Source: Sabellastarte sp. h YS-2021
Taxonomy: Eukaryota; Annelida; Polychaeta; Sabellida; Sabellidae
Length of the DNA: 64,000 bases
Direction of reading: 5' to 3'
NCBI GenBank assembly: GCA_964017235.1
Contig: OZ024935.1
Location: 8,556,001-8,620,000, forward strand
The notes under the pieces were generated by a model that was not told where the DNA came from, ran no database searches, and was given only the letters and a program-made list of their open reading frames with translations. A program made the position numbers and the translations under genes. Below, piece by piece: positions 1 through 64,000 of this stretch. Each line of letters opens with the position of its first letter. The stretch's first letter is position 1.

Positions 1-189
1 GGGAATTCATCAGAAGCAGTGGCAATTTGTTTCAACCAAACATGATCCAATATGAAATACAAAACAGGATCTAAAGGCCTGTTTATTTTTATTGCATTAA
101 CAGAGAGAAGAATATGTTGATCTCGAAATGAAGCAGTATTACACCCATATAAGATAAGCAAGGATCTAATAGCAGTGATATAATTTGTT

Positions 190-880
190 ATATTAGATGG
201 GGGTTAATAGCCGCCTGACAGAGGTACTCCATGAAGGCCAAACCTCCAAAGTAGACACCTGGGGCAGCCACATATTTTTCTCTTGAGACTTAGCACTGTT
301 ACTCTGATTGCTTGTATGCCTTTGTGCATGAACACGCCTAATTCTATCTGATTTTCTACCTCTTTCCAACCCCCTATTTCCCCTTGTTCTATGCGACATA
401 ACAAAACCGCGTCACTGTGCCGATGACCATGAGAAGTATCTCCAAGCAAATTGATTACATAGTCTGACATAAAATCTGTTTTCTGAAATAGGATCCTCTC
501 TCATGATCTAGCAAAATCCAGCCATCTACTGAATGGGGGCCAACTGATTATAATGAGACCCTCTCTTTACTCTGACCAGTGAGAACATACCCTTGTGACC
601 ATTTGACTCGATTCCCAACATTTACATCCACAGGACCGCCCCTTTGCGATTTGTGTCATGTATTACCTGTCTTTTTTTCTGCTAATTCTTTCAATCTCAA
701 CTTCTTGCTGACTTTTTTGCTCTTGTCTAAATACATATGGCAGTGGAAATTTCGCGCCTTTGGTACCAATAGAAGCATTTCAGTAGAATTGTCAACAACA
801 GCCGACTTTTTACTTTGTTTAACCTTTGACATTAGTCACACACAAGACATTATTCATAAACATATGAAACACATGACATA
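190..880 (-). mobile_element. Gag fragment of a YR (DIRS/Ngaro-like) retrotransposon, fossil
   Basis: On the minus strand this stretch carries a peptide resembling the gag of the YR retrotransposon at 59.7-63.1 kb. The shared segment reads AVLLCRIEQGEIGGW here and AVLLCHMEQGEVTGW near 60.5 kb, and both are followed by an RIRR/WIRR-HAQRH-like block. No reverse transcriptase or recombinase is present on this side, so only part of one gene is seen and the element may continue beyond the window start. It is a broken, clearly old copy. The family assignment rests on similarity to the better preserved copy in this window and is moderately secure. Confidence 0.55.
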
Positions 881-1853
881 AGCATTCTATTTCTTTTCTG
901 AAAATGTCTTTGTCTTGTGATATGATTTGTTACCACAAATAGAAAATTTATTACAAAGAATGCCACTCATTGAAAAAAATTAAATGACTAAATAAATTTT
1001 CATAAGGTACAGTAATGGTTTTCTTTGCAAGAAAAAGCCTGACGTTGACTGGCATGACCTTGCAGTGATCTATCTGTATGCATGGTGAGATACATTTAAC
1101 GTCGTGAAGTAGAAAACATAAAAGAAGAAACTCAGTGGGATATCCCACACACCTCATTGTTTTAGAGGCTATTTCTACATCAGTCATCACCAACCATTGA
1201 TTTTATCCCTTTCGCTAATTTCTCTCTTAATATTTCTGTGCACTTGATCATGGCTAATGTCAATGGGTGATTGCTAACACTATTCCTCTTTTTTTCTTTG
1301 TATTTTGAAATTCAGCGAACACAGCAGCTGGGCAGTAAACCTAGGCAATAGTTGTCATATCTACCAGAATGCATTTAACCATATATAGGCATGGTTGGCG
1401 TAATGTACTATGAAGAATGATGAAAGATTTACTAGTATCACAAAACAATTAGGAACATATATGGATCAAAAACAAACTCAACCCCATAAAGCAGTAAGGA
1501 CTGACCCCCAGTGGAGTGCATTTCCAAATATTTAGGATTTGGGGGGTCGAGAATATGATACTGATCTTTCCCAAACTCTCATCACTTCTTTTTTATCAAG
1601 GCCCTACCCAAATAAAAAAATCATAAATCTATTCATGACTTCTCTAGTAATTGTGAATACAGACAAAGAAGTGCATGCCAAAACATAACCTCTGTGGTGG
1701 CGGTAGTAAATTACTGAGCAACAAAAATATGGTTTTATTCACATAGAAATATCATATATCTTGTTTTTGGAATCACAGGGGTCAGCATCAGTCGACAATG
1801 ATCAGCATGAAGGAAACACAGCTTTATTACTGCAATATAAAGGAGCAAAATGC
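881..1853. other. Intergenic, nothing recognised
   Basis: AT-rich sequence with only short chance ORFs on both strands. No repeat, tRNA-like or coding signal was seen. Confidence 0.5.
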
Positions 1854-1993
1854 GGTTGAAAGCAAGGAAAGCAATAACCACTGTGGTTGAAAGTAAGGAA
1901 AGCCATAACCACTGTGGTTGAAAGCAAGGAAAGCAATAACCACTGTGGTTGAAAGCAAGGAAAGCAATAAACACTGTGGTTGAAAGCAAGGAA
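1854..1993. repeat. 31-bp minisatellite, about 4.5 units
   Basis: A unit starting ggttgaaagcaaggaaagca recurs at 1854, 1885, 1916, 1947 and 1978, exactly 31 bp apart, with only a few substitutions between units. The period is not a multiple of three, so the two overlapping minus-strand ORFs across it are side effects of the repeat, not genes. Confidence 0.95.
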
Positions 1994-2288
1994 GAGCTCT
2001 ATTCTGATTGGTCTACTCAAAATGTTTCTGTGATCGTATGACAGGTGGTTTAAAAAACCTTTGTATACAGACACATGCACATGAACTTTATCTTAAGTTA
2101 TTTCCTAATTAAAACAATGTATGGATTCTTAAAATATATAGGCTTCATAAAGAATGTTATAAACAACACATTTAGGAAATAAAATTAAGTCTTTACAATG
2201 GGGAGTACAACTTTGAACTTCCACTGCCTCTCATAATTTATATTATATTAAATACTATAATTTTAATGTGTATATTGTAATATTTGTA
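1994..2288. other. AT-rich 3' flank of the sulfotransferase gene
   Basis: This lies just downstream (minus strand) of the sulfotransferase stop codon at 2289-2291 and probably includes its 3' UTR. An ATTAAA-type polyadenylation hexamer can be read on the minus strand near 2265, about 25 bases past the stop. Nothing else is recognised. Confidence 0.4.
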
Positions 2289-5200
2289 TCATTCAAATTT
2301 GATTCTGTCTTTTAAATCATCATGATTCTCCATCTTCTTTTCATAAATTTTATCAAAGTCTTCATCCTGTTTAACAGAGAAAATTGACTTCCAGCTGTCT
2401 ATTTTACCTGAAAAGAAAGTAAAGCAAATACTTAGGTTCACATTACAGTTGATATATCTAACATATATTAATGATTACCTTTGTCACTTGAATTACTAGT
2501 ATTTATGTTTGTATTTCATACTGTGAAAATATCTGTAGAAGTATATTTGGAGGCTAGAGTTCATATATATCTAAATTATATTCAATACAGATACTATGAA
2601 CAATTTTCAAACAAATCTTCAAACAATCTTTCAAACAAACAATCTGGATACAGATATCACAGATAAAATGTGGATAACATACAGTAATATAAATTGTTCG
2701 GGGTTAATTCTTAAAATGAACTCTCAGTATCATTTAAGTTGCTATTTGTTTAGATAAATAGGTTTGTCAAAATATAAAATGTTTAAGTATTTTGTCCTAG
2801 ATTCTATGAATTTAAGTGAAATTGATGAATTAAGTTCATATAAGATTGTTTTTAATTGCATAAATGACACAGTTAAATCTAAATTTAAATTTAAGAACAG
2901 CTTAGAATTTATATGTGAGGGCCTTGGTGGCACAGTGGTAAAATACTCACCTCCCACCTCCCTGGGCAGTTAAAAAGCCAGACCTTATGTAAGACAGTTG
3001 ATAGTGGTTTACCGATGGTCAGTGCAGAACCTTGACTAACTGTATGTACTGGTTTCCTCTGGCCACAAAACTACATGTTGTGATATGACCTTTACAGTGT
3101 CGAAAGCTATGTAAAACCCTAAATAAATAAATAAAAAGAGTCCATATGACAAATATGATAAGAATCTCTATGATCCCAATCCTTTAAAAGCACGTTTTTC
3201 ACATTTCACATTATACAGACCTTTCCAAAGAAACCCTGGGTTCTCCTCCTTCCAAAACCCCCCTAAAAAGGCATCTTTTCTTTGTTCTTCAAGCATTTTC
3301 ATATTCTCAAAGCTTGTTAACCTGACCACTTCCTCAAGGAATTCTTTGCTGTGATTACAACCAAGGAAAGATGAAATCTGCTGTATAGTTTGCAGAGGAC
3401 TCTGTAACATAACCACTTGATATTAAACGCTGTGATTTAGAGAAAAGTCTATCGTTCAAACTAATACGGGTCTTCAAAAAGACAGGTACAACTCCAGCCA
3501 AAGTACAAAAAAATTTTGTGCCTTTCATTCTTTGTCTATGAGAAATCAATGACACTACAAATAACTTGGTAGTCCACACCAGGTAGGTGATGGTTTTTCA
3601 AGTAGTTTTCTAAATTCTAAAAAAATTCAAAACATGTAATGCCAATTTAGAAAATCTAATCTATACTTAAGAAGAGTTATTCAGCCAGAATGTGTAAGTT
3701 ATACATTCATTTAAGTTTGTCATATCAATTATATAAGCTTACCTGAACCAGGTCTTCATAGAATACAAACAGTGCATTTGGTCTCTCCTTCAACATGGAC
3801 CAATATTCAGTAACATGGTCAAACCAAGTACCCATGCAGGTTGCTTAGATTGACACACAATTAAATGACATTCAGAATTATACTGTTTACATGATGCCCA
3901 TATATTTTTTTATGTTCATTTTCATTACTTGAGACACTTAATGGTTACTTATAGACTGGAAACTGAGCATTTTATGTGTTATGGTAAGGTGTTGGTGCTT
4001 TTTTATAATTAACGACTGTTTAATCATAGAGCCATGTTTGAGCTAATCTTTTAAAAATATAACTTGCATGAACTATAGGTTTTTAAATATTAATTTTCTT
4101 AGTTATATTAGAAGATGACTTCTGATTAACCCAACTAGCTCATAGATCACAAAAGTATAACTTTCTCAGTTTGAGTTCATTGCTTACTAGCACTGATTTA
4201 TGATTTCTTCTAATTTTCTGTCATTAAGTTTATGAGGCTACAGTTAATATTATACTGTATCAGAGTAAAGATGAGATTTAGTTTTCAGATCAATAATCAG
4301 ATGATGTTATTACATATCATCAAAATTTTGTATATATCTATACAAATTACTAAGAATTAAATTTGATTCATAAGAAACTTTAAAGCTTGCACATGCATCA
4401 GAAAGGCAAGTTTTAAATATGTGATGACTTAAATCTACAGTACACCTGAATAGACCCCCTTTGTCTAAAACAGGATGTATATTAGAAATCACACACTCAA
4501 TAGTGGTATCAAACTACTTTATGTGATTAATAGGAGTGAGCTTACGTGGTTCTTCAAGAAAAACAGGTAAAAATCCAGCAAAGGTGGAATCATATTCTGT
4601 GGCTTGCATTCTTGTGCACTGAGAAAACAATGAGACTGCAACTGACTTTGGATTCCGCACCAGGTAGATAATTTTTTGCTACAAGATTTTCAGGGAAACA
4701 TTTGTTTAATAAGTATAAGTATATTTTATAAGTATATTTTATAAGTAATTTCACAACATCTAATGACAATTCATTCAACTTTGGCAGTTATATTACCTCA
4801 GCCAGTCATTGTAAATTCTATAACCATTATGTATGTTATATTGGTTAGAAAATGTCAAGCAAAACCACTTTAACCTTAACAAGAAAGTAATGATACAACT
4901 ACTGGGGGAAATGTTAGCTTATTCAATGTCTGTCTGTTCTATAAATATTTACCTTACTTCTTTTCATGATTTGAACATTATTGAAAGAGAAGTAGCTTAG
5001 CCAAAAAGAAAGGTATTTTCAGAACAATAACATATCTGCTAAACAAATAATCCATATCTATGCTATGTCAGTGATTTTACTTTCATGTGATAAATACATA
5101 CCTTTTCAAGAACATTTTTTGGCATTAAGTCATATTTTAGATGTGTAAGAAAGATCATTGGAACTGCTTCACTTTCAGTTCTTTCAAATGATTTCTTCAG

Positions 5201-7794
5201 CTCAACGAGTCTTTCAGTAAACTGCACTTTTGTAGGTTCAAGTTTACCACTGGTTAATATACTAAGAATCTCAAAGGTCCAGTTTGTTCCTTCAGAAGAG
5301 ATAAATTGTACATAACATCATTAGTGTTAGAAAATCATTTTTTCCTTATAACTTATCATGCAATTTTAGTTGTCACTTTTGTTTAAGGTATCCATATTTT
5401 CAAGTACTCATCAATAAGTGGCCTCTAGTTAACACACTTTATTCGGTAGACTTTTGCATTAAATATATATTTTTGTGTTCAGGTAGACCTTCAGAAACTT
5501 CACTTATGAGTTAAACAATTTAAATCTTTCTGGTGTTTGTTTACAACAATTTAAGACAAAACATTACATAATAATAATTATAATAGAAGCAGATAATTGA
5601 AATGAGTCCTTTGATGTACTGGAGTCCAAAAAGGGGAAGGTCTGAAACCAAGCAGAGGTTATGAACCTACACACTGAAACGAGAGGTGACTATGGGGTAG
5701 GGTATGCTAGTCTCAACAGGTGGGTTTTGAGTTAGAGAAAACCAGAGTCTTGAGTTCTTGAAACCAGAGAATGATCTTACTTAGTAGAAATATGTTCCAT
5801 TTTTCTGGTACAACTGATGCAAAGTCATGCCTTTTTGGAACTTTAGAGGAATGCATGTTTTCACAAGACTACTACATATGAAAAAAAGATAACAATTACC
5901 GAGATCCTGAGAAATCAATAGCCTTAAAAGGTTATATTTAAAAAGGCATTGGTATGACATGGGAAACCTGTGGAATTTTATTAGATAGTTTACTTTTACA
6001 AACATGGTGCAAATTAGTAGTAGTAGTAAAGCATTTATAAAGCGCCAAAGTGATGATGACATCCTCCAATGCAGTGATGTCCGAAAAGGGATAGTTTCAA
6101 TTTCCAAAACAGTCCACGTCCTTGTAAATGTCCGATAGGGGAGAAGGAATCTATTTGTGCTGAAGCTAACCTAAATGGGTAGCTTGTCAAATGTTGGCTA
6201 AATTGATTAATACTATCCTGATTTCTGATGGACCGAGGGAGTTTGTTCCATTCTCTGTTAGCAGCCACTGTAAAACTACACGTCACATCCCAATGTGTTT
6301 ATTTGGTCAGTTGCCCCATGTAAGGTCGGTGCACTTAATTACACAGGACATATATGGGGGTTGGCTAACATTCATTGCCTTGTAGGTAATGAGGTGAATT
6401 TAAACAGTCTATGGTTCTCAATAGGGAACCAGTGTAGTTAATGTAGGAAAGTTGTCGCATGAGTGAATTTACTGAGTTTGCACACAATGTGACATAGAGC
6501 ATTTTGATTTCTTTAAAATCTACTAATATTTGTCCTTTTTGTGTAACACAGCAAAGAGTTGCACTAGTCCAGACGGCTTCTGACCATGGTATCTTTCAGC
6601 TTTACAGCTGTGTTGTTGGTTAGATACCTACGAACCCTTTGTAGCTCCTCGAGGTGGTAATAGTATACACAACATAAATAAGTGACACATCTTTGCATTG
6701 AGTTGTCAGCACCAAGGGTGACAAAATGATTTTTACGGATTCAGTTGGTTCCATGATATTCCAAGGAGACTTATAGGAATGATGACTTTAAGCATGTTTT
6801 TTTCCTTCATCGCTGATCAAAATAAATTGAGTTTTGTCTGCATTCAAATCCCTGAGGTGATAGTAACAAACACAGATAAATTTGTCTATATGATAATTAA
6901 ATAGGTTTTCTAAATCAGAGGTAACACTTGAATTCTTTACCTCCTTCCAAAGAAGAAGTAGGTCTTTGAATGGCAAGGAGAATTTTGGCATTTGTAGTTC
7001 TCTGCTATGTTTGTCACCAATGATGAGGTTCCAATTCCTAGTCTTGTGTTAGATATGTCTTGTCACCATCAGTATACAGAAGGTGTATAACATAAAGCCC
7101 TAAAATGACCTATCTGAGGGGGCTAATATTGACAGTGAAAAGTAGGAGTCAAAACAGAATCTTGGGGGACCCCAACGGGCAAAATAAAAGCTTCTGTCAA
7201 ATTGCCTCCTAGTTTTTTGTTTTTGCTTTCAGTTTGTGAGAAAGGAATTAACATCAATTCAACAGAGCACCATCAATACTAAGCCAGACCTTCAAACAAT
7301 AATATAAAACTAAGAGATCTGTATGAAATTGTGTTGATGATCTTCACTAAAGTAAACCAGCAATGGCATTACAAACTTCAGAATTTGTATATTTTTGTAT
7401 ATTTTCTCTAAGTAGATATAAATAATAGTTTGAAATTCAAAACCATGAAAATCTTTTCTTTTGCATGAGATTTTCATGCTGATGTATCACGCATATATCA
7501 AGTGTCAAGCATTGTTTTAAAATTTAAGTACTGAATGTAATCTTTCTAACCAATAGCATACAATTATATTTAAAACATATTCACACTACCTGATTTTGGA
7601 GGGCTAATTAACCAAATATCAGATGCTCTGGACTCCATCAAATGTAAACTTTCCAAAACAAAAGCTGCATCACTGAATACTGGAAAATAGTTGATGATTT
7701 GTCCTTTGTAAACTGTTTGTTGTATATAATAGGTATTTCCTGCAGCGTCTTTCTTGTAAACCTTTCCAAGATCTTGGATGGCAGACATTTTCAT
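2289..7794 (-). CDS. Cytosolic-type sulfotransferase (SULT family), six exons, 308 aa
   Basis: The protein would transfer sulfate from PAPS to a small hydroxyl or amine acceptor. Exons, all with GT/AG borders and matching phases, are 7590-7794, 5102-5289, 4546-4678, 3743-3843, 3221-3401 and 2289-2407, 927 nt with the stop. The 5'-phosphosulfate loop PPKSGTNW forms exactly across the exon 1/2 junction. The catalytic His sits in FLTHLKYDLMP (exon 2), the 3'-phosphate motif KIIYLVRNPKSVAVS in exon 3, TWFDHV and FVFYEDL in exon 4, and LTSFENMK in exon 5. The C-terminal motif WKGKIDSWK forms across the exon 5/6 junction, followed by DEDFDKIYEKKM. Length is normal for the family (about 290-310 aa). 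The start is the ATG of MKMSAIQDLGKVY. The last donor is a weak GTCTGT; reading through it instead gives a 286-aa product lacking the C-terminal motif. Substrate is not inferable. Confidence 0.93.
2917..3136 (+). repeat. tRNA-derived SINE
   Basis: The head has an A-box-like segment (TGGCACAGTGGTAAAATA), the body contains the conserved GTATGTACTGGTTTCCT and TGTGATATGACCTTTACAG blocks, and the tail is AAATAAATAAATAAA. A better preserved sister copy lies at 26609-26843 and a 3' half at 55490-55594. The B-box region is damaged here. It sits in the last intron of the sulfotransferase gene, in the opposite orientation. Confidence 0.8.
3468..3591 (-). pseudogene. Decayed duplicate of sulfotransferase exon 3, in intron 4
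   Basis: The minus strand reads ITYLVWTTKLFVVSL, then HRQRM, then TLAGVVPVFLKT, ending at a GT. This matches exon 3 of the same gene (IIYLVRNPKSVAVSL, CTRM, TFAGFLPVFLEE, GT) along its length. In the copy the invariant Arg of RNPK is Trp, and no clear acceptor AG remains upstream, so it is unlikely to be spliced. It lies between exon 4 (3743-3843) and exon 5 (3221-3401), out of order for a mutually exclusive exon pair. Confidence 0.85.
6013..7190 (-). mobile_element. 3' part of a CR1/Jockey-group LINE, decayed
   Basis: On the minus strand three blocks of a non-LTR reverse transcriptase appear in order. PVGVPQDSVL with a following YTP near 7080-7190 is the RT block before the palm. LNADKTQFILIS near 6810-6850 is typical of the thumb entry. 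FTVAANREWNKLPRSIR with SINQF at 6180-6286 is the usual C-terminal domain. The 3' end is an (ACT)n microsatellite at 6013-6027, a common tail of such LINEs. Blocks lie in different frames with several stops, so the copy is dead and truncated. It occupies intron 1 of the sulfotransferase gene, in the same orientation. Confidence 0.75.
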
Positions 7795-8819
7795 GCATAT
7801 GTAGTAATAAACTGAGAAGCCTTAGCTGTACACTATCAAAATGTTTCATCAATATAATGATAAAATCATTTTCATTTTTGTTATATTAACTGTTTCAAAA
7901 TTTTTAACTCTGATTTCTCTCATACATGTGTAGCTCTCCTTTATATCTATTTCATCAGATAAAGCTATGACAGTATACAAAATACTGAATCTAAGTACGT
8001 GCTAGAAGTAGAATACATAATTCATTTATGCATACACAGGTCCAAAAACATTTGTTGATGGCTTAGCCTTCAGTTATAGCCTTCTTATAAGCTGGGTTAT
8101 GTAGTATTGTTTTTTTAACTGACACAATTTTGGTTTGGTACTGTGGATGAAAACATATATGTGTCAAAATCCAAAGATAAACCATTATCAATTACAATGT
8201 AAAGATGTTTTATGTATTTTATTTGCTTTGAATTTATGCAACATTGATTTGTGACCTTTAGATTCCAATGTCAGTTATGGTTCACATTTTTAAAATAAAT
8301 TAAGCTATTGTATTGAAGACAGATTTAATACATGTGTATCACATTTTCACTTCACTGTCTGACCATTTGTAAAAGAATGTATTTTGGATTTTGGAAAGTG
8401 GGCCAAGTAATTTCCTGTAGAATTTATGTGTAGATTTACTATATCTGTATATGACTGTCCCTGGTTCTGTTATCCACCAAAATCCATGTTAAACCATGTA
8501 CTGAGTAACAATTTTGTTATTCCTTGTGCCCTGTTAGTTACGATAGGTTTTACACCAAGGATTTTCAATCATTCTGCACCATCATTCAGGAACTTTCTTC
8601 CTGGTCCAAAAAGAACCACTATAACATTGGGACTTTAATGTTAGTTCTGACACAACTGGTTCTCCTTTTCTTTCACCACAGAACATTCAGACAGTCAGCA
8701 GCAATACATCCTCAGTACTTCAGGGGTCCACTGTGCATTTATCTGACACTTTATCTATGATACCATCTTAGCGTACTTGTAGAAAATTGACAGTTCAAAC
8801 GAAGCACTGTCCAAGTGTG
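7795..8819. other. Upstream flank of the sulfotransferase gene, nothing recognised
   Basis: This region should hold the minus-strand promoter and 5' UTR, but no TATA box or other element could be assigned. Short plus-strand ORFs at 8426-8760 have no recognisable family. Confidence 0.35.
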
Positions 8820-9288
8820 TCCAGGAAGCAAACAAACTTCACTTCAATTCCAATCCTGCAGTAGTGGTCAACACTGAGGTGAATCTGGGTTGCAATGTTT
8901 TAGATCCAACGCCAATAATGTATCAGGCACATAACCAACTATCTGCTACAGTATCTGGCAATCAAGCCACATCCAGCTGTGGTTCCCCTGGTACAACCAA
9001 ACCTGACAGATGAACCTGGGACTTCGGGACATTAACCAGGCATTAGCACTGCATCAAACACGTAGTCAACTTGCTGCTGCTGCTTCAAATAGCCAAGCTG
9101 CTGCACTTGCTGGGTTTCAGGAAACTATTCATCAGTTCGCACATGATGGTATATTAACAGATCTTAATGCTTTGCATCACAATCCACGTATTTCCCAGTC
9201 TGTATCACAGATTCTTTCAGCATATGTTGTTACATATATGGGCACTGTGCCAGTGTATTTTAATGTAAGCTTTATATCTATATACTGA
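8820..9288 (+). CDS. Unrecognised coding-like segments
   Basis: Two adjacent plus-strand reading stretches have amino-acid composition that looks coded. One covers about 8820-9010 (contains NPAVVVNTEVNLGCNVLD and PTPIMYQAHNQLSATV). The other covers 9010-9288 (contains INQALALHQTRSQLAAAASN and HDGILTDLNALHHNPRIS). The second is rich in Ala and Gln and probably helical. No conserved domain is recognised. They end just before a LINE 3' fragment, so an origin in a mobile element is possible. Calling them genes is tentative. Confidence 0.25.
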
Positions 9289-9289
9289 A

Positions 9290-9610
9290 GGTCAGGTGGC
9301 AGCAACAAATCTCAAATGCAACAGTTTTCGAGGCAGCAGAGATGGACAGGGTTAGAGAGGAGGTGAGAAGGAAAAGATGGAGCATGGGTGTGTTCTAAAG
9401 AAGGATAAGTAAGATGATTGTGCTGTGGCCCTTGGATGGACACCAGAAGGGAGAAGGAAAAGAGGCCGCCCAAAACAACTGGGCAAAGAATGGTGGAGGT
9501 GGAGAGAAACAATGCTGGCTGGGGCACATGGAACCTGGCACACTGTGCAGCCACAGATCAGCAAAACAATGGAAGAAGGATGTTCAAGCCATATCTTCTG
9601 GCACAGAGAG
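9290..9610 (+). mobile_element. Non-LTR retrotransposon 3' end fragment
   Basis: The segment encodes, in shifting frames, the typical C-terminal tail of LINE endonuclease/reverse-transcriptase proteins: a basic GRRKRGRPKQ block followed by W-rich WRWRETMLAG and a closing KTMEEG-like block. Only the last ~100 residues of the polyprotein are represented, and at least one frameshift separates the pieces. Clade (RTE-, Nimb- or L2-like) cannot be decided from so little. Confidence 0.6.
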
Positions 9611-10324
9611 AATTAAGCTTAAGCTTATATCTATATATTACCATATAATGTCACTGAGTTACTGATTTTTTGTATAATGTGGTATTGATGTTTATCAACC
9701 TCAGTGATTCTATTCATAGATTTGGGGGAACCGTATCAGCTACCTGTAGGTTCTAGAACTTCTCTGATGGATCTAGTCACAGGATATATTTTCATGTAAG
9801 TTCTATAAGCTTCTGGCCACTTCCATAGCTGTATATAAATACTGTACTCCTGGCAACAGATGAACATAGTATTCGCCGGCTATAAGGAAGGCTACCTGTG
9901 TCTTAGAACTAATATCAAGTCGACATAAAATACTTGTATTGTTGTGAACTTTTGCTGGAGTGAACTGGGTACAGTGTCTGGATAGATTTGCTGTACTTTG
10001 GATACTTCTTCATCTGCATGCTGTGTGTGGTTCTACCAGAGAGTGGATTTACTGCATTTTCTTAAAGCAGACAGTAAAGTTGTACAAACTGTCTGAATAT
10101 TTCTATACAGTCATTTTGTGTGATTGGATATCGAAACATTACAGGATAATGACATTTCATGTTATTGGACATTGAACATATCACATGATGCAGATATCTA
10201 TGCATTAGTGGACATTGGACAGATCACAGGACAGATTGCTGGATACAGTGGACAAACTTAACAGTCAGTTACAGTGGCCAGGTCAGATTCATCCCTCTCA
10301 AAATTTATGCATGCTTTCTCAAAA
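9611..10324. other. Intergenic, possible promoter-like patch
   Basis: No gene is seen. Near 9750-9870 there is a TTCTAGAACTTC stretch (heat-shock-element-like but with imperfect spacing) followed by TATATAAATAC about 75 bases later. No flanking repeat supports an LTR, so this is only noted. Confidence 0.25.
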
Positions 10325-10413
10325 CGAGGCTCTGGCTGGGACAAGTGTAAACAAAACAATCTCCACACCACATGTTTTGTGTTGTGTGAAGGAATGTTAA
10401 CTTAATTAGCAAA

Positions 10414-10576
10414 ATGTCTGTTAATAAAAGGCACTGTTGTGTCCATTTTGCCACAACAATGCAAGTAAAAATGCAACTTTGGACACTAAACTCAGTTTTC
10501 ACAGATTTCCAACAGATGAAGTACTAAAAAACAGTGGATAATAGCCATCAGAAGGGATCCAGGAAAAAACTTCACT
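10414..10576 (+). pseudogene. Transposase exon 1: first half of the THAP zinc finger
   Basis: Read in three successive frames the exon gives HCCVHF, then CHNNASKNATLDTKLSFHRF followed by PTDEVLK, then QWIIAIRRDPGKNFT, which is the C2..C, FHRFP and W..IRRD part of a THAP domain. Two frameshifts break it. It ends at a good donor (act|gtaagt) in phase 0, and joins perfectly to the second half of the THAP domain at 14751 (ITSSTCVCSAHF). The intron now spans more than 4 kb because a PLE landed in it. Confidence 0.8.
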
Positions 10577-10661
10577 GTAAGTTTCTTTTAAGTTTTTCTG
10601 ATATTTACTTAAACATAAAATAAGTATATTTTGTGTCAGTGAAGAGTGAGTCAAGACTTTA

Positions 10662-10740
10662 AATCTCTGCCTTATATTCACAGATTAATAGTTGTGAATA
10701 TTTCGATCTGATTCTGTCAGTTCTCATCAGAGGCTGTGAG
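10662..10740 (-). ncRNA. Hammerhead ribozyme, PLE-associated (copy 1)
   Basis: On the minus strand the catalytic core CTGATGA (10730-10724) is followed by stem II (10723-10705: GA and CTGA pairing with TCAG and TC, one A.A mismatch, loop CAGAA) and then GAAA (10704-10701). Stem III is TATTCACA/TGTGAATA closed by a 10-nt loop, with the conserved A-U pair. The cleavage triplet ends in A at 10673. Stem I pairs the CAGCCT before the core with AGGCAG after the site (one A.A mismatch) and extends further outward with a second mismatch. All conserved core bases are present. It lies upstream of, and antisense to, the PLE ORF at 11554. Confidence 0.85.
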
Positions 10741-11553
10741 TGGGGTTGGGGGGATCACCTGAGGTACAAAAGTGAGATCCTCTCTGATCCTGAGGATCAG
10801 ATCCGGTGTCCGGCGGATCGGATCAGATTTTTTGTATCTGATTGAAAAAATGTAATTTTACATAAATAAGTGACCAAATATCTTTTTGTGTGAAATTTAG
10901 TTCATATTATTAGTGAATTATTGTGTAGTACTTACTATAGAGATTATTATTGTAAATCTTCTATTCAGGGTCTGGCTAGTGGCTAGAAACATTAATTCAA
11001 CAATCATATTACATTGAATTTGTTGGTGATATGTAATAAATAATACAACTTATTGAATTGTTTTATTCTTGTGTTTGGTGTAATATACTCATGTCAAAAG
11101 ATATACTTGTCATGAATATACATGCCTGAAAATCCCTTTTCCCAGTGAGAGTGGAGTTGCACTCTCAAAAGCATTGTCTCAAAATGTGTATTATGAGGGC
11201 TGAAAGTGGATCTATTTCAGTCACCTCTTGCAATACCCGTCCAGATTGGGAGGATAAGGGGGTGAATATACCAAGATCAGTCTTGTGGCACTGAATTAGA
11301 TCTCACAACCCAATTGTAATGATTTTTGTGAATGAAAGTGACTGGTGAATATTCATACTTATTCACCCATAATTCGCACTTTCGTTATATTATATAAACC
11401 GGATTAATTGTCGGTAAAAATAATAATATAATGAAAAGTTGGCAAACAAATAGTTACAATTCTTGATTAAAGGATTAAATAAACTAGTCAGAAACTGAAA
11501 TCAACTTATAAGTTTGACAAAACAAAACTTAATAAACTGTTTATACACACATA

Positions 11554-14058
11554 ATGTTGTTTTTAATTTGTTCTTGGCTATTTCTAAGGGATCTCAGAGG
11601 AGCAGAAATTCTGAGGTCAGGAATCACTGGGCTATCCACATTGCTTATGATGGAAGGCTATAACTTTCAGGAGATCTTAAACAGAGTTAAGGAGGAGGCG
11701 AAAATAGCCCCTCCTGGGTTCCTCCAGAAGGGTAAAACCATGGAGAGCCTGATTGGTCATACAGTAATTAACTTATCTGATGAAACCCTGAGTAAAGCAC
11801 AAGTAAGTGCCTTAGAAAAAGGCCTAACTTTTTGCCCTACACCAGGACCACCAAATAAGGCTCAGATTTGGTTGGACTTCAAAGAATTCCACCGCAGGCT
11901 AAGCCTCAAATATCACTTCTACTATGACAATAAACATCTACAGGATTTTAATGAAGATGAAATGTCAATAATAGATTTTATGGCTATGAACCTAGAAGAA
12001 AGTGAAGATCCATATAAGGATATTCACAAGAAGTTTGTAGATAAATCCTCCTGGAAACCACCAAGGATACATCAATCCCTGGAGGTATTCCAGAGAGCAT
12101 TTAAAGATGGCTTGCTAAAAAGCAAAGTTAAAAATAAGGGACAACCAAACCTAACCAAAGAACAATGGACAGGTCTTAAAGAACTATCCTCAAATCCCAA
12201 AATTATCATCAAAAAAGCGGATAAGGGGTCAGCAGTTGTAGTAATGAATACAACTGACTACCTCAGGGAAGGATACCGTCAACTGAATGACACCAAATTC
12301 TATACAAAACTTGACCATGACCCCACCCAAAGTATTGGTCAAAAAATTACAGATACACTAATAAAGATGTACCAGAAAGGTTTAATCAATGAGAAAAACC
12401 TAGAACACTTAACACCAAAATCTTGCACAGAAGCAAAATTTTACATGTTACCCAAAATACATAAGAAAAATGTCCCAGGGAGACCTATTTGTAGTTCTGT
12501 TAATCACCCCACTAGCAGAATCAGTAAATTTGTTGATGAACATATAAAACAATATGTTCCTCAAACAAAATCTTACATTAGAGATACCCAGGATTTCATC
12601 AAGAAATTAAGGAATCTGGGCCAAGTACCAGAAGGAGCAATACTATGCACCCTTGATGTATCTAGTTTATACACTAATATCCCTAACCATGAGGGAATAT
12701 TAGCTGTGGCAAATAAACTAAGGAGTGACCCAAACAAAACACCTATCACTCAGTTCATATTAGACCTGCTAACTTTAGTCCTCCGCAATATGAATTTTGA
12801 ATTCAATGGTGAGCACTATATGCAGATAGGAGGGACAGCCATGGGAACATCATTAGCACCAAATTATGCTAATCTATTCATGGATAGATTCGAAACCAAA
12901 GCCTTAGATGGTTATCCCCTCAAACCACTAGTCTGGAAAAGGTTCATTGACGATATTTTTATGGTCTGGACACATGGTGAAGAGTCACTCAACCACTTCA
13001 TTGAGTATCTTAACTCTCTCCATGAATCAATTAAATTCACTCATGAATTTAGTTATTCTGAAATTAATTTCCTAGACACAACAGTGAAATTCAATGAACA
13101 TAGGGGACTAATAACTACCCTATACAACAAACCCACAGACACCCACCTGTATTTAGAGTACAGTTCAGCCCATCCCAGCACTGTACTGGAAAAGGGACCT
13201 TATGGACAATACCTAAGGTTACGCAGAATATGCACATTGGACAAAGACTTCAAAACCAATGCCTTTAAACTAACTGGCTATTATCTTAAAAGAGGTTACC
13301 CAGCAAGCAGCCTCAAAAAACATTTCAATAGAGCCAATCAGTTTAAACAGTCAGACCTACTGGAGGACAACCCAAGAGAAACCATAGACACACCAGTCAT
13401 GGTGACTCAATTTAACCCCAGGAATCCGCCCATCAAACCCCTCATTAGAGACAACTGGAACATAATCCAGAACACTGATGAACTCAAAAAAATCTTCAAG
13501 GACAAACCACTCATAGGGTATAAGAGATTACCAAATCTCAAAGATATGCTTACAAGAGCCACTGTCACATTCCCACCAGCTACTGAAACTAAACAAAAAT
13601 TAGCTTTCAATACAGTATGTACTAGACTGGGAAAATGTACCTATTGTCGCAAAGTGACCAAAGTGGACCACATAACTAGCTTCCACACTAAAAAGACCTT
13701 CAAATGTATTAACCTACCACCAAGGCATAGATACACATGTGAATTAAGTAATGTGATATACATCATCAATTGCACTGAATGTGGTCTCCAATACATAGGA
13801 GAGACCAAAAGACCAATTAGACAGAGAATGTATGAACACTACAGAAGTGTTCAAAAATTCAATGATCTAAATTCCACCCCTGTCTCTAGACACTTTACAC
13901 AACCCAAGCATAGTGTCAGGCAAATGGAGTTCAGCATTGTGCAATGGATGGGGGAGGAAAACAACCCAGATTCTTCCACTAAACATAAAAGACAGGAACT
14001 ATTCTACATCTGGGCCTTCCCCACCCTCCATCCAATGGGTATCAACATATTTGTGTGA
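11554..14058 (+). CDS. Penelope-like retroelement protein: RT plus GIY-YIG endonuclease, 834 aa
   Basis: One uninterrupted ORF copies the element's RNA at a nick made by its own endonuclease. In order: a PLE N-terminal region (NLSDETLSKAQVSALEKGL about residue 70; KKADKGSAVVVMNTTDY, the family's DKG motif, about 220); the RT fingers (FYMLPKIHK, GRPICSSVNHPTSRISKFVD); palm A (LCTLDVSSLYTNIP, Asp); GGTAMGTSLAP; palm C (FIDDIFMVW, both Asp); and a C-terminal GIY-YIG nuclease (VIYIINCTECGLQYIGET, then RQRMYEH). All catalytic residues looked for are present, so it seems potentially active. Start may be the ATG at 11554 or a later one (MEGYNFQ). It sits in the transposase intron of the ISL2EU element. 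No GC or codon break with the host is obvious. Confidence 0.93.
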   Translation: MLFLICSWLFLRDLRGAEILRSGITGLSTLLMMEGYNFQEILNRVKEEAKIAPPGFLQKGKTMESLIGHTVINLSDETLSKAQVSALEKGLTFCPTPGPPNKAQIWLDFKEFHRRLSLKYHFYYDNKHLQDFNEDEMSIIDFMAMNLEESEDPYKDIHKKFVDKSSWKPPRIHQSLEVFQRAFKDGLLKSKVKNKGQPNLTKEQWTGLKELSSNPKIIIKKADKGSAVVVMNTTDYLREGYRQLNDTKFYTKLDHDPTQSIGQKITDTLIKMYQKGLINEKNLEHLTPKSCTEAKFYMLPKIHKKNVPGRPICSSVNHPTSRISKFVDEHIKQYVPQTKSYIRDTQDFIKKLRNLGQVPEGAILCTLDVSSLYTNIPNHEGILAVANKLRSDPNKTPITQFILDLLTLVLRNMNFEFNGEHYMQIGGTAMGTSLAPNYANLFMDRFETKALDGYPLKPLVWKRFIDDIFMVWTHGEESLNHFIEYLNSLHESIKFTHEFSYSEINFLDTTVKFNEHRGLITTLYNKPTDTHLYLEYSSAHPSTVLEKGPYGQYLRLRRICTLDKDFKTNAFKLTGYYLKRGYPASSLKKHFNRANQFKQSDLLEDNPRETIDTPVMVTQFNPRNPPIKPLIRDNWNIIQNTDELKKIFKDKPLIGYKRLPNLKDMLTRATVTFPPATETKQKLAFNTVCTRLGKCTYCRKVTKVDHITSFHTKKTFKCINLPPRHRYTCELSNVIYIINCTECGLQYIGETKRPIRQRMYEHYRSVQKFNDLNSTPVSRHFTQPKHSVRQMEFSIVQWMGEENNPDSSTKHKRQELFYIWAFPTLHPMGINIFV

Positions 14059-14750
14059 GTTTATGCCCTCTTATTGCACCCCTAACCCAGGTGTCTCCCT
14101 GTTTAATTTACTTAAACATAATCTATATTTTATTAATGTCATCCCTACTTTATAAAATAAAAACAGCAAACTGTATTTTTTCCAAAATCAAAGAAATTAT
14201 TATTTTTGGTGTAAAACATATACATTGTAGATGACACAAATATATATAATATAAAACACAGAGAAGGAGAGAGTACTCATACTTGTTGTGTGTAATTTAA
14301 ATCAACTGCTTCTTCTGCGGTTTTCCTGAGTGAAGATTTATCTTGTCTGCTACAAATTACAAAATAAATCTCCTGCCAGTGCTAAAACCAAAAATAATTT
14401 AGTAGACACCAGTGCTTCTATTTTAATTGAACTTTTTATATGAACTAATAACAGGGTAAACTAAATTCCAAGATTTAGTCATTCTTAATCACTTCATTGA
14501 ATAAACTTTATTAATTGAAGTTCATATATATGAGACTCTAAATAAAGAGTTTGTGTTATTTCCTTCAATAGTGTTATCAAATTCTGTTTAAAGACTGTAA
14601 TTTCTAAAATATAGTTTATGGTAGCTTTTACTTACAACAAGAAAGAGACCATGATTTATAGCTTATCTGATCCCTGCATTGTAACCTTGTTGTTTGGTCC
14701 TTTTTCAATCCTAACTAAGGGGGTCACTGTCAGTTTTCAACTTCTTTCAG
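14059..14750. other. PLE 3' flank and remainder of the transposase intron
   Basis: AT-rich non-coding sequence containing the PLE 3' UTR, its 3' junction (not resolved) and the end of the interrupted intron, which closes with a polypyrimidine-AG acceptor (cttctttcag, 14741-14750). Confidence 0.5.
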
Positions 14751-16004
14751 ATCACAAGTTCCACATGTGTGTGTTCAGCCCACTTTAAACCCAGTGATTT
14801 TAAATGGACACCAAACAATAAAACATTAAAACTTAGAAGTGTACCATCAGTTTTCAAATGGAGTAGTGAGGCACCAAAGAGGAAGTCACCAAAGAAAAGA
14901 TCATTTATTGAATCTACAAATGCTGCAGCTGAGATATGGTGTAGTGGTGACAAGGACAGTTCAGACACAGATGATGCTCCAGAAACAGATGCCTTGATGA
15001 AAATTCAAAGATTAGAAGAAGAAGTAGAAGATTATAAACAAAAGCTGAGGCTAGAAAGATTTGGGCTAAACAGATTTTCATATGATGATGAGAAGATTAA
15101 TTTCTACACAGGATTTCCCACCTACAAATCTTTCCTAAAGTTTTCAGAAGCCATGGAACCCACAGCTTCAAATATGCAAAGTGCATATTATCAACCAAGT
15201 GAAACATTAAGCCTAAAAAGAAGGCCAAGAACTATGATGTTGGTAGATGAATTGTTTATGACATTATGTAGAATAAGGCTCAATCTCCTAGAGAAAGACT
15301 TAAGTGACTGATTTTTGGTATCTTTGTCAACAGTTAGCAGGAAAATAATAACATGGGTGAATTATCTGTATTTTGTTCTGGGAAAAATTCCTATTTGGCT
15401 AGACAGAGATGTTGTTCAAAGACTAATGCCCAGATGTTTTCAAGAAGAGTATCCAAACACACGGGTTATCATTGACTGCACTGAAATTTATACACAAACC
15501 CCTTCTTCATTAGTCACAAATTCACAACTTTATTCAAATTATACAAGTCACACAACATTTAAAGCTTTAGTGGGCATTGCACCCCATGGAGCAATTACAT
15601 TCATCTCCCAACTCTACACAGGCAACATGTCTGATGTAGAAATAACTAGAGTGAGTGGTCTTTTGTCATTGCTGGATGCAGGGGATTCAGTGATGGCCAA
15701 TAAAGGGTTTGTTATAAGAAAAGACTTGGAGAAAATTCACTGTTCACTGAACATTCCTCCTTTTCTGTGTGAAAACAGACAGTTTGATGCAAGTGAAATT
15801 ACTGAAACTGAAACTATTGCAAGATTAAGAATTCATGTGGAAAGAATAATGAGGAGGGTCAAGGAAAATCGTATATTTAGTTCAAACATACCACTCTCAC
15901 TTGTTGGTTCTGTGAACCAAATATGGTCTCTGGCATGTATGCTGGTAAACTTCAACAACCCCATTGTCAGTGGATGGGGTGTATACGTAAAACAACTCCA
16001 ATAA
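14751..16004 (+). pseudogene. THAP-DDE transposase exon 2 (ISL2EU), one in-frame stop
   Basis: Starts with the second half of the THAP finger (ITSSTCVCSAHFKPSDF, then LRSVPSVFKW), continues through a Lys/Ser-rich linker and a coiled coil (MKIQRLEEEVEDYKQKLRL), then a helix-turn-helix (VSLSTVSRKIITW). The DDE_Tnp_4 nuclease fold follows: first Asp in RVIIDCTEI, second Asp in GNMSDVEITRVSGLL, Glu in RLRIHVERIMRRVK. The usual ADKGF/ADRGF block reads ANKGF. A TGA at 15309-15311 interrupts the frame between two otherwise collinear halves (14769-15311 and 15315-16004). With the frameshifts in exon 1, this makes the gene non-functional as it stands. The stop codon is 73 bp from that of the convergent nuclease gene. 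Confidence 0.85.
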
Positions 16005-16076
16005 AATATATGCATGCAAAAATAATTGTATTTGTTGTGAAATCTTTGTGAAATGTATATCAAGTATGCAATTTTG

Positions 16077-18128
16077 TTATATATAATGATGAAAGTAAAA
16101 ATGATCAAGTTTCTCTTTTGTGTCCTTCCAGAATACTGGATCAAAATATATTGTCTCCACAAAGTCCTCTACAGTACCGTTGGACTTTTTAATGTACACA
16201 TAGAAATCACACCAGAATAATCCAGATACAGCAAGCTGAGTTTGTACTTGATAATAATAAACATGATTTTTTTTCCAATTTTCTCAGTCCATTATCGGTT
16301 TCAAGATACATAACCTCATCTATGGTTTCTTTCAAAGGGCATTTGATTTCTAATAGGCCAAATTGTGGAACTCTCATTGGATTGTACACTTTCCTGTCAG
16401 GACTTGCTGCAATCCAAGGTGATGCTGGAGAGAGTATTATGCCACTTGGATATACATTAACTGCATTGTTATGCTGTTTACAATATTCAATGGCTGCATT
16501 TGGCTCCTCATCTATTCCATGTTTCATAGCAGCAGTGCAAATATATTTCTTTGATTTCAGTCTAGTCACCAAGGTTTCATAATTTGCTCGTCTTTTAGCA
16601 ATCTCTACGACTGTACTGGCAGTAATTCTATATTTGCGGAGCATATGCCATAAGGCACACTTGCTTTGACTGTAAGTCTTGGCCTCAAATATGTGGGCTT
16701 TCCTCAAACTCACTGATATGTCATCAAGTATACCTAACTGCTTTAAGCTGGGTACAAATGCAAATGTATTTTCCATTCTGTTGTTGTTTTCACAAGGTAA
16801 TGCAGGATATTGAACACCGTCATATATGTTCACAACATATTCTACCTGCAGTTGCTGTTGAGTGGCTATAACTGAACCTTTTGCACATTGTCCAAATTTT
16901 GTGGCAATTTTGGGAATCATTTCCATTTGCTTCAATGCTGGCAAAATCATAAAATCAGGAGCAGCGTCTTCAATATTATGCTTCAAATGCTCAAAAATGC
17001 TTTCTAAGAGGATCATAAAGAGTTGATTTTACAACTTAAACTCCTGTTCATCATGGTGGCATCATGGTGGCATCTGTATCAGGCTTTCTCTTTTTGGCCA
17101 ATTTAACCACTTCTAAGGACTGTACCTCCTGACCTTTTATCTTCTCACCACGAGGCTTATACCAACTCTGTGCTTTGGATGTACAGGCCACATCATCTGG
17201 TAATGTAACTTTTTTCCTCATCTTTAAATCTGCTTATGTATATAGCAATGCTGCTACATGTCCACAGGTCACTTTTTTCCCAATAGTACATGTGCACTCT
17301 GCTTCTGTCACTTTAACCTCTGGTTCAGATGTCATTTGCACCTGGTAGAATACAAATATGTTTATCTTAATATATTGAAAATAATCAAATGTTGACAATT
17401 CTGCAATGCAATGACAAAATGTTTGAACGCCACCGCCCCAATAGAAAAATGTAAAATGTGAAAAATACATTCATGGCCCTGGAATCTCAATTTAGAGGGT
17501 TTGTCCTTTAAAGAAATCTTTTAAAACTTTAATTAGAGTAGTCTGGATGATAATCAAAGAAAACTGAAAAAGCAAAATGCAATTACTTTATTACAAGATT
17601 ATTAATACACAGTTTTTCAATTAATACAATGTTAATGAAAGAAAAGTCTTTTTATTAGTCTTACCATTATATCATGTGGCCTTTTATGCTTTTTCATTGA
17701 TCTGTAGCTTTTGGCAGTTACTCTACAGCCATTTTCACAAGTGTTATCTGTAAAAAGTAAAACTGACTTATAAGTGACCTCCCTCATTTTTTTGCGTTTT
17801 GCTAAAATCTACATTAAATGGTATCTGTAGTAGTTATACTGTTTTTTGTCTGTTTATAATTTAAGGTTACATTTCTTCCAAATTCAGTTTTGAAATGAAA
17901 GGAATTATTGAAGATTCTCATATACTGAGGATATCTTTGTTGATGGAATTATATGATTGAAAACAGAGAAAAAAACTTACCAACTGATATCTTCTTGATA
18001 AACTCTTCACGGAAGTAAATGTATCCTTTATCCACATGACTTTTTCCTGAAGACTTAGACTTAACATATTTTTCAATAAAAGCAGTGGTAAAATAGGGAA
18101 TACTTGATATATCACACACTCCATCCAT
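16077..18128 (-). pseudogene. SWIM zinc finger - YqaJ exonuclease gene of the ISL2EU element
   Basis: Second gene of the transposon. Exon 1 is 17981-18128 (starts MDGVCDISSIPYFTTAFIEK). Exon 2 is 17665-17747 (DNTCENGCRVTAKSYRSMKK). The rest starts at 17341 and carries the SWIM finger CTCTIGKKVTCGHVAALLY, a linker (CTSKAQSWYKPRGEKI) and the YqaJ nuclease, with SPDRKV and FGLLEIKCP supplying the Asp and E-x-K metal ligands. The C-terminus (VYYYQVQTQLAVSGLFWCDF) is in another frame and ends at 16077. Visible damage: a TAA at 17234-17236 right after the SWIM finger, loss of frame around 17020-17045, and a frameshift at the A-run near 16265. The role of YqaJ in transposition of this superfamily is unproven; a recombination or end-processing function is usually assumed. 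Confidence 0.85.
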
Positions 18129-18341
18129 GTTACATGTGTACTTTGTTTACACACTTACCAGCCAGAGCCTCGCTGTGGATTTTTTGGGGGGAGTATTAAG
18201 AGTGGTGAATTGGTTCCATTATTGTATCATTGTATGTACTATTGAGAGCATACCAGTTGACTGTAAGCATTATTTCTAATTGTAATAAAATAAGAGGGTA
18301 GACTACTGAGTGCTAGGTAGTCTGGATAATGCCCATAAAAA

Positions 18342-18720
18342 TCAAACAAATTGGTTGATGCCAATTGGTGTTAGGGAGTGCAATTTGAATGTCCAAGATA
18401 GTTTAAGCCTTCTGCGCCTGACTGTGCTGGATGAATCAAATTTTGGTGTGCACCATTCTAACACTGAGAATATTGTGTGTGTGGTTATGCCCCTCACTTT
18501 TTAAAGTGTCGAGATACAGGGGTGATAATACCATCATTTTGTGCTGAAGCTTTGTGTTCATACATTCGTTTCCTAATTGCTCTGCTTGTTTCACCAACAT
18601 AGTGTTTGGCATTTTTAACATGAGTTTAGATAAATGACTAGTTGTCAGTCCCTGAAGTCTAGTGCTAACAGATTTCAGAGAATCCATGGTCTCATCAGAG
18701 AATCTAGAGGTTGGGATGTG
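18342..18720 (-). mobile_element. Relic of a second PLE: GIY-YIG end
   Basis: Minus-strand peptide VKNAKHYVGETSRAIRKRMY followed by EHKASAQ and TPVSRHF matches the GIY-YIG end of the intact PLE (GLQYIGETKRPIRQRMYEH, TPVSRHF). The closing TPIGINQFV-stop matches HPMGINIFV-stop. Only the C-terminal quarter remains, and it is broken in several places. The hammerhead at 20011-20090 lies on its 5' side in the opposite orientation, the same arrangement as in the intact copy. Confidence 0.8.
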
Positions 18721-19255
18721 TCAAAACTGCTATTGGGCTCACTGGTGACATTGGCACGCGACATCACATCACAAAAGTCGGTCTGGCTAACAGTTGCTGA
18801 AGGTGCACTCATAGTGAAATACAGATCAAGTTACTTCCTGTTTTTGCACAGACCAAACTCAGCACAGACTCAAAGTCAAACCCCAGTAGCAAATTGAGCT
18901 AAATAAATCATATTCATAAAAATAGCAAAATGAATAAAATTGCCGTTAATATGCATATTTAACGCAATTAACACATTTAATAAGATTTATAAACTATAAT
19001 AAAAGAATGGTAAAAAATCAGAGCATGATTTTTCATAAAAATCACTGAAATATTGAAATAATCAAAACTTCATAAATAATTCATTTAAAATTTATTTATT
19101 AAAGTTATGAGAATATAAACTCGTAACATAATAGTCAACTCCATAATGATGTAACAGACCAAATTACGTCATCACTGGATGACTCATTAGCAACTCAGTG
19201 ACATCACAAAATCAGTCAGTTCTATAGAGTTGTTAGTATCAGTGAAATCACCAAC

Positions 19256-19411
19256 ATGGAACCTTAAAAATACAAATGTGATGAATGTGACAAAACATAC
19301 AAGAGTAAATCGAGTCTAAGAAGACACATAAATAGTGTCTATTTCCACAGAAGATATGTGTGTGGAAATTGTAAAAAGGAATATGTCAGGAACATTGACT
19401 TTTTGCTATAA
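19256..19411 (+). pseudogene. Small C2H2 zinc-finger-like ORF, broken
   Basis: After ATG GAA CCT and a stop (19265-19267) the same frame stays open to 19411 and reads YKCDECDKTYKSKSSLRRHI, then a partial second finger YVCGNCKKEYVR lacking its histidines. The first finger fits C-x2-C-x12-H-x4-5-H. Fewer than 50 residues remain. Its location inside the PLE-relic region suggests it came with a mobile element, but no source is recognised. Confidence 0.5.
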
Positions 19412-19879
19412 TACTAAAAATCATTTTTTATTCAAAAATAAAAACACAACTCATTCACATTCCAAATAATTTTATTAACACTTTGTATATTTTACAAACA
19501 TCAATAAAATTTATTATGATAAATAAACAGTTGATTCAAATTAATCCTATGTGTTACTGTGGAAATCATCATATCTATTTTAATATGACCTATGATATTC
19601 CATTTTACATAATAATAAAGTCATAATAAATATGAACTATACAGATATACAGTGGATTACCTTTAAATATTGTTTTAACAAAAAGCAAGGAAATGAGTTA
19701 CCCATACTCACCACTTTCAAAATAAATATTTGTAATAATAATAGTCCACCACCACCATAATTTTAATAATAATAAATATTAAAATTATAGACAGGTTAAA
19801 TTTAATATTAATAACAAAAATACTAAAAATTAACCTATCCCTGGTCACTCCCCAAGAAAACCAACACCTCTTAGGTTGA

Positions 19880-19985
19880 TTCTGGTACAACAGGTTGAAC
19901 CTGCAAATCACAGGTTCAGAACCGGTTCTTTACAGGTTCAGAACCGGTTCAAATGGTGGTTCAATCCCAGAACCCCAAAAGTACC
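19880..19985. repeat. Palindrome-bearing direct repeats next to the hammerhead
   Basis: CAGGTTCAGAACCGGTTC occurs twice (about 19911-19928 and 19935-19952). Each copy contains the 10-bp palindrome GAACCGGTTC, and related GGTTGAACC and GGTTCAATCC pieces flank them. It directly precedes hammerhead copy 2. At copy 1 the equivalent place is also rich in palindromes (GATCCTGAGGATC). Confidence 0.75.
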
Positions 19986-20010
19986 TCAGGGAGTCCAGAT
20001 GATGATTAGT

Positions 20011-20090
20011 CATGCCTCTGATGAGACTGAATCCTGAAAAATTAGCAGTCGAAATACAATTAGCCTAAAGTTAATTATATAAGGCAGTAT
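20011..20090 (+). ncRNA. Hammerhead ribozyme, PLE-associated (copy 2)
   Basis: GCCT (20014-20017) precedes the core CTGATGA (20018-20024). Stem II is a perfect GACTG/CAGTC (20025-20029 with 20046-20050), then GAAA (20051-20054). Stem III pairs ATACAATTA with TAATTATAT (one C.A mismatch, loop GCCTAAAGT). The cleavage base is A20081, and AGGC (20082-20085) closes stem I with GCCT. The outer ends, TATAAGGCAG and GCCTCTGATGA, are the same as in copy 1 while stem II and III differ by compensating changes, which supports real folding. Confidence 0.87.
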
Positions 20091-20505
20091 ACATTCTTAT
20101 TACACCTGGTCTGTGCAGAAACAGGAAGTATCATTATTTCTAATTGTTAAATAAATTTGTTAATTTAAACTTTTTTTTTCCTGTTGCAACTTAAAGGCTT
20201 AAGGATTTCATTACAGCATCCAAATATCTTTTATGTGTTTTTATCACATTTTACCAATTGTGACCCTTGTGAAAGAGAGACAACAGAAGGCATTATTCCC
20301 CATTATTCGCCAATCACATGAGCCAGATTACAATTAATCCAATTTGACGAATGGGTGATATGTTCCAGATCTCTGTTCAAGAGTATGTTGGGTGATGTTA
20401 GATGCTATATCATACTTTCAAGGTCTAATGTGGTCTTGAGTGTTTTAATGCATTTTGCCTCTTTTGTTTTTGGTCCTAGAGGTAAGATGATTTATGGAGT
20501 TAATA
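20091..20505. other. Intergenic, nothing recognised
   Basis: AT-rich sequence without ORFs or recognised repeats after the hammerhead element. Confidence 0.4.
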
Positions 20506-20509
20506 ATTT

Positions 20510-20690
20510 GACAAAGTGAGATACCTAAGTTGGTTTGTTGAAATAGTAAGTCGAAAATAGAGATAGCTAACTCAGTGAAGTGAGTAAACTGGTAAATTGA
20601 AATAGCTAAGTCAATTTATCAAGATACTAAATCAATAAATTACAATATGTTAGTTTGATTTCTCAATATACAAAGTAGATAAATAGAAAG
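20510..20690. repeat. Degenerate minisatellite, period about 22 bp
   Basis: About eight imperfect units built on AAATAGCTAAGTCAATTTNT follow one another. Drift between units is strong, so this is an old tandem array. Confidence 0.6.
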
Positions 20691-20699
20691 AATTTTTTT

Positions 20700-22720
20700 T
20701 TCATTTTGGCTGTTCTACTCTTCCATAGTTTTCTTGATTGTCATAAATCACAGTTGTGTGTCTGCCTACATGCTTTTTATTTCACTCACAAGAAAGATGT
20801 CTGTGTATTATATAATTCACCAGTTGCTGAGTTTCAAGTAATCATTAAACATCCATTGTTATCTAAAAAGACCTTAAAACCACAGTTATATTATTAAATT
20901 AGTTATCTTATTCCATTATATTTTCACAATGTGTTAAATGAGTATGACAATTGGTATTTCATAAATTAAAAGAAATATTGCTAAATGAAAAAAAAATCAT
21001 TATTTCAGATATTTAATAGATCTTCACATTGAATTACTGAGGCATTGATAAAACCCAGTCAAATGAAACAAATGTTCCTGTCTGTATTTTACACTCAATT
21101 TCATACAATAGACAAGCTTCCGGAATGATATATATGAAAAATATATCAGGAATAGAGATGATAACATTGTATGAGTACCTAACGGGTATAATATAATTAA
21201 TACCTAGGTCCCACCTTTCTATGCCACAAGCTATGAAGAAATGGATATGTGTACTTTTGCTTGTGGATTGTTGTGGTACCATCTGCTTTGCATCTTGGTG
21301 AGACATCTTTAGTGGATTTCAGTGGGATTCACATTTGGGGAGGAGACCTTTGACACAACATGGAATGCAATTTGCATTTGCGATTACTTTTTTAAAATGT
21401 TTTAAGAATCTCGCATGAGCTCTCAAAGCTGTACAATAATATCTGCTTTAGAAGGGTGAGGAGCGTAGGTGAGATTGGATTGCTATAATTAGAATTATAA
21501 AACGGACACCTGCGCAGTCGATGAATATGTGTCTCTGTGTATTTTGTTAAGAGTACTTAATAGAGAAACTAATGTACACTGTTCAAATCTAGGAACATGG
21601 TTGCGCAACATAATCTTGAAAATAAAACTGAAAACAAACAAAATCAGTGAACATTGGATAAAACAACAATTATCGTTTTATAATAGAAATAAACTACTTT
21701 TGCTTGGACTTTTGCCTTCGGCCCTTGTCCTTTATTTGAGGTTATTTTTGTGATTGAATTGCCAATAAATAAAGTCCGTGCTTACGTAGTTTATTTCTAT
21801 AATATCGGACAACTCATTCTTCATACTGTACTACCAAGATATGAGGTTTCTTTTTGGACCAATGAGAATGAGATTGTTAGCCAGAACTCAAATCAGATAA
21901 GAATTACTTTCCAACACTGAGGAAGTCTTTTCTACAAGTCGTCTGTTATTTTTATTCAAATACGGGGTCTTCTTTTTGGGTTGGACTATACCTTATGACT
22001 AAAGTAATGACTCCACATTCCAGATTGTGCTCATGATCATTGCCCAATTTGGGGTCAGGGGCAATTTTGTGAGGTTGTATTGGTTTAGAGGCAAAGGGGG
22101 AATTCTGGCATTTTTGGGAAGGATTAATAAAATGTCTTTGCTTTCTAAACCCACAGTCAGGATCAGTCCGGAGACAAGCTTCAGTCATGATACAGTTGGT
22201 CATAGAGGCCAGGAAATACTTCATACAGGTCATATCACTAATAGAGCGATTGTTTTGCTGTTAAGGGCAGTCTTTTTATAACTGTGTAGGTCAGGGAGGT
22301 TTTTGGTCCCAAATTTGACCTTAAAGATGAAATGGAGTGGCTAAAATTTATTTTTTCAGCTTTCAGGATGGTCTGGGATATGCACCCATTAGGTCCTTCC
22401 TATGGTCTGTCTTGTCATATTGAAATTTCCCGCCTTTTTGGTACTGTTTCGTCACAATCCTCTCCTGATCCTGTCCGAATTTATTTTTGGCCCCTGTCCA
22501 AACATTCCTTGAATATGGAATCAGGCCTAAAGTGAGATGAAATGGGGATTTATTATGACATGACTGATACAACTTTAGTTGTTGTGATATTTCAATAATT
22601 TACATCACTGGTGGTCCCTTTCAAATTTGGTATGCCCATGGTTCCTAAATTTAAATTCAAAATGAAATCATATCTTAGTGACAGATCCTTTCACATCTAT
22701 TGCACAACACTATTTCTAGT
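20700..22720. other. Unassigned region between the PLE relic and the carbohydrate sulfotransferase
   Basis: Contains several short ORFs on both strands (longest 93 aa, minus, 21952-22233) with no recognisable domain. The last ~120 bases are probably the 3' UTR of the minus-strand sulfotransferase gene. Confidence 0.35.
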
Positions 22721-22721
22721 A

Positions 22722-25493
22722 TTATATGCAAATATGTAATCTGTCATATTGTTTGCATGTGGCATATACATCTGTTCCATTCACAAAATATGAATAACCA
22801 AACAATTCTATATCTTCTCTATATTTTTTCGATATTGTAGATATCCAGTGGGCTTGCTTCTTTAACTTTGAAAACAGTGGTAGGTATCGCCCATACTGAT
22901 TGTCCATCGTCTTCCTCTGTGTGTTTAGCTGTACCAAAGGCCCCTGTGCCATCAATTTGTGATGTATTATGAAATCTAGATCTCTGTCCATGGTTTCAGC
23001 CTTGGCTATGTAGCTAAACAAACAAATAAAAATAATTTAGACAGAGCGAACATTTAAAAAATAACATGCATTCTTCTTGACCTAGTCCTTTGTCCAAATA
23101 TGAAATAAATATTAAATTAAAACCCTAGCCAATCAGGATCTCCAGACCATAATAAACCATTGTAATGCTCAAATTGACCAATTTTTTGCAAAGCTGAAGC
23201 AGAAATTGTGTAATAAAAGACAACCTTAAAAAGTAACTAAAAGGTTAAAAATCATTTGTGTATTAAATAAATTTATAAGTTGAACTTGTGTAAACAATAG
23301 AAATGTAATGTAAATTCAAAAATAGCATCAGAGATGAAACAGTATTAAGGTACAGAGGCTTTCAGCATAGACACTGCAAGTTCTGTAACGGGGCATAAGA
23401 AAATATCACTTAAGACAGTAAATATGTGTGTAATGCCAAACTTTTAAAAAAGGGCCATGTAATAGCAAGATGTCAATATTAATTAGTAAACTAAAATTTA
23501 TGAGGTTGCCAAATTTCTCGATTGAAGTATAGCTGTCACTGAAGATAGTACAATTGGGTAAAAGCACATATAATAGTGAGTTGCAGAAATCCACGTATTT
23601 CCCTGATTGAAACAAGTATGAAATATAGCAGTAAAACAAGGCCAAAGCTCCAACAATAAAACAATGTCACACCATAAATTTACACACCTACATGCTCAAT
23701 CAATAACCCTAGATATTGTCAACGTTTTATATCTTACTGTTTACAAGATATAGTCTGGAATTTACAGGCCAAGGTTACTATGACAAGGTCAAATGTCAAA
23801 TCAAGGTCACACAACTGATAACACAGCTGCACCCTCTAAACAATGACCTTAAAAGTATTAACTTTCTTCACTTTATGGTTTCCCAGATATAGCCCATACA
23901 AGACCATATTTCCTTATTCACTTTTTTACCATCAGAATAGAAGTCATAATGCCTTCTAGTATGAGCTTATCCATGCTAGTCTGTGTTGGACGAATAACTT
24001 AAACAGAAATCACGTACTTATGGCACACAAAAACTTGTTTATCATTCACTGTATGATGTATTTCTCAAATAGATAGGATAGGATGTGTATAGACCTAGTG
24101 CCAGGTCTTTCCTAGTTTTGTGTATTTGCCAATACCATGAGTATTTGTCGACAAGTGCAACTTTGTTTTGTAATTCTTTTAAAACTCTTTAACAGAATAA
24201 ATATGTAATATGCATCATGAGGAAGGGTATTTTACAGAGTTTCAGCCTTTTTGTTTGCATTTGTTTAAACATGGGTTTATTACCTCCACCAAGGAGGTTT
24301 TATTTTCATGATTGTTTGTATGTGTGCTTGTTAGTTGGCTGGATTACTGCTAATTTGACTGCTAGTTGGATTTTCATGATTGAAGTGAGAACATGGGTCT
24401 TGATTAAACTTGGGCCACTTTAAATTTTGAGAGTGACCTGGATCACTGTCTGGATGCAAAAAAAAAATAATCCAAATTTTTCCATTTACTTATTCTATTT
24501 TTGCTCTGATTGCTCTTGTTTTACTCATTAACCACACAAAATGGTGGAGTATAAAAATGAAATGTCTACCATTAGATGTATATATAAAAATATATGACTC
24601 ACGAAGATAAACAATATAGTATATATGCCACGCATTTGTTTAATATTGTCATCTTCATTCGCAATATATTTTTCATGTAAGTCATTCAGAGAAGTTTTCC
24701 TATTGCATTTATGACTCAATACCTGTATCGTAAGGAACAAGGACGGGTCAGCTGGAATATGCTTGTCCAGTGGTCATTTTGTACTGACATTACGTATTGC
24801 AGAAATTCTTCAAATGTCACAGACTTCCCATCTCGAGCAAGCTTTTTGACTCTGTCTGCAGTGATACGCCTCTTTTTCAAAATGGCTTGTCTTAATTTGT
24901 TATCCATATTAGTCACAACAATCTTATCCATATAAGCAGATTCTAGTCTGTCAAATGGGTGCCTCACTGTCAAGATGGTGTAGTATGTCTTCAAAGATGT
25001 CAAAATCTTACTTTGGTTCATCTTTATAGCTGGTATTATACTACTGTTTTTGAATGCTCCACTTTTGTGTATCAAGGGCAATTTTTTCCCTTTTGTTGAC
25101 CATTTGTATTCCTGAGCAGATGATGATCTACTGTTATTGCGCAATGAAAAACGCCAAGTAGTTGATCCTGTTTTTGGAACAGAATTCAGGGCAACCTTGT
25201 TTGATGTATCAATCAGAAGGTATCTTCTTGGTAGGATTATGTGTTTTCCAGAATAGCTTTGCGGTATGGTGATATTGTATCCAAGGCTTATGCAGGCATC
25301 ATGTAGTATCTTTAGTCTGCTTAGTCTAGTCTGTTGTAAATCTGTATGAACAGAAAAACATTGGTGTATAACAGGAAAACTACTCTGTTTTTTTCACAAA
25401 AGAAAACATATACATCTGATTCTGTTGAACTGGGCTTTGTTGGACTAGATATTATTGGACCAGGCATGTTTTGTCTTTTGGACTGATTAAATT
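22722..25493 (-). CDS. Carbohydrate sulfotransferase (chondroitin/dermatan 4-ST family), C-terminal three exons
   Basis: A Golgi enzyme family that sulfates glycan chains from PAPS. Three exons with consistent phases are seen: 25414-25493 (donor gat|gtatat), 24723-25330 and 22722-23013. The second holds the 5'-phosphosulfate loop ALNSVPKTGSTTWRFSL and the 3'-phosphate motif ILTVRHPFDRLESAYMDKI, then FEEFLQYV and NDHWTSIFQL. The junction to exon 3 rebuilds LRYSYIAKAETMDRD, like the K-Y-E-T block of CHST8-14 proteins. The end (KYREDIELFGYSYF) is the usual C-terminus. About 326 residues are covered; the first exon(s) with the signal anchor were not found and should lie above 25.5 kb. Intron 2 holds a dispersed repeat. 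No break is visible. Exact paralogue cannot be told. Confidence 0.88.
23755..23830 (-). repeat. TGACCTTTGACCTT-type dispersed repeat fragment
   Basis: Minus-strand short motifs of the GTGACCTTGATTTGACATTTGACCTTG kind (seen on the plus strand as CAAGGTCAAATGTCAAATC and AAGGTCAC) match the repeat family at 54.07-54.61 kb. It lies in the last intron of the carbohydrate sulfotransferase. Confidence 0.55.
24275..24500 (+). repeat. Dispersed non-coding repeat (CCAAGGAGGTT family)
   Basis: Begins CCACCAAGGAGGTTTTATTT, continues through TTTGTATGTGTGCTTGTTAG, TGGATTACTGC and TTGGGCCACTTTAAATTTTG and ends with GACCTGGATCACTGTCTGG. This layout is typical of a repeat widespread in aquatic invertebrate and some vertebrate genomes. 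No coding capacity. It sits in the last intron of the carbohydrate sulfotransferase. Confidence 0.55.
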
Positions 25494-26608
25494 CTAAAAT
25501 ATGCATCAAGAGGGTTGTTTTACTGTTATAATTCTCCCATTATTGGAGGTATTGGATATACTTGGCTATTGTTTTGGCTTTGGATTTTGCATCCCATTCA
25601 ATAATTGGATAAAAGAGGTTGCAAGGATTTGTGATAACAAATTCGCATTATATAAGTTTGCAGTAACTGTTCAATTTGACTGATTATCACAATAGCAGCA
25701 GGAAATAATGAAATCTTTGCAACTATACAGGAGATTTGAGAAATAGAAGCATATGAATATAATCTGAGTACTAAATATGTTGTCTTTAAATTTTAAAAAT
25801 CAGCCAAAAATTTCTCATTTGAAAATGTAATAGTTAAATGACAGAACAACAACCACCATGAAAAACAAAAAAAAACAAAAAACCCAGAATTCTATAGAAC
25901 AATATCCTGAAGAAATGGTCCTTCAACAGTAGTCATTACATTTGACAGGCAAACTAAAAGGTGAATGGAAAGTCTAAAGCAGGTCAATAAGCAGTTAAAA
26001 CCAGGACTTTAGTCAAGCTTAGATTTTTACTTGGACTGAAGTGGAAGGTTTGCAATGCATTTAATTGGTTGGACAGGCAACAACCGCCCCCACCCCCGAA
26101 TCATTTCCAGTGGTACAGAGCAATAATCTTAATCAATGTGTATGCTTTTGATACATGTAATATATATTAACCAAGTAGTATTCATTGAAGATGTATTCAC
26201 AATCACTGTCAGCCTTAAATTATCACCACTCCCAACCCCCTCTTTATTATCCCTCATTTAAGCTGAGGGAAGATGGAATCACCTCGTTTATCCATCAGTT
26301 ACGAAAATGTAATTGATTGCTTTCCAAGTGCAGTTTTATCACAACAAGGAAGAAAAGTGATAAACGTACGGAAAGTGACAGCCCAGCTGCAGCTAAAACA
26401 CCTAAATTGTCAGTTTTACAGCATGATACAAGACTCTGTAGAGCTTATACATGATTCATGATTTAGTACACACCACGGAGACACTTTTTTGGAAATCTTA
26501 CTATGACAATGATCGTTTCATGCATATGCAGCACATTATCTTCCTCATGATGTAAGTGCAGCCAGAATTGTATCAAACACAAATTGATACACCAGTATAA
26601 CGCCTGTA
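25494..26608. other. Intergenic or unrecognised 5' part of the carbohydrate sulfotransferase gene
   Basis: No convincing exon for the missing N-terminal membrane anchor was found. Small ORFs (25501-25683, 26273-26461) have no known domain. An A-rich tract lies at 25860-25885. Confidence 0.35.
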
Positions 26609-26843
26609 GGGGGCGCAGTGCCAGAGTGGTAACACTCTCGCCTCCCACCTCTGAGGCCGGGGTTTGGTTCTCGGCACGGCCTCAAGTGGGAAAGCTGGTA
26701 GTTGCTTGCTACTGGTCGGCAGTTTACAGTACAGAACCTTGACCAACTGTATGTTCTGGTTTCCTATGCCATTTCAACTGCCCGTCGTGATATGACCTGT
26801 ACAGTGTTGAAAGAGAGATAAAACCCCAAATAAATAAATAAAA
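26609..26843 (+). repeat. tRNA-derived SINE, nearly complete
   Basis: Head GGGGGCGCAGTGCCAGAGTG holds the A box, GGGGTTTGGTTCTCGGC resembles a B box, the body has CTGTATGTTCTGGTTTCC and CCGTCGTGATATGACCTGTA, and the tail is AAATAAATAAATAAA. Same family as 2917-3136 and 55490-55594. A LINE tail starts immediately after it. Confidence 0.85.
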
Positions 26844-26844
26844 T

Positions 26845-27330
26845 CCTGTGCTTAAGAAATTGCATTGGTTTCCTATTGAACAGCGCCCAGTGTTTTAAAC
26901 AGCCAGACTTGTTTGTAAGTTTCTTCACACAAGTTTTCCCAGGTATTTTGCTCCATATCTTCTTTCTGCAGCAGTTCTTATAGTACCAGCCGCAGTGAAA
27001 GTGGTGGCAGTTTCCTTGTCATTCCAAAGTTCTACCCTTTTGTTGAATAAATCTGTCAAACAGTTTGGTAATAGTTTTGCTTTTGATGCTCCCACTGTGT
27101 GGAATGCTCTTCCAGATGAGATTCGTGCATCTCCCACTCTGGCTTCTTTCAGAAAGCAGCTTAAAACCTACCTGTACACCAAAGCATACCACCTTAGCCT
27201 GGATCATCCCCTGGCATTCTTTGTGGTGCTTGACCCCTCTTATGTCTCTGGATACTGAAATTTTGTTGACTGCTTTTTGATTTTGTTGTGCCTTAGAATC
27301 CTCTTGTATGTGGAGATTAAGCACTATAAA
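26845..27330 (+). mobile_element. LINE reverse-transcriptase C-terminal fragment
   Basis: Starts with PVLKKLHWFPIEQRPVF and continues in other frames to FGNSFAFDAPTVWNALPDEI, then RASPTLASFRKQLKTYLY, the standard C-terminal domain of CR1/Jockey-group LINE proteins. At least two frame changes or stops separate the parts (for example the TAA right after RPVF). Only the last ~130 codons exist, so this is a 5'-truncated dead copy. Confidence 0.78.
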
Positions 27331-29804
27331 AGTCCAATTAAATTAGAATTATACAATCAAACCTGTACAGTGACCGTTCGCCGTTTGAGACCATTTTTAT
27401 TCCCCCAAGGAAATTTACATTTAAAACATGCACTGAAGTGTAACCACTCTGGAGACCACTTAATCATTCCCAAAGACATAAAAACCTCCACACAAAAGAC
27501 CACTCAATGGAGACTGCAGGCTAACATGGTCAATGATAATGTGGCGAACGTGATTTGCGGTAAAATTCGGCGATATTCAGCAATTTTCGGCGATTTCGGG
27601 GGTTAGCAATCATTGGGAAATCTCTCAGGTTTCCAGGGTTTAGTATGGGCCGGAAATGCCCATCTGGTTTTACATAGGGTGTTTGTAAACATGGATTTGC
27701 AGGTAGGAAGTTGTGGTCAAAAATGATCCAAGGGATGTTTTTGATCACACAAAGAGGTGAGTAATCCAGGGATTACAGGATGTGGGTGAGCACATGTTAG
27801 GCTTTCTTTTTGGATCTGGACTTTGAGGGAGGACTGATTTAAGTGCTAGGTATGAAATCTTGAAATATCACCCAGTTATTTGATCAATCATGTCAAGTTT
27901 GATAAAATTATGAAAATTATAAGGATAATAAGGATTCATCTCATCAATTTTAGGAATTTATTGTAATAGTTTCCTTGTTTGGTAAGTACTTTTAAATTTA
28001 TAGTTTGAACCAATTGGTGTGGGGCCATGTGTCACATGGATTGGCCAGTCTGTGTGATATTTTGATCCTCTTTAAAAATTTACAATCATTTTGACCGGCA
28101 TGTCAGAAAACTGGCTTTTGATTTCATTCATTATCATCTTTCACTAAAAAAATACCATGGGACAAGTTTGGTCTGTTTGTTTTGTGTTTTCCCTATTTTG
28201 ACCTGGGGAGGGACTTTTGTTCATGTGCAGGTGGACAAACATGGTATTTAATCATCATTATTATCAGGTTGCTGCACACCTGTTGGGTATTTTGACTCCC
28301 AGGGGATGGGTACACTGGGACTTGGACTGTGGCGTAGATGCCTGGAACAGTCACAGGACTATGGGTCAGGAACCCAGGGAGAGTCCTGACTTTTAAAGTA
28401 GGCCACTGAAGGGTTTAGAGTTCTGCAGGTCTTTGAAAACCCTGCACCCATTCAAAAGGTCAACTTTCATTCATTCATTTCATTGAGTTAGATTCCCTCA
28501 AGTCCATGGGGCAAAATTCATGGGTTGGGGTTTCAGGTTCAGATTTGGGTGGTGAGATTTTGGATGACTGAGTCCCGGTTTGTCCGCCGACTGAGTCAGT
28601 TGAAATTTCCCCACCCTAGCTGGTCCCAGGTTTATATTTTTGAATGTTTTGAATAATTTTAGCCATCTCAGGTCAGTTTCATAAATGTTTAATTAATTTT
28701 AACTTCGGTTTTGACCTGCATTTTGCTATATATTTTATATATATATATTTTTGTTGTTTCTGGTAAAGTGGTATTTTTTATTGCTCATGAATGTAACTGC
28801 TGTTTGACCTGATTTTTGCTACATATTTTATATATTATATTATATTACTACTCATGAAATGTAATTTAAGTATTCAGTAATGAAAATACTATTAAAATGA
28901 TTAAATAATCTGTGAATATAAAATATTAAAGTAATCGATTAATTCATTAATTAATTGACCTGATAAAATCATTATTTCTTGAAGAAGTTTGTGTGACACT
29001 TTTGTTGTCGGAATTTGTCAGTTCAGATCAAGTTCAGACTTGACTCTGGCTAATTTCTAATCCATTCTGATTTAACTTGTTCTATATTTTATAATTATGT
29101 ACCCTTTAACACTTTCAAGTTGTAATAATAATTAACAATGTGCTCTATTTCCTAATATTTGTGTTGGTGTCTTTATTTTATTTTAATTAATTTATATTTT
29201 AATTTTCACACACACTCTTAATTACTTTCTGTTTCCAGTTTGACATGTCTTAACTCATACTGTGGTTTTGGGTTTTACTTATACCTTTGAATCATTATTT
29301 AATACCATTCTTAATAATTTTCTGTTTCCTATAATTTAATTGTTTAACTATCTCATCCTATTTGCTATTCTGTGTGTTTTTCTATGATTTCATGAATTCT
29401 ATGTTGATATTTGTTGAGTGTGTGTTTCTCTCCGTTTAATTGCTATATACATGTTATTTTGAATAAATATCAATAATTTTATAATTTTACATAATGTGTT
29501 TCATTACATGTGTTATGAGTCATAGCTATTGAAGTTTCAGCTTAGGATCAGATCTCAGTACTTGGGCTGCAAAGGTTCCATCTTGCTCACGTTCTCCTAC
29601 TCTACAGTAAATTGTGTCATGCTACTTGTGTGGAGATTCAGGTTCGTTTTACCTATGAATTGAATCTTGGGTCAAATCCAGTGTACTGACAATAGTTTGA
29701 CCGTTATATTGTCAGGGTTAAGTTGTTTTAATGGTTTGGTTGAGCCATAATTCAACCTGGTGGTAAAATTTGAACAAATTGTGAGGTAATCAGATTTTGA
29801 TTCG
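27331..29804. other. Long AT-rich intergenic stretch
   Basis: No gene seen. 28.25-28.64 kb is locally richer in G and could be a degenerate repeat end. Around 28.72-28.86 kb there are TATATA runs. Nothing can be assigned. Confidence 0.35.
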
Positions 29805-30003
29805 GGGAGGGATCCGGCCCGGCGGGAGCCCCGTTTTGAATGACAATCCCCGGGGGGTCGCCCGCTTTGTAGAGTGCGGGTGCGCCACCGGCTCCGGATG
29901 TTTCCGCGACCGGGGCCAAAACTCCCGTCCCCGGAAACCCGAGCCCTTCCCCGATCCGATGCGGCAGAGGCGGACTGAGGCCGGGGGTCCCGTCTCGCCA
30001 CAA
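29805..30003. other. GC-rich island of unknown origin
   Basis: About 200 bases with G+C near 70% begin and end abruptly in sequence of about 35% G+C. Both strands have an open frame simply because stop codons are AT-rich. It contains GC-rich inverted motifs (for example GTCGCCCGCTTT..AGTGCGGGTG). It could be a fragment of an rDNA spacer or expansion segment, a captured foreign piece or a structured repeat; none of these can be shown here. Confidence 0.5.
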
Positions 30004-30309
30004 TAATCAATAGATGGGCCATATATGGTGAATTATCCCCATTGTTCATTCCACATACTTGTGACATGAAGATAGTGTAACATAGTAGATTAGTTGAAGG
30101 GGAGGCTTTAAATTCAAGGTTTACTGTATGTACTGGTTTGTGGCCAGTGTTATAGTTGTGATAGAAATAGATCACCTTGAGAGGTATTTAGTTCATGAGT
30201 GCAGATAAAATATTTTAGAAATAAACTCGTGAATTCATGAATAATCATGAGATGACTGGCTAAAGTTAAGTGAATAGGTTGAACTGTCTGTAAAACTCCC
30301 ACCAATTTA

Positions 30310-33300
30310 TCTTTGAAAAGGCATTTGATAAGATTAACAGTGTCACAGAAGTTGGACATTTTGTTAAATGGTGTTAAGGACATGGGTGCTCAACTTGAAG
30401 ATCATGGTGAGCGACTACGTAAGCAAGAAAAGAGGGTGAGCATCCATAGCATTTCAGGTTTGCCTTCGGCTTATAGCTTGCCTAAAGCTACTTCTCTTTC
30501 TGTGGCAGAACCCCCACAAAGCAAGCCTGAGAAGATGCCATTATTTGAAGTACTGAAGACGGACTCATGCATCCAGGCAGAGATGGCCAGACATCTTTAT
30601 GAATACCAAAATGCATCAAAAACTGATTGACTAGTTAAGCCACTTGCTACATTAACATCTGGTAGATATAGAGCAGGTATAACAAAAATTAGAACAAATT
30701 AGAAATTAGAAGTAAATTGGCCTCAAATTGGTAGCAAACAACCAACATATGACAAACTGTCAAATGATCAATGGATACAAGCTTTTTGTTTTGCATGTTT
30801 GAAGAGAAAGATCAGAGTTTTAGGGAGACAGTGTTATAATAGAAGATTATATGGTTTGCAAAGATGTAAGAGAATATAGTGAATTATATCTTGAACTAGA
30901 TGGGTACAGAAGTTATGGGGATATGTCCCTCGAACTAGTTGAATCAAAGAATAGAACTACGTTTACTATGAATCTATGTGAAAGCAGTATGTATGATATG
31001 GAACCTGCAAAAATTAAGAATGCCAGTAACTTTGTAACTGAAAATAGTATTGAGGTTCTAATTCATGGTTTAGTTGACAATTTGGTTTATTATACTAACA
31101 AATCTGCTATATATTTGATAAACCAACTTTCATGCAAAAATATTGACATAAAATTAAATGATGACAAGGGAGCCTCTCATTTGGGTGAGATGATATATAT
31201 AGGCATATATCTTCTAGCAAGGATGATAATATCGTGCATGCATATCATCTAAATCAAGATGACTTACTGGTAAATATAAAGCCATTATAACGAGAATTTG
31301 GATTTATTCCAGATATAATTCCAAGTATTATTAATTCAGCTGAAGGTGAAAAAATAGAATTTTGTAATCCTAGTCAGTGATATGCATAAGGTAGTAAAAT
31401 ACGAATAAACCCAATTACCAGGAGGCATGTGTTACTGTATCTTGATGTAATGTAATCCATCTGGATTACAAGTCCAAGCTTGGTGCCAACTGGTTAAAGA
31501 TTATGACTTTAAAATTTTAGTGGAATATGCTGAGTTTGGATTTCCCCTTGGTGTGGACTATGATATGTTCAAAAACTCATGCTTCTTTAAATCGAAAGGG
31601 AGAAGTCATTATACGGCCCTTTTGAGAAATCACCATTTGATCAGACTCACTATTCACCTCTAATGACAAGAGATAAACCAGATGGTGGGGTTTGAATGAT
31701 TGTTGACCTTTTATGGCCTATAGGTCAGAGTGTTAATAGTTGTGTGGCTGCTGACATATATAATAATATACCTTTTACTTTAAAATATCCTGCAATTGAT
31801 CAAGTTGTACAGAAAATTCAGGAATTTGATCCCACTTGTCTTCTGTACAAGGTTGATTTGAAACAAGCTTTCCAAAATCTTAAAGTAGAGCCTTTATACT
31901 ATCCATTATTAGGCTTATGTTAGCGGAATGATACATTTTTATTACGTAAGTGTTCCGTTTGGATTTAAATTTGGAGCAGCGGCGTGCAAGATGTGTACCG
32001 ATCTCATTAGGTTTATGTTACAGAAAAGTGAAAGTTGGCTTATAACTTATTTGGACGATTAGGTTGGGGTAGCCCCCCCCCCCCCCCCCCCCCCATCATT
32101 AGCAAATTCTCACTTTGATGCTTTGTTGAATATATTACATTGTGTTGGATTACCAATTAATATGAAAGAAGTTGAAAAGCCTAGAAGTCAAATTACATGT
32201 CTTGGCATAAATATTGATGCTTATACTGGGGTATTAAAGATTCCAGATACTAAAGTGCAATAGATTGCTACATAATTTATAAAATGGGCTAGTCAAACGC
32301 ATGCTACTAAAAATCAGCTACAAAAACTGACTGGAAAATTATTATATATACAGAGATGCGTGAAACCAGCATGCATATTAATCAATAGAATATTGACCGT
32401 ATTACATAGCGCCTCACAGAAACGAGTGGTTTGGCTGCCATCATGATATAAATTGGTGTAATACATTTTTACAGATATATAGTAGAAATACATAGAAAAT
32501 TTCAAATACCTCAGCAAATATTCGTAGATGCTTCATTGTATGAAGTGGGTGCAAAATGGGATGATCAAGTATTCTCATGTACAATTCCTGATAACTTAAG
32601 AAGAATAGGTTCAATTGTCCAGTTTGAGGCAGCTAATGTGTTACTCACAATACGATGCTGGTGTAAAAATTTAAAAAATAAATCAGTTTTAATTTGGTGT
32701 GATAATTGGGCAGTAGTAAATGTTTTTAATAGTTATAAAGTTAGAGATCCTTTGTCGATGGCTATAATTTGTTCAATGTGGCTGTATACAGCAGCATAAA
32801 TAATCAGGTCAAGCATATCAAAGGGCTAAATTAATGTATATGGGGACATGCTTTCATGTTGGAGAGTTTACAAAGATTTACAAATACCTGAGGTCAGAAT
32901 TTTAAAACAGTGTTACTGGCTTCAAGTTAATCCAGAAATGTTATTGCCAGATTTTCAGATTTAGGTAACAATGGCTTATCTGTATATATTATTTATAATT
33001 GGTGTCAGAAAAAAACCCAGAATTCTGCTGTCAGTCTTTAATTTGTAGGTTCCCCTCTGGAACAACTAGCTAATCAGTCTGATAAACATATTGCTGCTGG
33101 AGTCAGACCCAGGACGGCCGCATCCCACCTAGTGACATTCAAGCTGTTCCTGGCCTTTGTGGTGTACATGAACATTGCTGTACCTCATGCATCAAGCACA
33201 ATAATAGTTTATTTAGAGTTTGTAGCACATAGTAATTAAAAAATTTCCTCATTACATAATCATGTGTTGGTATTAAAGCACTACTTTGGTCTATTTGGTT

Positions 33301-34020
33301 GGCCAGTATCAGCCTTTGCTAGTAGAAGAATACAGTTATTACTTAAGCCAGTACAAATGAATACAAAAATGCAAATATCAGTGAAGAGTGTCATTAGTAT
33401 ATCATTGCTCACTAAGCTAGTAGAGTATGCAAGAAAATTACATACTGGACAGGTATTTGCGGCAATAGTTTTGATCTCCTTTTTAGGGTTCTTTTGTCTG
33501 GCTTCCTTAGTCCTGGCTTCAGTAAAACAGTTTGATAAAACTAGGTTCTCAGTAATAGGATTCTTATATGGGGAAATCCTCTAGTCCACATAATAATAGC
33601 ATGTGCAAAAATCTGCAAACTGCTGGTAAAGTGCAGGTAGTACAGCTCCCACGATTACATAATGTTAAAATTATGCTCAACATTGCAAACAATGTAGAAG
33701 GGATAGTTCCAAAGATTCCCACCTATTCCAAATTCAAAATAGGAAGGGTTTGGTTCCTGTGATTGCTATCAGGGTTTGATCCTTTTTAAAAACATGTGTG
33801 GTTGGACTGGGTTTGATCCCGAAGGACTATTCCTTTCATGCATTCAGAAGAAGTGGGGCATCTTTTGTGCTTGATAATAATGTGGACCTAACAGCTATCA
33901 AACAGCATGGAAACTGGTGTAGCGATGTTGTCGTCATCCCTTAGTTCTACACCAAAGCTGCGAGTACTATATGCACAACTTTCAAAAACAACCTTCCTAA
34001 ATATTTGGGGGTTTGACAGT
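30310..34020 (+). mobile_element. YR (DIRS/Ngaro-like) retrotransposon, fossil copy 1
   Basis: Parts occur in the expected order. A gag-like region with a coiled coil lies at about 30.31-30.87 kb (LEDHGERLRKQEKRV, later PQIGSKQPTYDKLSN). The reverse transcriptase lies at about 31.4-32.3 kb (AEFGFPLGVDYDMF, YKVDLKQAFQNLKV, a YLDD-type box). An RNase H-like region is at about 32.5-32.8 kb (VLIWCDNWAVVNVF). The tyrosine recombinase is at about 33.0-34.0 kb (DYSFHAFRRSGASF with the H-x-x-R box, then KQHGNW). It is heavily broken and old. A run of 22 C lies at 32073-32094. Split or inverted terminal repeats were not identified, so DIRS versus Ngaro is open. Confidence 0.75.
30851..31252 (+). other. 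Unrecognised 133-codon ORF within the YR fossil
   Basis: An open stretch between the gag-like and RT regions, containing YSELYLELDGYRSYGDMSLE and IEVLIHGLVDNLVYYTNKSA. It has no recognised domain and no counterpart in the second fossil copy at the same place. It may be a separate insertion or diverged element sequence. Confidence 0.3.
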
Positions 34021-37000
34021 TTATATAACATCATGTTTCACTGCAATTTTGCTTGAAAGTCTCTAGGTCTCTTGTAACAGGTTAGAGATTGACCTTTAAG
34101 GTCAAATAGAGGTCAAATATCTTAATATTATTTACATTACGGTTTTTTACAAGCTACAGAAGCAGACTCACTCAATGATTGTCAGCCATGTGTCTTTAAT
34201 AAATAATGATAACTTAAGTGACTACATAATGTGTCTTAAACATATTATAAATGTATATAATCTTAGTTGTAACATAGGGGGTGAGGATTTTAACAGACAG
34301 TCTTAAATTATTGACTTATCGGAAAGAAATAGCTTAAACAGGTTTTTAACTAATGGTGGTATATAGTTTTGAAGATCATAGTTTTGTTGTGCAGTAATAT
34401 TAAATTCTAGCAATATGACTTTGATAAAAGAAAAGGGTGTGTGTGAAGATCTGTACACTGTGGTTGAATGGAAAATTGAACTGGCTGAACTTTGCAAGGA
34501 CTATTTACCTCAAGACATTTACAATATCATCTGTGTAAAATAAGAAAACAAATCAACTTTCACTGGATATTACAAATGAAGAGAGATTTAAGCAGAATTA
34601 GTAATGGCCAATTATCCAAGATGTCTGCCAACAGTTACTGTCCAAATGTTAATTTTGGGGAAGGTTTAAGTTGGACTCCAGCAATGCCTTGGGACAGCTG
34701 TGGATTTTCAGATCTCCACTATGTCCACTTCTGTCTTGACTCACTTGGCAGCAACTATTGAGAGGTCTAGGATTGCCACAAAGACAGAAGTGAAACACTT
34801 AATAACTCTTTGACAGTTTACTCTAGTTCAATAAACACAAGTCCCAATTACAATTTAACACATTCTCTTGAGTAAGAGAGCTAACTAAGTTCTCCCCCTC
34901 TACATACTATTTCATGTTCTTTCGCTTGTTGTTGTCCAGGTGTCTCTCTTCTCAGCTCAAGACTGAGACTCTTATACCAGTCACTGTACATTAGCACATA
35001 TTACTTGTCACCAATTACAGGGTTTGTTTCTAAGAGGTCTAGCTCACAGAAGTGGGGATTGGCTGAGGCTATTATTAGAGGCGGTGTGCTATGTGACTAT
35101 TGATTCCTACTGTTAAGTCCAAAGAGAGTTAATTTACTGAGGCACTTTGCCCGTGTTTTATGGAATTCAAAGATTATTAATAATTAAACATTTTCGTTTA
35201 AATTCTTCACCATTACACACCGGAGCTAAGAGATGTCATGTCCAAGCTGCCACAAAAAGGATTTTAAATTTGTTACATATAACAATGGTATAAATACTTA
35301 AGTTACTCAATTTTTTAACTGTGAAACCTTGTTACATATTAATCCTTGAAGACAATAAGTTACATCACTGTATATGGATGTTTGTTGTACTCATCTTAAA
35401 GCAATTACCTGGTAAACAAACAATAGGATGTACAAGTAAATTTAGAATAATTTGAAAGAAATACTTTAACCAATTGTACTAGTAGAGAACATTATGAAAT
35501 TAGACATTTTATATTTGCTTACAATCTGACACAAACATGCTAAAAGTAAATTGAAGAGTCTCAGGAAGTATGAACTATTATATTTCGAAACGGTGTATTC
35601 TTGTTTTAGATTTAATTCTACCAATTTTGACTTTCAACTCTATTTAATTTACTGAGGCACTTTGCCCATGTTTTATGGAATTTAAAGATTATTAATAATT
35701 AAACATTTTCAGAGAATTTCAGTGACATGAAAAGAATTAACGCAATGGTATCATATAAAGACCGACCCCTATGGAAGACCGATTTTAGTATTTATCTTGG
35801 GCAGTCTTTATACACAAGTTTGACTGTACTTTCAGGTATTAACTTCCAAGACATATAAGATATATGTGCTAATATTTCAGAAGCATAAAATGAATTAAAA
35901 ATTCATTTATTATTACATTTGTATTAAAATAAGCTCTTTTTACAATTTTTAGTTCAGTTTCAGAAGATTTGCTGTTCCTAACACCTATAAACACTATTTC
36001 TGCCAAAAATCGATTGATCATTAATGTCCTAATTTAAAAACCTTTGTGAAGTATTTTGTATTTAGCAGAGTTATCTATTTTATCCTTTAAAGATTTCAAA
36101 ATTTAAATCATGTTTAATCCTGTACCTAAATAACATATTTAAAAAAAATTATTTGACTTTTTTTTGCTTTAGGAATTAAGTTGATGTATTGCAATATTCA
36201 TTATATTGAAAATACTTGATGGCTTTAATTCTCGAGAAACTAAACTGAAGTAGTATATATTTGAGTAATAGTCTGTCTGACAGGTTTCCACATCTTAACG
36301 CACATTACAGCACCCTATATGCACAAAATCTGAGTTGACACGAAAAGAGAAGTGAAGCTACAAACGACTCTACAACTCTAGGATTGGTTACAGGAGTCGA
36401 GTGTCAGAGCCATTTTTTAGGGGGAAATAAAGTCCGTTCAAACTCTATGGCAGGACGTAATACATCCTGGCTTGTATGGATACAAATCCTGAATCCATTT
36501 AGTGTCTGTTTCCTGTAAGGTTGAACTTGAAAACCCTAGGAAAAGCCCTAGAGGCACAACAGACAAGTCATAGGTCATCACAACAAGTCCTAGTGACAAA
36601 CAGTCAAGATTGGGGAAGTGTACCTATTCATTACTACCAGACTTGCAGTCAGTATTGCCAGATCATTTCCATGCACCAATTTCTGGGAAAAAGAGGATCA
36701 ATGTCTACCAATCAACAAATCTAAAACTAGGTCAATAGTAAATACTTGGATCCCACCACTTGACCAGAACTGCAGCATATTTGTCTTTATGCCCAGAATC
36801 GGGTATTTCCCAGAGGCTAGGATTTATTTGGTATAAATCTGTAGGGAAGTTGCTCTCAGGGACGAAATGTTTAAAGTGTCTTTCCTAGAGGTCCGAATTT
36901 AGAGTATAAAAGCCAGGAAGAAGCAAGAGGTTTGTCATTGTCACATGAGATATTATCAGCGGCACTTCTGTCTCTCTGCTTGTTTGAATAGGGTGCAATA

Positions 37001-38045
37001 CTTTAAAATGGAAATTTTAAAATTTTCCATTTAAGAGGCCATTTCTGTCACATAATAAGAAGTAGAAATAGGTTAATGTATTTTGTATATAATTTTAAAG
37101 CCCATACCTGAAAACCATAATTAAAAAATACAAAAAATGTCAGTGTTGTAGTTTTGGTCAAGTGATGGGATCAAAATATATGGCATTGACCTAGTTTACG
37201 AATTGTTGATTGGTCGACACTTGATCCCTCTTTTTCCAGGAAACTGCTGCAGGGTTTTATAGCTGAGTAAAATTATCACATGATGGGATCCAAATATTTT
37301 GTTGACTGTCCTTGACCTAATTTATCGATTTTTTGATTGGTCAAAACTTGAACTTTTTATTTGCCCAGAAATTGTTCTGTTGAAATAGGCTGGGAATGCT
37401 ATTATTATGTGACCAAATAACAGCATGTTTTCAGGTTTCCTAATATTTATGGCATATATGTGAACCTTCTACTTGTTAACTTTAAGACTATGATTACATG
37501 AACTGTTTTTGCTCATTCTTAACATTCAGCAAGGTTTTTGCTCATTCTTAACATTATTTATTGTCATATTTCTACCTCACATTATACTGCAAATGGACTG
37601 CAAATGAGCAAGAGGGTTGCTCAAATAGGATTGGCAAAATATCAAACATGTGACCCTTATGTGGGGGTTACACTGGAGCCAAACCATTTACTGACTCTAC
37701 TATTTTTGGATATTTTGGGTCCGTTTTATCTCCCCGACATCGGATCGACCCCCCCCCCCTCTGACCTGACTAAGGGTGGGGATGTTTTTCTCCACTACAA
37801 AAAAAGGGAAACTACTATGACAAACTACTACCACAGTCAGGATGAAACGCAAACTATATAAAGCCCCTCTGATTGCCATCATCACCATTTGTTACTGAAA
37901 AGATGCCAGCTACACATCAGATAGACATTCTACAGGGTTTACCTTTTTAGGGTACGTTTTTATTGAGCTGAATATTTTCCAATGATTTGCAGATAGGAAA
38001 GGACACATCCAAAACCAGACCTGCCCTACAGCCAGCATCTTTATC
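34021..38045. other. Intergenic with one direct-repeat pair
   Basis: No gene recognised. A 67-bp direct repeat (35129-35195 and 35644-35710) is annotated separately. Near 36.9 kb GAGTATAAAAGCC resembles a TATA box, and the surrounding 36.4-37.0 kb could be a degenerate solo terminal repeat, but no matching partner was found. A C-rich run lies at 37749-37759. Confidence 0.35.
35129..35710. repeat. 67-bp direct repeat, 515 bp apart
   Basis: Copies at 35129-35195 and 35644-35710 begin TTAATTTACTGAGGCACTTT and end TTAAACATTTTC, differing at two bases. The 448 bp between them show no ORF. Near identity implies a recent duplication or the ends of a small element. Confidence 0.85.
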
Positions 38046-38049
38046 ACAA

Positions 38050-39260
38050 CCCCAGCCACCACCCAGGAGAAGAAAAACGCTACCAAATCTGTGGGGATGC
38101 TACAGGTATCTCAGGATTCCAGAATTTTGCCATGATGCCACCTGCCTTTTTTGACCTCATCAAAGAATGCATACGCCACCTCATCAAGATGTCAGCCACC
38201 AATTTTAGGAAGCCCTTAGAAGTTAGATTTAAACTGGCAATAATGCGAAGACACCTGGCAGCAGGAGTCATGTACACTTCCTTACAGTATCATTGGCTGG
38301 TTGGCAGAACCATCATCTGTAAATCTGTTTCTGTTGTCTGCCGAGCCATCCTTGCTGAATTTTAAGAAGAGTATTTGACCTGCCCTACTGACCCTTCAGA
38401 CTGGAAAAAGGTGGAGGAGAAGTTCAGAACCAGATTAAATGTCCTCTGCAACCCTCTGTAGAGGCATATCACCATGAAGAAGCCCTAGAACTCTGGGAGC
38501 GAATATTACAACTATAAGGGTTTCTTTTCCCTTGTGCTACCAGCACTGGATGCTACATGATACAGATTCTTCTGGGTAGATGTTGGGTCAAGTGAATCTT
38601 CATCAGAGGCACAGATTTTAACCAAAGCAAGTTGAGGGAGAAGATTGATTATGACACCTTGAGGCTTCCACCATGTGAACCGCTGGGTAAAAGGTTAAAA
38701 TTGGGTTTTACGTTCCGTTCAACAGCCAGAATCATATTGGGACAGGTTCTCAACATAGCCATTTGTGGGACTCAAACCACACAGAGGTGACAGCCTATGA
38801 TTAGATGCCAAACTTGCTAACCCCTTAGCTATTGAGGCCCTTCCTGAAACCCTGGTGGAGGGAGAACCAGATTTGCACTATTTCGAGCAGGGTGATGACG
38901 CATTTTCCTTGATGTCACCCTACTGGTGAAATCCTACATCAGAAGACAACTTACAAGGGAAGAGAGAATAGCAAATTACAGGGTGCTACTGGACACCATG
39001 GGGCAAAGGCCAAAGGTTGTCAGAGACATTGTGTCAACATGTGTGGTGTTGTACAACATGCTTAGGACACATCAAGGGCAAAGCAGACAGGGCACCATCC
39101 CCAGTAAATGATGTAGCCACCTTACAAAATGTGCAGGCGTTGTATGTCCCAGATGACAACTACAGGAATCCTTCGAGGGAGGCCAAACATCAGTGAGGCC
39201 TACTGAAAGACTACTTCCATCGTCTTGGTGCATTGGCTGGGCAGGAAGACAGGATCTGAA
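38050..39260 (+). pseudogene. PIF/Harbinger transposase, dead, with a nested SINE
   Basis: Collinear HARBI1-type peptides appear: FDLIKECI, HLIKMSATNFRKPLEVRFKL followed by AIMRRHLA, then YKGFFSLVLPALDA, FFWVDVGSS and REKIDYDTLRLPPCEPLG; after the SINE, EGEPDLHYFEQGDDAF, a RREDNLQGKRE-like block, GQRPKVVRDIVSTCVVLYNM and GALAGQEDRI. Stops occur after AILAEF (38363-38365), near 38459 and near 38558, with further frame changes, so it cannot be functional. The catalytic Asp of WVDVG and the DD of GDDAF remain readable. A minus-strand MADF ORF downstream (40450-40872) is the usual partner gene in this superfamily. Terminal repeats were not found. Confidence 0.82.
38692..38842 (-). repeat. tRNA-derived SINE, second family, nested in the Harbinger relic
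   Basis: On the minus strand: an A-box-like head (CAATAGCTAAGGGGTTAGCA), B box GTGTGGTTTGAGTCCCACA, body CTGTCCCAATATGATTCTGG and tail GAACGTAAAACCC. It interrupts the transposase reading exactly between EPLG and the EGEPDLHYF part. The same family is found at 50522-50668. Confidence 0.8.
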
Positions 39261-39895
39261 ATAGGACCTACCCTGAAGACAGAAGAAGCTGGCATCTATC
39301 CGTCCTTTTCAGGACTAACCAATTATTCCAAGAACTTTTATGAAACCTAGTGTTGCTGATATTTCCAAAAACTCTCCCCAAAAATCCAATCCATTTCCAA
39401 CAAGTTTCCCAAATTATTTCCAACAAAATCTCATGTCCCATAGTACTGTTGAATAACTTCAAAGCAAGCTATGTAAATATGTCCCACATTAAAACTCAAA
39501 TTTATTTCTAATTTGAAAACTTTTTGAAGTATCAAAATGTTTTAAAACCTCATAAGTTTCACAAAGGTCAAAAGTTTGGATCCCAATGTCCGATTCTCAA
39601 AAATGTCAACGATTCTTAAAAATCAAGCTTTTCTTTGCCCAAAGTCCCATTTTTTCCAAGTTCTTAGTCCAAAACTGTATATTTTTTTTCAAAAGTCCAT
39701 GTTTACATCATTTGAATTTTTTTTTAACTTTTTCGACACCAACTCACTTTTGTTTTTTATCTTTGGGGGATATGTGTAAATATTCAACTAATTAAATGTT
39801 TTTGGAAGATTCGGGTGGTCCTGAGAAGTACATATTAATCAGCAGGTTCACTGAAAACGAGATTTTGCATTAGTGGTCCAGAAAATGAGCAATTG
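39261..39895. other. Non-coding part between Harbinger transposase and its partner gene
   Basis: T- and A-rich, with no recognised gene. Probably internal transposon sequence. Confidence 0.35.
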
Positions 39896-39899
39896 TAGG

Positions 39900-40872
39900 C
39901 CAATGCAGTTGGTCTACTGCTGCTGCTTGGACTCGGATGACTGCTGGAGAGGCTGGGGTTGAGCTGGCTGCTGCACCAGCTCTTCCTGATGGGTGGTTGG
40001 AGAAGCGCCAATGTGTTGACATGTGTCAGTTAGTGTTAATCGTTGAGGTGTCTCCATTTGCAGGTAGCTCATGAACTATCTGTATATTCACAAAAATGCT
40101 AGAGAGTCCTGAGATGTTGTGTGCACTGTCTTTGCCTGTGACAGAGACTACTGACGGTTGGTTGAAGTGCTTGTCAGGCTGATGGTGAAATGTAGCTGTC
40201 TTGAGGTGCCCAGTTGTTCCTCTTCAACAACTACATGCTGCTTCTGACCCCTGTGTGCCACTTGCCTCTGCTGAACTGGTTGGATGGCCTTGACCTGAGA
40301 AAAGATGACAATTTGTTCTGAACCTAGTTCTGCCTCTCTGTCATTTCCTCGGGGGCCTGGCCAGACTTGGACTGGGGGAGTTTTTAAGTCCTTTGGGGTT
40401 CAAACCAAGTCTTGCTCTTTAATAGACAGGTTGCAGCTGCTGTCAAATGTCACAGGCATTTCTTCCCGGCCTTGTCCTTAAAGTGCTCGTTGGTCTTGTT
40501 GTAGAGCTCCTCATAATTCTTGACAAAGTCCACAATAGCCTCCTTATCTGAGTCTGCAATAGAAACATTTGCCATATATTCTTTCTTGCACCTGGTTTGC
40601 GAATGAAATGTGCTGGTCTCTCCTCCATCCTCTATGACCATTTCAATGTCACTCCTCTCTGTTTCTGGTCTCTTTTCGGCCCAACCCTCCAACCTACCTG
40701 TGTGTGATTGTGGATTTTCACTCCTCTCCTCAATTGTTTGTTTCTTTGCATTATCCCTTTCTCTCTGTTCTCCCTCCTTTTTCCTCCTCAGAATGTCATC
40801 AGTTATATCTCCCAGCTGAAACTTTGTGGGGACTGCTATCTTTCTCACATTCCTTCTGCCCTTTTGTGACAC
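39900..40872 (-). pseudogene. MADF (Myb/SANT-like) companion protein of the Harbinger element, broken
   Basis: The open part (40450-40872) encodes a basic N-terminus and the start of a MADF DNA-binding domain (DKEAIVDFVKNYEELYNKT, then EHFKDKAGK). Its continuation lies in other frames down to about 39.9 kb, with recognisable KTWFEPQRT and QSKSGQAPEEMTERQN. In Harbinger transposons such a protein binds the ends and carries the transposase to the nucleus. At least one frameshift after the KDKAGKKCL part and later stops disable it. Confidence 0.7.
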
Positions 40873-42743
40873 ATCTGATAAATCTAATCAAACCAGAGTT
40901 TGTAAAAACAAAAGCCTATCAGCAAGCCAGCCTAACTTGTATCTGAACACTAAATTCTAATTTGTAAAAAAACAAAAGTCAATCAGGTGTGATCCGTCAG
41001 ATTTGAAAGTCCAAATGATGCAATCCACAAACCGAGTCACTTTACATATATAAATATTGCATAACCATGCATGGCCTGTCTTACACAGTTCATGGTTGGT
41101 CTGTTGCTGTAACCACCTTGTCCATGTCTCTTTATGGCTTGGCCTGATATGTTCTTTGCTTGTCCTGCTGAGATGTTATCAATTCTGTAGCCAAACACTT
41201 AGAGACTTCCTGTCTTAACAAAATCAGGCTGGTTTCCTTACAAGTATGGTCAGTTTGTATCTATGGCCTGTCATGAAGTGATGTCCGGAGACTTGACCAC
41301 TACAGGCTGGCAAGAGCATTTAGACAATACGGTAACAGTGTAGGGCAAGACGGTAAGTATCTACAACAAGCCAAAGAGACACAACAGGACAGTATCCATG
41401 TGGCCAGAGCTTAGGTAGGGATAAAGAGTCACTGAGGGTTGGTGAAATATCAAACATGTTTGATGCTTTGCCTATCCACTGCTACAAACCAAGAAACCAA
41501 TTCTAAGCAACTGTAAATATTGCTCCCGACCCTCAAAAACTCAATGGTTCCCAACAAGATGGCCTCAATAAAACATCCCCACTAATGGGTAATCAGTATA
41601 AATATCAGTTATAGCTTGTCTAAAAGTATGCATTGTCTGCTGTATGTACTTTTGCCTTTTTGTCCCAAATTTCATTGGTGATACCATTGGTGCTGTGCAC
41701 TAACTGGTTGGAGATATAATTTTCCAGTAATTTATTGAAAGTATTATGTTAATGCACTTAATAAAGTTATAAGAATACCTTATTTATGTGAAGAATTATG
41801 AAAACAATAACTATTTTATAAGCTAAACTTGACTTTTTAAGTATAAATACTTAATGTGCATTTAGAAATTTAGAAACTGATATACTTTTTGCTTGCAATG
41901 ATAATAGTTTTAGTCAACATTTAATGTGATACCTTTACATGGGTTTATTTAAAAACTTTCATAATTGGTCTTGATATTGAAATTGATCTTAAATTTGTTA
42001 ACAATTATTATCATTTAAATATATTGTGAATTATAATACATATTAATACATATTATTATCATACATATACTTTGCACAAGCACAAAGCTTTGTTTCATAT
42101 CAACTTTAAATTGGAAAGAGTGGAAATATTTGACTGATACGCGGTTACCTTTTGACTGTATGACTATTTGGTGTATTTTTTAATTATCTGGTATAATTTT
42201 AGTGAAGAAACAATAATCTAACTAATATGAGGTAATGTGATGGAATTAAGTGAGTTATTTACAAATAGTTGTGAAAGTTATACATTTTGAGCTGTATTTT
42301 AATATAAATATTTTTAACATGGATTTAGGATTATTTTATTTCTTGTGTTTTTCATTAATAATGTATTTTGAAGTATGTTTGATCTTGTGCAGGAGGCCTT
42401 TGAAGTCAATCAAGCTTTTATCAATGAATAGCTTTCAGGTAATTGGAATTGACTGATGGAGTATGACTTCTGCCATAGTGACGGGGTTGGGGATTGATAG
42501 TATTATGGTAATTGCAATGTAGTTCCAAAGAGTTAATTCTTTCTAATCAAGTCAAAGTATTTACCATCAAAATGGGGAGTTTATCCACATGAGAAGCCAT
42601 CACAATAGAAAGAACAAAAAAACTCACACCTGAGTAATTTGCATTAAAAGATTACAGGACAGTTAAATATTTCTTCTTTTAAACTTGGGTATCAAAGTTT
42701 CTCAATTAATCCTCTCCTGGCTATATAAAGAGACACAAATTTG
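40873..42743. other. Intergenic, nothing recognised
   Basis: AT-rich, no ORF above chance length. It ends at the 27-bp target-site duplication of the Jockey LINE. Confidence 0.4.
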
Positions 42744-42780
42744 ACCTTTTCATCAGATTATTTCATGCTTCTCCTTCACG

Positions 42781-42801
42781 TCCGAAATTTCGGATCACGT
42801 G
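42781..42801. promoter_or_regulatory. Palindrome and E-box at the LINE 5' end
   Basis: Ten bases into the element lies the 14-bp perfect palindrome TCCGAAATTTCGGA (42781-42794), followed by the E-box CACGTG (42796-42801). LINEs of this type need an internal promoter at their very 5' end, so these are candidate elements of it; function is inferred. Confidence 0.5.
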
Positions 42802-42858
42802 ACTCCACCCTACATATACCTTACTTGCATATCTTCTCTTGTAGCCTTATCTTCCAGC

Positions 42859-44274
42859 ATGGACCAGAAGAAAGCAACAGCAGCCCAGATCGAGAACGTC
42901 AGACGCCAGTGGGAGGAACTAGACTACCAGTCCAAAGTGGCCCTATCACTCCATTTCGCCGACAACCTGGAGAAGCTCGAGGAATCAATGGCCTCCCAGA
43001 GCTCCAGAGGGAGCCCACCCAGGCCAACCCAGGCAAAGGAGACCCAAAAGAGGACCAAGACCAAGAAGGTGAACAAGGCCAAGACCAGTCTCCCCTCAGC
43101 ACCCCCAAAAGGTCACCTTGAGGAAATGGCTGAAGCCCCAACCACCAAGGACCAGGAGCCCCCCGCAGCTACCCAGAGGCTAGCAGAAGGGATGACCTCC
43201 ACCCCCACCAAGAGACCCAGGCCTGCCGACTCTTCAAAAGAAGAAGACGGGTTCACCACAGTCCAGAAGAAGAAGAAAAGAGGTAGTGCCAGCCCCCCCC
43301 AGGCCAGGAGACCAACCACGGAACCCACTCCAAGGACCACCCCGGAACAACCAGAGGAGAAGAGGACCCGACCAACCAGAATACCGCCTCTAGTGATTGA
43401 AGGACCACTAGTGGACAAGATGGCCTCTCCCACCGAGCTACGGAAGGTGATAAAGATTCCTGAGAGAATCAGGGTCACCAAGACCAAGGCCGGAACATAT
43501 CTCCTCCACTGCAGGACCGAGGACGACCGCCTAGAAGCCCTGACACACGGCTCGAAACACACCAGCTTCTGCGTTCGCCCAACAAAAAGGACCACAGAAG
43601 AGCACCGGGCCACCGCCCTCCAGGTAGTGGTAAAAAGGTTCCCAACCCAAATCAAGGCAGAAGACATCAGAAGAAAGGGGAACGAAAGGTTCCAACGGAT
43701 GAAGTCGGCCAAAGATAACAGGGAGATAAACAAAATTAAGATCACCACCAACAACGAAGCAGAGAGGGACTACCTACTAGAGAATGGCTTCCCCTTTGAA
43801 GGAATCAGGTACCACTGCGAGGAATACAGGCCTCAGAAGGAACCAGTCCAGTGCTTCAAGTGCCAAAAGTTCGGGCACACAACCAAGGACTGCAGAGAGA
43901 CCGAAGACACCTGCAGAAAATGTGGAAGTAGCCATCGAACATCAGACTGCAACCAAGAAACCAGGAGGTGCTCCAACTGCCAGGGAAGCCACCCCACCAC
44001 CTACCCAGGATGCCCCGCCAGGAAGGCCGCCGACGCGGAAAAACGCACCCAGGCCCTGACCTACGCCCAGGCCACGAAGAAGACAGATGAGCTTGACAGC
44101 CTGAAGCTCACCCTAGCTGTAACGGAAGCCATCGCCTCGTGCCTAAGCGACCACACTGGGATAGAATGTAACATTGAAGACACAGCCAAGATCGTGACAG
44201 CAACCTTCAACAAGATCTACAGACAAGACTACAACCACACAGCCGTCACCAGATTCCTCACCAAGAAGCACTAA
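42859..44274 (+). CDS. Jockey-type LINE ORF1: nucleic-acid-binding Gag-like protein, 471 aa
   Basis: Packages the element's RNA. The chosen ATG (MDQKKATAAQIENV) follows a 5' UTR; an in-frame ATG at 42799 would add 20 hydrophobic residues that look like untranslated leader. The first ~190 residues are Pro/Lys/Thr-rich and likely disordered (KKKKRGSASPPQARRP). A folded region follows (IRVTKTKAGTYLLHCRTEDD, an RRM-like domain), then three zinc knuckles: CFKCQKFGHTTKDC, CRKCGSSHRTSDC and CSNCQGSHPTTYPGC, the arrangement seen in Jockey/I-group ORF1 proteins. A C-terminal helical part ends VTRFLTKKH. ORF2 begins 30 bp after the stop. Confidence 0.92.
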   Translation: MDQKKATAAQIENVRRQWEELDYQSKVALSLHFADNLEKLEESMASQSSRGSPPRPTQAKETQKRTKTKKVNKAKTSLPSAPPKGHLEEMAEAPTTKDQEPPAATQRLAEGMTSTPTKRPRPADSSKEEDGFTTVQKKKKRGSASPPQARRPTTEPTPRTTPEQPEEKRTRPTRIPPLVIEGPLVDKMASPTELRKVIKIPERIRVTKTKAGTYLLHCRTEDDRLEALTHGSKHTSFCVRPTKRTTEEHRATALQVVVKRFPTQIKAEDIRRKGNERFQRMKSAKDNREINKIKITTNNEAERDYLLENGFPFEGIRYHCEEYRPQKEPVQCFKCQKFGHTTKDCRETEDTCRKCGSSHRTSDCNQETRRCSNCQGSHPTTYPGCPARKAADAEKRTQALTYAQATKKTDELDSLKLTLAVTEAIASCLSDHTGIECNIEDTAKIVTATFNKIYRQDYNHTAVTRFLTKKH

Positions 44275-44304
44275 TAAGACCGTCCCCGTACTACCAAACC
44301 CAAG

Positions 44305-46989
44305 ATGAAAGTAATCTGCCACTGGAACATCAACGGATTCGATTCCAAAAGAGAGCAATTAGAACTCTACCTGGACCACAAGAAAGTCGATGTAATCTGT
44401 CTCAACGAAACCAAACCCACGCACCGCACCACTTTCGAGATAGATGGATTCACACTGGCCGCCCGACGGGACAGAGCCAACCTGGGCGGCGGAGGAGTAG
44501 CCATACTGGTCCGCAACTACATGGATGCCTCTGAGATAGACCTGGACACAGATGACATCTGCGCCATAACCACAACCATCGACGGGAAGAAGACCTGCAT
44601 TATAAGCTGTTACTGGGGCTTCGCACACAGAGGGCTACCCAACCTGGACACCCTGAAAGACCTACTATCTCGCCACAAACACTCAATCGTACTAGGAGAC
44701 TTCAACGCCTACCACCCAACGTGGGGCCATCAGCAACCGAATGAGAGGGGGCGAGCCATAAGACAACTATGCAAGGAATTCGACCTACACCTACAGAATA
44801 ACCACAACCAACCTACCTTCCACAACCACTCGTCGGACCGTCACTCCATACTGGACCTTGCACTGGCCTCCCCCGCAGTCGCACGGAGCATAATGAAAAC
44901 GGAAGTCCAGGAAGCCATACACGGAGAGAACACCTACCACTGCCCTCTGGCTCTACAAATCAGAACAAACATCAAGGACCACCCAATCTGGACCTCAAAG
45001 AGCCTCAACAAGTGCGACTGGGAGAAGTACCAGCGGAAAATAATGGAGAATTTCGACAGGATCCAAGGAAGAGGTCCTACTAACTCAGTAGCCTCTATTG
45101 ACAAGCACGTAGAAGAGGTCACTGAAACCATCGCCTCATGCCTCCATGACAGCTGCCCCACTATCAAATCGAGACAGGGCCTCATCAAAATCAGCAGAGG
45201 CCTACTGGACAAAATCAAGCTTAAACGGGACATCCAGAGAGAAATAAGGCAGTTCCCCGACTATGAACCTCTAAAGCTAGCCTACAGAAACATCACCAAA
45301 GAAATAAAAACCCAACTATATGAGGAAAAAAAGGCCGCCCAAATGAGAGAAGTAGAGGCCCTGAATCCCAAGGACAGCCAACAATACTGGAGAACAATCA
45401 ACAACCTCACCGGGCAAACCAAACCCGAGAAGAAACCTATAAAACTCATCAATCCAGCAACCAACACCAGGACCAAGACAGAGATGGAAACCGCCAACAC
45501 ATTCGCAACACAACTGGCAAAGATCCACAGAACCCACTCAGACATATACTTCAACCACGAGCACAAAGCAGAAGTCGACACGTGGGCCGAATCCATGAAG
45601 GAGCACCTCACCCCACGCAGCACCCCGGCGGCCCCATCGGATGAGTACTCCAGGATCATCACCAGCGAGGACACACACCGGGCACTGAAATCACTCAAAA
45701 ATAAAACCAGCCCAGGCGAAGACACCATTCCATACATAGCCCTGAAAAACCTCCCGGAGCCTGCAATTGACGAACTCACAAAGATTTTCGGCACCTGCCT
45801 ACAAATAGGATACTTCCCAAAGAAGTGGAAACATGCCATTGGGAAGATGATCCAGAAGCCAAACAAACCAAAGGACAACCCAGCCAGCTACAGACCCATC
45901 AGCCTACTGAACTGCATGGGAAAACTGTTCGAAAAAATCATCTCCAACCGGATCCAAGAGTTCATAGAAGACAACAACATCATCAATCCCTGGCAACGGG
46001 CATACCAGCCCCACAAGGAAGCAAATGAACACATAATGATCATTAACGAGTACATGAAGAAGGTCAAAGAAAACAAAAAACTAGCAGCCCTACTGCTCAT
46101 GGATGTAGAAAAGGCCTTCGACGCCGTATGGCACAATGGGCTACTCAAGAAACTTCATGACATGGAACTCCCGGGCGACATCCTCCGGATAATCTCCTCG
46201 TTCCTCACAGACAGAACCATTCAAGTCAGAATAGGAAACACCCTCTCAGAAGTAGTGAAACTACTGGCAGGGACACCCCAAGGGAGCATACTCAGCCCAC
46301 TGCTCTTCATCCTATTCGTCAACGACATTCCGGTAACACCAGCTTGCCAAGTAACTCAGTACGCTGACGATATCGCCATATACACTAGCCACCGCAACCC
46401 TAGATACCTAGAGGCCCACCTCCAGAAACAGGTGGACGAATTGGAGGACTGGTGTGAGGACTGGTTCATCAAGCTGAATGCCAAGAAAACCCAGCTAATG
46501 ATCATCACACGCCAAAACTCTAGGAAAACGATACCTATCACAGTCAGAAACAACCAAGTGGAAATCCAGGACTCGGCAATACTACTAGGGACCACCCTAG
46601 ACAGAACGATGAATCTGAAACCACACATCACCAGCCTCATAAACAAAACAGCACCAAGAATAGAAAAGCTAAGACAGCTACAGCTCTGGGGAGCACACCA
46701 AGAGGCACTGAAGACCTTCTACACAAGCATGATCAGACCAATCCTAGAGATCGGATACCATCTCACACACGACCACAAACCTAGCCTAGAGGCCCTACAG
46801 AAGGTTCAGAACAAATGCCTCAGAATGATAACATGGACCAGCCCACATGAATCATCGAAACCAAGCCACGAAATTCTTCGACTACCTTACATACAAAGCT
46901 ATCTTGAACAGTGCAGAACCAAAGCACTCAAACGATACGAAGACTCTGAGCTCCAACAGCACCTATCGGAGGTTCTAGAGGCCGTTTAA
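44305..46989 (+). CDS. Jockey-type LINE ORF2: AP endonuclease plus reverse transcriptase, 894 aa
   Basis: Cuts the target and primes reverse transcription. An apurinic-type endonuclease fills residues 1-230 (WNINGF, CLNETKP, VLGDFNAYHPTWG, SSDRHSILDLAL with the catalytic S/TD-H area). The reverse transcriptase runs about 450-760: NPASYRPISLLNCMGKLFEK; block A LLLMDVEKAFDAVWHNGL; GTPQGSILSPLLFILFVNDI; block C TQYADDIAIYTS with both Asp. A typical thumb (KLNAKKTQLMII) and C-terminal domain (YTSMIRPILEIGYHL, KVQNKCLRMITW) follow. No RNase H domain is present, as usual for Jockey. The frame is intact. With only 30 bp after ORF1, reinitiation or a stop-and-restart mechanism is likely. Confidence 0.95.
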   Translation: MKVICHWNINGFDSKREQLELYLDHKKVDVICLNETKPTHRTTFEIDGFTLAARRDRANLGGGGVAILVRNYMDASEIDLDTDDICAITTTIDGKKTCIISCYWGFAHRGLPNLDTLKDLLSRHKHSIVLGDFNAYHPTWGHQQPNERGRAIRQLCKEFDLHLQNNHNQPTFHNHSSDRHSILDLALASPAVARSIMKTEVQEAIHGENTYHCPLALQIRTNIKDHPIWTSKSLNKCDWEKYQRKIMENFDRIQGRGPTNSVASIDKHVEEVTETIASCLHDSCPTIKSRQGLIKISRGLLDKIKLKRDIQREIRQFPDYEPLKLAYRNITKEIKTQLYEEKKAAQMREVEALNPKDSQQYWRTINNLTGQTKPEKKPIKLINPATNTRTKTEMETANTFATQLAKIHRTHSDIYFNHEHKAEVDTWAESMKEHLTPRSTPAAPSDEYSRIITSEDTHRALKSLKNKTSPGEDTIPYIALKNLPEPAIDELTKIFGTCLQIGYFPKKWKHAIGKMIQKPNKPKDNPASYRPISLLNCMGKLFEKIISNRIQEFIEDNNIINPWQRAYQPHKEANEHIMIINEYMKKVKENKKLAALLLMDVEKAFDAVWHNGLLKKLHDMELPGDILRIISSFLTDRTIQVRIGNTLSEVVKLLAGTPQGSILSPLLFILFVNDIPVTPACQVTQYADDIAIYTSHRNPRYLEAHLQKQVDELEDWCEDWFIKLNAKKTQLMIITRQNSRKTIPITVRNNQVEIQDSAILLGTTLDRTMNLKPHITSLINKTAPRIEKLRQLQLWGAHQEALKTFYTSMIRPILEIGYHLTHDHKPSLEALQKVQNKCLRMITWTSPHESSKPSHEILRLPYIQSYLEQCRTKALKRYEDSELQQHLSEVLEAV

Positions 46990-47285
46990 TTATTAAAAGA
47001 AAAATACTAAAAGAAAAACACTTTTATGTAACATAACACCCACCATGGGGTAAAAGCCGGGGCCTCTTTGAGTGGGATCCAGGTATTGATCGCTAGAGAC
47101 GGCCCCCAAGTCGGACCCAAACGGGTCTGACCCCCGGGAGCTGACCGGCTGAACTGCCTGACATCCCGCACAACGGAGACACCTGAGCCCAACCCCCGCT
47201 GGTGATATTACCAAAAGAAAAAAAATACTAAAAGAAAAAAGTATAACTTAGATAAAAATAAATAAAATTTTACTCAGGCTCACCT

Positions 47286-47435
47286 GGTAAGTTGGCATGT
47301 CACAAGACACCCGGTAAGTTGGTACGGAGATGGTAAGTCAGTAACCTTCACTGGTAAGTCGGTAAGTCTCGGGTACCCAGTGAGCCGGTACCTCAAAACG
47401 GTAAGTCTGTAACCTTCACTGGTAAGTTGGTAAGT
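47286..47435 (+). repeat. Array of eight GGTAAGT motifs in the LINE 3' UTR
   Basis: GGTAAGT starts at 47286, 47313, 47332, 47353, 47361, 47400, 47421 and 47429, embedded in imperfect GGTAAGTYGGTAAGT and GTAACCTTCACT units. GGTAAGT is the best 5' splice-site/U1-complementary sequence. Confidence 0.9.
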
Positions 47436-47717
47436 TACACCTGAAAAGAGTAATTCGCTACCTACGGTAGCCAAAACAGAAAACAACTTATTTAAGCAAA
47501 ACCTTAGGGTTTCAGCCCTTCTCAGGGCTACCACAGCTGAAGTTCTCTCGAACTCCTGTGGTGGAAGAAAGAAGAAGATGAAGAAGAAGATGAAGAAGAA
47601 GATGCCCTGAACACTGTCCTGAAACAAGAACAAGAATTGAAGCCAGACACACAGCCTTCCGAAACCCGAACCTGCAGCACGGGCGCCACCAACACCCAAA
47701 ACAAAAGCCAGGCAAAA

Positions 47718-47761
47718 GACACCACCCCTAAGGTGTCAGACCTAATCCGCCTTCGGCGGAT
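47718..47761 (+). promoter_or_regulatory. Two terminal hairpins of the LINE RNA
   Basis: GACACC (47718-47723) pairs with GGTGTC (47732-47737). ATCCGCC (47745-47751) pairs with GGCGGAT (47755-47761) around a three-base loop. They end 12 bp before the 3' junction. LINEs without poly(A) tails often rely on a 3' hairpin for recognition by their own reverse transcriptase, which is the inferred role. Confidence 0.65.
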
Positions 47762-47800
47762 ACCATAGAACTCACCTTTTCATCAGATTATTTCATGCTT

Positions 47801-48321
47801 TATGCTTTATGGTGTGATTTGTATAGTTCTTCAAAAGTGCAGTGAAATTTATAGCATTAATACTGGAAGTTATGTCTGGTTCTATGGAGGATTGGTTTGA
47901 AAGGGATTTGGTTCCGAGATATGAGATATCATGGCAGTTTAAAGTGTAAAAATAAATGAACTTGTATGTCAGGCTGTTTTTGGTGGAGTGTATTCAGTTA
48001 ATTTTGGTGAAATTGTGACTATAAAATTTTTGAATAAATGATCTTGTATGCCAGACTATTAAGGTGGAGGGTGCTTCATTAATTCCAGTGAACTTGCAAG
48101 TATAAAATCATTGAATAAATGAACTGTATGCCAGACTATTGTACTATTGTAGGTGGAGAGTGTTTAATAAATTTTCCTGAGATATTGACTATAAAGTTCT
48201 TTGATACTACTGTATTGTATTTTCATACTATTGATGTTATTTGTTATGTAAACAAAATGAATGATTGAAAAATTGTTGAAATAAAAATCTAAAAAGTATT
48301 ATTTTAATCTGCATATAATAT
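47801..48321. other. Intergenic, nothing recognised
   Basis: AT-rich; a loosely repeated 'AATAAATGAACTTGTATGCCAGAC'-like motif of roughly 80-bp spacing runs from 47.95 to 48.15 kb, suggesting an old tandem duplication. Confidence 0.4.
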
Positions 48322-48493
48322 TTAGGAATTTCATGAAAGTCCTGATCGAATATTTCAGTAATTTCGCAAATATTTCAGTAATTTTAGTTATTTCGCGAAA
48401 TTACTGACCAAATCAGGAATTTCACGAAATTACTGACCAAATCAGGAATTTCACGAAATTCCTAAAATATTCAGTAATTTCGCGAAATTACTG
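48322..48493. repeat. Palindromic tandem repeat (AATTTCGCGAAATT)
   Basis: Ends in a 22-bp perfect palindrome (48472-48493) centred on TCGCGA. The related AATTTCRCGAAATT recurs at about 48390, 48418 and 48447, and a 29-bp direct repeat beginning TTACTGACCAAATCAGG occurs twice (48401 and 48430). The whole block can fold back on itself. Confidence 0.85.
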
Positions 48494-48587
48494 GTTACAC
48501 AACTTTACTGTAACATATATACCATTGAAATCAGGTATTGTGTTATGCATTTTTACATACTAAATTTGTAAATACTTTAAGTGGTTA

Positions 48588-48655
48588 TACTGTCACTATT
48601 AAGCCCCTAGGGGCTGAGAATTATGTTCTAGTGACAGAAATAAATAAATAAACTA
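48588..48655 (+). repeat. SINE 3' end fragment
   Basis: A short stretch with the palindrome CCCCTAGGGG, then TAGTGACAGAAATAAATAAA, resembling the (AATA)n-tailed 3' end of the SINEs here. The head is missing. Confidence 0.4.
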
Positions 48656-48769
48656 ACATCACAAAGAGTTTAATTCTCTCTACTCAAAGAGATCCTTTGA
48701 GGGTTTATTACTGCAGTTGTCAGTACGTTTCTTTCAGTTGCAACTTCTTTTCATATATTTATATAAAAG

Positions 48770-49690
48770 TAAGTTACAACTCTTTTTTGCAGCTCAAGAT
48801 TGTCACGCTCTAATGCCAGTTTTTCCCTTTCCAGTTGAATCTCGGCAAGCATCTCATTATGTTCATGTTATGCCCTTTTGGATAAACAGTCATATATTTC
48901 CAGTGAGGCTTTGCATTTAGGAATTTTCCCTACAGCAAATTCATCCACATATGTTGAATCTATAATACAATTAAAAAGCTCTGCCATGTACATCTAATCT
49001 ACCAGTAGTGTCCAGAACTTACTGGACTAGTTATATGAATGCATATGTGAAAGCCATAAGCACATCAAAGAGCCAGTGCAGGGAATTGATATTTCAAACA
49101 ACATCTCATATAATTGGGGGTTTCAATGACTGATTAATTAATTGCAAGTGATTATTTTCATCAACTCTGGATATATATGGTTATGTGTATGTTGTTTCCT
49201 ACTGCATAAAATATGATAATAAAAGTTGCATAGTGCACTATTTTATGCCCAAGAGTGCAAAAAATGAGGTGAAATATAAAGTGCCTTAGCTACTTGACAA
49301 CTGAGCTCCTTTGTTTATGCTGAAGCTGTAACTGTCAGTACGTATTGAGTATGAGGATATTACTACCTCATCAACTTGGTCTTCTGGTTTCCTTCTCTTT
49401 AATGCCTTGATTGCGTTGCTGCATATTTCTTCTATGACCTTTGCTTCATCTCGGGCTTGTTTCTTTTTTACATGTTCCCTGCTTTGCTTCTCTGACTGGT
49501 ACATGCACTCCAATTCATCCAGCTCAGTTAAGAATTGCATTACCTTATCATAATCTTCCTCATTAATACTTAAATCGCCAGACTTAAATGGGAGAATTGC
49601 TAATATCCACATCATCATTTTAATCTTGTCAGACACCTTGTAGATAGCCCTGGGTTGCTTGGCTTTGCTCTCAGTCAATGCTGATTGCAT
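48770..49690 (-). pseudogene. Coiled-coil protein gene fragment, Myb/SANT-companion-like
   Basis: Two minus-strand pieces look like exons of one gene. The first (49286-49690) starts MQSALTESKAKQPRA, contains FLTELDELECMYQSEKQ and EEICSNAIKALKRRKPED. The second (about 48770-48960) starts after an acceptor ATTATAG and reads STYVDEFAVGKIPKCKAS, then, after a TAA codon, EMLAEIQLEREKLALERDNL. The C-terminal Leu/Glu-rich coiled coil is like that of Myb/SANT-type proteins that accompany Harbinger transposons. The in-frame stop suggests a dead copy. The DNA-binding part and the transposase were not found, so the assignment is tentative. Confidence 0.45.
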
Positions 49691-50521
49691 GGAGTTTGTG
49701 TTCCGTGTGTTTCATAAATTTACCATGTCAAATGTCATCTGAAACAGAAACTGTTATTTACTTGTTAGTTTTTAAGTAAACTGATTTCAGAGTCCAAAGA
49801 AGTTTAACTAAAGCATTAAAAAGCGGATAGCTTTCTACCCAGTGGTACACTTTCCACACTAAACTTTCCAAAATAAACATGAAGAATAAATCCTTACTCT
49901 AATAAAAATGCATCAGTTTAATTTGTTGACAAATATGCTCTATTGAATGCTGTAGAGAATACAAAGAATTGCATTGCTTATATTTTCTCCTCAAGGGTTT
50001 ATCTTTGGGCCGATTTCATCTGTAGCCAGTGGTAGGTCACATGAAGAATTGCATTGCTTTGACCTAGAACCACGCTGAGATTTTCTCCACCAGGAAATAT
50101 CTTTTGGCTGAAGTCATTTATAGCCTCACATAAAACCACTCAAAACACTCAAGACATAACTACTAATCAATGCCAGTTGCTGAAAAGTGTATTTTTTGGG
50201 CTTTATATGATAAAACAGTTAGGGAAGTCACTGACATAAAAATTCCATTTTCAGCTTGATAAACGTTAGCTCATTCATTTATCCCCCTTAGAAAATGATG
50301 AAAAACATCAAATGTTAATTAAATAGCACTTACGGACTTGAAACCTTTAGCACAACCTCTCGAATTACCTGAGGTAACCTAAAATGCTGGGAAAGGTTCA
50401 TTAGCTTTATACTGTCGACGTTTCTGGTTATTTGTGTTTTAGGGACCCTAAAGTAAAGTTAAGTTAGTTGAGTTTAAGTTAAAAAGTTTGGGTGATTTAA
50501 ATAAAGTCAGAGTTCAAAGTC
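49691..50521. other. Intergenic, nothing recognised
   Basis: AT-rich, no coding or repeat signal apart from a partial direct repeat of ACATGAAGAATTGCATTGCTT-like sequence near 49.96 and 50.04 kb. Confidence 0.4.
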
Positions 50522-50668
50522 AAAGTTTGGGTTTTACGTCCCGTTGAACAGCTAGGGTCATATTGGGACAGGTTCTAATTATTGCCACTTGTGGGACTCA
50601 AACCACACAGAGTTGACAGTCTGTGATTAGATGCCACACTTGCTAACCATTAGGTCACAGAGGACCTC
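50522..50668 (-). repeat. tRNA-derived SINE, same family as 38692-38842
   Basis: Minus strand: A box TGACCTAATGGTTAGCAAG, B box TGTGGTTTGAGTCCCACA, body CTGTCCCAATATGACCCTAG, tail GGGACGTAAAACCC. Nearly full length and little diverged from the other copy. Confidence 0.85.
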
Positions 50669-50731
50669 AAAGTGATTGCAATGTCATGGCCGAGGCAATG
50701 TCTTAAGATGAAGCCTTATCATTGTTATTTT

Positions 50732-51529
50732 CCCAGTAAACATTAGAAAGGTTTTTAAATGGTTTAAATGTTTACAAAACGTTTTTAATACCTAATTAAA
50801 CCCTATCTTTGGTTTTCTAAACGTTTCTAAGTAAACGTTTATGCTGTAATGTTTAAAAAACATTTTATAAACATTCTCGATACAAACCTATTTACTGAAA
50901 ATGTTTATTAAACACTTATGAAATAACTCAAGAAGCTAGGTTTGACTGGAAATGTTTTAAATACATTTTGAAATAGCTGAAGAAATTAAAGTTTTGCTGG
51001 AAATGTTTTTCAAACATTCATCAGGAAATGTTTGATAAACAGTACACATAAAATGTTTAAACAACATTGCTTGTCAAATGTTTTAAAAACATTATATCAA
51101 AAACGTTTTTTAAACCCATATTTCTAAACCTTCACCTTCAAACATGTCCAAAGATGGCGGTGAGCAATAATAGATGATTTTAGATGACTTTGTCTAAAAT
51201 TGCCCCACATGCAATCCCTAAAAGTAAGAATTGAATGGGGGTACAAGTTCTAAGGCACTATCTTACAATTTTAGACATAAAAATATTATTTTCAATACTG
51301 AGCAACCATACAAAGATAATGAATTTGACCTCTCACCCCATTATTCTTCAGGCATTATTATGTTCATTTATAATGTTTTTCTAACATTTATCATTAAACG
51401 CTTAATAAACGATTTGCATAAAACATTTTTAAAACATTCTATCACAAATGGTTTTCGTACCCATCAATTTTTAACCTTTGCCAAATGTTTCTTTTCAAAC
51501 GTTTGCAAAACCCAAAAATGTTTACTGGG
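50732..51529. mobile_element. MITE or foldback element with CCCAGTAAACATT ends
   Basis: CCCAGTAAACATT (50732-50744) and its exact reverse complement (51517-51529) bound 798 bp. The interior is a dense series of short inverted pieces built on AAACGTTT, AATGTTTAAAAAACATT and similar, so one strand can fold into many hairpins. No transposase. A short plus-strand ORF at 51231-51629 runs across the right end and is not supported. Target duplication not resolved. Confidence 0.75.
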
Positions 51530-52435
51530 TTCATCAGAAGTGTGCCTCTGGTCATACGTCAGTTCTGTCCTACATTATTACTATCCCCTCCTTAGAAACC
51601 CTAGCTTTCTTTTTAACATCAAACTTTAACGAGGACAATCACAGTCTTTATAAATTCTATAAAAACTATTCAGCCCACTAACACATGGGGCTGTACTCCT
51701 AAAGCCTGTTAGGAGTCCATGGTCCAAATCTTCCCACCCATATTCCCCTGAAAGTGCAGCAGAACTCCTGTGGGGGCACCAAGAGAGCGTCTGCTGTGCC
51801 CAGGGTGATGCTGAGTTGATATTTTATGAGTAAATAATGTGCTCTTGTGAATGTTTAGGTGCAGGCAGCATTTGGACCATTGGTGTAAGACCAATGGAAT
51901 ATAACTTGTACAATGTGACTACCAAATGATGATGGATCTATTGTGTGTACACTGGCAGTCAACCGTGTGACCTGATCCATAAAAGCAACTGCAAACTTAC
52001 ATCGTAACTAATGTATATATATAAACACAGGTAATTATGCAAACACCTATCCGTTGGGTCTTTTGTCATTATTGTATTATCTTACTCCATTTCTACACTA
52101 ATGGTCACTAAAATGTCTTTCCTTTGCATTCTGCTTTGGGTTTTTGCAAGCTTGCCTCGTGTTGATGAGAAGGGGGTTGAGCATCACTCTTGCTGTCTAT
52201 TCTACGGATTCTGTTCAGCTTCTATGACCAACACACTGAGATCATAGCTCCCCATAATGGAATACAGTGAGCCTGTACACCTCATTTACTTACACAGTAG
52301 TCATCACCACTGTCATCTGCTACAGAGTAGCTGACCAATCTTACTTCATCCCTCACCCAGAGGGATGACCGATTGAGCCTGATTGGATGACTCATAGAAC
52401 ACAATTGTATGACAAAGTGGACTTTTACCCAGCAA
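51530..52435. other. Intergenic, nothing recognised
   Basis: No coding, RNA or repeat signal that can be supported. Confidence 0.35.
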
Positions 52436-52439
52436 GTCA

Positions 52440-52495
52440 AAATGGGGTTCCGGCACGAAATACTCACCAGGGCGGCGCCACAATCGATGTGACCT
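52440..52495 (+). repeat. Short fragment shared with 57.3 kb (inverted)
   Basis: Reads GGATIDVT-like peptide (QGGATIDVT) on the plus strand. 57.31-57.42 kb on the minus strand reads NPGGAVIDVTF, with a shared GGCGCCRCC and GTCACATCGAT core. These are two pieces of the same repeat or gene family in opposite orientation. Confidence 0.5.
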
Positions 52496-52728
52496 AAACA
52501 AAAAACGTATGTGACAGAAGAACCAGGAAGTAGCGAATATTAATTTATCTGATTTCTGGATATATACGCATTTATCTTATAAAAACTATAATGGAAATAG
52601 TGTAGTAAATTATATAAATTAGTTCTGTGAAGAATATGGAATTTGTATGAGATATTTGTAGCAGTTTTAACATAAATCCCCTATTTTCGCCCAGTTGTAG
52701 CTAAACAGAGTACTAGTAGTGACATTCT

Positions 52729-53031
52729 ACCAGTGAATGCCAGCCTACCAGTGAACGCCCGCCTTATATATCTTTGTTAGAGGTCAAGGACAAATCCTCT
52801 TATATGTCAACAAAATGGGCGTTCACTGGTATTTCCGGTTTGCGGTAAAAACGGCCGATAATTGACAAAAAATATTAAAATATAATGTTTTGAAACAAAT
52901 GTAACAAAATGTACCTCAAATGATAATTGCAGTGTATATCATCAGACAATCTGGTTGTAGAAGAATAAAATGTAAAGCTGTCAATCGAATTTAAATTCAA
53001 TATATTCACTTCAGCATGGGCGTTTACTGGT
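52729..53031. repeat. Inverted repeat cluster (ACCAGTGAACGCCC)
   Basis: ACCAGTGAACGCCC at 52747-52760 has its exact reverse complement at 52817-52830, making a 14-bp stem. One-mismatch copies lie outside at 52729 (ACCAGTGAATGCC) and 53018-53031 (GGGCGTTTACTGGT). Probably a small MITE with subterminal repeats. Confidence 0.7.
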
Positions 53032-53542
53032 TTCAATGAAGATCTGTTTCAGAAAAAAATACTGATTTAAATTTAATAAAGAAATTTTTAGAGGAAATCA
53101 AGAAAAGAAATATTTAGAAGAAATTTATTTCATCAATAAGGCCTCATTTTCTTTGATATTTCCAAAAAATATTTAAATCACAACTATGTTATATACATAC
53201 AAATTTTTTAGTAATTTCATCCCAAATTTTTTCAATTTTTTTTTTATTTATGGATTTATTTTACTTATTATTTAAACAAACTGGTGGATAATAAATAAAA
53301 CACCCAATATATTGTTTCATATATTTATGTACCTAAAATTAAGCTTAGTGTGTGTAGTGTACGTTATTTTATCTAAAATATTCTGAAAATTTTTTGCTGA
53401 TTTGTTTTGGCAAATACACAAATATTTTCAACTAATTAACATGTACGTACCAATCACTGGTGTTCTCAACCATTTTCTAAATTTATTAGCTAATATTTTA
53501 ATGTTTATTTCAAATAAAAAAAATTTTCAAAGAAATGCCAGG

Positions 53543-53792
53543 AAATTCTGTATGGATTTTATTTATTTATTTGTTGCTCTACGTCGTGTTCAACAGCCAG
53601 AGTCATATTGCAACGGCTAGTTTACAGGTGGAGGAAACCATTGCATACTGCACTGTAAACCACCAGGCATCAACAAGTACCTACCAACTTTCCAACATGA
53701 AGCGCCCGGCCCGAGATTCAAACCGGCGGCCTCAGAGGTTAGAGAGAACTCTAACCGCTACACCACTGAGCCCCCTAAAAATTCTGTATGGA
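53543..53792 (-). repeat. Complete tRNA-derived SINE with 14-bp target duplication
   Basis: Between identical AAATTCTGTATGGA copies (53543-53556 and 53779-53792) lies a 222-bp SINE on the minus strand. It has an A box in CAGTGGTGTAGCGGTTAGAG, B box CCGGTTTGAATCTCGG, conserved body TGGTTTCCTCC and GCAATATGACTCTGGCTGTT, and tail AAATAAATAAATAA. The perfect duplication marks a recent insertion. Confidence 0.93.
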
Positions 53793-53869
53793 AATTAATA
53801 GACAAAGGTATACTTCTTGAATTTACAATACATTACATTTTACAACAATAAGTAATACAGTAGCATATT

Positions 53870-53956
53870 CTGACATATTGGGAGACCTGGGTTTGATTCC
53901 CAGTGGTGTTCCTTCAAAAACATCATAGCTTAGTGATAAAGCACTCAGTTTGTCAG
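53870..53956 (+). ncRNA. Circularly permuted tRNA-like element, copy 1
   Basis: The two halves of a tRNA cloverleaf are in swapped order. First comes the anticodon stem 3' strand (TTGGG), a 4-nt variable loop AGAC, the T arm CTGGG-TTTGATT-CCCAG (B box) and the 3' acceptor strand TGGTGTT. After a ~9-nt linker come the 5' acceptor strand ACATCA, TA, the D arm GCTT-AGTGATA-AAGC (A box) and the anticodon stem 5' strand CTCAG. The outer ends CTGACA and TGTCAG pair, extending the anticodon stem. Seen in sequence; whether it is transcribed is unknown. Confidence 0.65.
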
Positions 53957-54075
53957 TTATGTTACTCTTGTTATTTATTCAAAATAAACTCTGCATGGAT
54001 TTTAGGGACTACATATGAGCAGAAGCACTGAGGAAATACCTTACTAGTGATATATAGAACACATCTCTGGGTTAC

Positions 54076-54230
54076 ATAGTGTGAAAGGTCATGGTGTGAC
54101 CTTTGACCTTGCTGTAGTGACATTGAACTTTAAATCTTACAGTTTCTACATAGTGTGCAAGGTCATGGTGTGACCTTGGACTTTGCTGTAGTGACCTTGA
54201 ACTTTAAAATCTTACAGTTTCTGCATGTGA
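54076..54230 (+). repeat. 74-bp tandem repeat with nuclear-receptor-like sites
   Basis: Two units (AAGGTCATGGTGTGACCTT.. starting 54085 and 54159) repeat with few changes, and looser relatives continue to about 54610. The first unit contains TGACCTTTGACCT (54097-54109), an exact inverse of the DR1 consensus AGGTCAAAGGTCA bound by HNF4/RXR-type receptors. Binding is not implied by sequence alone. Confidence 0.8.
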
Positions 54231-54474
54231 TTAAAATTCTTTTCCTGGCTATATCTCAGAAAGTGAAAGTTGTAGGAAGAAATAGATTATCAATTAATTA
54301 ATTTCAATTTTTTTCATAAAATATTTTAGTGAACAAGAGCCCAATGAGTCAAACACCACCAATTATGATACATCTTTACCCCCAACGCCCTTAAGGGCTG
54401 TCAGGACATTGTTTTCACCCATGGTGTCCTGATGGGCATTTGGGCAGGTGGACAGTTGGAAAAAGTTTGATTTG

Positions 54475-54610
54475 ACCTTTGGCCTTGCTATAGTGACCTT
54501 CACTTTGCAAATCTTGTCTGGGCTATATCCTGTAACTGTAAGGTGTATGCAACATTATGGTGTGATCTTAATTTGACATTTGACCTTGTCATAGTGGCCA
54601 TGAATTTAAA
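54475..54610 (+). repeat. Diverged member of the TGACCTTTGACCTT repeat family
   Basis: Reads TGACCTTTGGCCTTGCTATA, GTGACCTTCACTTTG, later TTGACATTTGACCTTGTCAT. Same order of blocks as 54076-54230 but more mutated. Confidence 0.6.
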
Positions 54611-55379
54611 ATTTTGTCCCCATTTCTTGGATTCAGTAAGCAGGTGTTCCGCTCGAGCTGACCCTACAACTCAGGTCAGCTACAAAAGTCGTGTGGTCAG
54701 GGATAAAAATTCACAAAAAAGGGCAGGAAAATACTAGGTCGGTTGAACCTCCCCGACAGGACGGTACACTTACAGAATTGCAAATTTAATAAGTAAATTA
54801 AATTTTTATAAGTTGATACCCTATCCAATGGACCGGCAAGGCCCACCCATCCAGCCCCACTATCAACCTACTAGAGGTCTTCATAGCACTAGACAACAAA
54901 AAGATGCTATGATGTCATGCTGTCTGGACAGAAAGGAAGTACAAGGTAACACCTAGCGAATGCACACTCTGCGACCGGTCCTGCCAGTAGTATATACAGG
55001 ATGTCTTTTTTGGAGTTTGGTGGGATCGGTCACACCCCCAACCAACATCCATACCACATAATCCAGTGGCAGCGATCAATCGGTGGCATCCCCAACCAAC
55101 ATCCCTACCACATAATCCAGTGGCTGCGATCAATCGAACCAACCTGAAAACAAATAAGCACTCCCAACAGTCTACTCAATAACTCTTGGAAACCCTTATT
55201 ATAGTCCAGGCAACAAGCTAAATACACACAAAATAGAATATGGCTGGCTGGGGTCAAAAAGGGGTATTTTAAACTCATGTTAGGTCCTCAGTAAAAGATA
55301 TGTACCAATACAAAAAAGCAAATTTTCTTTAAAATATGTATATAATTTTTTATGTTATAGTATTGCAGCAACAAAATAA
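54611..55379. other. Intergenic with a short tandem duplication
   Basis: CCCAACCAACATCC..ACCACATAATCCAGTGGC occurs twice (about 55036-55073 and 55089-55126), a ~53-bp tandem duplication. Otherwise nothing is recognised. Confidence 0.5.
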
Positions 55380-55456
55380 CAGACTGAGTGCTCTGTCACT
55401 GAGCTATGATGTCTCATTCCACATCACTGGGAATCAAACCCAGGTCTCCCAGTCTG
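55380..55456 (-). ncRNA. Circularly permuted tRNA-like element, copy 2 (77 nt)
   Basis: On the minus strand: CAGA, anticodon stem 3' strand CTGGG, variable loop AGAC, T arm CTGGG-TTTGATT-CCCAG, 3' acceptor TGATGT, short linker GGAATGAG, 5' acceptor ACATCA, TA, D arm GCTC-AGTGACA-GAGC, A, anticodon stem 5' strand CTCAG, TCTG. Acceptor strands pair over six bases. The element ends (CTCAGTCTG and CAGACTGGG) pair over nine bases, including one G.U. Length equals a tRNA. It shares the arrangement, not just the boxes, with copy 1. Confidence 0.7.
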
Positions 55457-55489
55457 AGCGGACAGTAAATATTTTGTTACAAGAATGAA

Positions 55490-55594
55490 CAGCCCTAGCG
55501 AACTGTATGTTCTCGTTTCATCTGCCCTTCCAACTACCCGTCGTGATATGACCTGTACAGTGTTGAAAGTGACATAAAACCTCAAATAAATAAA
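55490..55594 (+). repeat. SINE 3' half
   Basis: GAACTGTATGTTCTCGTTTC, CCGTCGTGATATGACCTGTA, TTGAAAGTGACATAAAACC and AAATAAATAAATAA match the 3' half of 26609-26843. The tRNA-like head is absent. Confidence 0.8.
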
Positions 55595-55941
55595 TAAGTT
55601 ATAAGAATGAAAAAAAAAAAAATCTGATATGACTTTAAAAAATATTTTGCCTTTGAGCAATATGTCTCAAATAATGGATAATTTTTTTACTGATTGTACT
55701 GGTATTTAAAGCATCTGAGGACATTTTTATAAACTAAATACTCACTGACTGTATAACAAAATTATAACATAATAAATATTGAAATATTAAGGTAGCCAGG
55801 GTCTTTTTATTTATTTATTTTTTTTTTTTTGGTCTTCTTCAACATCAGTGACAAGGTAGACTTTTATAAATGGAAAATAAAGGAGCCAGAGGGTTTTATT
55901 CAAATTTTATTACTTTAAGGACGACATATAGAGCTGCATTA

Positions 55942-56930
55942 CATGGGTTAGCATGAAGTGGGTCGATTTTTCAAATGCTTTTAGTGCTGTGTAAAAAGTA
56001 AAATGGCCAGAAGCATTATGTTTGGCAGACATACAGAAGAAAGTAATAGCAGCAACAAAATGCAAAAATTGGCTCATAACTTTTTCCCACAAATGTAAAT
56101 TAGTACTAGGGCAGGGTCGGTAGCATATTTTTCATTTCGGTATCTCGCCAGTGTAAAACCGCACTGATTCCGGGATACCGAAAGAAGAAATTTTGTTCTA
56201 GTATATACCCAATCAAATAAGCCCACCAACTGGAAGTTGAATTTGTGAAAGGAAAACATTACAGTTCTGATAGAAATCACTATAAAAATGCTAAAATATA
56301 TAAAAAATATGGGATAAAAGTTTGTAATTTCTTCAAATTTGAGGTTTGTTCCTAATACTTTACGTTTTCTTACAATGTTATACACTGACAATCAAAATGC
56401 CGGCTGTAAAGTGTCACCACGGTGTTGAAGTGAATTGGTCTCGATACCGAGATACCGGTGTTACCGACCCTGCCCTAATTAGTACAAAATCATTGAAAAA
56501 TATCTGTGCCAAACATTCATGAAGTGGGTCAATTTTTCAGTCAAAAATACCTTTCCAATATTCATATTTTGACCAAATCAATGTGTTTCTTGGATTTATA
56601 ATACTTAAAAGTTCACAAAAAATGTTTGCCAGAAAGAAAATGGCAATAAATCCATGATAAATAGATCTGGTTTGTGAATATGCCATGGTGTAATTGCAGT
56701 CAGGATTTCCCCTCATATAAGAAGGGTAATAAATTTATTTTTAATAATTTAAATTATTAAATTTAACAGACATCAAAACATCACAATCTGATCTTTTATA
56801 ATTTAGTATATGTACTGTAAAACTTTTCCAAAAATTTCATGATACAGGAATACAGCAAACTTTTATTTTGGTAGAATTTCTTGAAAAATTGACCCACTTC
56901 ATGAATCGACCCACTTCATGCTAACCCATG
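55942..56930. mobile_element. Tc1/mariner-like MITE, split by a hAT-type MITE
   Basis: CATGGGTTAGCATGAAGTGG at 55942 has its reverse complement ending at 56930, and both ends are next to TA, the mariner-type target dinucleotide. The right end repeats the inner CATGAAGTGGGTC block. The 989 bp include a nested 371-bp element plus its 8-bp duplication, leaving a ~610-bp non-coding MITE. Confidence 0.75.
56099..56485. mobile_element. hAT-type MITE with 8-bp target duplication
   Basis: Perfect 16-bp terminal inverted repeats TAGGGCAGGGTCGGTA (56107-56122) and its complement (56462-56477) are flanked by ATTAGTAC on both sides (56099-56106 and 56478-56485). 371 bp, non-coding; the minus-strand ORF crossing it is not a gene. 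It is nested in the mariner-like MITE, so it is the younger insertion. Confidence 0.93.
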
Positions 56931-57296
56931 TAATATTTACAATTTAAGGTAACCATAAAATCGATGTATCCCCCCAAATTCTCATCCCTATAGTTTAAAA
57001 CAAAGTACAATGAAGTAAAAACAATTCCAAAGAAATAGTACGGTAGTTATTCAGGGGTGGCCATAATCCGGCAATGGCGAACAGGTGTACCATTGTAAAA
57101 CATGTAAGCACCCCTGACAGGCTGTTGGAGTTTCAGATACCCCTATTATCGCCCATTTCACATGATAAATACACTAAAAATAAAACATGGCAGCTGTCAT
57201 AAACTGCATCAAAATAAGTATTATGCATCAATTGATAATTATTATATAAATATTTTCGAATAACTCTGCTGTATATAACAGGACAAGAATTTATCC
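56931..57296. other. Intergenic, nothing recognised
   Basis: AT-rich, no feature seen. Confidence 0.4.
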
Positions 57297-57662
57297 TCAT
57301 TTGTTTATATTAGTTACTGTGTTTGGTTCAAAGGTCACATCGATAACGGCGCCACCTGGATTCGGGTACACGCTACTATTAGTACGCCGGAACGCCATTA
57401 ATAATGGTTTTCTTTCCTGCCCATTCTGCTTTTGGGTTTCTCCAGGTTTCCCTGTTTTCCCATGATTCAACTCTTGATTCAAATTAGAGTCAACACTAAA
57501 ATCACTGTCCCTAATGACCATGGCTGTGGAAGGGGACGTAAAGCACCAACTTTGACTAATTTGATAGAAGTTGGAGTCAGTAGTTAATTGGAGCTTCCAA
57601 CTGGAATCCCATGGCCCAGCACCAGTGAGTGGGACATCAGTGTTTACTTGGGATTGTTGCAA
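57297..57662 (-). CDS. Unrecognised ORF, 121 aa
   Basis: Contains QNGQERKPLLMAFRRTNSSV and ends NPGGAVIDVTF. The last part is shared, inverted, with 52440-52495. No conserved domain is recognised. More balanced base composition than the flanks suggests coding or mobile origin. The upstream ATG in ATGGCGACACTC is in another frame. It may be the tail of a dispersed element. Confidence 0.35.
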   Translation of the reverse strand: MQQSQVNTDVPLTGAGPWDSSWKLQLTTDSNFYQISQSWCFTSPSTAMVIRDSDFSVDSNLNQELNHGKTGKPGETQKQNGQERKPLLMAFRRTNSSVYPNPGGAVIDVTFEPNTVTNINK

Positions 57663-58293
57663 TCCGATTGAGTGTCGCCATCTTCAATATTTATTCTTCA
57701 AAGTGCTAAAAATATTATAAGCTTATTAATGCCCTCAATACTTCTTACTTATTACCCATACAGTCCCCAAAGAATCAGGCGGAACCTGTAATATGTTCTA
57801 CAATTATTTATAATTGATAATGAAGACTTAAATAAGGATATTTTGTCAGTTTGTTACTTATTCTGATCTTGTATTTGTCTTTCACTCGTGTGTAAAAATA
57901 TGTCTGCGATATGTATCTTAGAATTGCATTTATAGAAAATTATTTCAGAACTTATAACATACTAAATGTGGAGTTACAAGGAAAACCATGTAATGTGTAC
58001 ATTATATAACTTGATGGTGCTGCTAGAAAAACATATGATTATCATAAAACTTACCATGTATTGGGTGGGGTGATGCAGAGAAAACAGTGTATAAGATTGC
58101 AAAGGACAGATCAGTGTTACCATGTTAGATTGGATGTCACATGGAAACGTTCAGGTCATATTGCAAGAACTAAGATTATGCCAAATAGTGCTAATTCAAA
58201 ATTGCCTGATACATGATTTATGTAGTAACATATATTTCTACCTTCTCAGTGGAATTGGCTGAAGATCCAAAGTATCTGACCCCCTAAGGTACA
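57663..58293. other. Intergenic, nothing recognised
   Basis: AT-rich, no feature seen. Confidence 0.35.
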
Positions 58294-58368
58294 TTTTTGC
58301 TCCAGCAAAAATATGCCCTGGCTTGCCCCCTGGGCATCAGATTATTGATTTTTTGGGTAAAAAATCAA
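58294..58368. repeat. Two adjacent perfect hairpins
   Basis: TTTTTGCT-CC-AGCAAAAA (58294-58311) and TTGATTTTTT-GGGT-AAAAAATCAA (58345-58368) lie 33 bases apart with no mismatch in either stem. A third short stem, CTCTCCT/AGGAGAG, follows near 58525-58545. Confidence 0.8.
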
Positions 58369-58942
58369 TACCCTTGTTTGTGGGTTGCATTGGAGTTCAT
58401 TAATGTTGTATTTATTGTATATATTGGCATGTTATTATTGCCTGTATTTAGCATACATGCAGGTGTGTACCAAATGAGCAGTTGCTATGGTGATCTAGAC
58501 TCGAATTCACTCAGTCCAATAGCTCTCCTTCTGACTTAGGAGAGTTAGGAGATGGTCAAGCTCACCAATCATATGTCTGATCGTCAGATTTTATTAATTA
58601 CATTATTCATGTGTGTTGCCATATTGTAATAAAAAGTCACACAGTAATGCAGAAATAATTTATTACCATATACATATTGTTGTTTTTATTTTAATAAATA
58701 ATAAATTAAGAAATATTTTATTAATTATTATTTTTATTGTGATAATAAATTATACATTCAAATTGTGTGAGTTTTTACTGTGTTGTGTTATGATTTGATA
58801 ACTACAACAAATTATATATGATACTCATGGAGTCCAACATCTGATGGGGAGACAGGGCCAAACACTTTATCTAGTTTGGACTTAAATTCTTCATCCATAT
58901 TGGTGGCAAATGTTTCTGTCTCAATCTCACTGTCCTTGGATA

Positions 58943-59385
58943 TTATGTGTGGTTCATTTTTTCCAAATCATTAGCTGCAGCTTCTACTACGGCCAGCCAG
59001 CCTAGTTTAGGGTTTTGGTTGACATGGGCATACCTAGGTTTGGTCTCCAGTTGATCTCTAAGTCTGGGATAATATTTATCCACCAATTTATCTACGTTAG
59101 GTTTCTTGACCTCCGTTGTAACTTTGGAATTTTGGACCTTGGTTATGGTTTCACATTTGATTTTGGTCATTGATTCTTGTACAATCTTGTTGATGTCAGA
59201 CTCTTTCTCAATCTTGGTTTGACTGAGATATGGGTTGGAACATATGTGGGCTCAAATTTTCGTGTCTTGGGTGTTGGGGTAATTATACTATTCGTAGTTT
59301 GTATAAATACTTCTGGTGTTTCAAAGGAAATAAGTTTAAAGTCATTGATGAGGTCTTGAACATCCCCTGGTGGTAAGATAATCAA
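58943..59385 (-). CDS. Two overlapping unrecognised ORFs (72 and 75 aa)
   Basis: The first (59167-59385) starts MIILPPGDVQDLINDFKLIS and the second (58943-59170) reads VKKPNVDKLVDKYYPRLRDQ, then HVNQNPKLGWLAVVEAAAND. Both have coding-like composition and lie in different frames, suggesting one damaged gene. Coding-like text continues below the second stop to about 58840 (FATNMDEEFKSKLDKVFGPV). No domain is recognised. They lie just upstream of, and antisense to, the second YR fossil. Confidence 0.4.
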
Positions 59386-59689
59386 GGAATCGATGTTTTG
59401 CGGGTTGGCATTGAGGTGCCAACCTTAATCATTCCTTCACCCCTAAATTTTGAAACACTCCTATAATATAAATGGGTTTACTGGCCACATGGCCGTTTCT
59501 GATTGAATAAAAGTTTGACCCTTGCTTTGGTCAAAGGGAGAATGGCCAGATTTGAACTGACAGTTGACGAGACAAGACCTGTATTTAGAATTTTACAAGA
59601 TATTTATTTGTTTTCAATTCATTTAATTTATTTTATTCATTTATTCTTGCTCATTCAAGGAAATGTTTAGAGTGTTTGCTGAAAGATTG

Positions 59690-62600
59690 AATGATGGCAG
59701 CAAAACACAGCACTTCAGGTAACTCTTACAATTTGCGTCGGAAAGTTGAGATTCCTATAGAAGTCCAGTTAAATAATGACAATGCTTTTCTGAATGAATT
59801 GCCTCTCAACCAGAACCGGGTCAGAGTTAAAAATCTAGGTCTGATACTGAATCTGATACTAGTATTGATTTGGAAATCGGTACTCTGTTGTCACAGGAAA
59901 GCGAAGATTCTGCTGCAAAATCGCCTATGCATGTTTACAAGAAAAATTTCAAAAAATCAGACAGACTTTCACGTTTCAAAAATTCAAGAACTAGGGTGGA
60001 TACGGTTGGAAGCCAGATGGACCAGACATTGATTAATGAATGGATACTTACGATTAAGCGATTAACTACTATTGAAAAAAGTTCGGCTTCTGCTGTTCGG
60101 CCTACGGCCAAAAAAGTTGCTTTTTCTAGGGGATCTGCTAGTTCAAGTCTCAATGGAATTTTTACTGAGGGTGATTCGGTCAAAAAATTACCAGAATAAC
60201 ATATCTTGAGACATGAAAGGTCCATTCAGGACCAAGTTGAAGCTAGGATCAGACAACCGAGAAAGAGTTAAATGGCCCCATGAGTTTGTACTGTGGAGAA
60301 GTACCAAGGATAGAATTACATATAATCAGTTGAATATCACACAGTGGGTGTCTGGCTTCTGTAGAATTCGAATTCTGAGAGATGAAAAGTGCACAAAAAA
60401 CTAAGGATCACGTTAGATTATCTGATTGCACTGCTTGATGATTCCACTAAGTTTTCATGTCAGACAGCCAAGGCTAGCCATGCTGTACTCCTATGCCATA
60501 TGGAGCAAGGGGAGGTGACTGGTTGGTTGGATACGGAAAAAATTGACTGGATCAGACGTGCTAATGCTTAAAGACATGTGGTACCCAGTCAGGTACAAAA
60601 TATCTCACAAAAATTTCGAAAAAGTCAGTCTGGTCAGAATCAAATGCCCTGTGTGTATTATAATGACAATTCATGCAATTTTCAAAAACATCATGAGACA
60701 AAAGGGGTATTCTATCGACATATATGTAGCAAATGTTTTGCCCAGGATTGTGAGATCAGTGTTCATAGTGCCTTGGATTGCAAAACAAAAAATAATTAAC
60801 TCTGGGCATACTCGATAAGGCTACATGGCAGGCTGATTGTGTCCAGGAAACTAATGTAAATTATTGCTAAAATAAAAAGTTTGCTAGGTATATTTTCAAT
60901 ACTTCTTTTTGTAGAAAACCTGTATTTACGTAATGTCAAGCTTCTAGGAAGGAGTGAACTGAGTGGTTCAACATTAGCAACAGCTGTAAGCTTGTTGTGT
61001 CTGGCAAGTCTTTTACTTTTTACTTGTGGTAAGAGCTAAATTGGGCCAGAAGCTACACTTCTGGTGGGTACTCAAGCAAACGAGGTGAGCCTCTTGAGTT
61101 GTTCAAGGAGAGTGTTAAGCTGTCTTACAATACTCCACATCATGCAGTTAAGCAGGAAGCCAAATCTTGTAAAACCACCAGAAACAATCAAAATGATAAT
61201 TTCATTGTTTGTAATAAGGTTTGAACCCTTGACAGAGGAAGATTTGATATCAGATGATTCGGACATGCTTGAAAATGAAGTCCAGGCAGTGGACACTGCA
61301 ACAGGCGCAACACACATCTATGGTGTGTTTAGGTATATTAATGGACACTGAAACCAGAACCATGTCTGTTCCCCCCGAAAAATAAGAAAATATTATTCAA
61401 ACGTGCACTGACATGCAAAATAAAAAGTATTGTTCAAAAAGAGAGCTACAATCTTTGGTTGAATCTCTCCTATATGTGTCAAAATGTGTCAGACCAGCCA
61501 GGACATTCTTAAACCATATGGTTCACGTTTTAAAATCAATGGGAAGCAAATCCTCAACAAAGTTAACAGTTAAATTGTTTTAAGGACCTACAATGGTTTT
61601 CCACTGTTTTGAAACAACTTAATGGCATAGTCTATTATGAAGTTAAACCAGTTCAAGCCAAATTACATTTAAATGTTTGTTTAACAGGTTTTTGGGGTAT
61701 TTTTGATAATCAGTGTTATGCTATTCCTATACCAAAATATTTTAAAAACTACTCTATTGTACATCTGGAAATGTTAAATATAGTGGTAGTCCTTAAGATC
61801 TGGGCCACTCAGTGGTCTTGAAAAAAATTACGTGTTAAGTGTGATATCATAGCTGTGATTGACGTTTTGACCTCTGGTAAGACCAAAGAACCCATACGTG
61901 CATTGTGTGCTCGTAATATATGGTTGTTTTCTACAATATGCAAAATTTCCATTCCATTGAACACATACCAGGTAAAAGCAACATTGTAGCTGATTTGTTA
62001 TCTAGATTTAAGTTTGATGCTGCCTCATGGCATTCTCTAGACCAATATATCCCTAATTTTATATGGATTCAGACACATATCGACCTCAAAAAGTTAAATC
62101 ATGATTTATTATTGAAGATATGCCTTCTGCAGCAGTCCAGCTGACCACCAGTGCGTTTGCTCCTTTGCTTCAGACCTTCAGGTCTGCTACACCAAGAGCT
62201 CATAACAGGATGTTCACTGACTTCATGGCATTTCTGGTTGCTGCTGGATTGCTGCCATCTCAGGTAGATGTACGTATATTACTTGCTTTCATGGAGTACT
62301 TATGCCAGAACAACTTTACCCATTAAAATATTTCAAATTATTTGGCTGGTATTTGAGCTTATTGCGTCATATACAATATCCCTACCATGGCATTTAAAGA
62401 TCAAAAGATCCAAATGTTCAAATCACTAAAAATTGACAGATCACTTAGTATTAAGAATACTTCCATTCTCACAGATGCCATGATATTTGACACTTTGGAA
62501 ACCACTGCACAGCTGGAAAATCCACAGGTCTTTAACTCAATTTATCTGCCGGCATTTTTCTCAGTTTTGAGACTTTCTAAAATGTTACCTCATAGTTTTG

Positions 62601-63100
62601 CAAGTTTTGATCTTTCAAGACATTTGGCTAGAGGTGATATACTTTTTCTCTCATACTAAAGCCATTATTCTTGTAAAATGGTCAAAAACCATACAGTCTA
62701 GGGGATAAAATTATACGTATTCACATCCCAGTACTTCCTGGTTCTAGGTTATGCTCTGTTACAGCCTTGAAACGTATGCTGGCCATTGTACCTGGATCTC
62801 AAGATGACCCATTGTTTTCTATATATAAGCAAGGCAGTTGGGTTCCCCTCACTGGCAGTATAGTCACAAAGCATCTAAAACATCTTAGTTGCATCTTAAG
62901 TTGGGAACATCTTCACATTAATTTCCATACATTCAGAATGACTCCAACATGGGGTCCCCATGTATGCTATTAAACAACAAGGTACATGGAACTCAGGTTG
63001 CATATGGCGATATATTCATACACATACTAAGACTGTTTCTGATCCTCTCTTACAAACTACACCTACCCCATTGATGGGTGTTTGGGTGTATGTTTAGGTC
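59690..63100 (+). mobile_element. YR (DIRS/Ngaro-like) retrotransposon, fossil copy 2
   Basis: Gag-like region at 59.69-60.80 kb: HVYKKNFKKSDRLSRF, AVLLCHMEQGEVTGW, then a Cys/His cluster CVYYNDNSCNFQKHH..HICSKCF that resembles the zinc finger of DIRS/Ngaro-type gag. Remnants of the reverse transcriptase/RNase H region lie at about 61.4-62.0 kb (SLVESLLYVSKCVRPARTFL, HIPGKSNIVADLLSR). The tyrosine recombinase lies at 62.12-63.07 kb (FRSATPRAHNRMFTDFMAFL, FFSVLRLSKML, NFHTFR box, CIWRYIHTHTKTVSD). Order is as in copy 1. Much of the RT is missing. It is heavily broken and old. Confidence 0.75.
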
Positions 63101-64000
63101 TTATTATCACGTCTGCTTCTCATTAAGTCAAGATAGAAAATTCAGGGAAAATTCCCCCTGGGACATTTCAAGAGGGTTAGCTTATCTAAAATTCATTTAT
63201 ATCCGATATCACGAAAAAATTAACTGCCTGCTCAAGGTTAACCTCTTTGTGCTTAACAATTGTTAAATTGGGTCATTGCACTGTCAACTGTGGTTTCGAG
63301 TTTTATTATTTGCAAGCTATTATATGGTATTGTAGTTAATGTTTAGTAAAAGTAATTTTTGGAACTATATTATGGCTTCATTTTAAAAATGTTTACTATA
63401 GGAGTACACGACTGATCACCTATATGTTATTCAGATGTGAAATTTCTGTAAACATTAAAAAATTCCAGTTTGGTGCTGGGCTTACCCATAGTCACGCTTA
63501 TGGCCTATGCCTTGGCGGCTGCTGGCTCGGGCACAGTGTCTGTCAAGGGTGCAGATGAAATATATATCATATTTAAAAGTTAGTGTTGTGATTATAATTT
63601 GTGTGTCTTAAAATAAACTTTTAGTGATAAAAATCATATGTGTAATTGTATAATATAAATTAAAAACCCAATCGGGTATTTCCTGTGTTGAAATGAAAAT
63701 ATGCATTGTAGCATCAGAATTGACCCTGTGACCTTTTCACCTCCAACCTTGACTATCTCGAAAGGGAGATTGTAACTTGCTACTTGAGCTTATTCAATGA
63801 CTTTGGGTTCAATTTAGCTCTCACCAGTAATCTTCCAATGCGAGAGATTATAAAATGCTGTGTTGGGGTTGTAGTTTGCTCTTCTCACTTGGTTAGGGAT
63901 TTTTGACCTTTTGACTTCACTGCTGATTGGACCTGAAGCCCATGCCAAGGCTGGAGTAATATTATTTATTTTAAATACTGTAATTTCCACAAATGTGAGA
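63101..64000. other. Intergenic end of the window
   Basis: AT-rich with one G/C-richer patch near 63.48-63.56 kb. It may include the 3' end of the YR fossil, but no terminal repeat was identified. Confidence 0.35.

Follow-up and report, generated by a model that had tools for sequence, protein, structure and literature searches.

Two tRNA-like elements in the 64,000-nucleotide stretch of DNA analysed here (the window) are two copies, in inverted orientation, of a single conserved module about 90 nt long, carried by a non-coding element derived from an ISL2EU-type DNA transposon. The carrier is a known kind of transposon. The module has the parts of a tRNA cloverleaf in circularly permuted order and, in two gene-bearing relatives of the carrier, lies upstream of both transposon genes.

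The modules and their carrier

The features discussed here, in window coordinates, are as follows.

52441-57399, no strand assigned: non-autonomous ISL2EU-type DNA transposon with both modules, termini ATGGGGTTCCGGC... and ...GCCGGAACGCCAT
52441-52495, + strand: 5' terminal region, an imperfect inverted repeat to the 3' end
53867-53959, + strand: permuted tRNA-like module, type Z, linker TCCTTCAAAA
53887-53903, + strand: T arm or B-box-like stretch of the (+) module, CTGGGTTTGATTCCCAG, located by eye
53904-53925, + strand: acceptor-like stem halves and joining linker of the (+) module, by eye
53928-53942, + strand: D arm or A-box-like stretch of the (+) module, by eye
55246-55941, - strand: right arm, 76-79% identical to regions upstream of the transposase genes in L140 and L145
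55373-55463, - strand: permuted tRNA-like module, type Y, linker GGAATGAG
57332-57399, - strand: 3' terminal region, imperfect inverted repeat

A preliminary description of the window had reported tRNA-like elements with swapped halves at 53870-53956 (+) and 55380-55456 (-), and the T arm indeed precedes the D arm in both copies. Each runs from the T arm (CTGGG TTTGATT CCCAG) through a 6-bp acceptor-like stem closed by the linker to the D arm, and its ends pair; this outer pairing, also noted at the outset, comprises 9 bp in the (-) copy and 12 pairs plus one T.T mismatch in the (+) copy. A covariance-model search, proposed as a check for the whole genome, was run on the window with a model built from 82 module copies, matches being taken at E up to 1, and it returned exactly two places, the two modules (E 9e-24 and 7.5e-22). 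An Rfam scan of positions 50000-60000 (E up to 10) gave five matches, tRNA not among them. Both elements are therefore real, but they are not independent of each other, as both lie within one larger repeat at 52441-57399; separate insertion of the two is ruled out because one transposon contains both modules. The repeat boundaries found are those of this larger transposon, the edges of the module itself having been set by eye.

The carrier is 4.96 kb long and non-coding, and no recognised transposase frame was found in the window copy. One locus, L040, matches 52441-57399 in one piece (98.7%), and five others (L039 and L041-L044) match in pieces split by insertions and deletions. As read by eye, the AT on both sides is kept in the window copy and in L039-L043, the left end of L044 being damaged; at L041 one carrier copy has gone into a sister copy, whose sequence without the interruption has a single AT. 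The termini of this family are GGGG/GGCG. Those of a second family, X, begin with ACAC and not GG; AT is found at the X ends as well, and the two families share about 200 bp of the left subterminal region (78%). The AT target sites are those seen in the window family and in X, the ends of L078 and L079 (below) lying beyond the sequence reached. A SINE-like insert at about 55487-55597 interrupts the alignment of the right arm to the regions upstream of the transposase genes of L140 and L145. Judging by this alignment, the window copy seems to derive from such elements by loss of internal sequence.

A second SINE-like insert in the carrier, at 53590-53775, has a tRNA-like head in normal order on the - strand (by eye). 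Positions 55938-56934 are taken up by a nested transposon of about 1 kb whose 40-bp ends are inverted; L040 has it as well, and it is absent from L039 and L041-L044.

Elsewhere in the window, a second, diverged ISL2EU-like element at 14715-17028 has DDE_Tnp_4 and a weak THAP match on the + strand (score 20.5, under the cut-off of 23.9) and YqaJ on the - strand. No tRNA-like module was detected in this copy, and neither the inverted repeats around it nor a search with the carrier ends revealed shared termini. An open frame of 840 aa at 11536-14058 has reverse transcriptase and GIY-YIG domains, and we take it to be a Penelope-like element; a two-frame non-LTR retrotransposon occupies 42745-46989, with endonuclease and reverse transcriptase domains in its second frame; and a sulfotransferase-like exon on the - strand at 24716-25393 possibly belongs to a host gene.

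Copies in the genome

The copy count suggested in the preliminary description gives 711 exact copies of the 20-base 3' core in the 1.79-Gb genome, with 0 for the control; with up to two changes allowed, there are 1068 copies against 81 for the control. Among the first 100 of the 711 copies listed, 26 pairs of neighbouring modules lie within 6 kb, 21 of them ordered + then -, one - then +, and four in the same direction. The window pair has the + then - layout, with the 5' halves pointing inwards. Three module types, X, Y and Z, each retain their own linker. Six copies in the same direction, spaced 4.82-4.83 kb apart like head-to-tail carriers, occur in G000 at C3:65403852-65428053; at L027, a different place, a single AT is common to two copies at their junction.

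Gene-bearing relatives

In the relatives L078 and L079 an inverted pair of modules about 8 kb apart has convergent genes between its members. One strand encodes a protein with YqaJ (1e-16 in L078, 7e-19 in L079) and Viral_alk_exo matches, and in L079 also a SAP match; the other encodes a transposase with HTH_Tnp_4 (3e-7 and 2e-14, respectively) and DDE_Tnp_4 (3e-52 and 2e-46) matches. Because the module pair brackets two convergent genes, one module stands upstream of each gene, in sense. The exons of these genes were read by eye, as was a THAP-like upstream exon of L079, which is without a Pfam match. In both genes of L079 an acceptor-like site, again by eye, stands before what is probably the first coding exon, some 230 and 460 bp past the module, so that on this reading the module may sit in the first exon or the first intron. 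A splice donor, GTAAGT, occurs about 25 nt upstream of the module in L076 and L077, on one side of L079 and in some other copies; we rejected it as a general feature of the module, as it is missing from most of the rows compared. The convergent YqaJ and transposase genes, together with the AT target sites, match the published description of ISL2EU as given in the available portion of that source (PMC4482050).

The genes themselves have diverged deeply: between L078 and L079 the DDE protein is 37% identical (42% over 240 aa in another comparison) and the YqaJ protein 24%. The module, by comparison, keeps 90-100% identity per 20-column step on both gene sides, which marks it as a conserved part of the transposon. 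On the transposase side the sequence surrounding it is mostly 25-70% identical; on the YqaJ side identity stays at about 60-85% over some 200 columns, one low step among them, and then drops to 20-55%. Comparison of the left with the right side of L079 gives the same island of module conservation.

The module lies upstream, in sense, of five of eight transposase copies (L078, L079, C20, L140 and L145), the eight being a small chosen part of the 91 transposase matches listed and three of the five (L078, L079 and C20) having been found via their module. The transposase at C20:21554835 lies, by coordinates, about 2.4 kb from the L075 module, C2:44849423 goes with the L140 module and C4:99214874 with the L145 module; C7:115369736, practically identical to L079, was excluded from the count. 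No module was found within about 3.5 kb upstream of the remaining three copies (L142+L146, L143+L147 and L144+L148).

Folding and covariation

The cloverleaf is the minimum-energy RNA fold of both window copies. For the (+) copy the fold reaches -28.0 kcal/mol (z -2.85), which none of 200 dinucleotide shuffles equalled. For the (-) copy it reaches -31.0 kcal/mol (z -1.75), equalled by 9 of 200 shuffles, so that folding energy by itself is a moderate signal for this copy, whose centroid structure is not the same as the minimum-energy cloverleaf. Six further module copies gave z from -1.56 to -3.92, including weak values for L079 (-1.56 and -2.18), and the single-stranded DNA of four module copies folds into nearly the same shape as the RNA (z -1.75 to -3.82).

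Over 82 distinct copies, covariation in the cloverleaf scores 0.120; shuffles average 0.101 and none of 500 reaches as high, in a comparison where related sequences can exceed shuffles without structure and where the cloverleaf tested was derived from the very sequences scored. In these copies 89.9% of the cells are paired in the cloverleaf (88.4% in shuffles), and there is no excess of pairs changed on both sides (5 against 5.2 shuffled) or of further pair types (26 against 26.5). The clearest covarying pair lies in the D arm (C-G in 33, U-G in 27, U-A in 20), and the outer stem of L140 has a two-sided change from G-C to A-U plus one broken pair. RNAalifold favours another partial fold, which has two hairpins in common with the cloverleaf and scores under all 500 of its own shuffles; the alternative helix of that fold (columns 12-16 with 69-73) was rejected, having no covariation support. 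Covariation thus favours the cloverleaf over the rival fold.

A tree-based pairing test was not significant (35 kept, 44 broken, 31.4 kept expected, P 0.23); within it, the linker hairpin, one of five subsets, had 6 kept and 2 broken (P 0.025). Counting pairs from column 8 inward, pairing was kept in 11 of 18 cases on inner branches and 19 of 49 at tips; over all pairs the fractions are 16/29 and 19/50. This contrast is only suggestive; it agrees with a structure that active lineages maintain and dead copies gradually lose.

Probable descent from a tRNA

ARAGORN reported no tRNA in the window or in any of the 82 single module copies. When modules were joined head to tail into dimers and cut at the widest outer stem, tRNA calls were made in 69 of 82; narrower cuts gave 27, 1 and 0 of 82, and shuffled dimers 0 of 820 at every cut. 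The dimers of both window copies were called tRNA-???, with an undefined anticodon in a 6- or 8-nt loop in place of the 7-nt loop of a tRNA gene, and a type X dimer tested beside these two gave no tRNA. These dimer-only calls are a stronger sign of tRNA descent than folding energy.

Several features of the module depart from those of a tRNA gene. The outer helix is continuous (median longest run of 9 pairs in 82 copies), and no pair of 3-nt bulges, as in a bulge-helix-bulge, was found in eight module folds. The T loop is TTTGATT in 711 exact copies and TTCGATT in 7, the usual C being absent in 711 of 718, and the D loop is mostly GTGA. We offer, as an idea only, that in tRNA numbering the T and D loops could presumably exchange the G19-C56 contact for an A-U one.

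The other origin raised in the preliminary description, a MITE or SINE derived from tandem tRNA copies, stands in so far as the modules belong to a mobile element; that element is neither a SINE nor a slice of a tandem tRNA SINE, the carrier being an ISL2EU-type DNA transposon. In 149 sequences (the window plus loci mostly gathered by module search, some overlapping), 168 of 171 cases have the 3' half followed by the 5' half, the permuted order, and copies running into a normal tandem tRNA SINE, named beforehand as the observation that would tell against a permuted element, were not found in these sequences. A rotated 70-nt query gave a best match across the joint of 41/70 positions among the 40 scored of 802 candidates. 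We reject a slice of a normal tandem tRNA SINE on the strength of the half order and this query. In one case, L072, which has two tandem modules, a 3' half is preceded within 300 nt by a 5' half.

At L072 the modules, of types Y and Z, are in direct tandem at 1483-1752, and a DDE_Tnp_4 frame of 236 aa, open at the end of the locus, lies about 560 bp downstream of them (2312-3019).

Proposed role and alternatives

The reading we place first, with slightly less than even confidence, is that the module acts as a putative structured RNA in the leaders of both transposon genes. We favour it because the module is found in sense ahead of both genes, is conserved as a narrow island and has covarying cloverleaf pairs. 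Weighing against it are the non-significant tree-based test, the different fold preferred by RNAalifold, the weak folding scores of some copies, the similar folding of single-stranded DNA, and the missing module at three transposase copies and at the ISL2EU-like copy at 14.7-17.0 kb. Transcripts of both genes would start upstream of the module or be spliced over it, and the module would fold in the transcript into a cloverleaf of four arms, with the former anticodon stem closing it. The structured RNA might then aid expression of both genes through leader stability, processing, export or translation. The source of the module itself may have been a tRNA, either circularised or joined head to tail, that was opened in its anticodon loop. 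The broader proposal, that an ISL2EU lineage recruited a permuted tRNA cloverleaf as a putative RNA leader of both its genes and kept it through deep protein divergence, is possible but on balance doubtful.

Somewhat unlikely, and the strongest of the alternatives, is that the module is a signal in DNA: a promoter or insulator to which TFIIIC binds at the B- and A-box-like stretches, or a site within the element recognised by the transposase or its YqaJ partner. The cloverleaf would then be a by-product of tRNA ancestry, or a fold of single-stranded DNA, and module DNA does fold into nearly the same shape as the RNA. The near-fixation of the B-box-like GGTTTGATTCC (the 20-mer is found 711 times, its variant with C in the loop 7 times), the inverted symmetry of the modules about the genes and the retention of the module in non-coding copies, where no gene leader is needed, all point this way. 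Against it, the accessible part of PMC3978253 describes the reversed box order as unsuited to TFIIIC, the window modules lie 1.4 and 1.9 kb from the transposon ends (the right arm including the insert of about 1 kb), and the cloverleaf pairs, many of them G-U, covary above shuffles.

We consider it unlikely, more so than a DNA signal, that the module is a tRNA-derived relic with no selected role, spread and homogenised by recombination as a shared patch at which transposon families swap arms and turn their cores round. In keeping with such exchange, among X copies the core between modules is flipped in L049+L050 relative to L064+L065 (97.2% over 1.6 kb) while the flanks are direct, and mixed X-Z and Z-Y module pairs occur. 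The non-significant tree-based test and the lack of a module at three of eight transposase copies also agree with a relic. However, the conserved island spans only about 120 columns and is seen beside both genes, in differing surroundings, and the retention of different linkers by types X, Y and Z indicates that exchange has not homogenised the module types.

A true circularly permuted tRNA gene, captured by the transposon and expressed as a tRNA, has in its favour the half order, the break in the anticodon loop, the short linker and the ARAGORN calls on dimers, but this reading of the preliminary description goes unsupported, and we reject it, given hundreds of dispersed copies, no defined anticodon, an unbroken outer helix without the expected splicing-motif bulges and a T loop without its usual C; that the gene exists is highly improbable, and that the module makes any tRNA equally so.

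Relation to known systems

In literature surveyed by titles and the beginnings of abstracts, with few subscription journals covered, we found no earlier account of an animal or a transposon with a permuted tRNA-like module, nor any matching description of tRNA-derived MITEs or of ISL2EU with a tRNA. The modules show that a permuted tRNA layout can arise and last outside tRNA genes, within a mobile element. For tRNA scans this means that permuted tRNA matches in large genomes may be transposon modules.

ISL2EU, of the PHIS superfamily, is described in the available portion of PMC4482050 as having an AT target duplication, a DDE and HTH transposase, a second gene with a YqaJ domain and termini that "usually" begin with GG. 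The elements studied here resemble that description in the AT duplication within A|AT|T (carrier copies), the GG first bases (window family) and the DDE and HTH transposase accompanied by a YqaJ gene (L078 and L079). A THAP domain in the transposase is a further ISL2EU feature, for which there are here the THAP-like exon of L079, by eye, and the weak match in the second ISL2EU-like element of the window. The elements differ from the description in that family X begins with ACAC rather than GG, and in having permuted tRNA-like modules, as an inverted pair, ahead of the two genes; the word tRNA occurs 0 times in the main text of PMC4482050 as available.

Like tRNA-derived SINEs, the modules are tRNA-like and dispersed in hundreds of copies; unlike them, they have the B-box-like before the A-box-like stretch and move within a DNA transposon. 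Viral tRNA-like structures (TLS) and the mascRNA of MALAT1 are tRNA-like structures within other RNAs. The module shares with these a tRNA fold outside a tRNA, but is permuted, lies upstream of genes in a DNA transposon and has a role that is putative. Were it to act as RNA, two genes of one DNA transposon would have a tRNA-derived regulatory structure in common.

The permuted tRNA genes of algae and archaea have the 3' half first, a short linker and a break in the anticodon loop, as the module does; the module differs in being without an anticodon, in showing no bulge-helix-bulge, in being multicopy and in being part of a transposon. Should the module work as RNA, it would offer a simple system for asking how permuted tRNAs originate.
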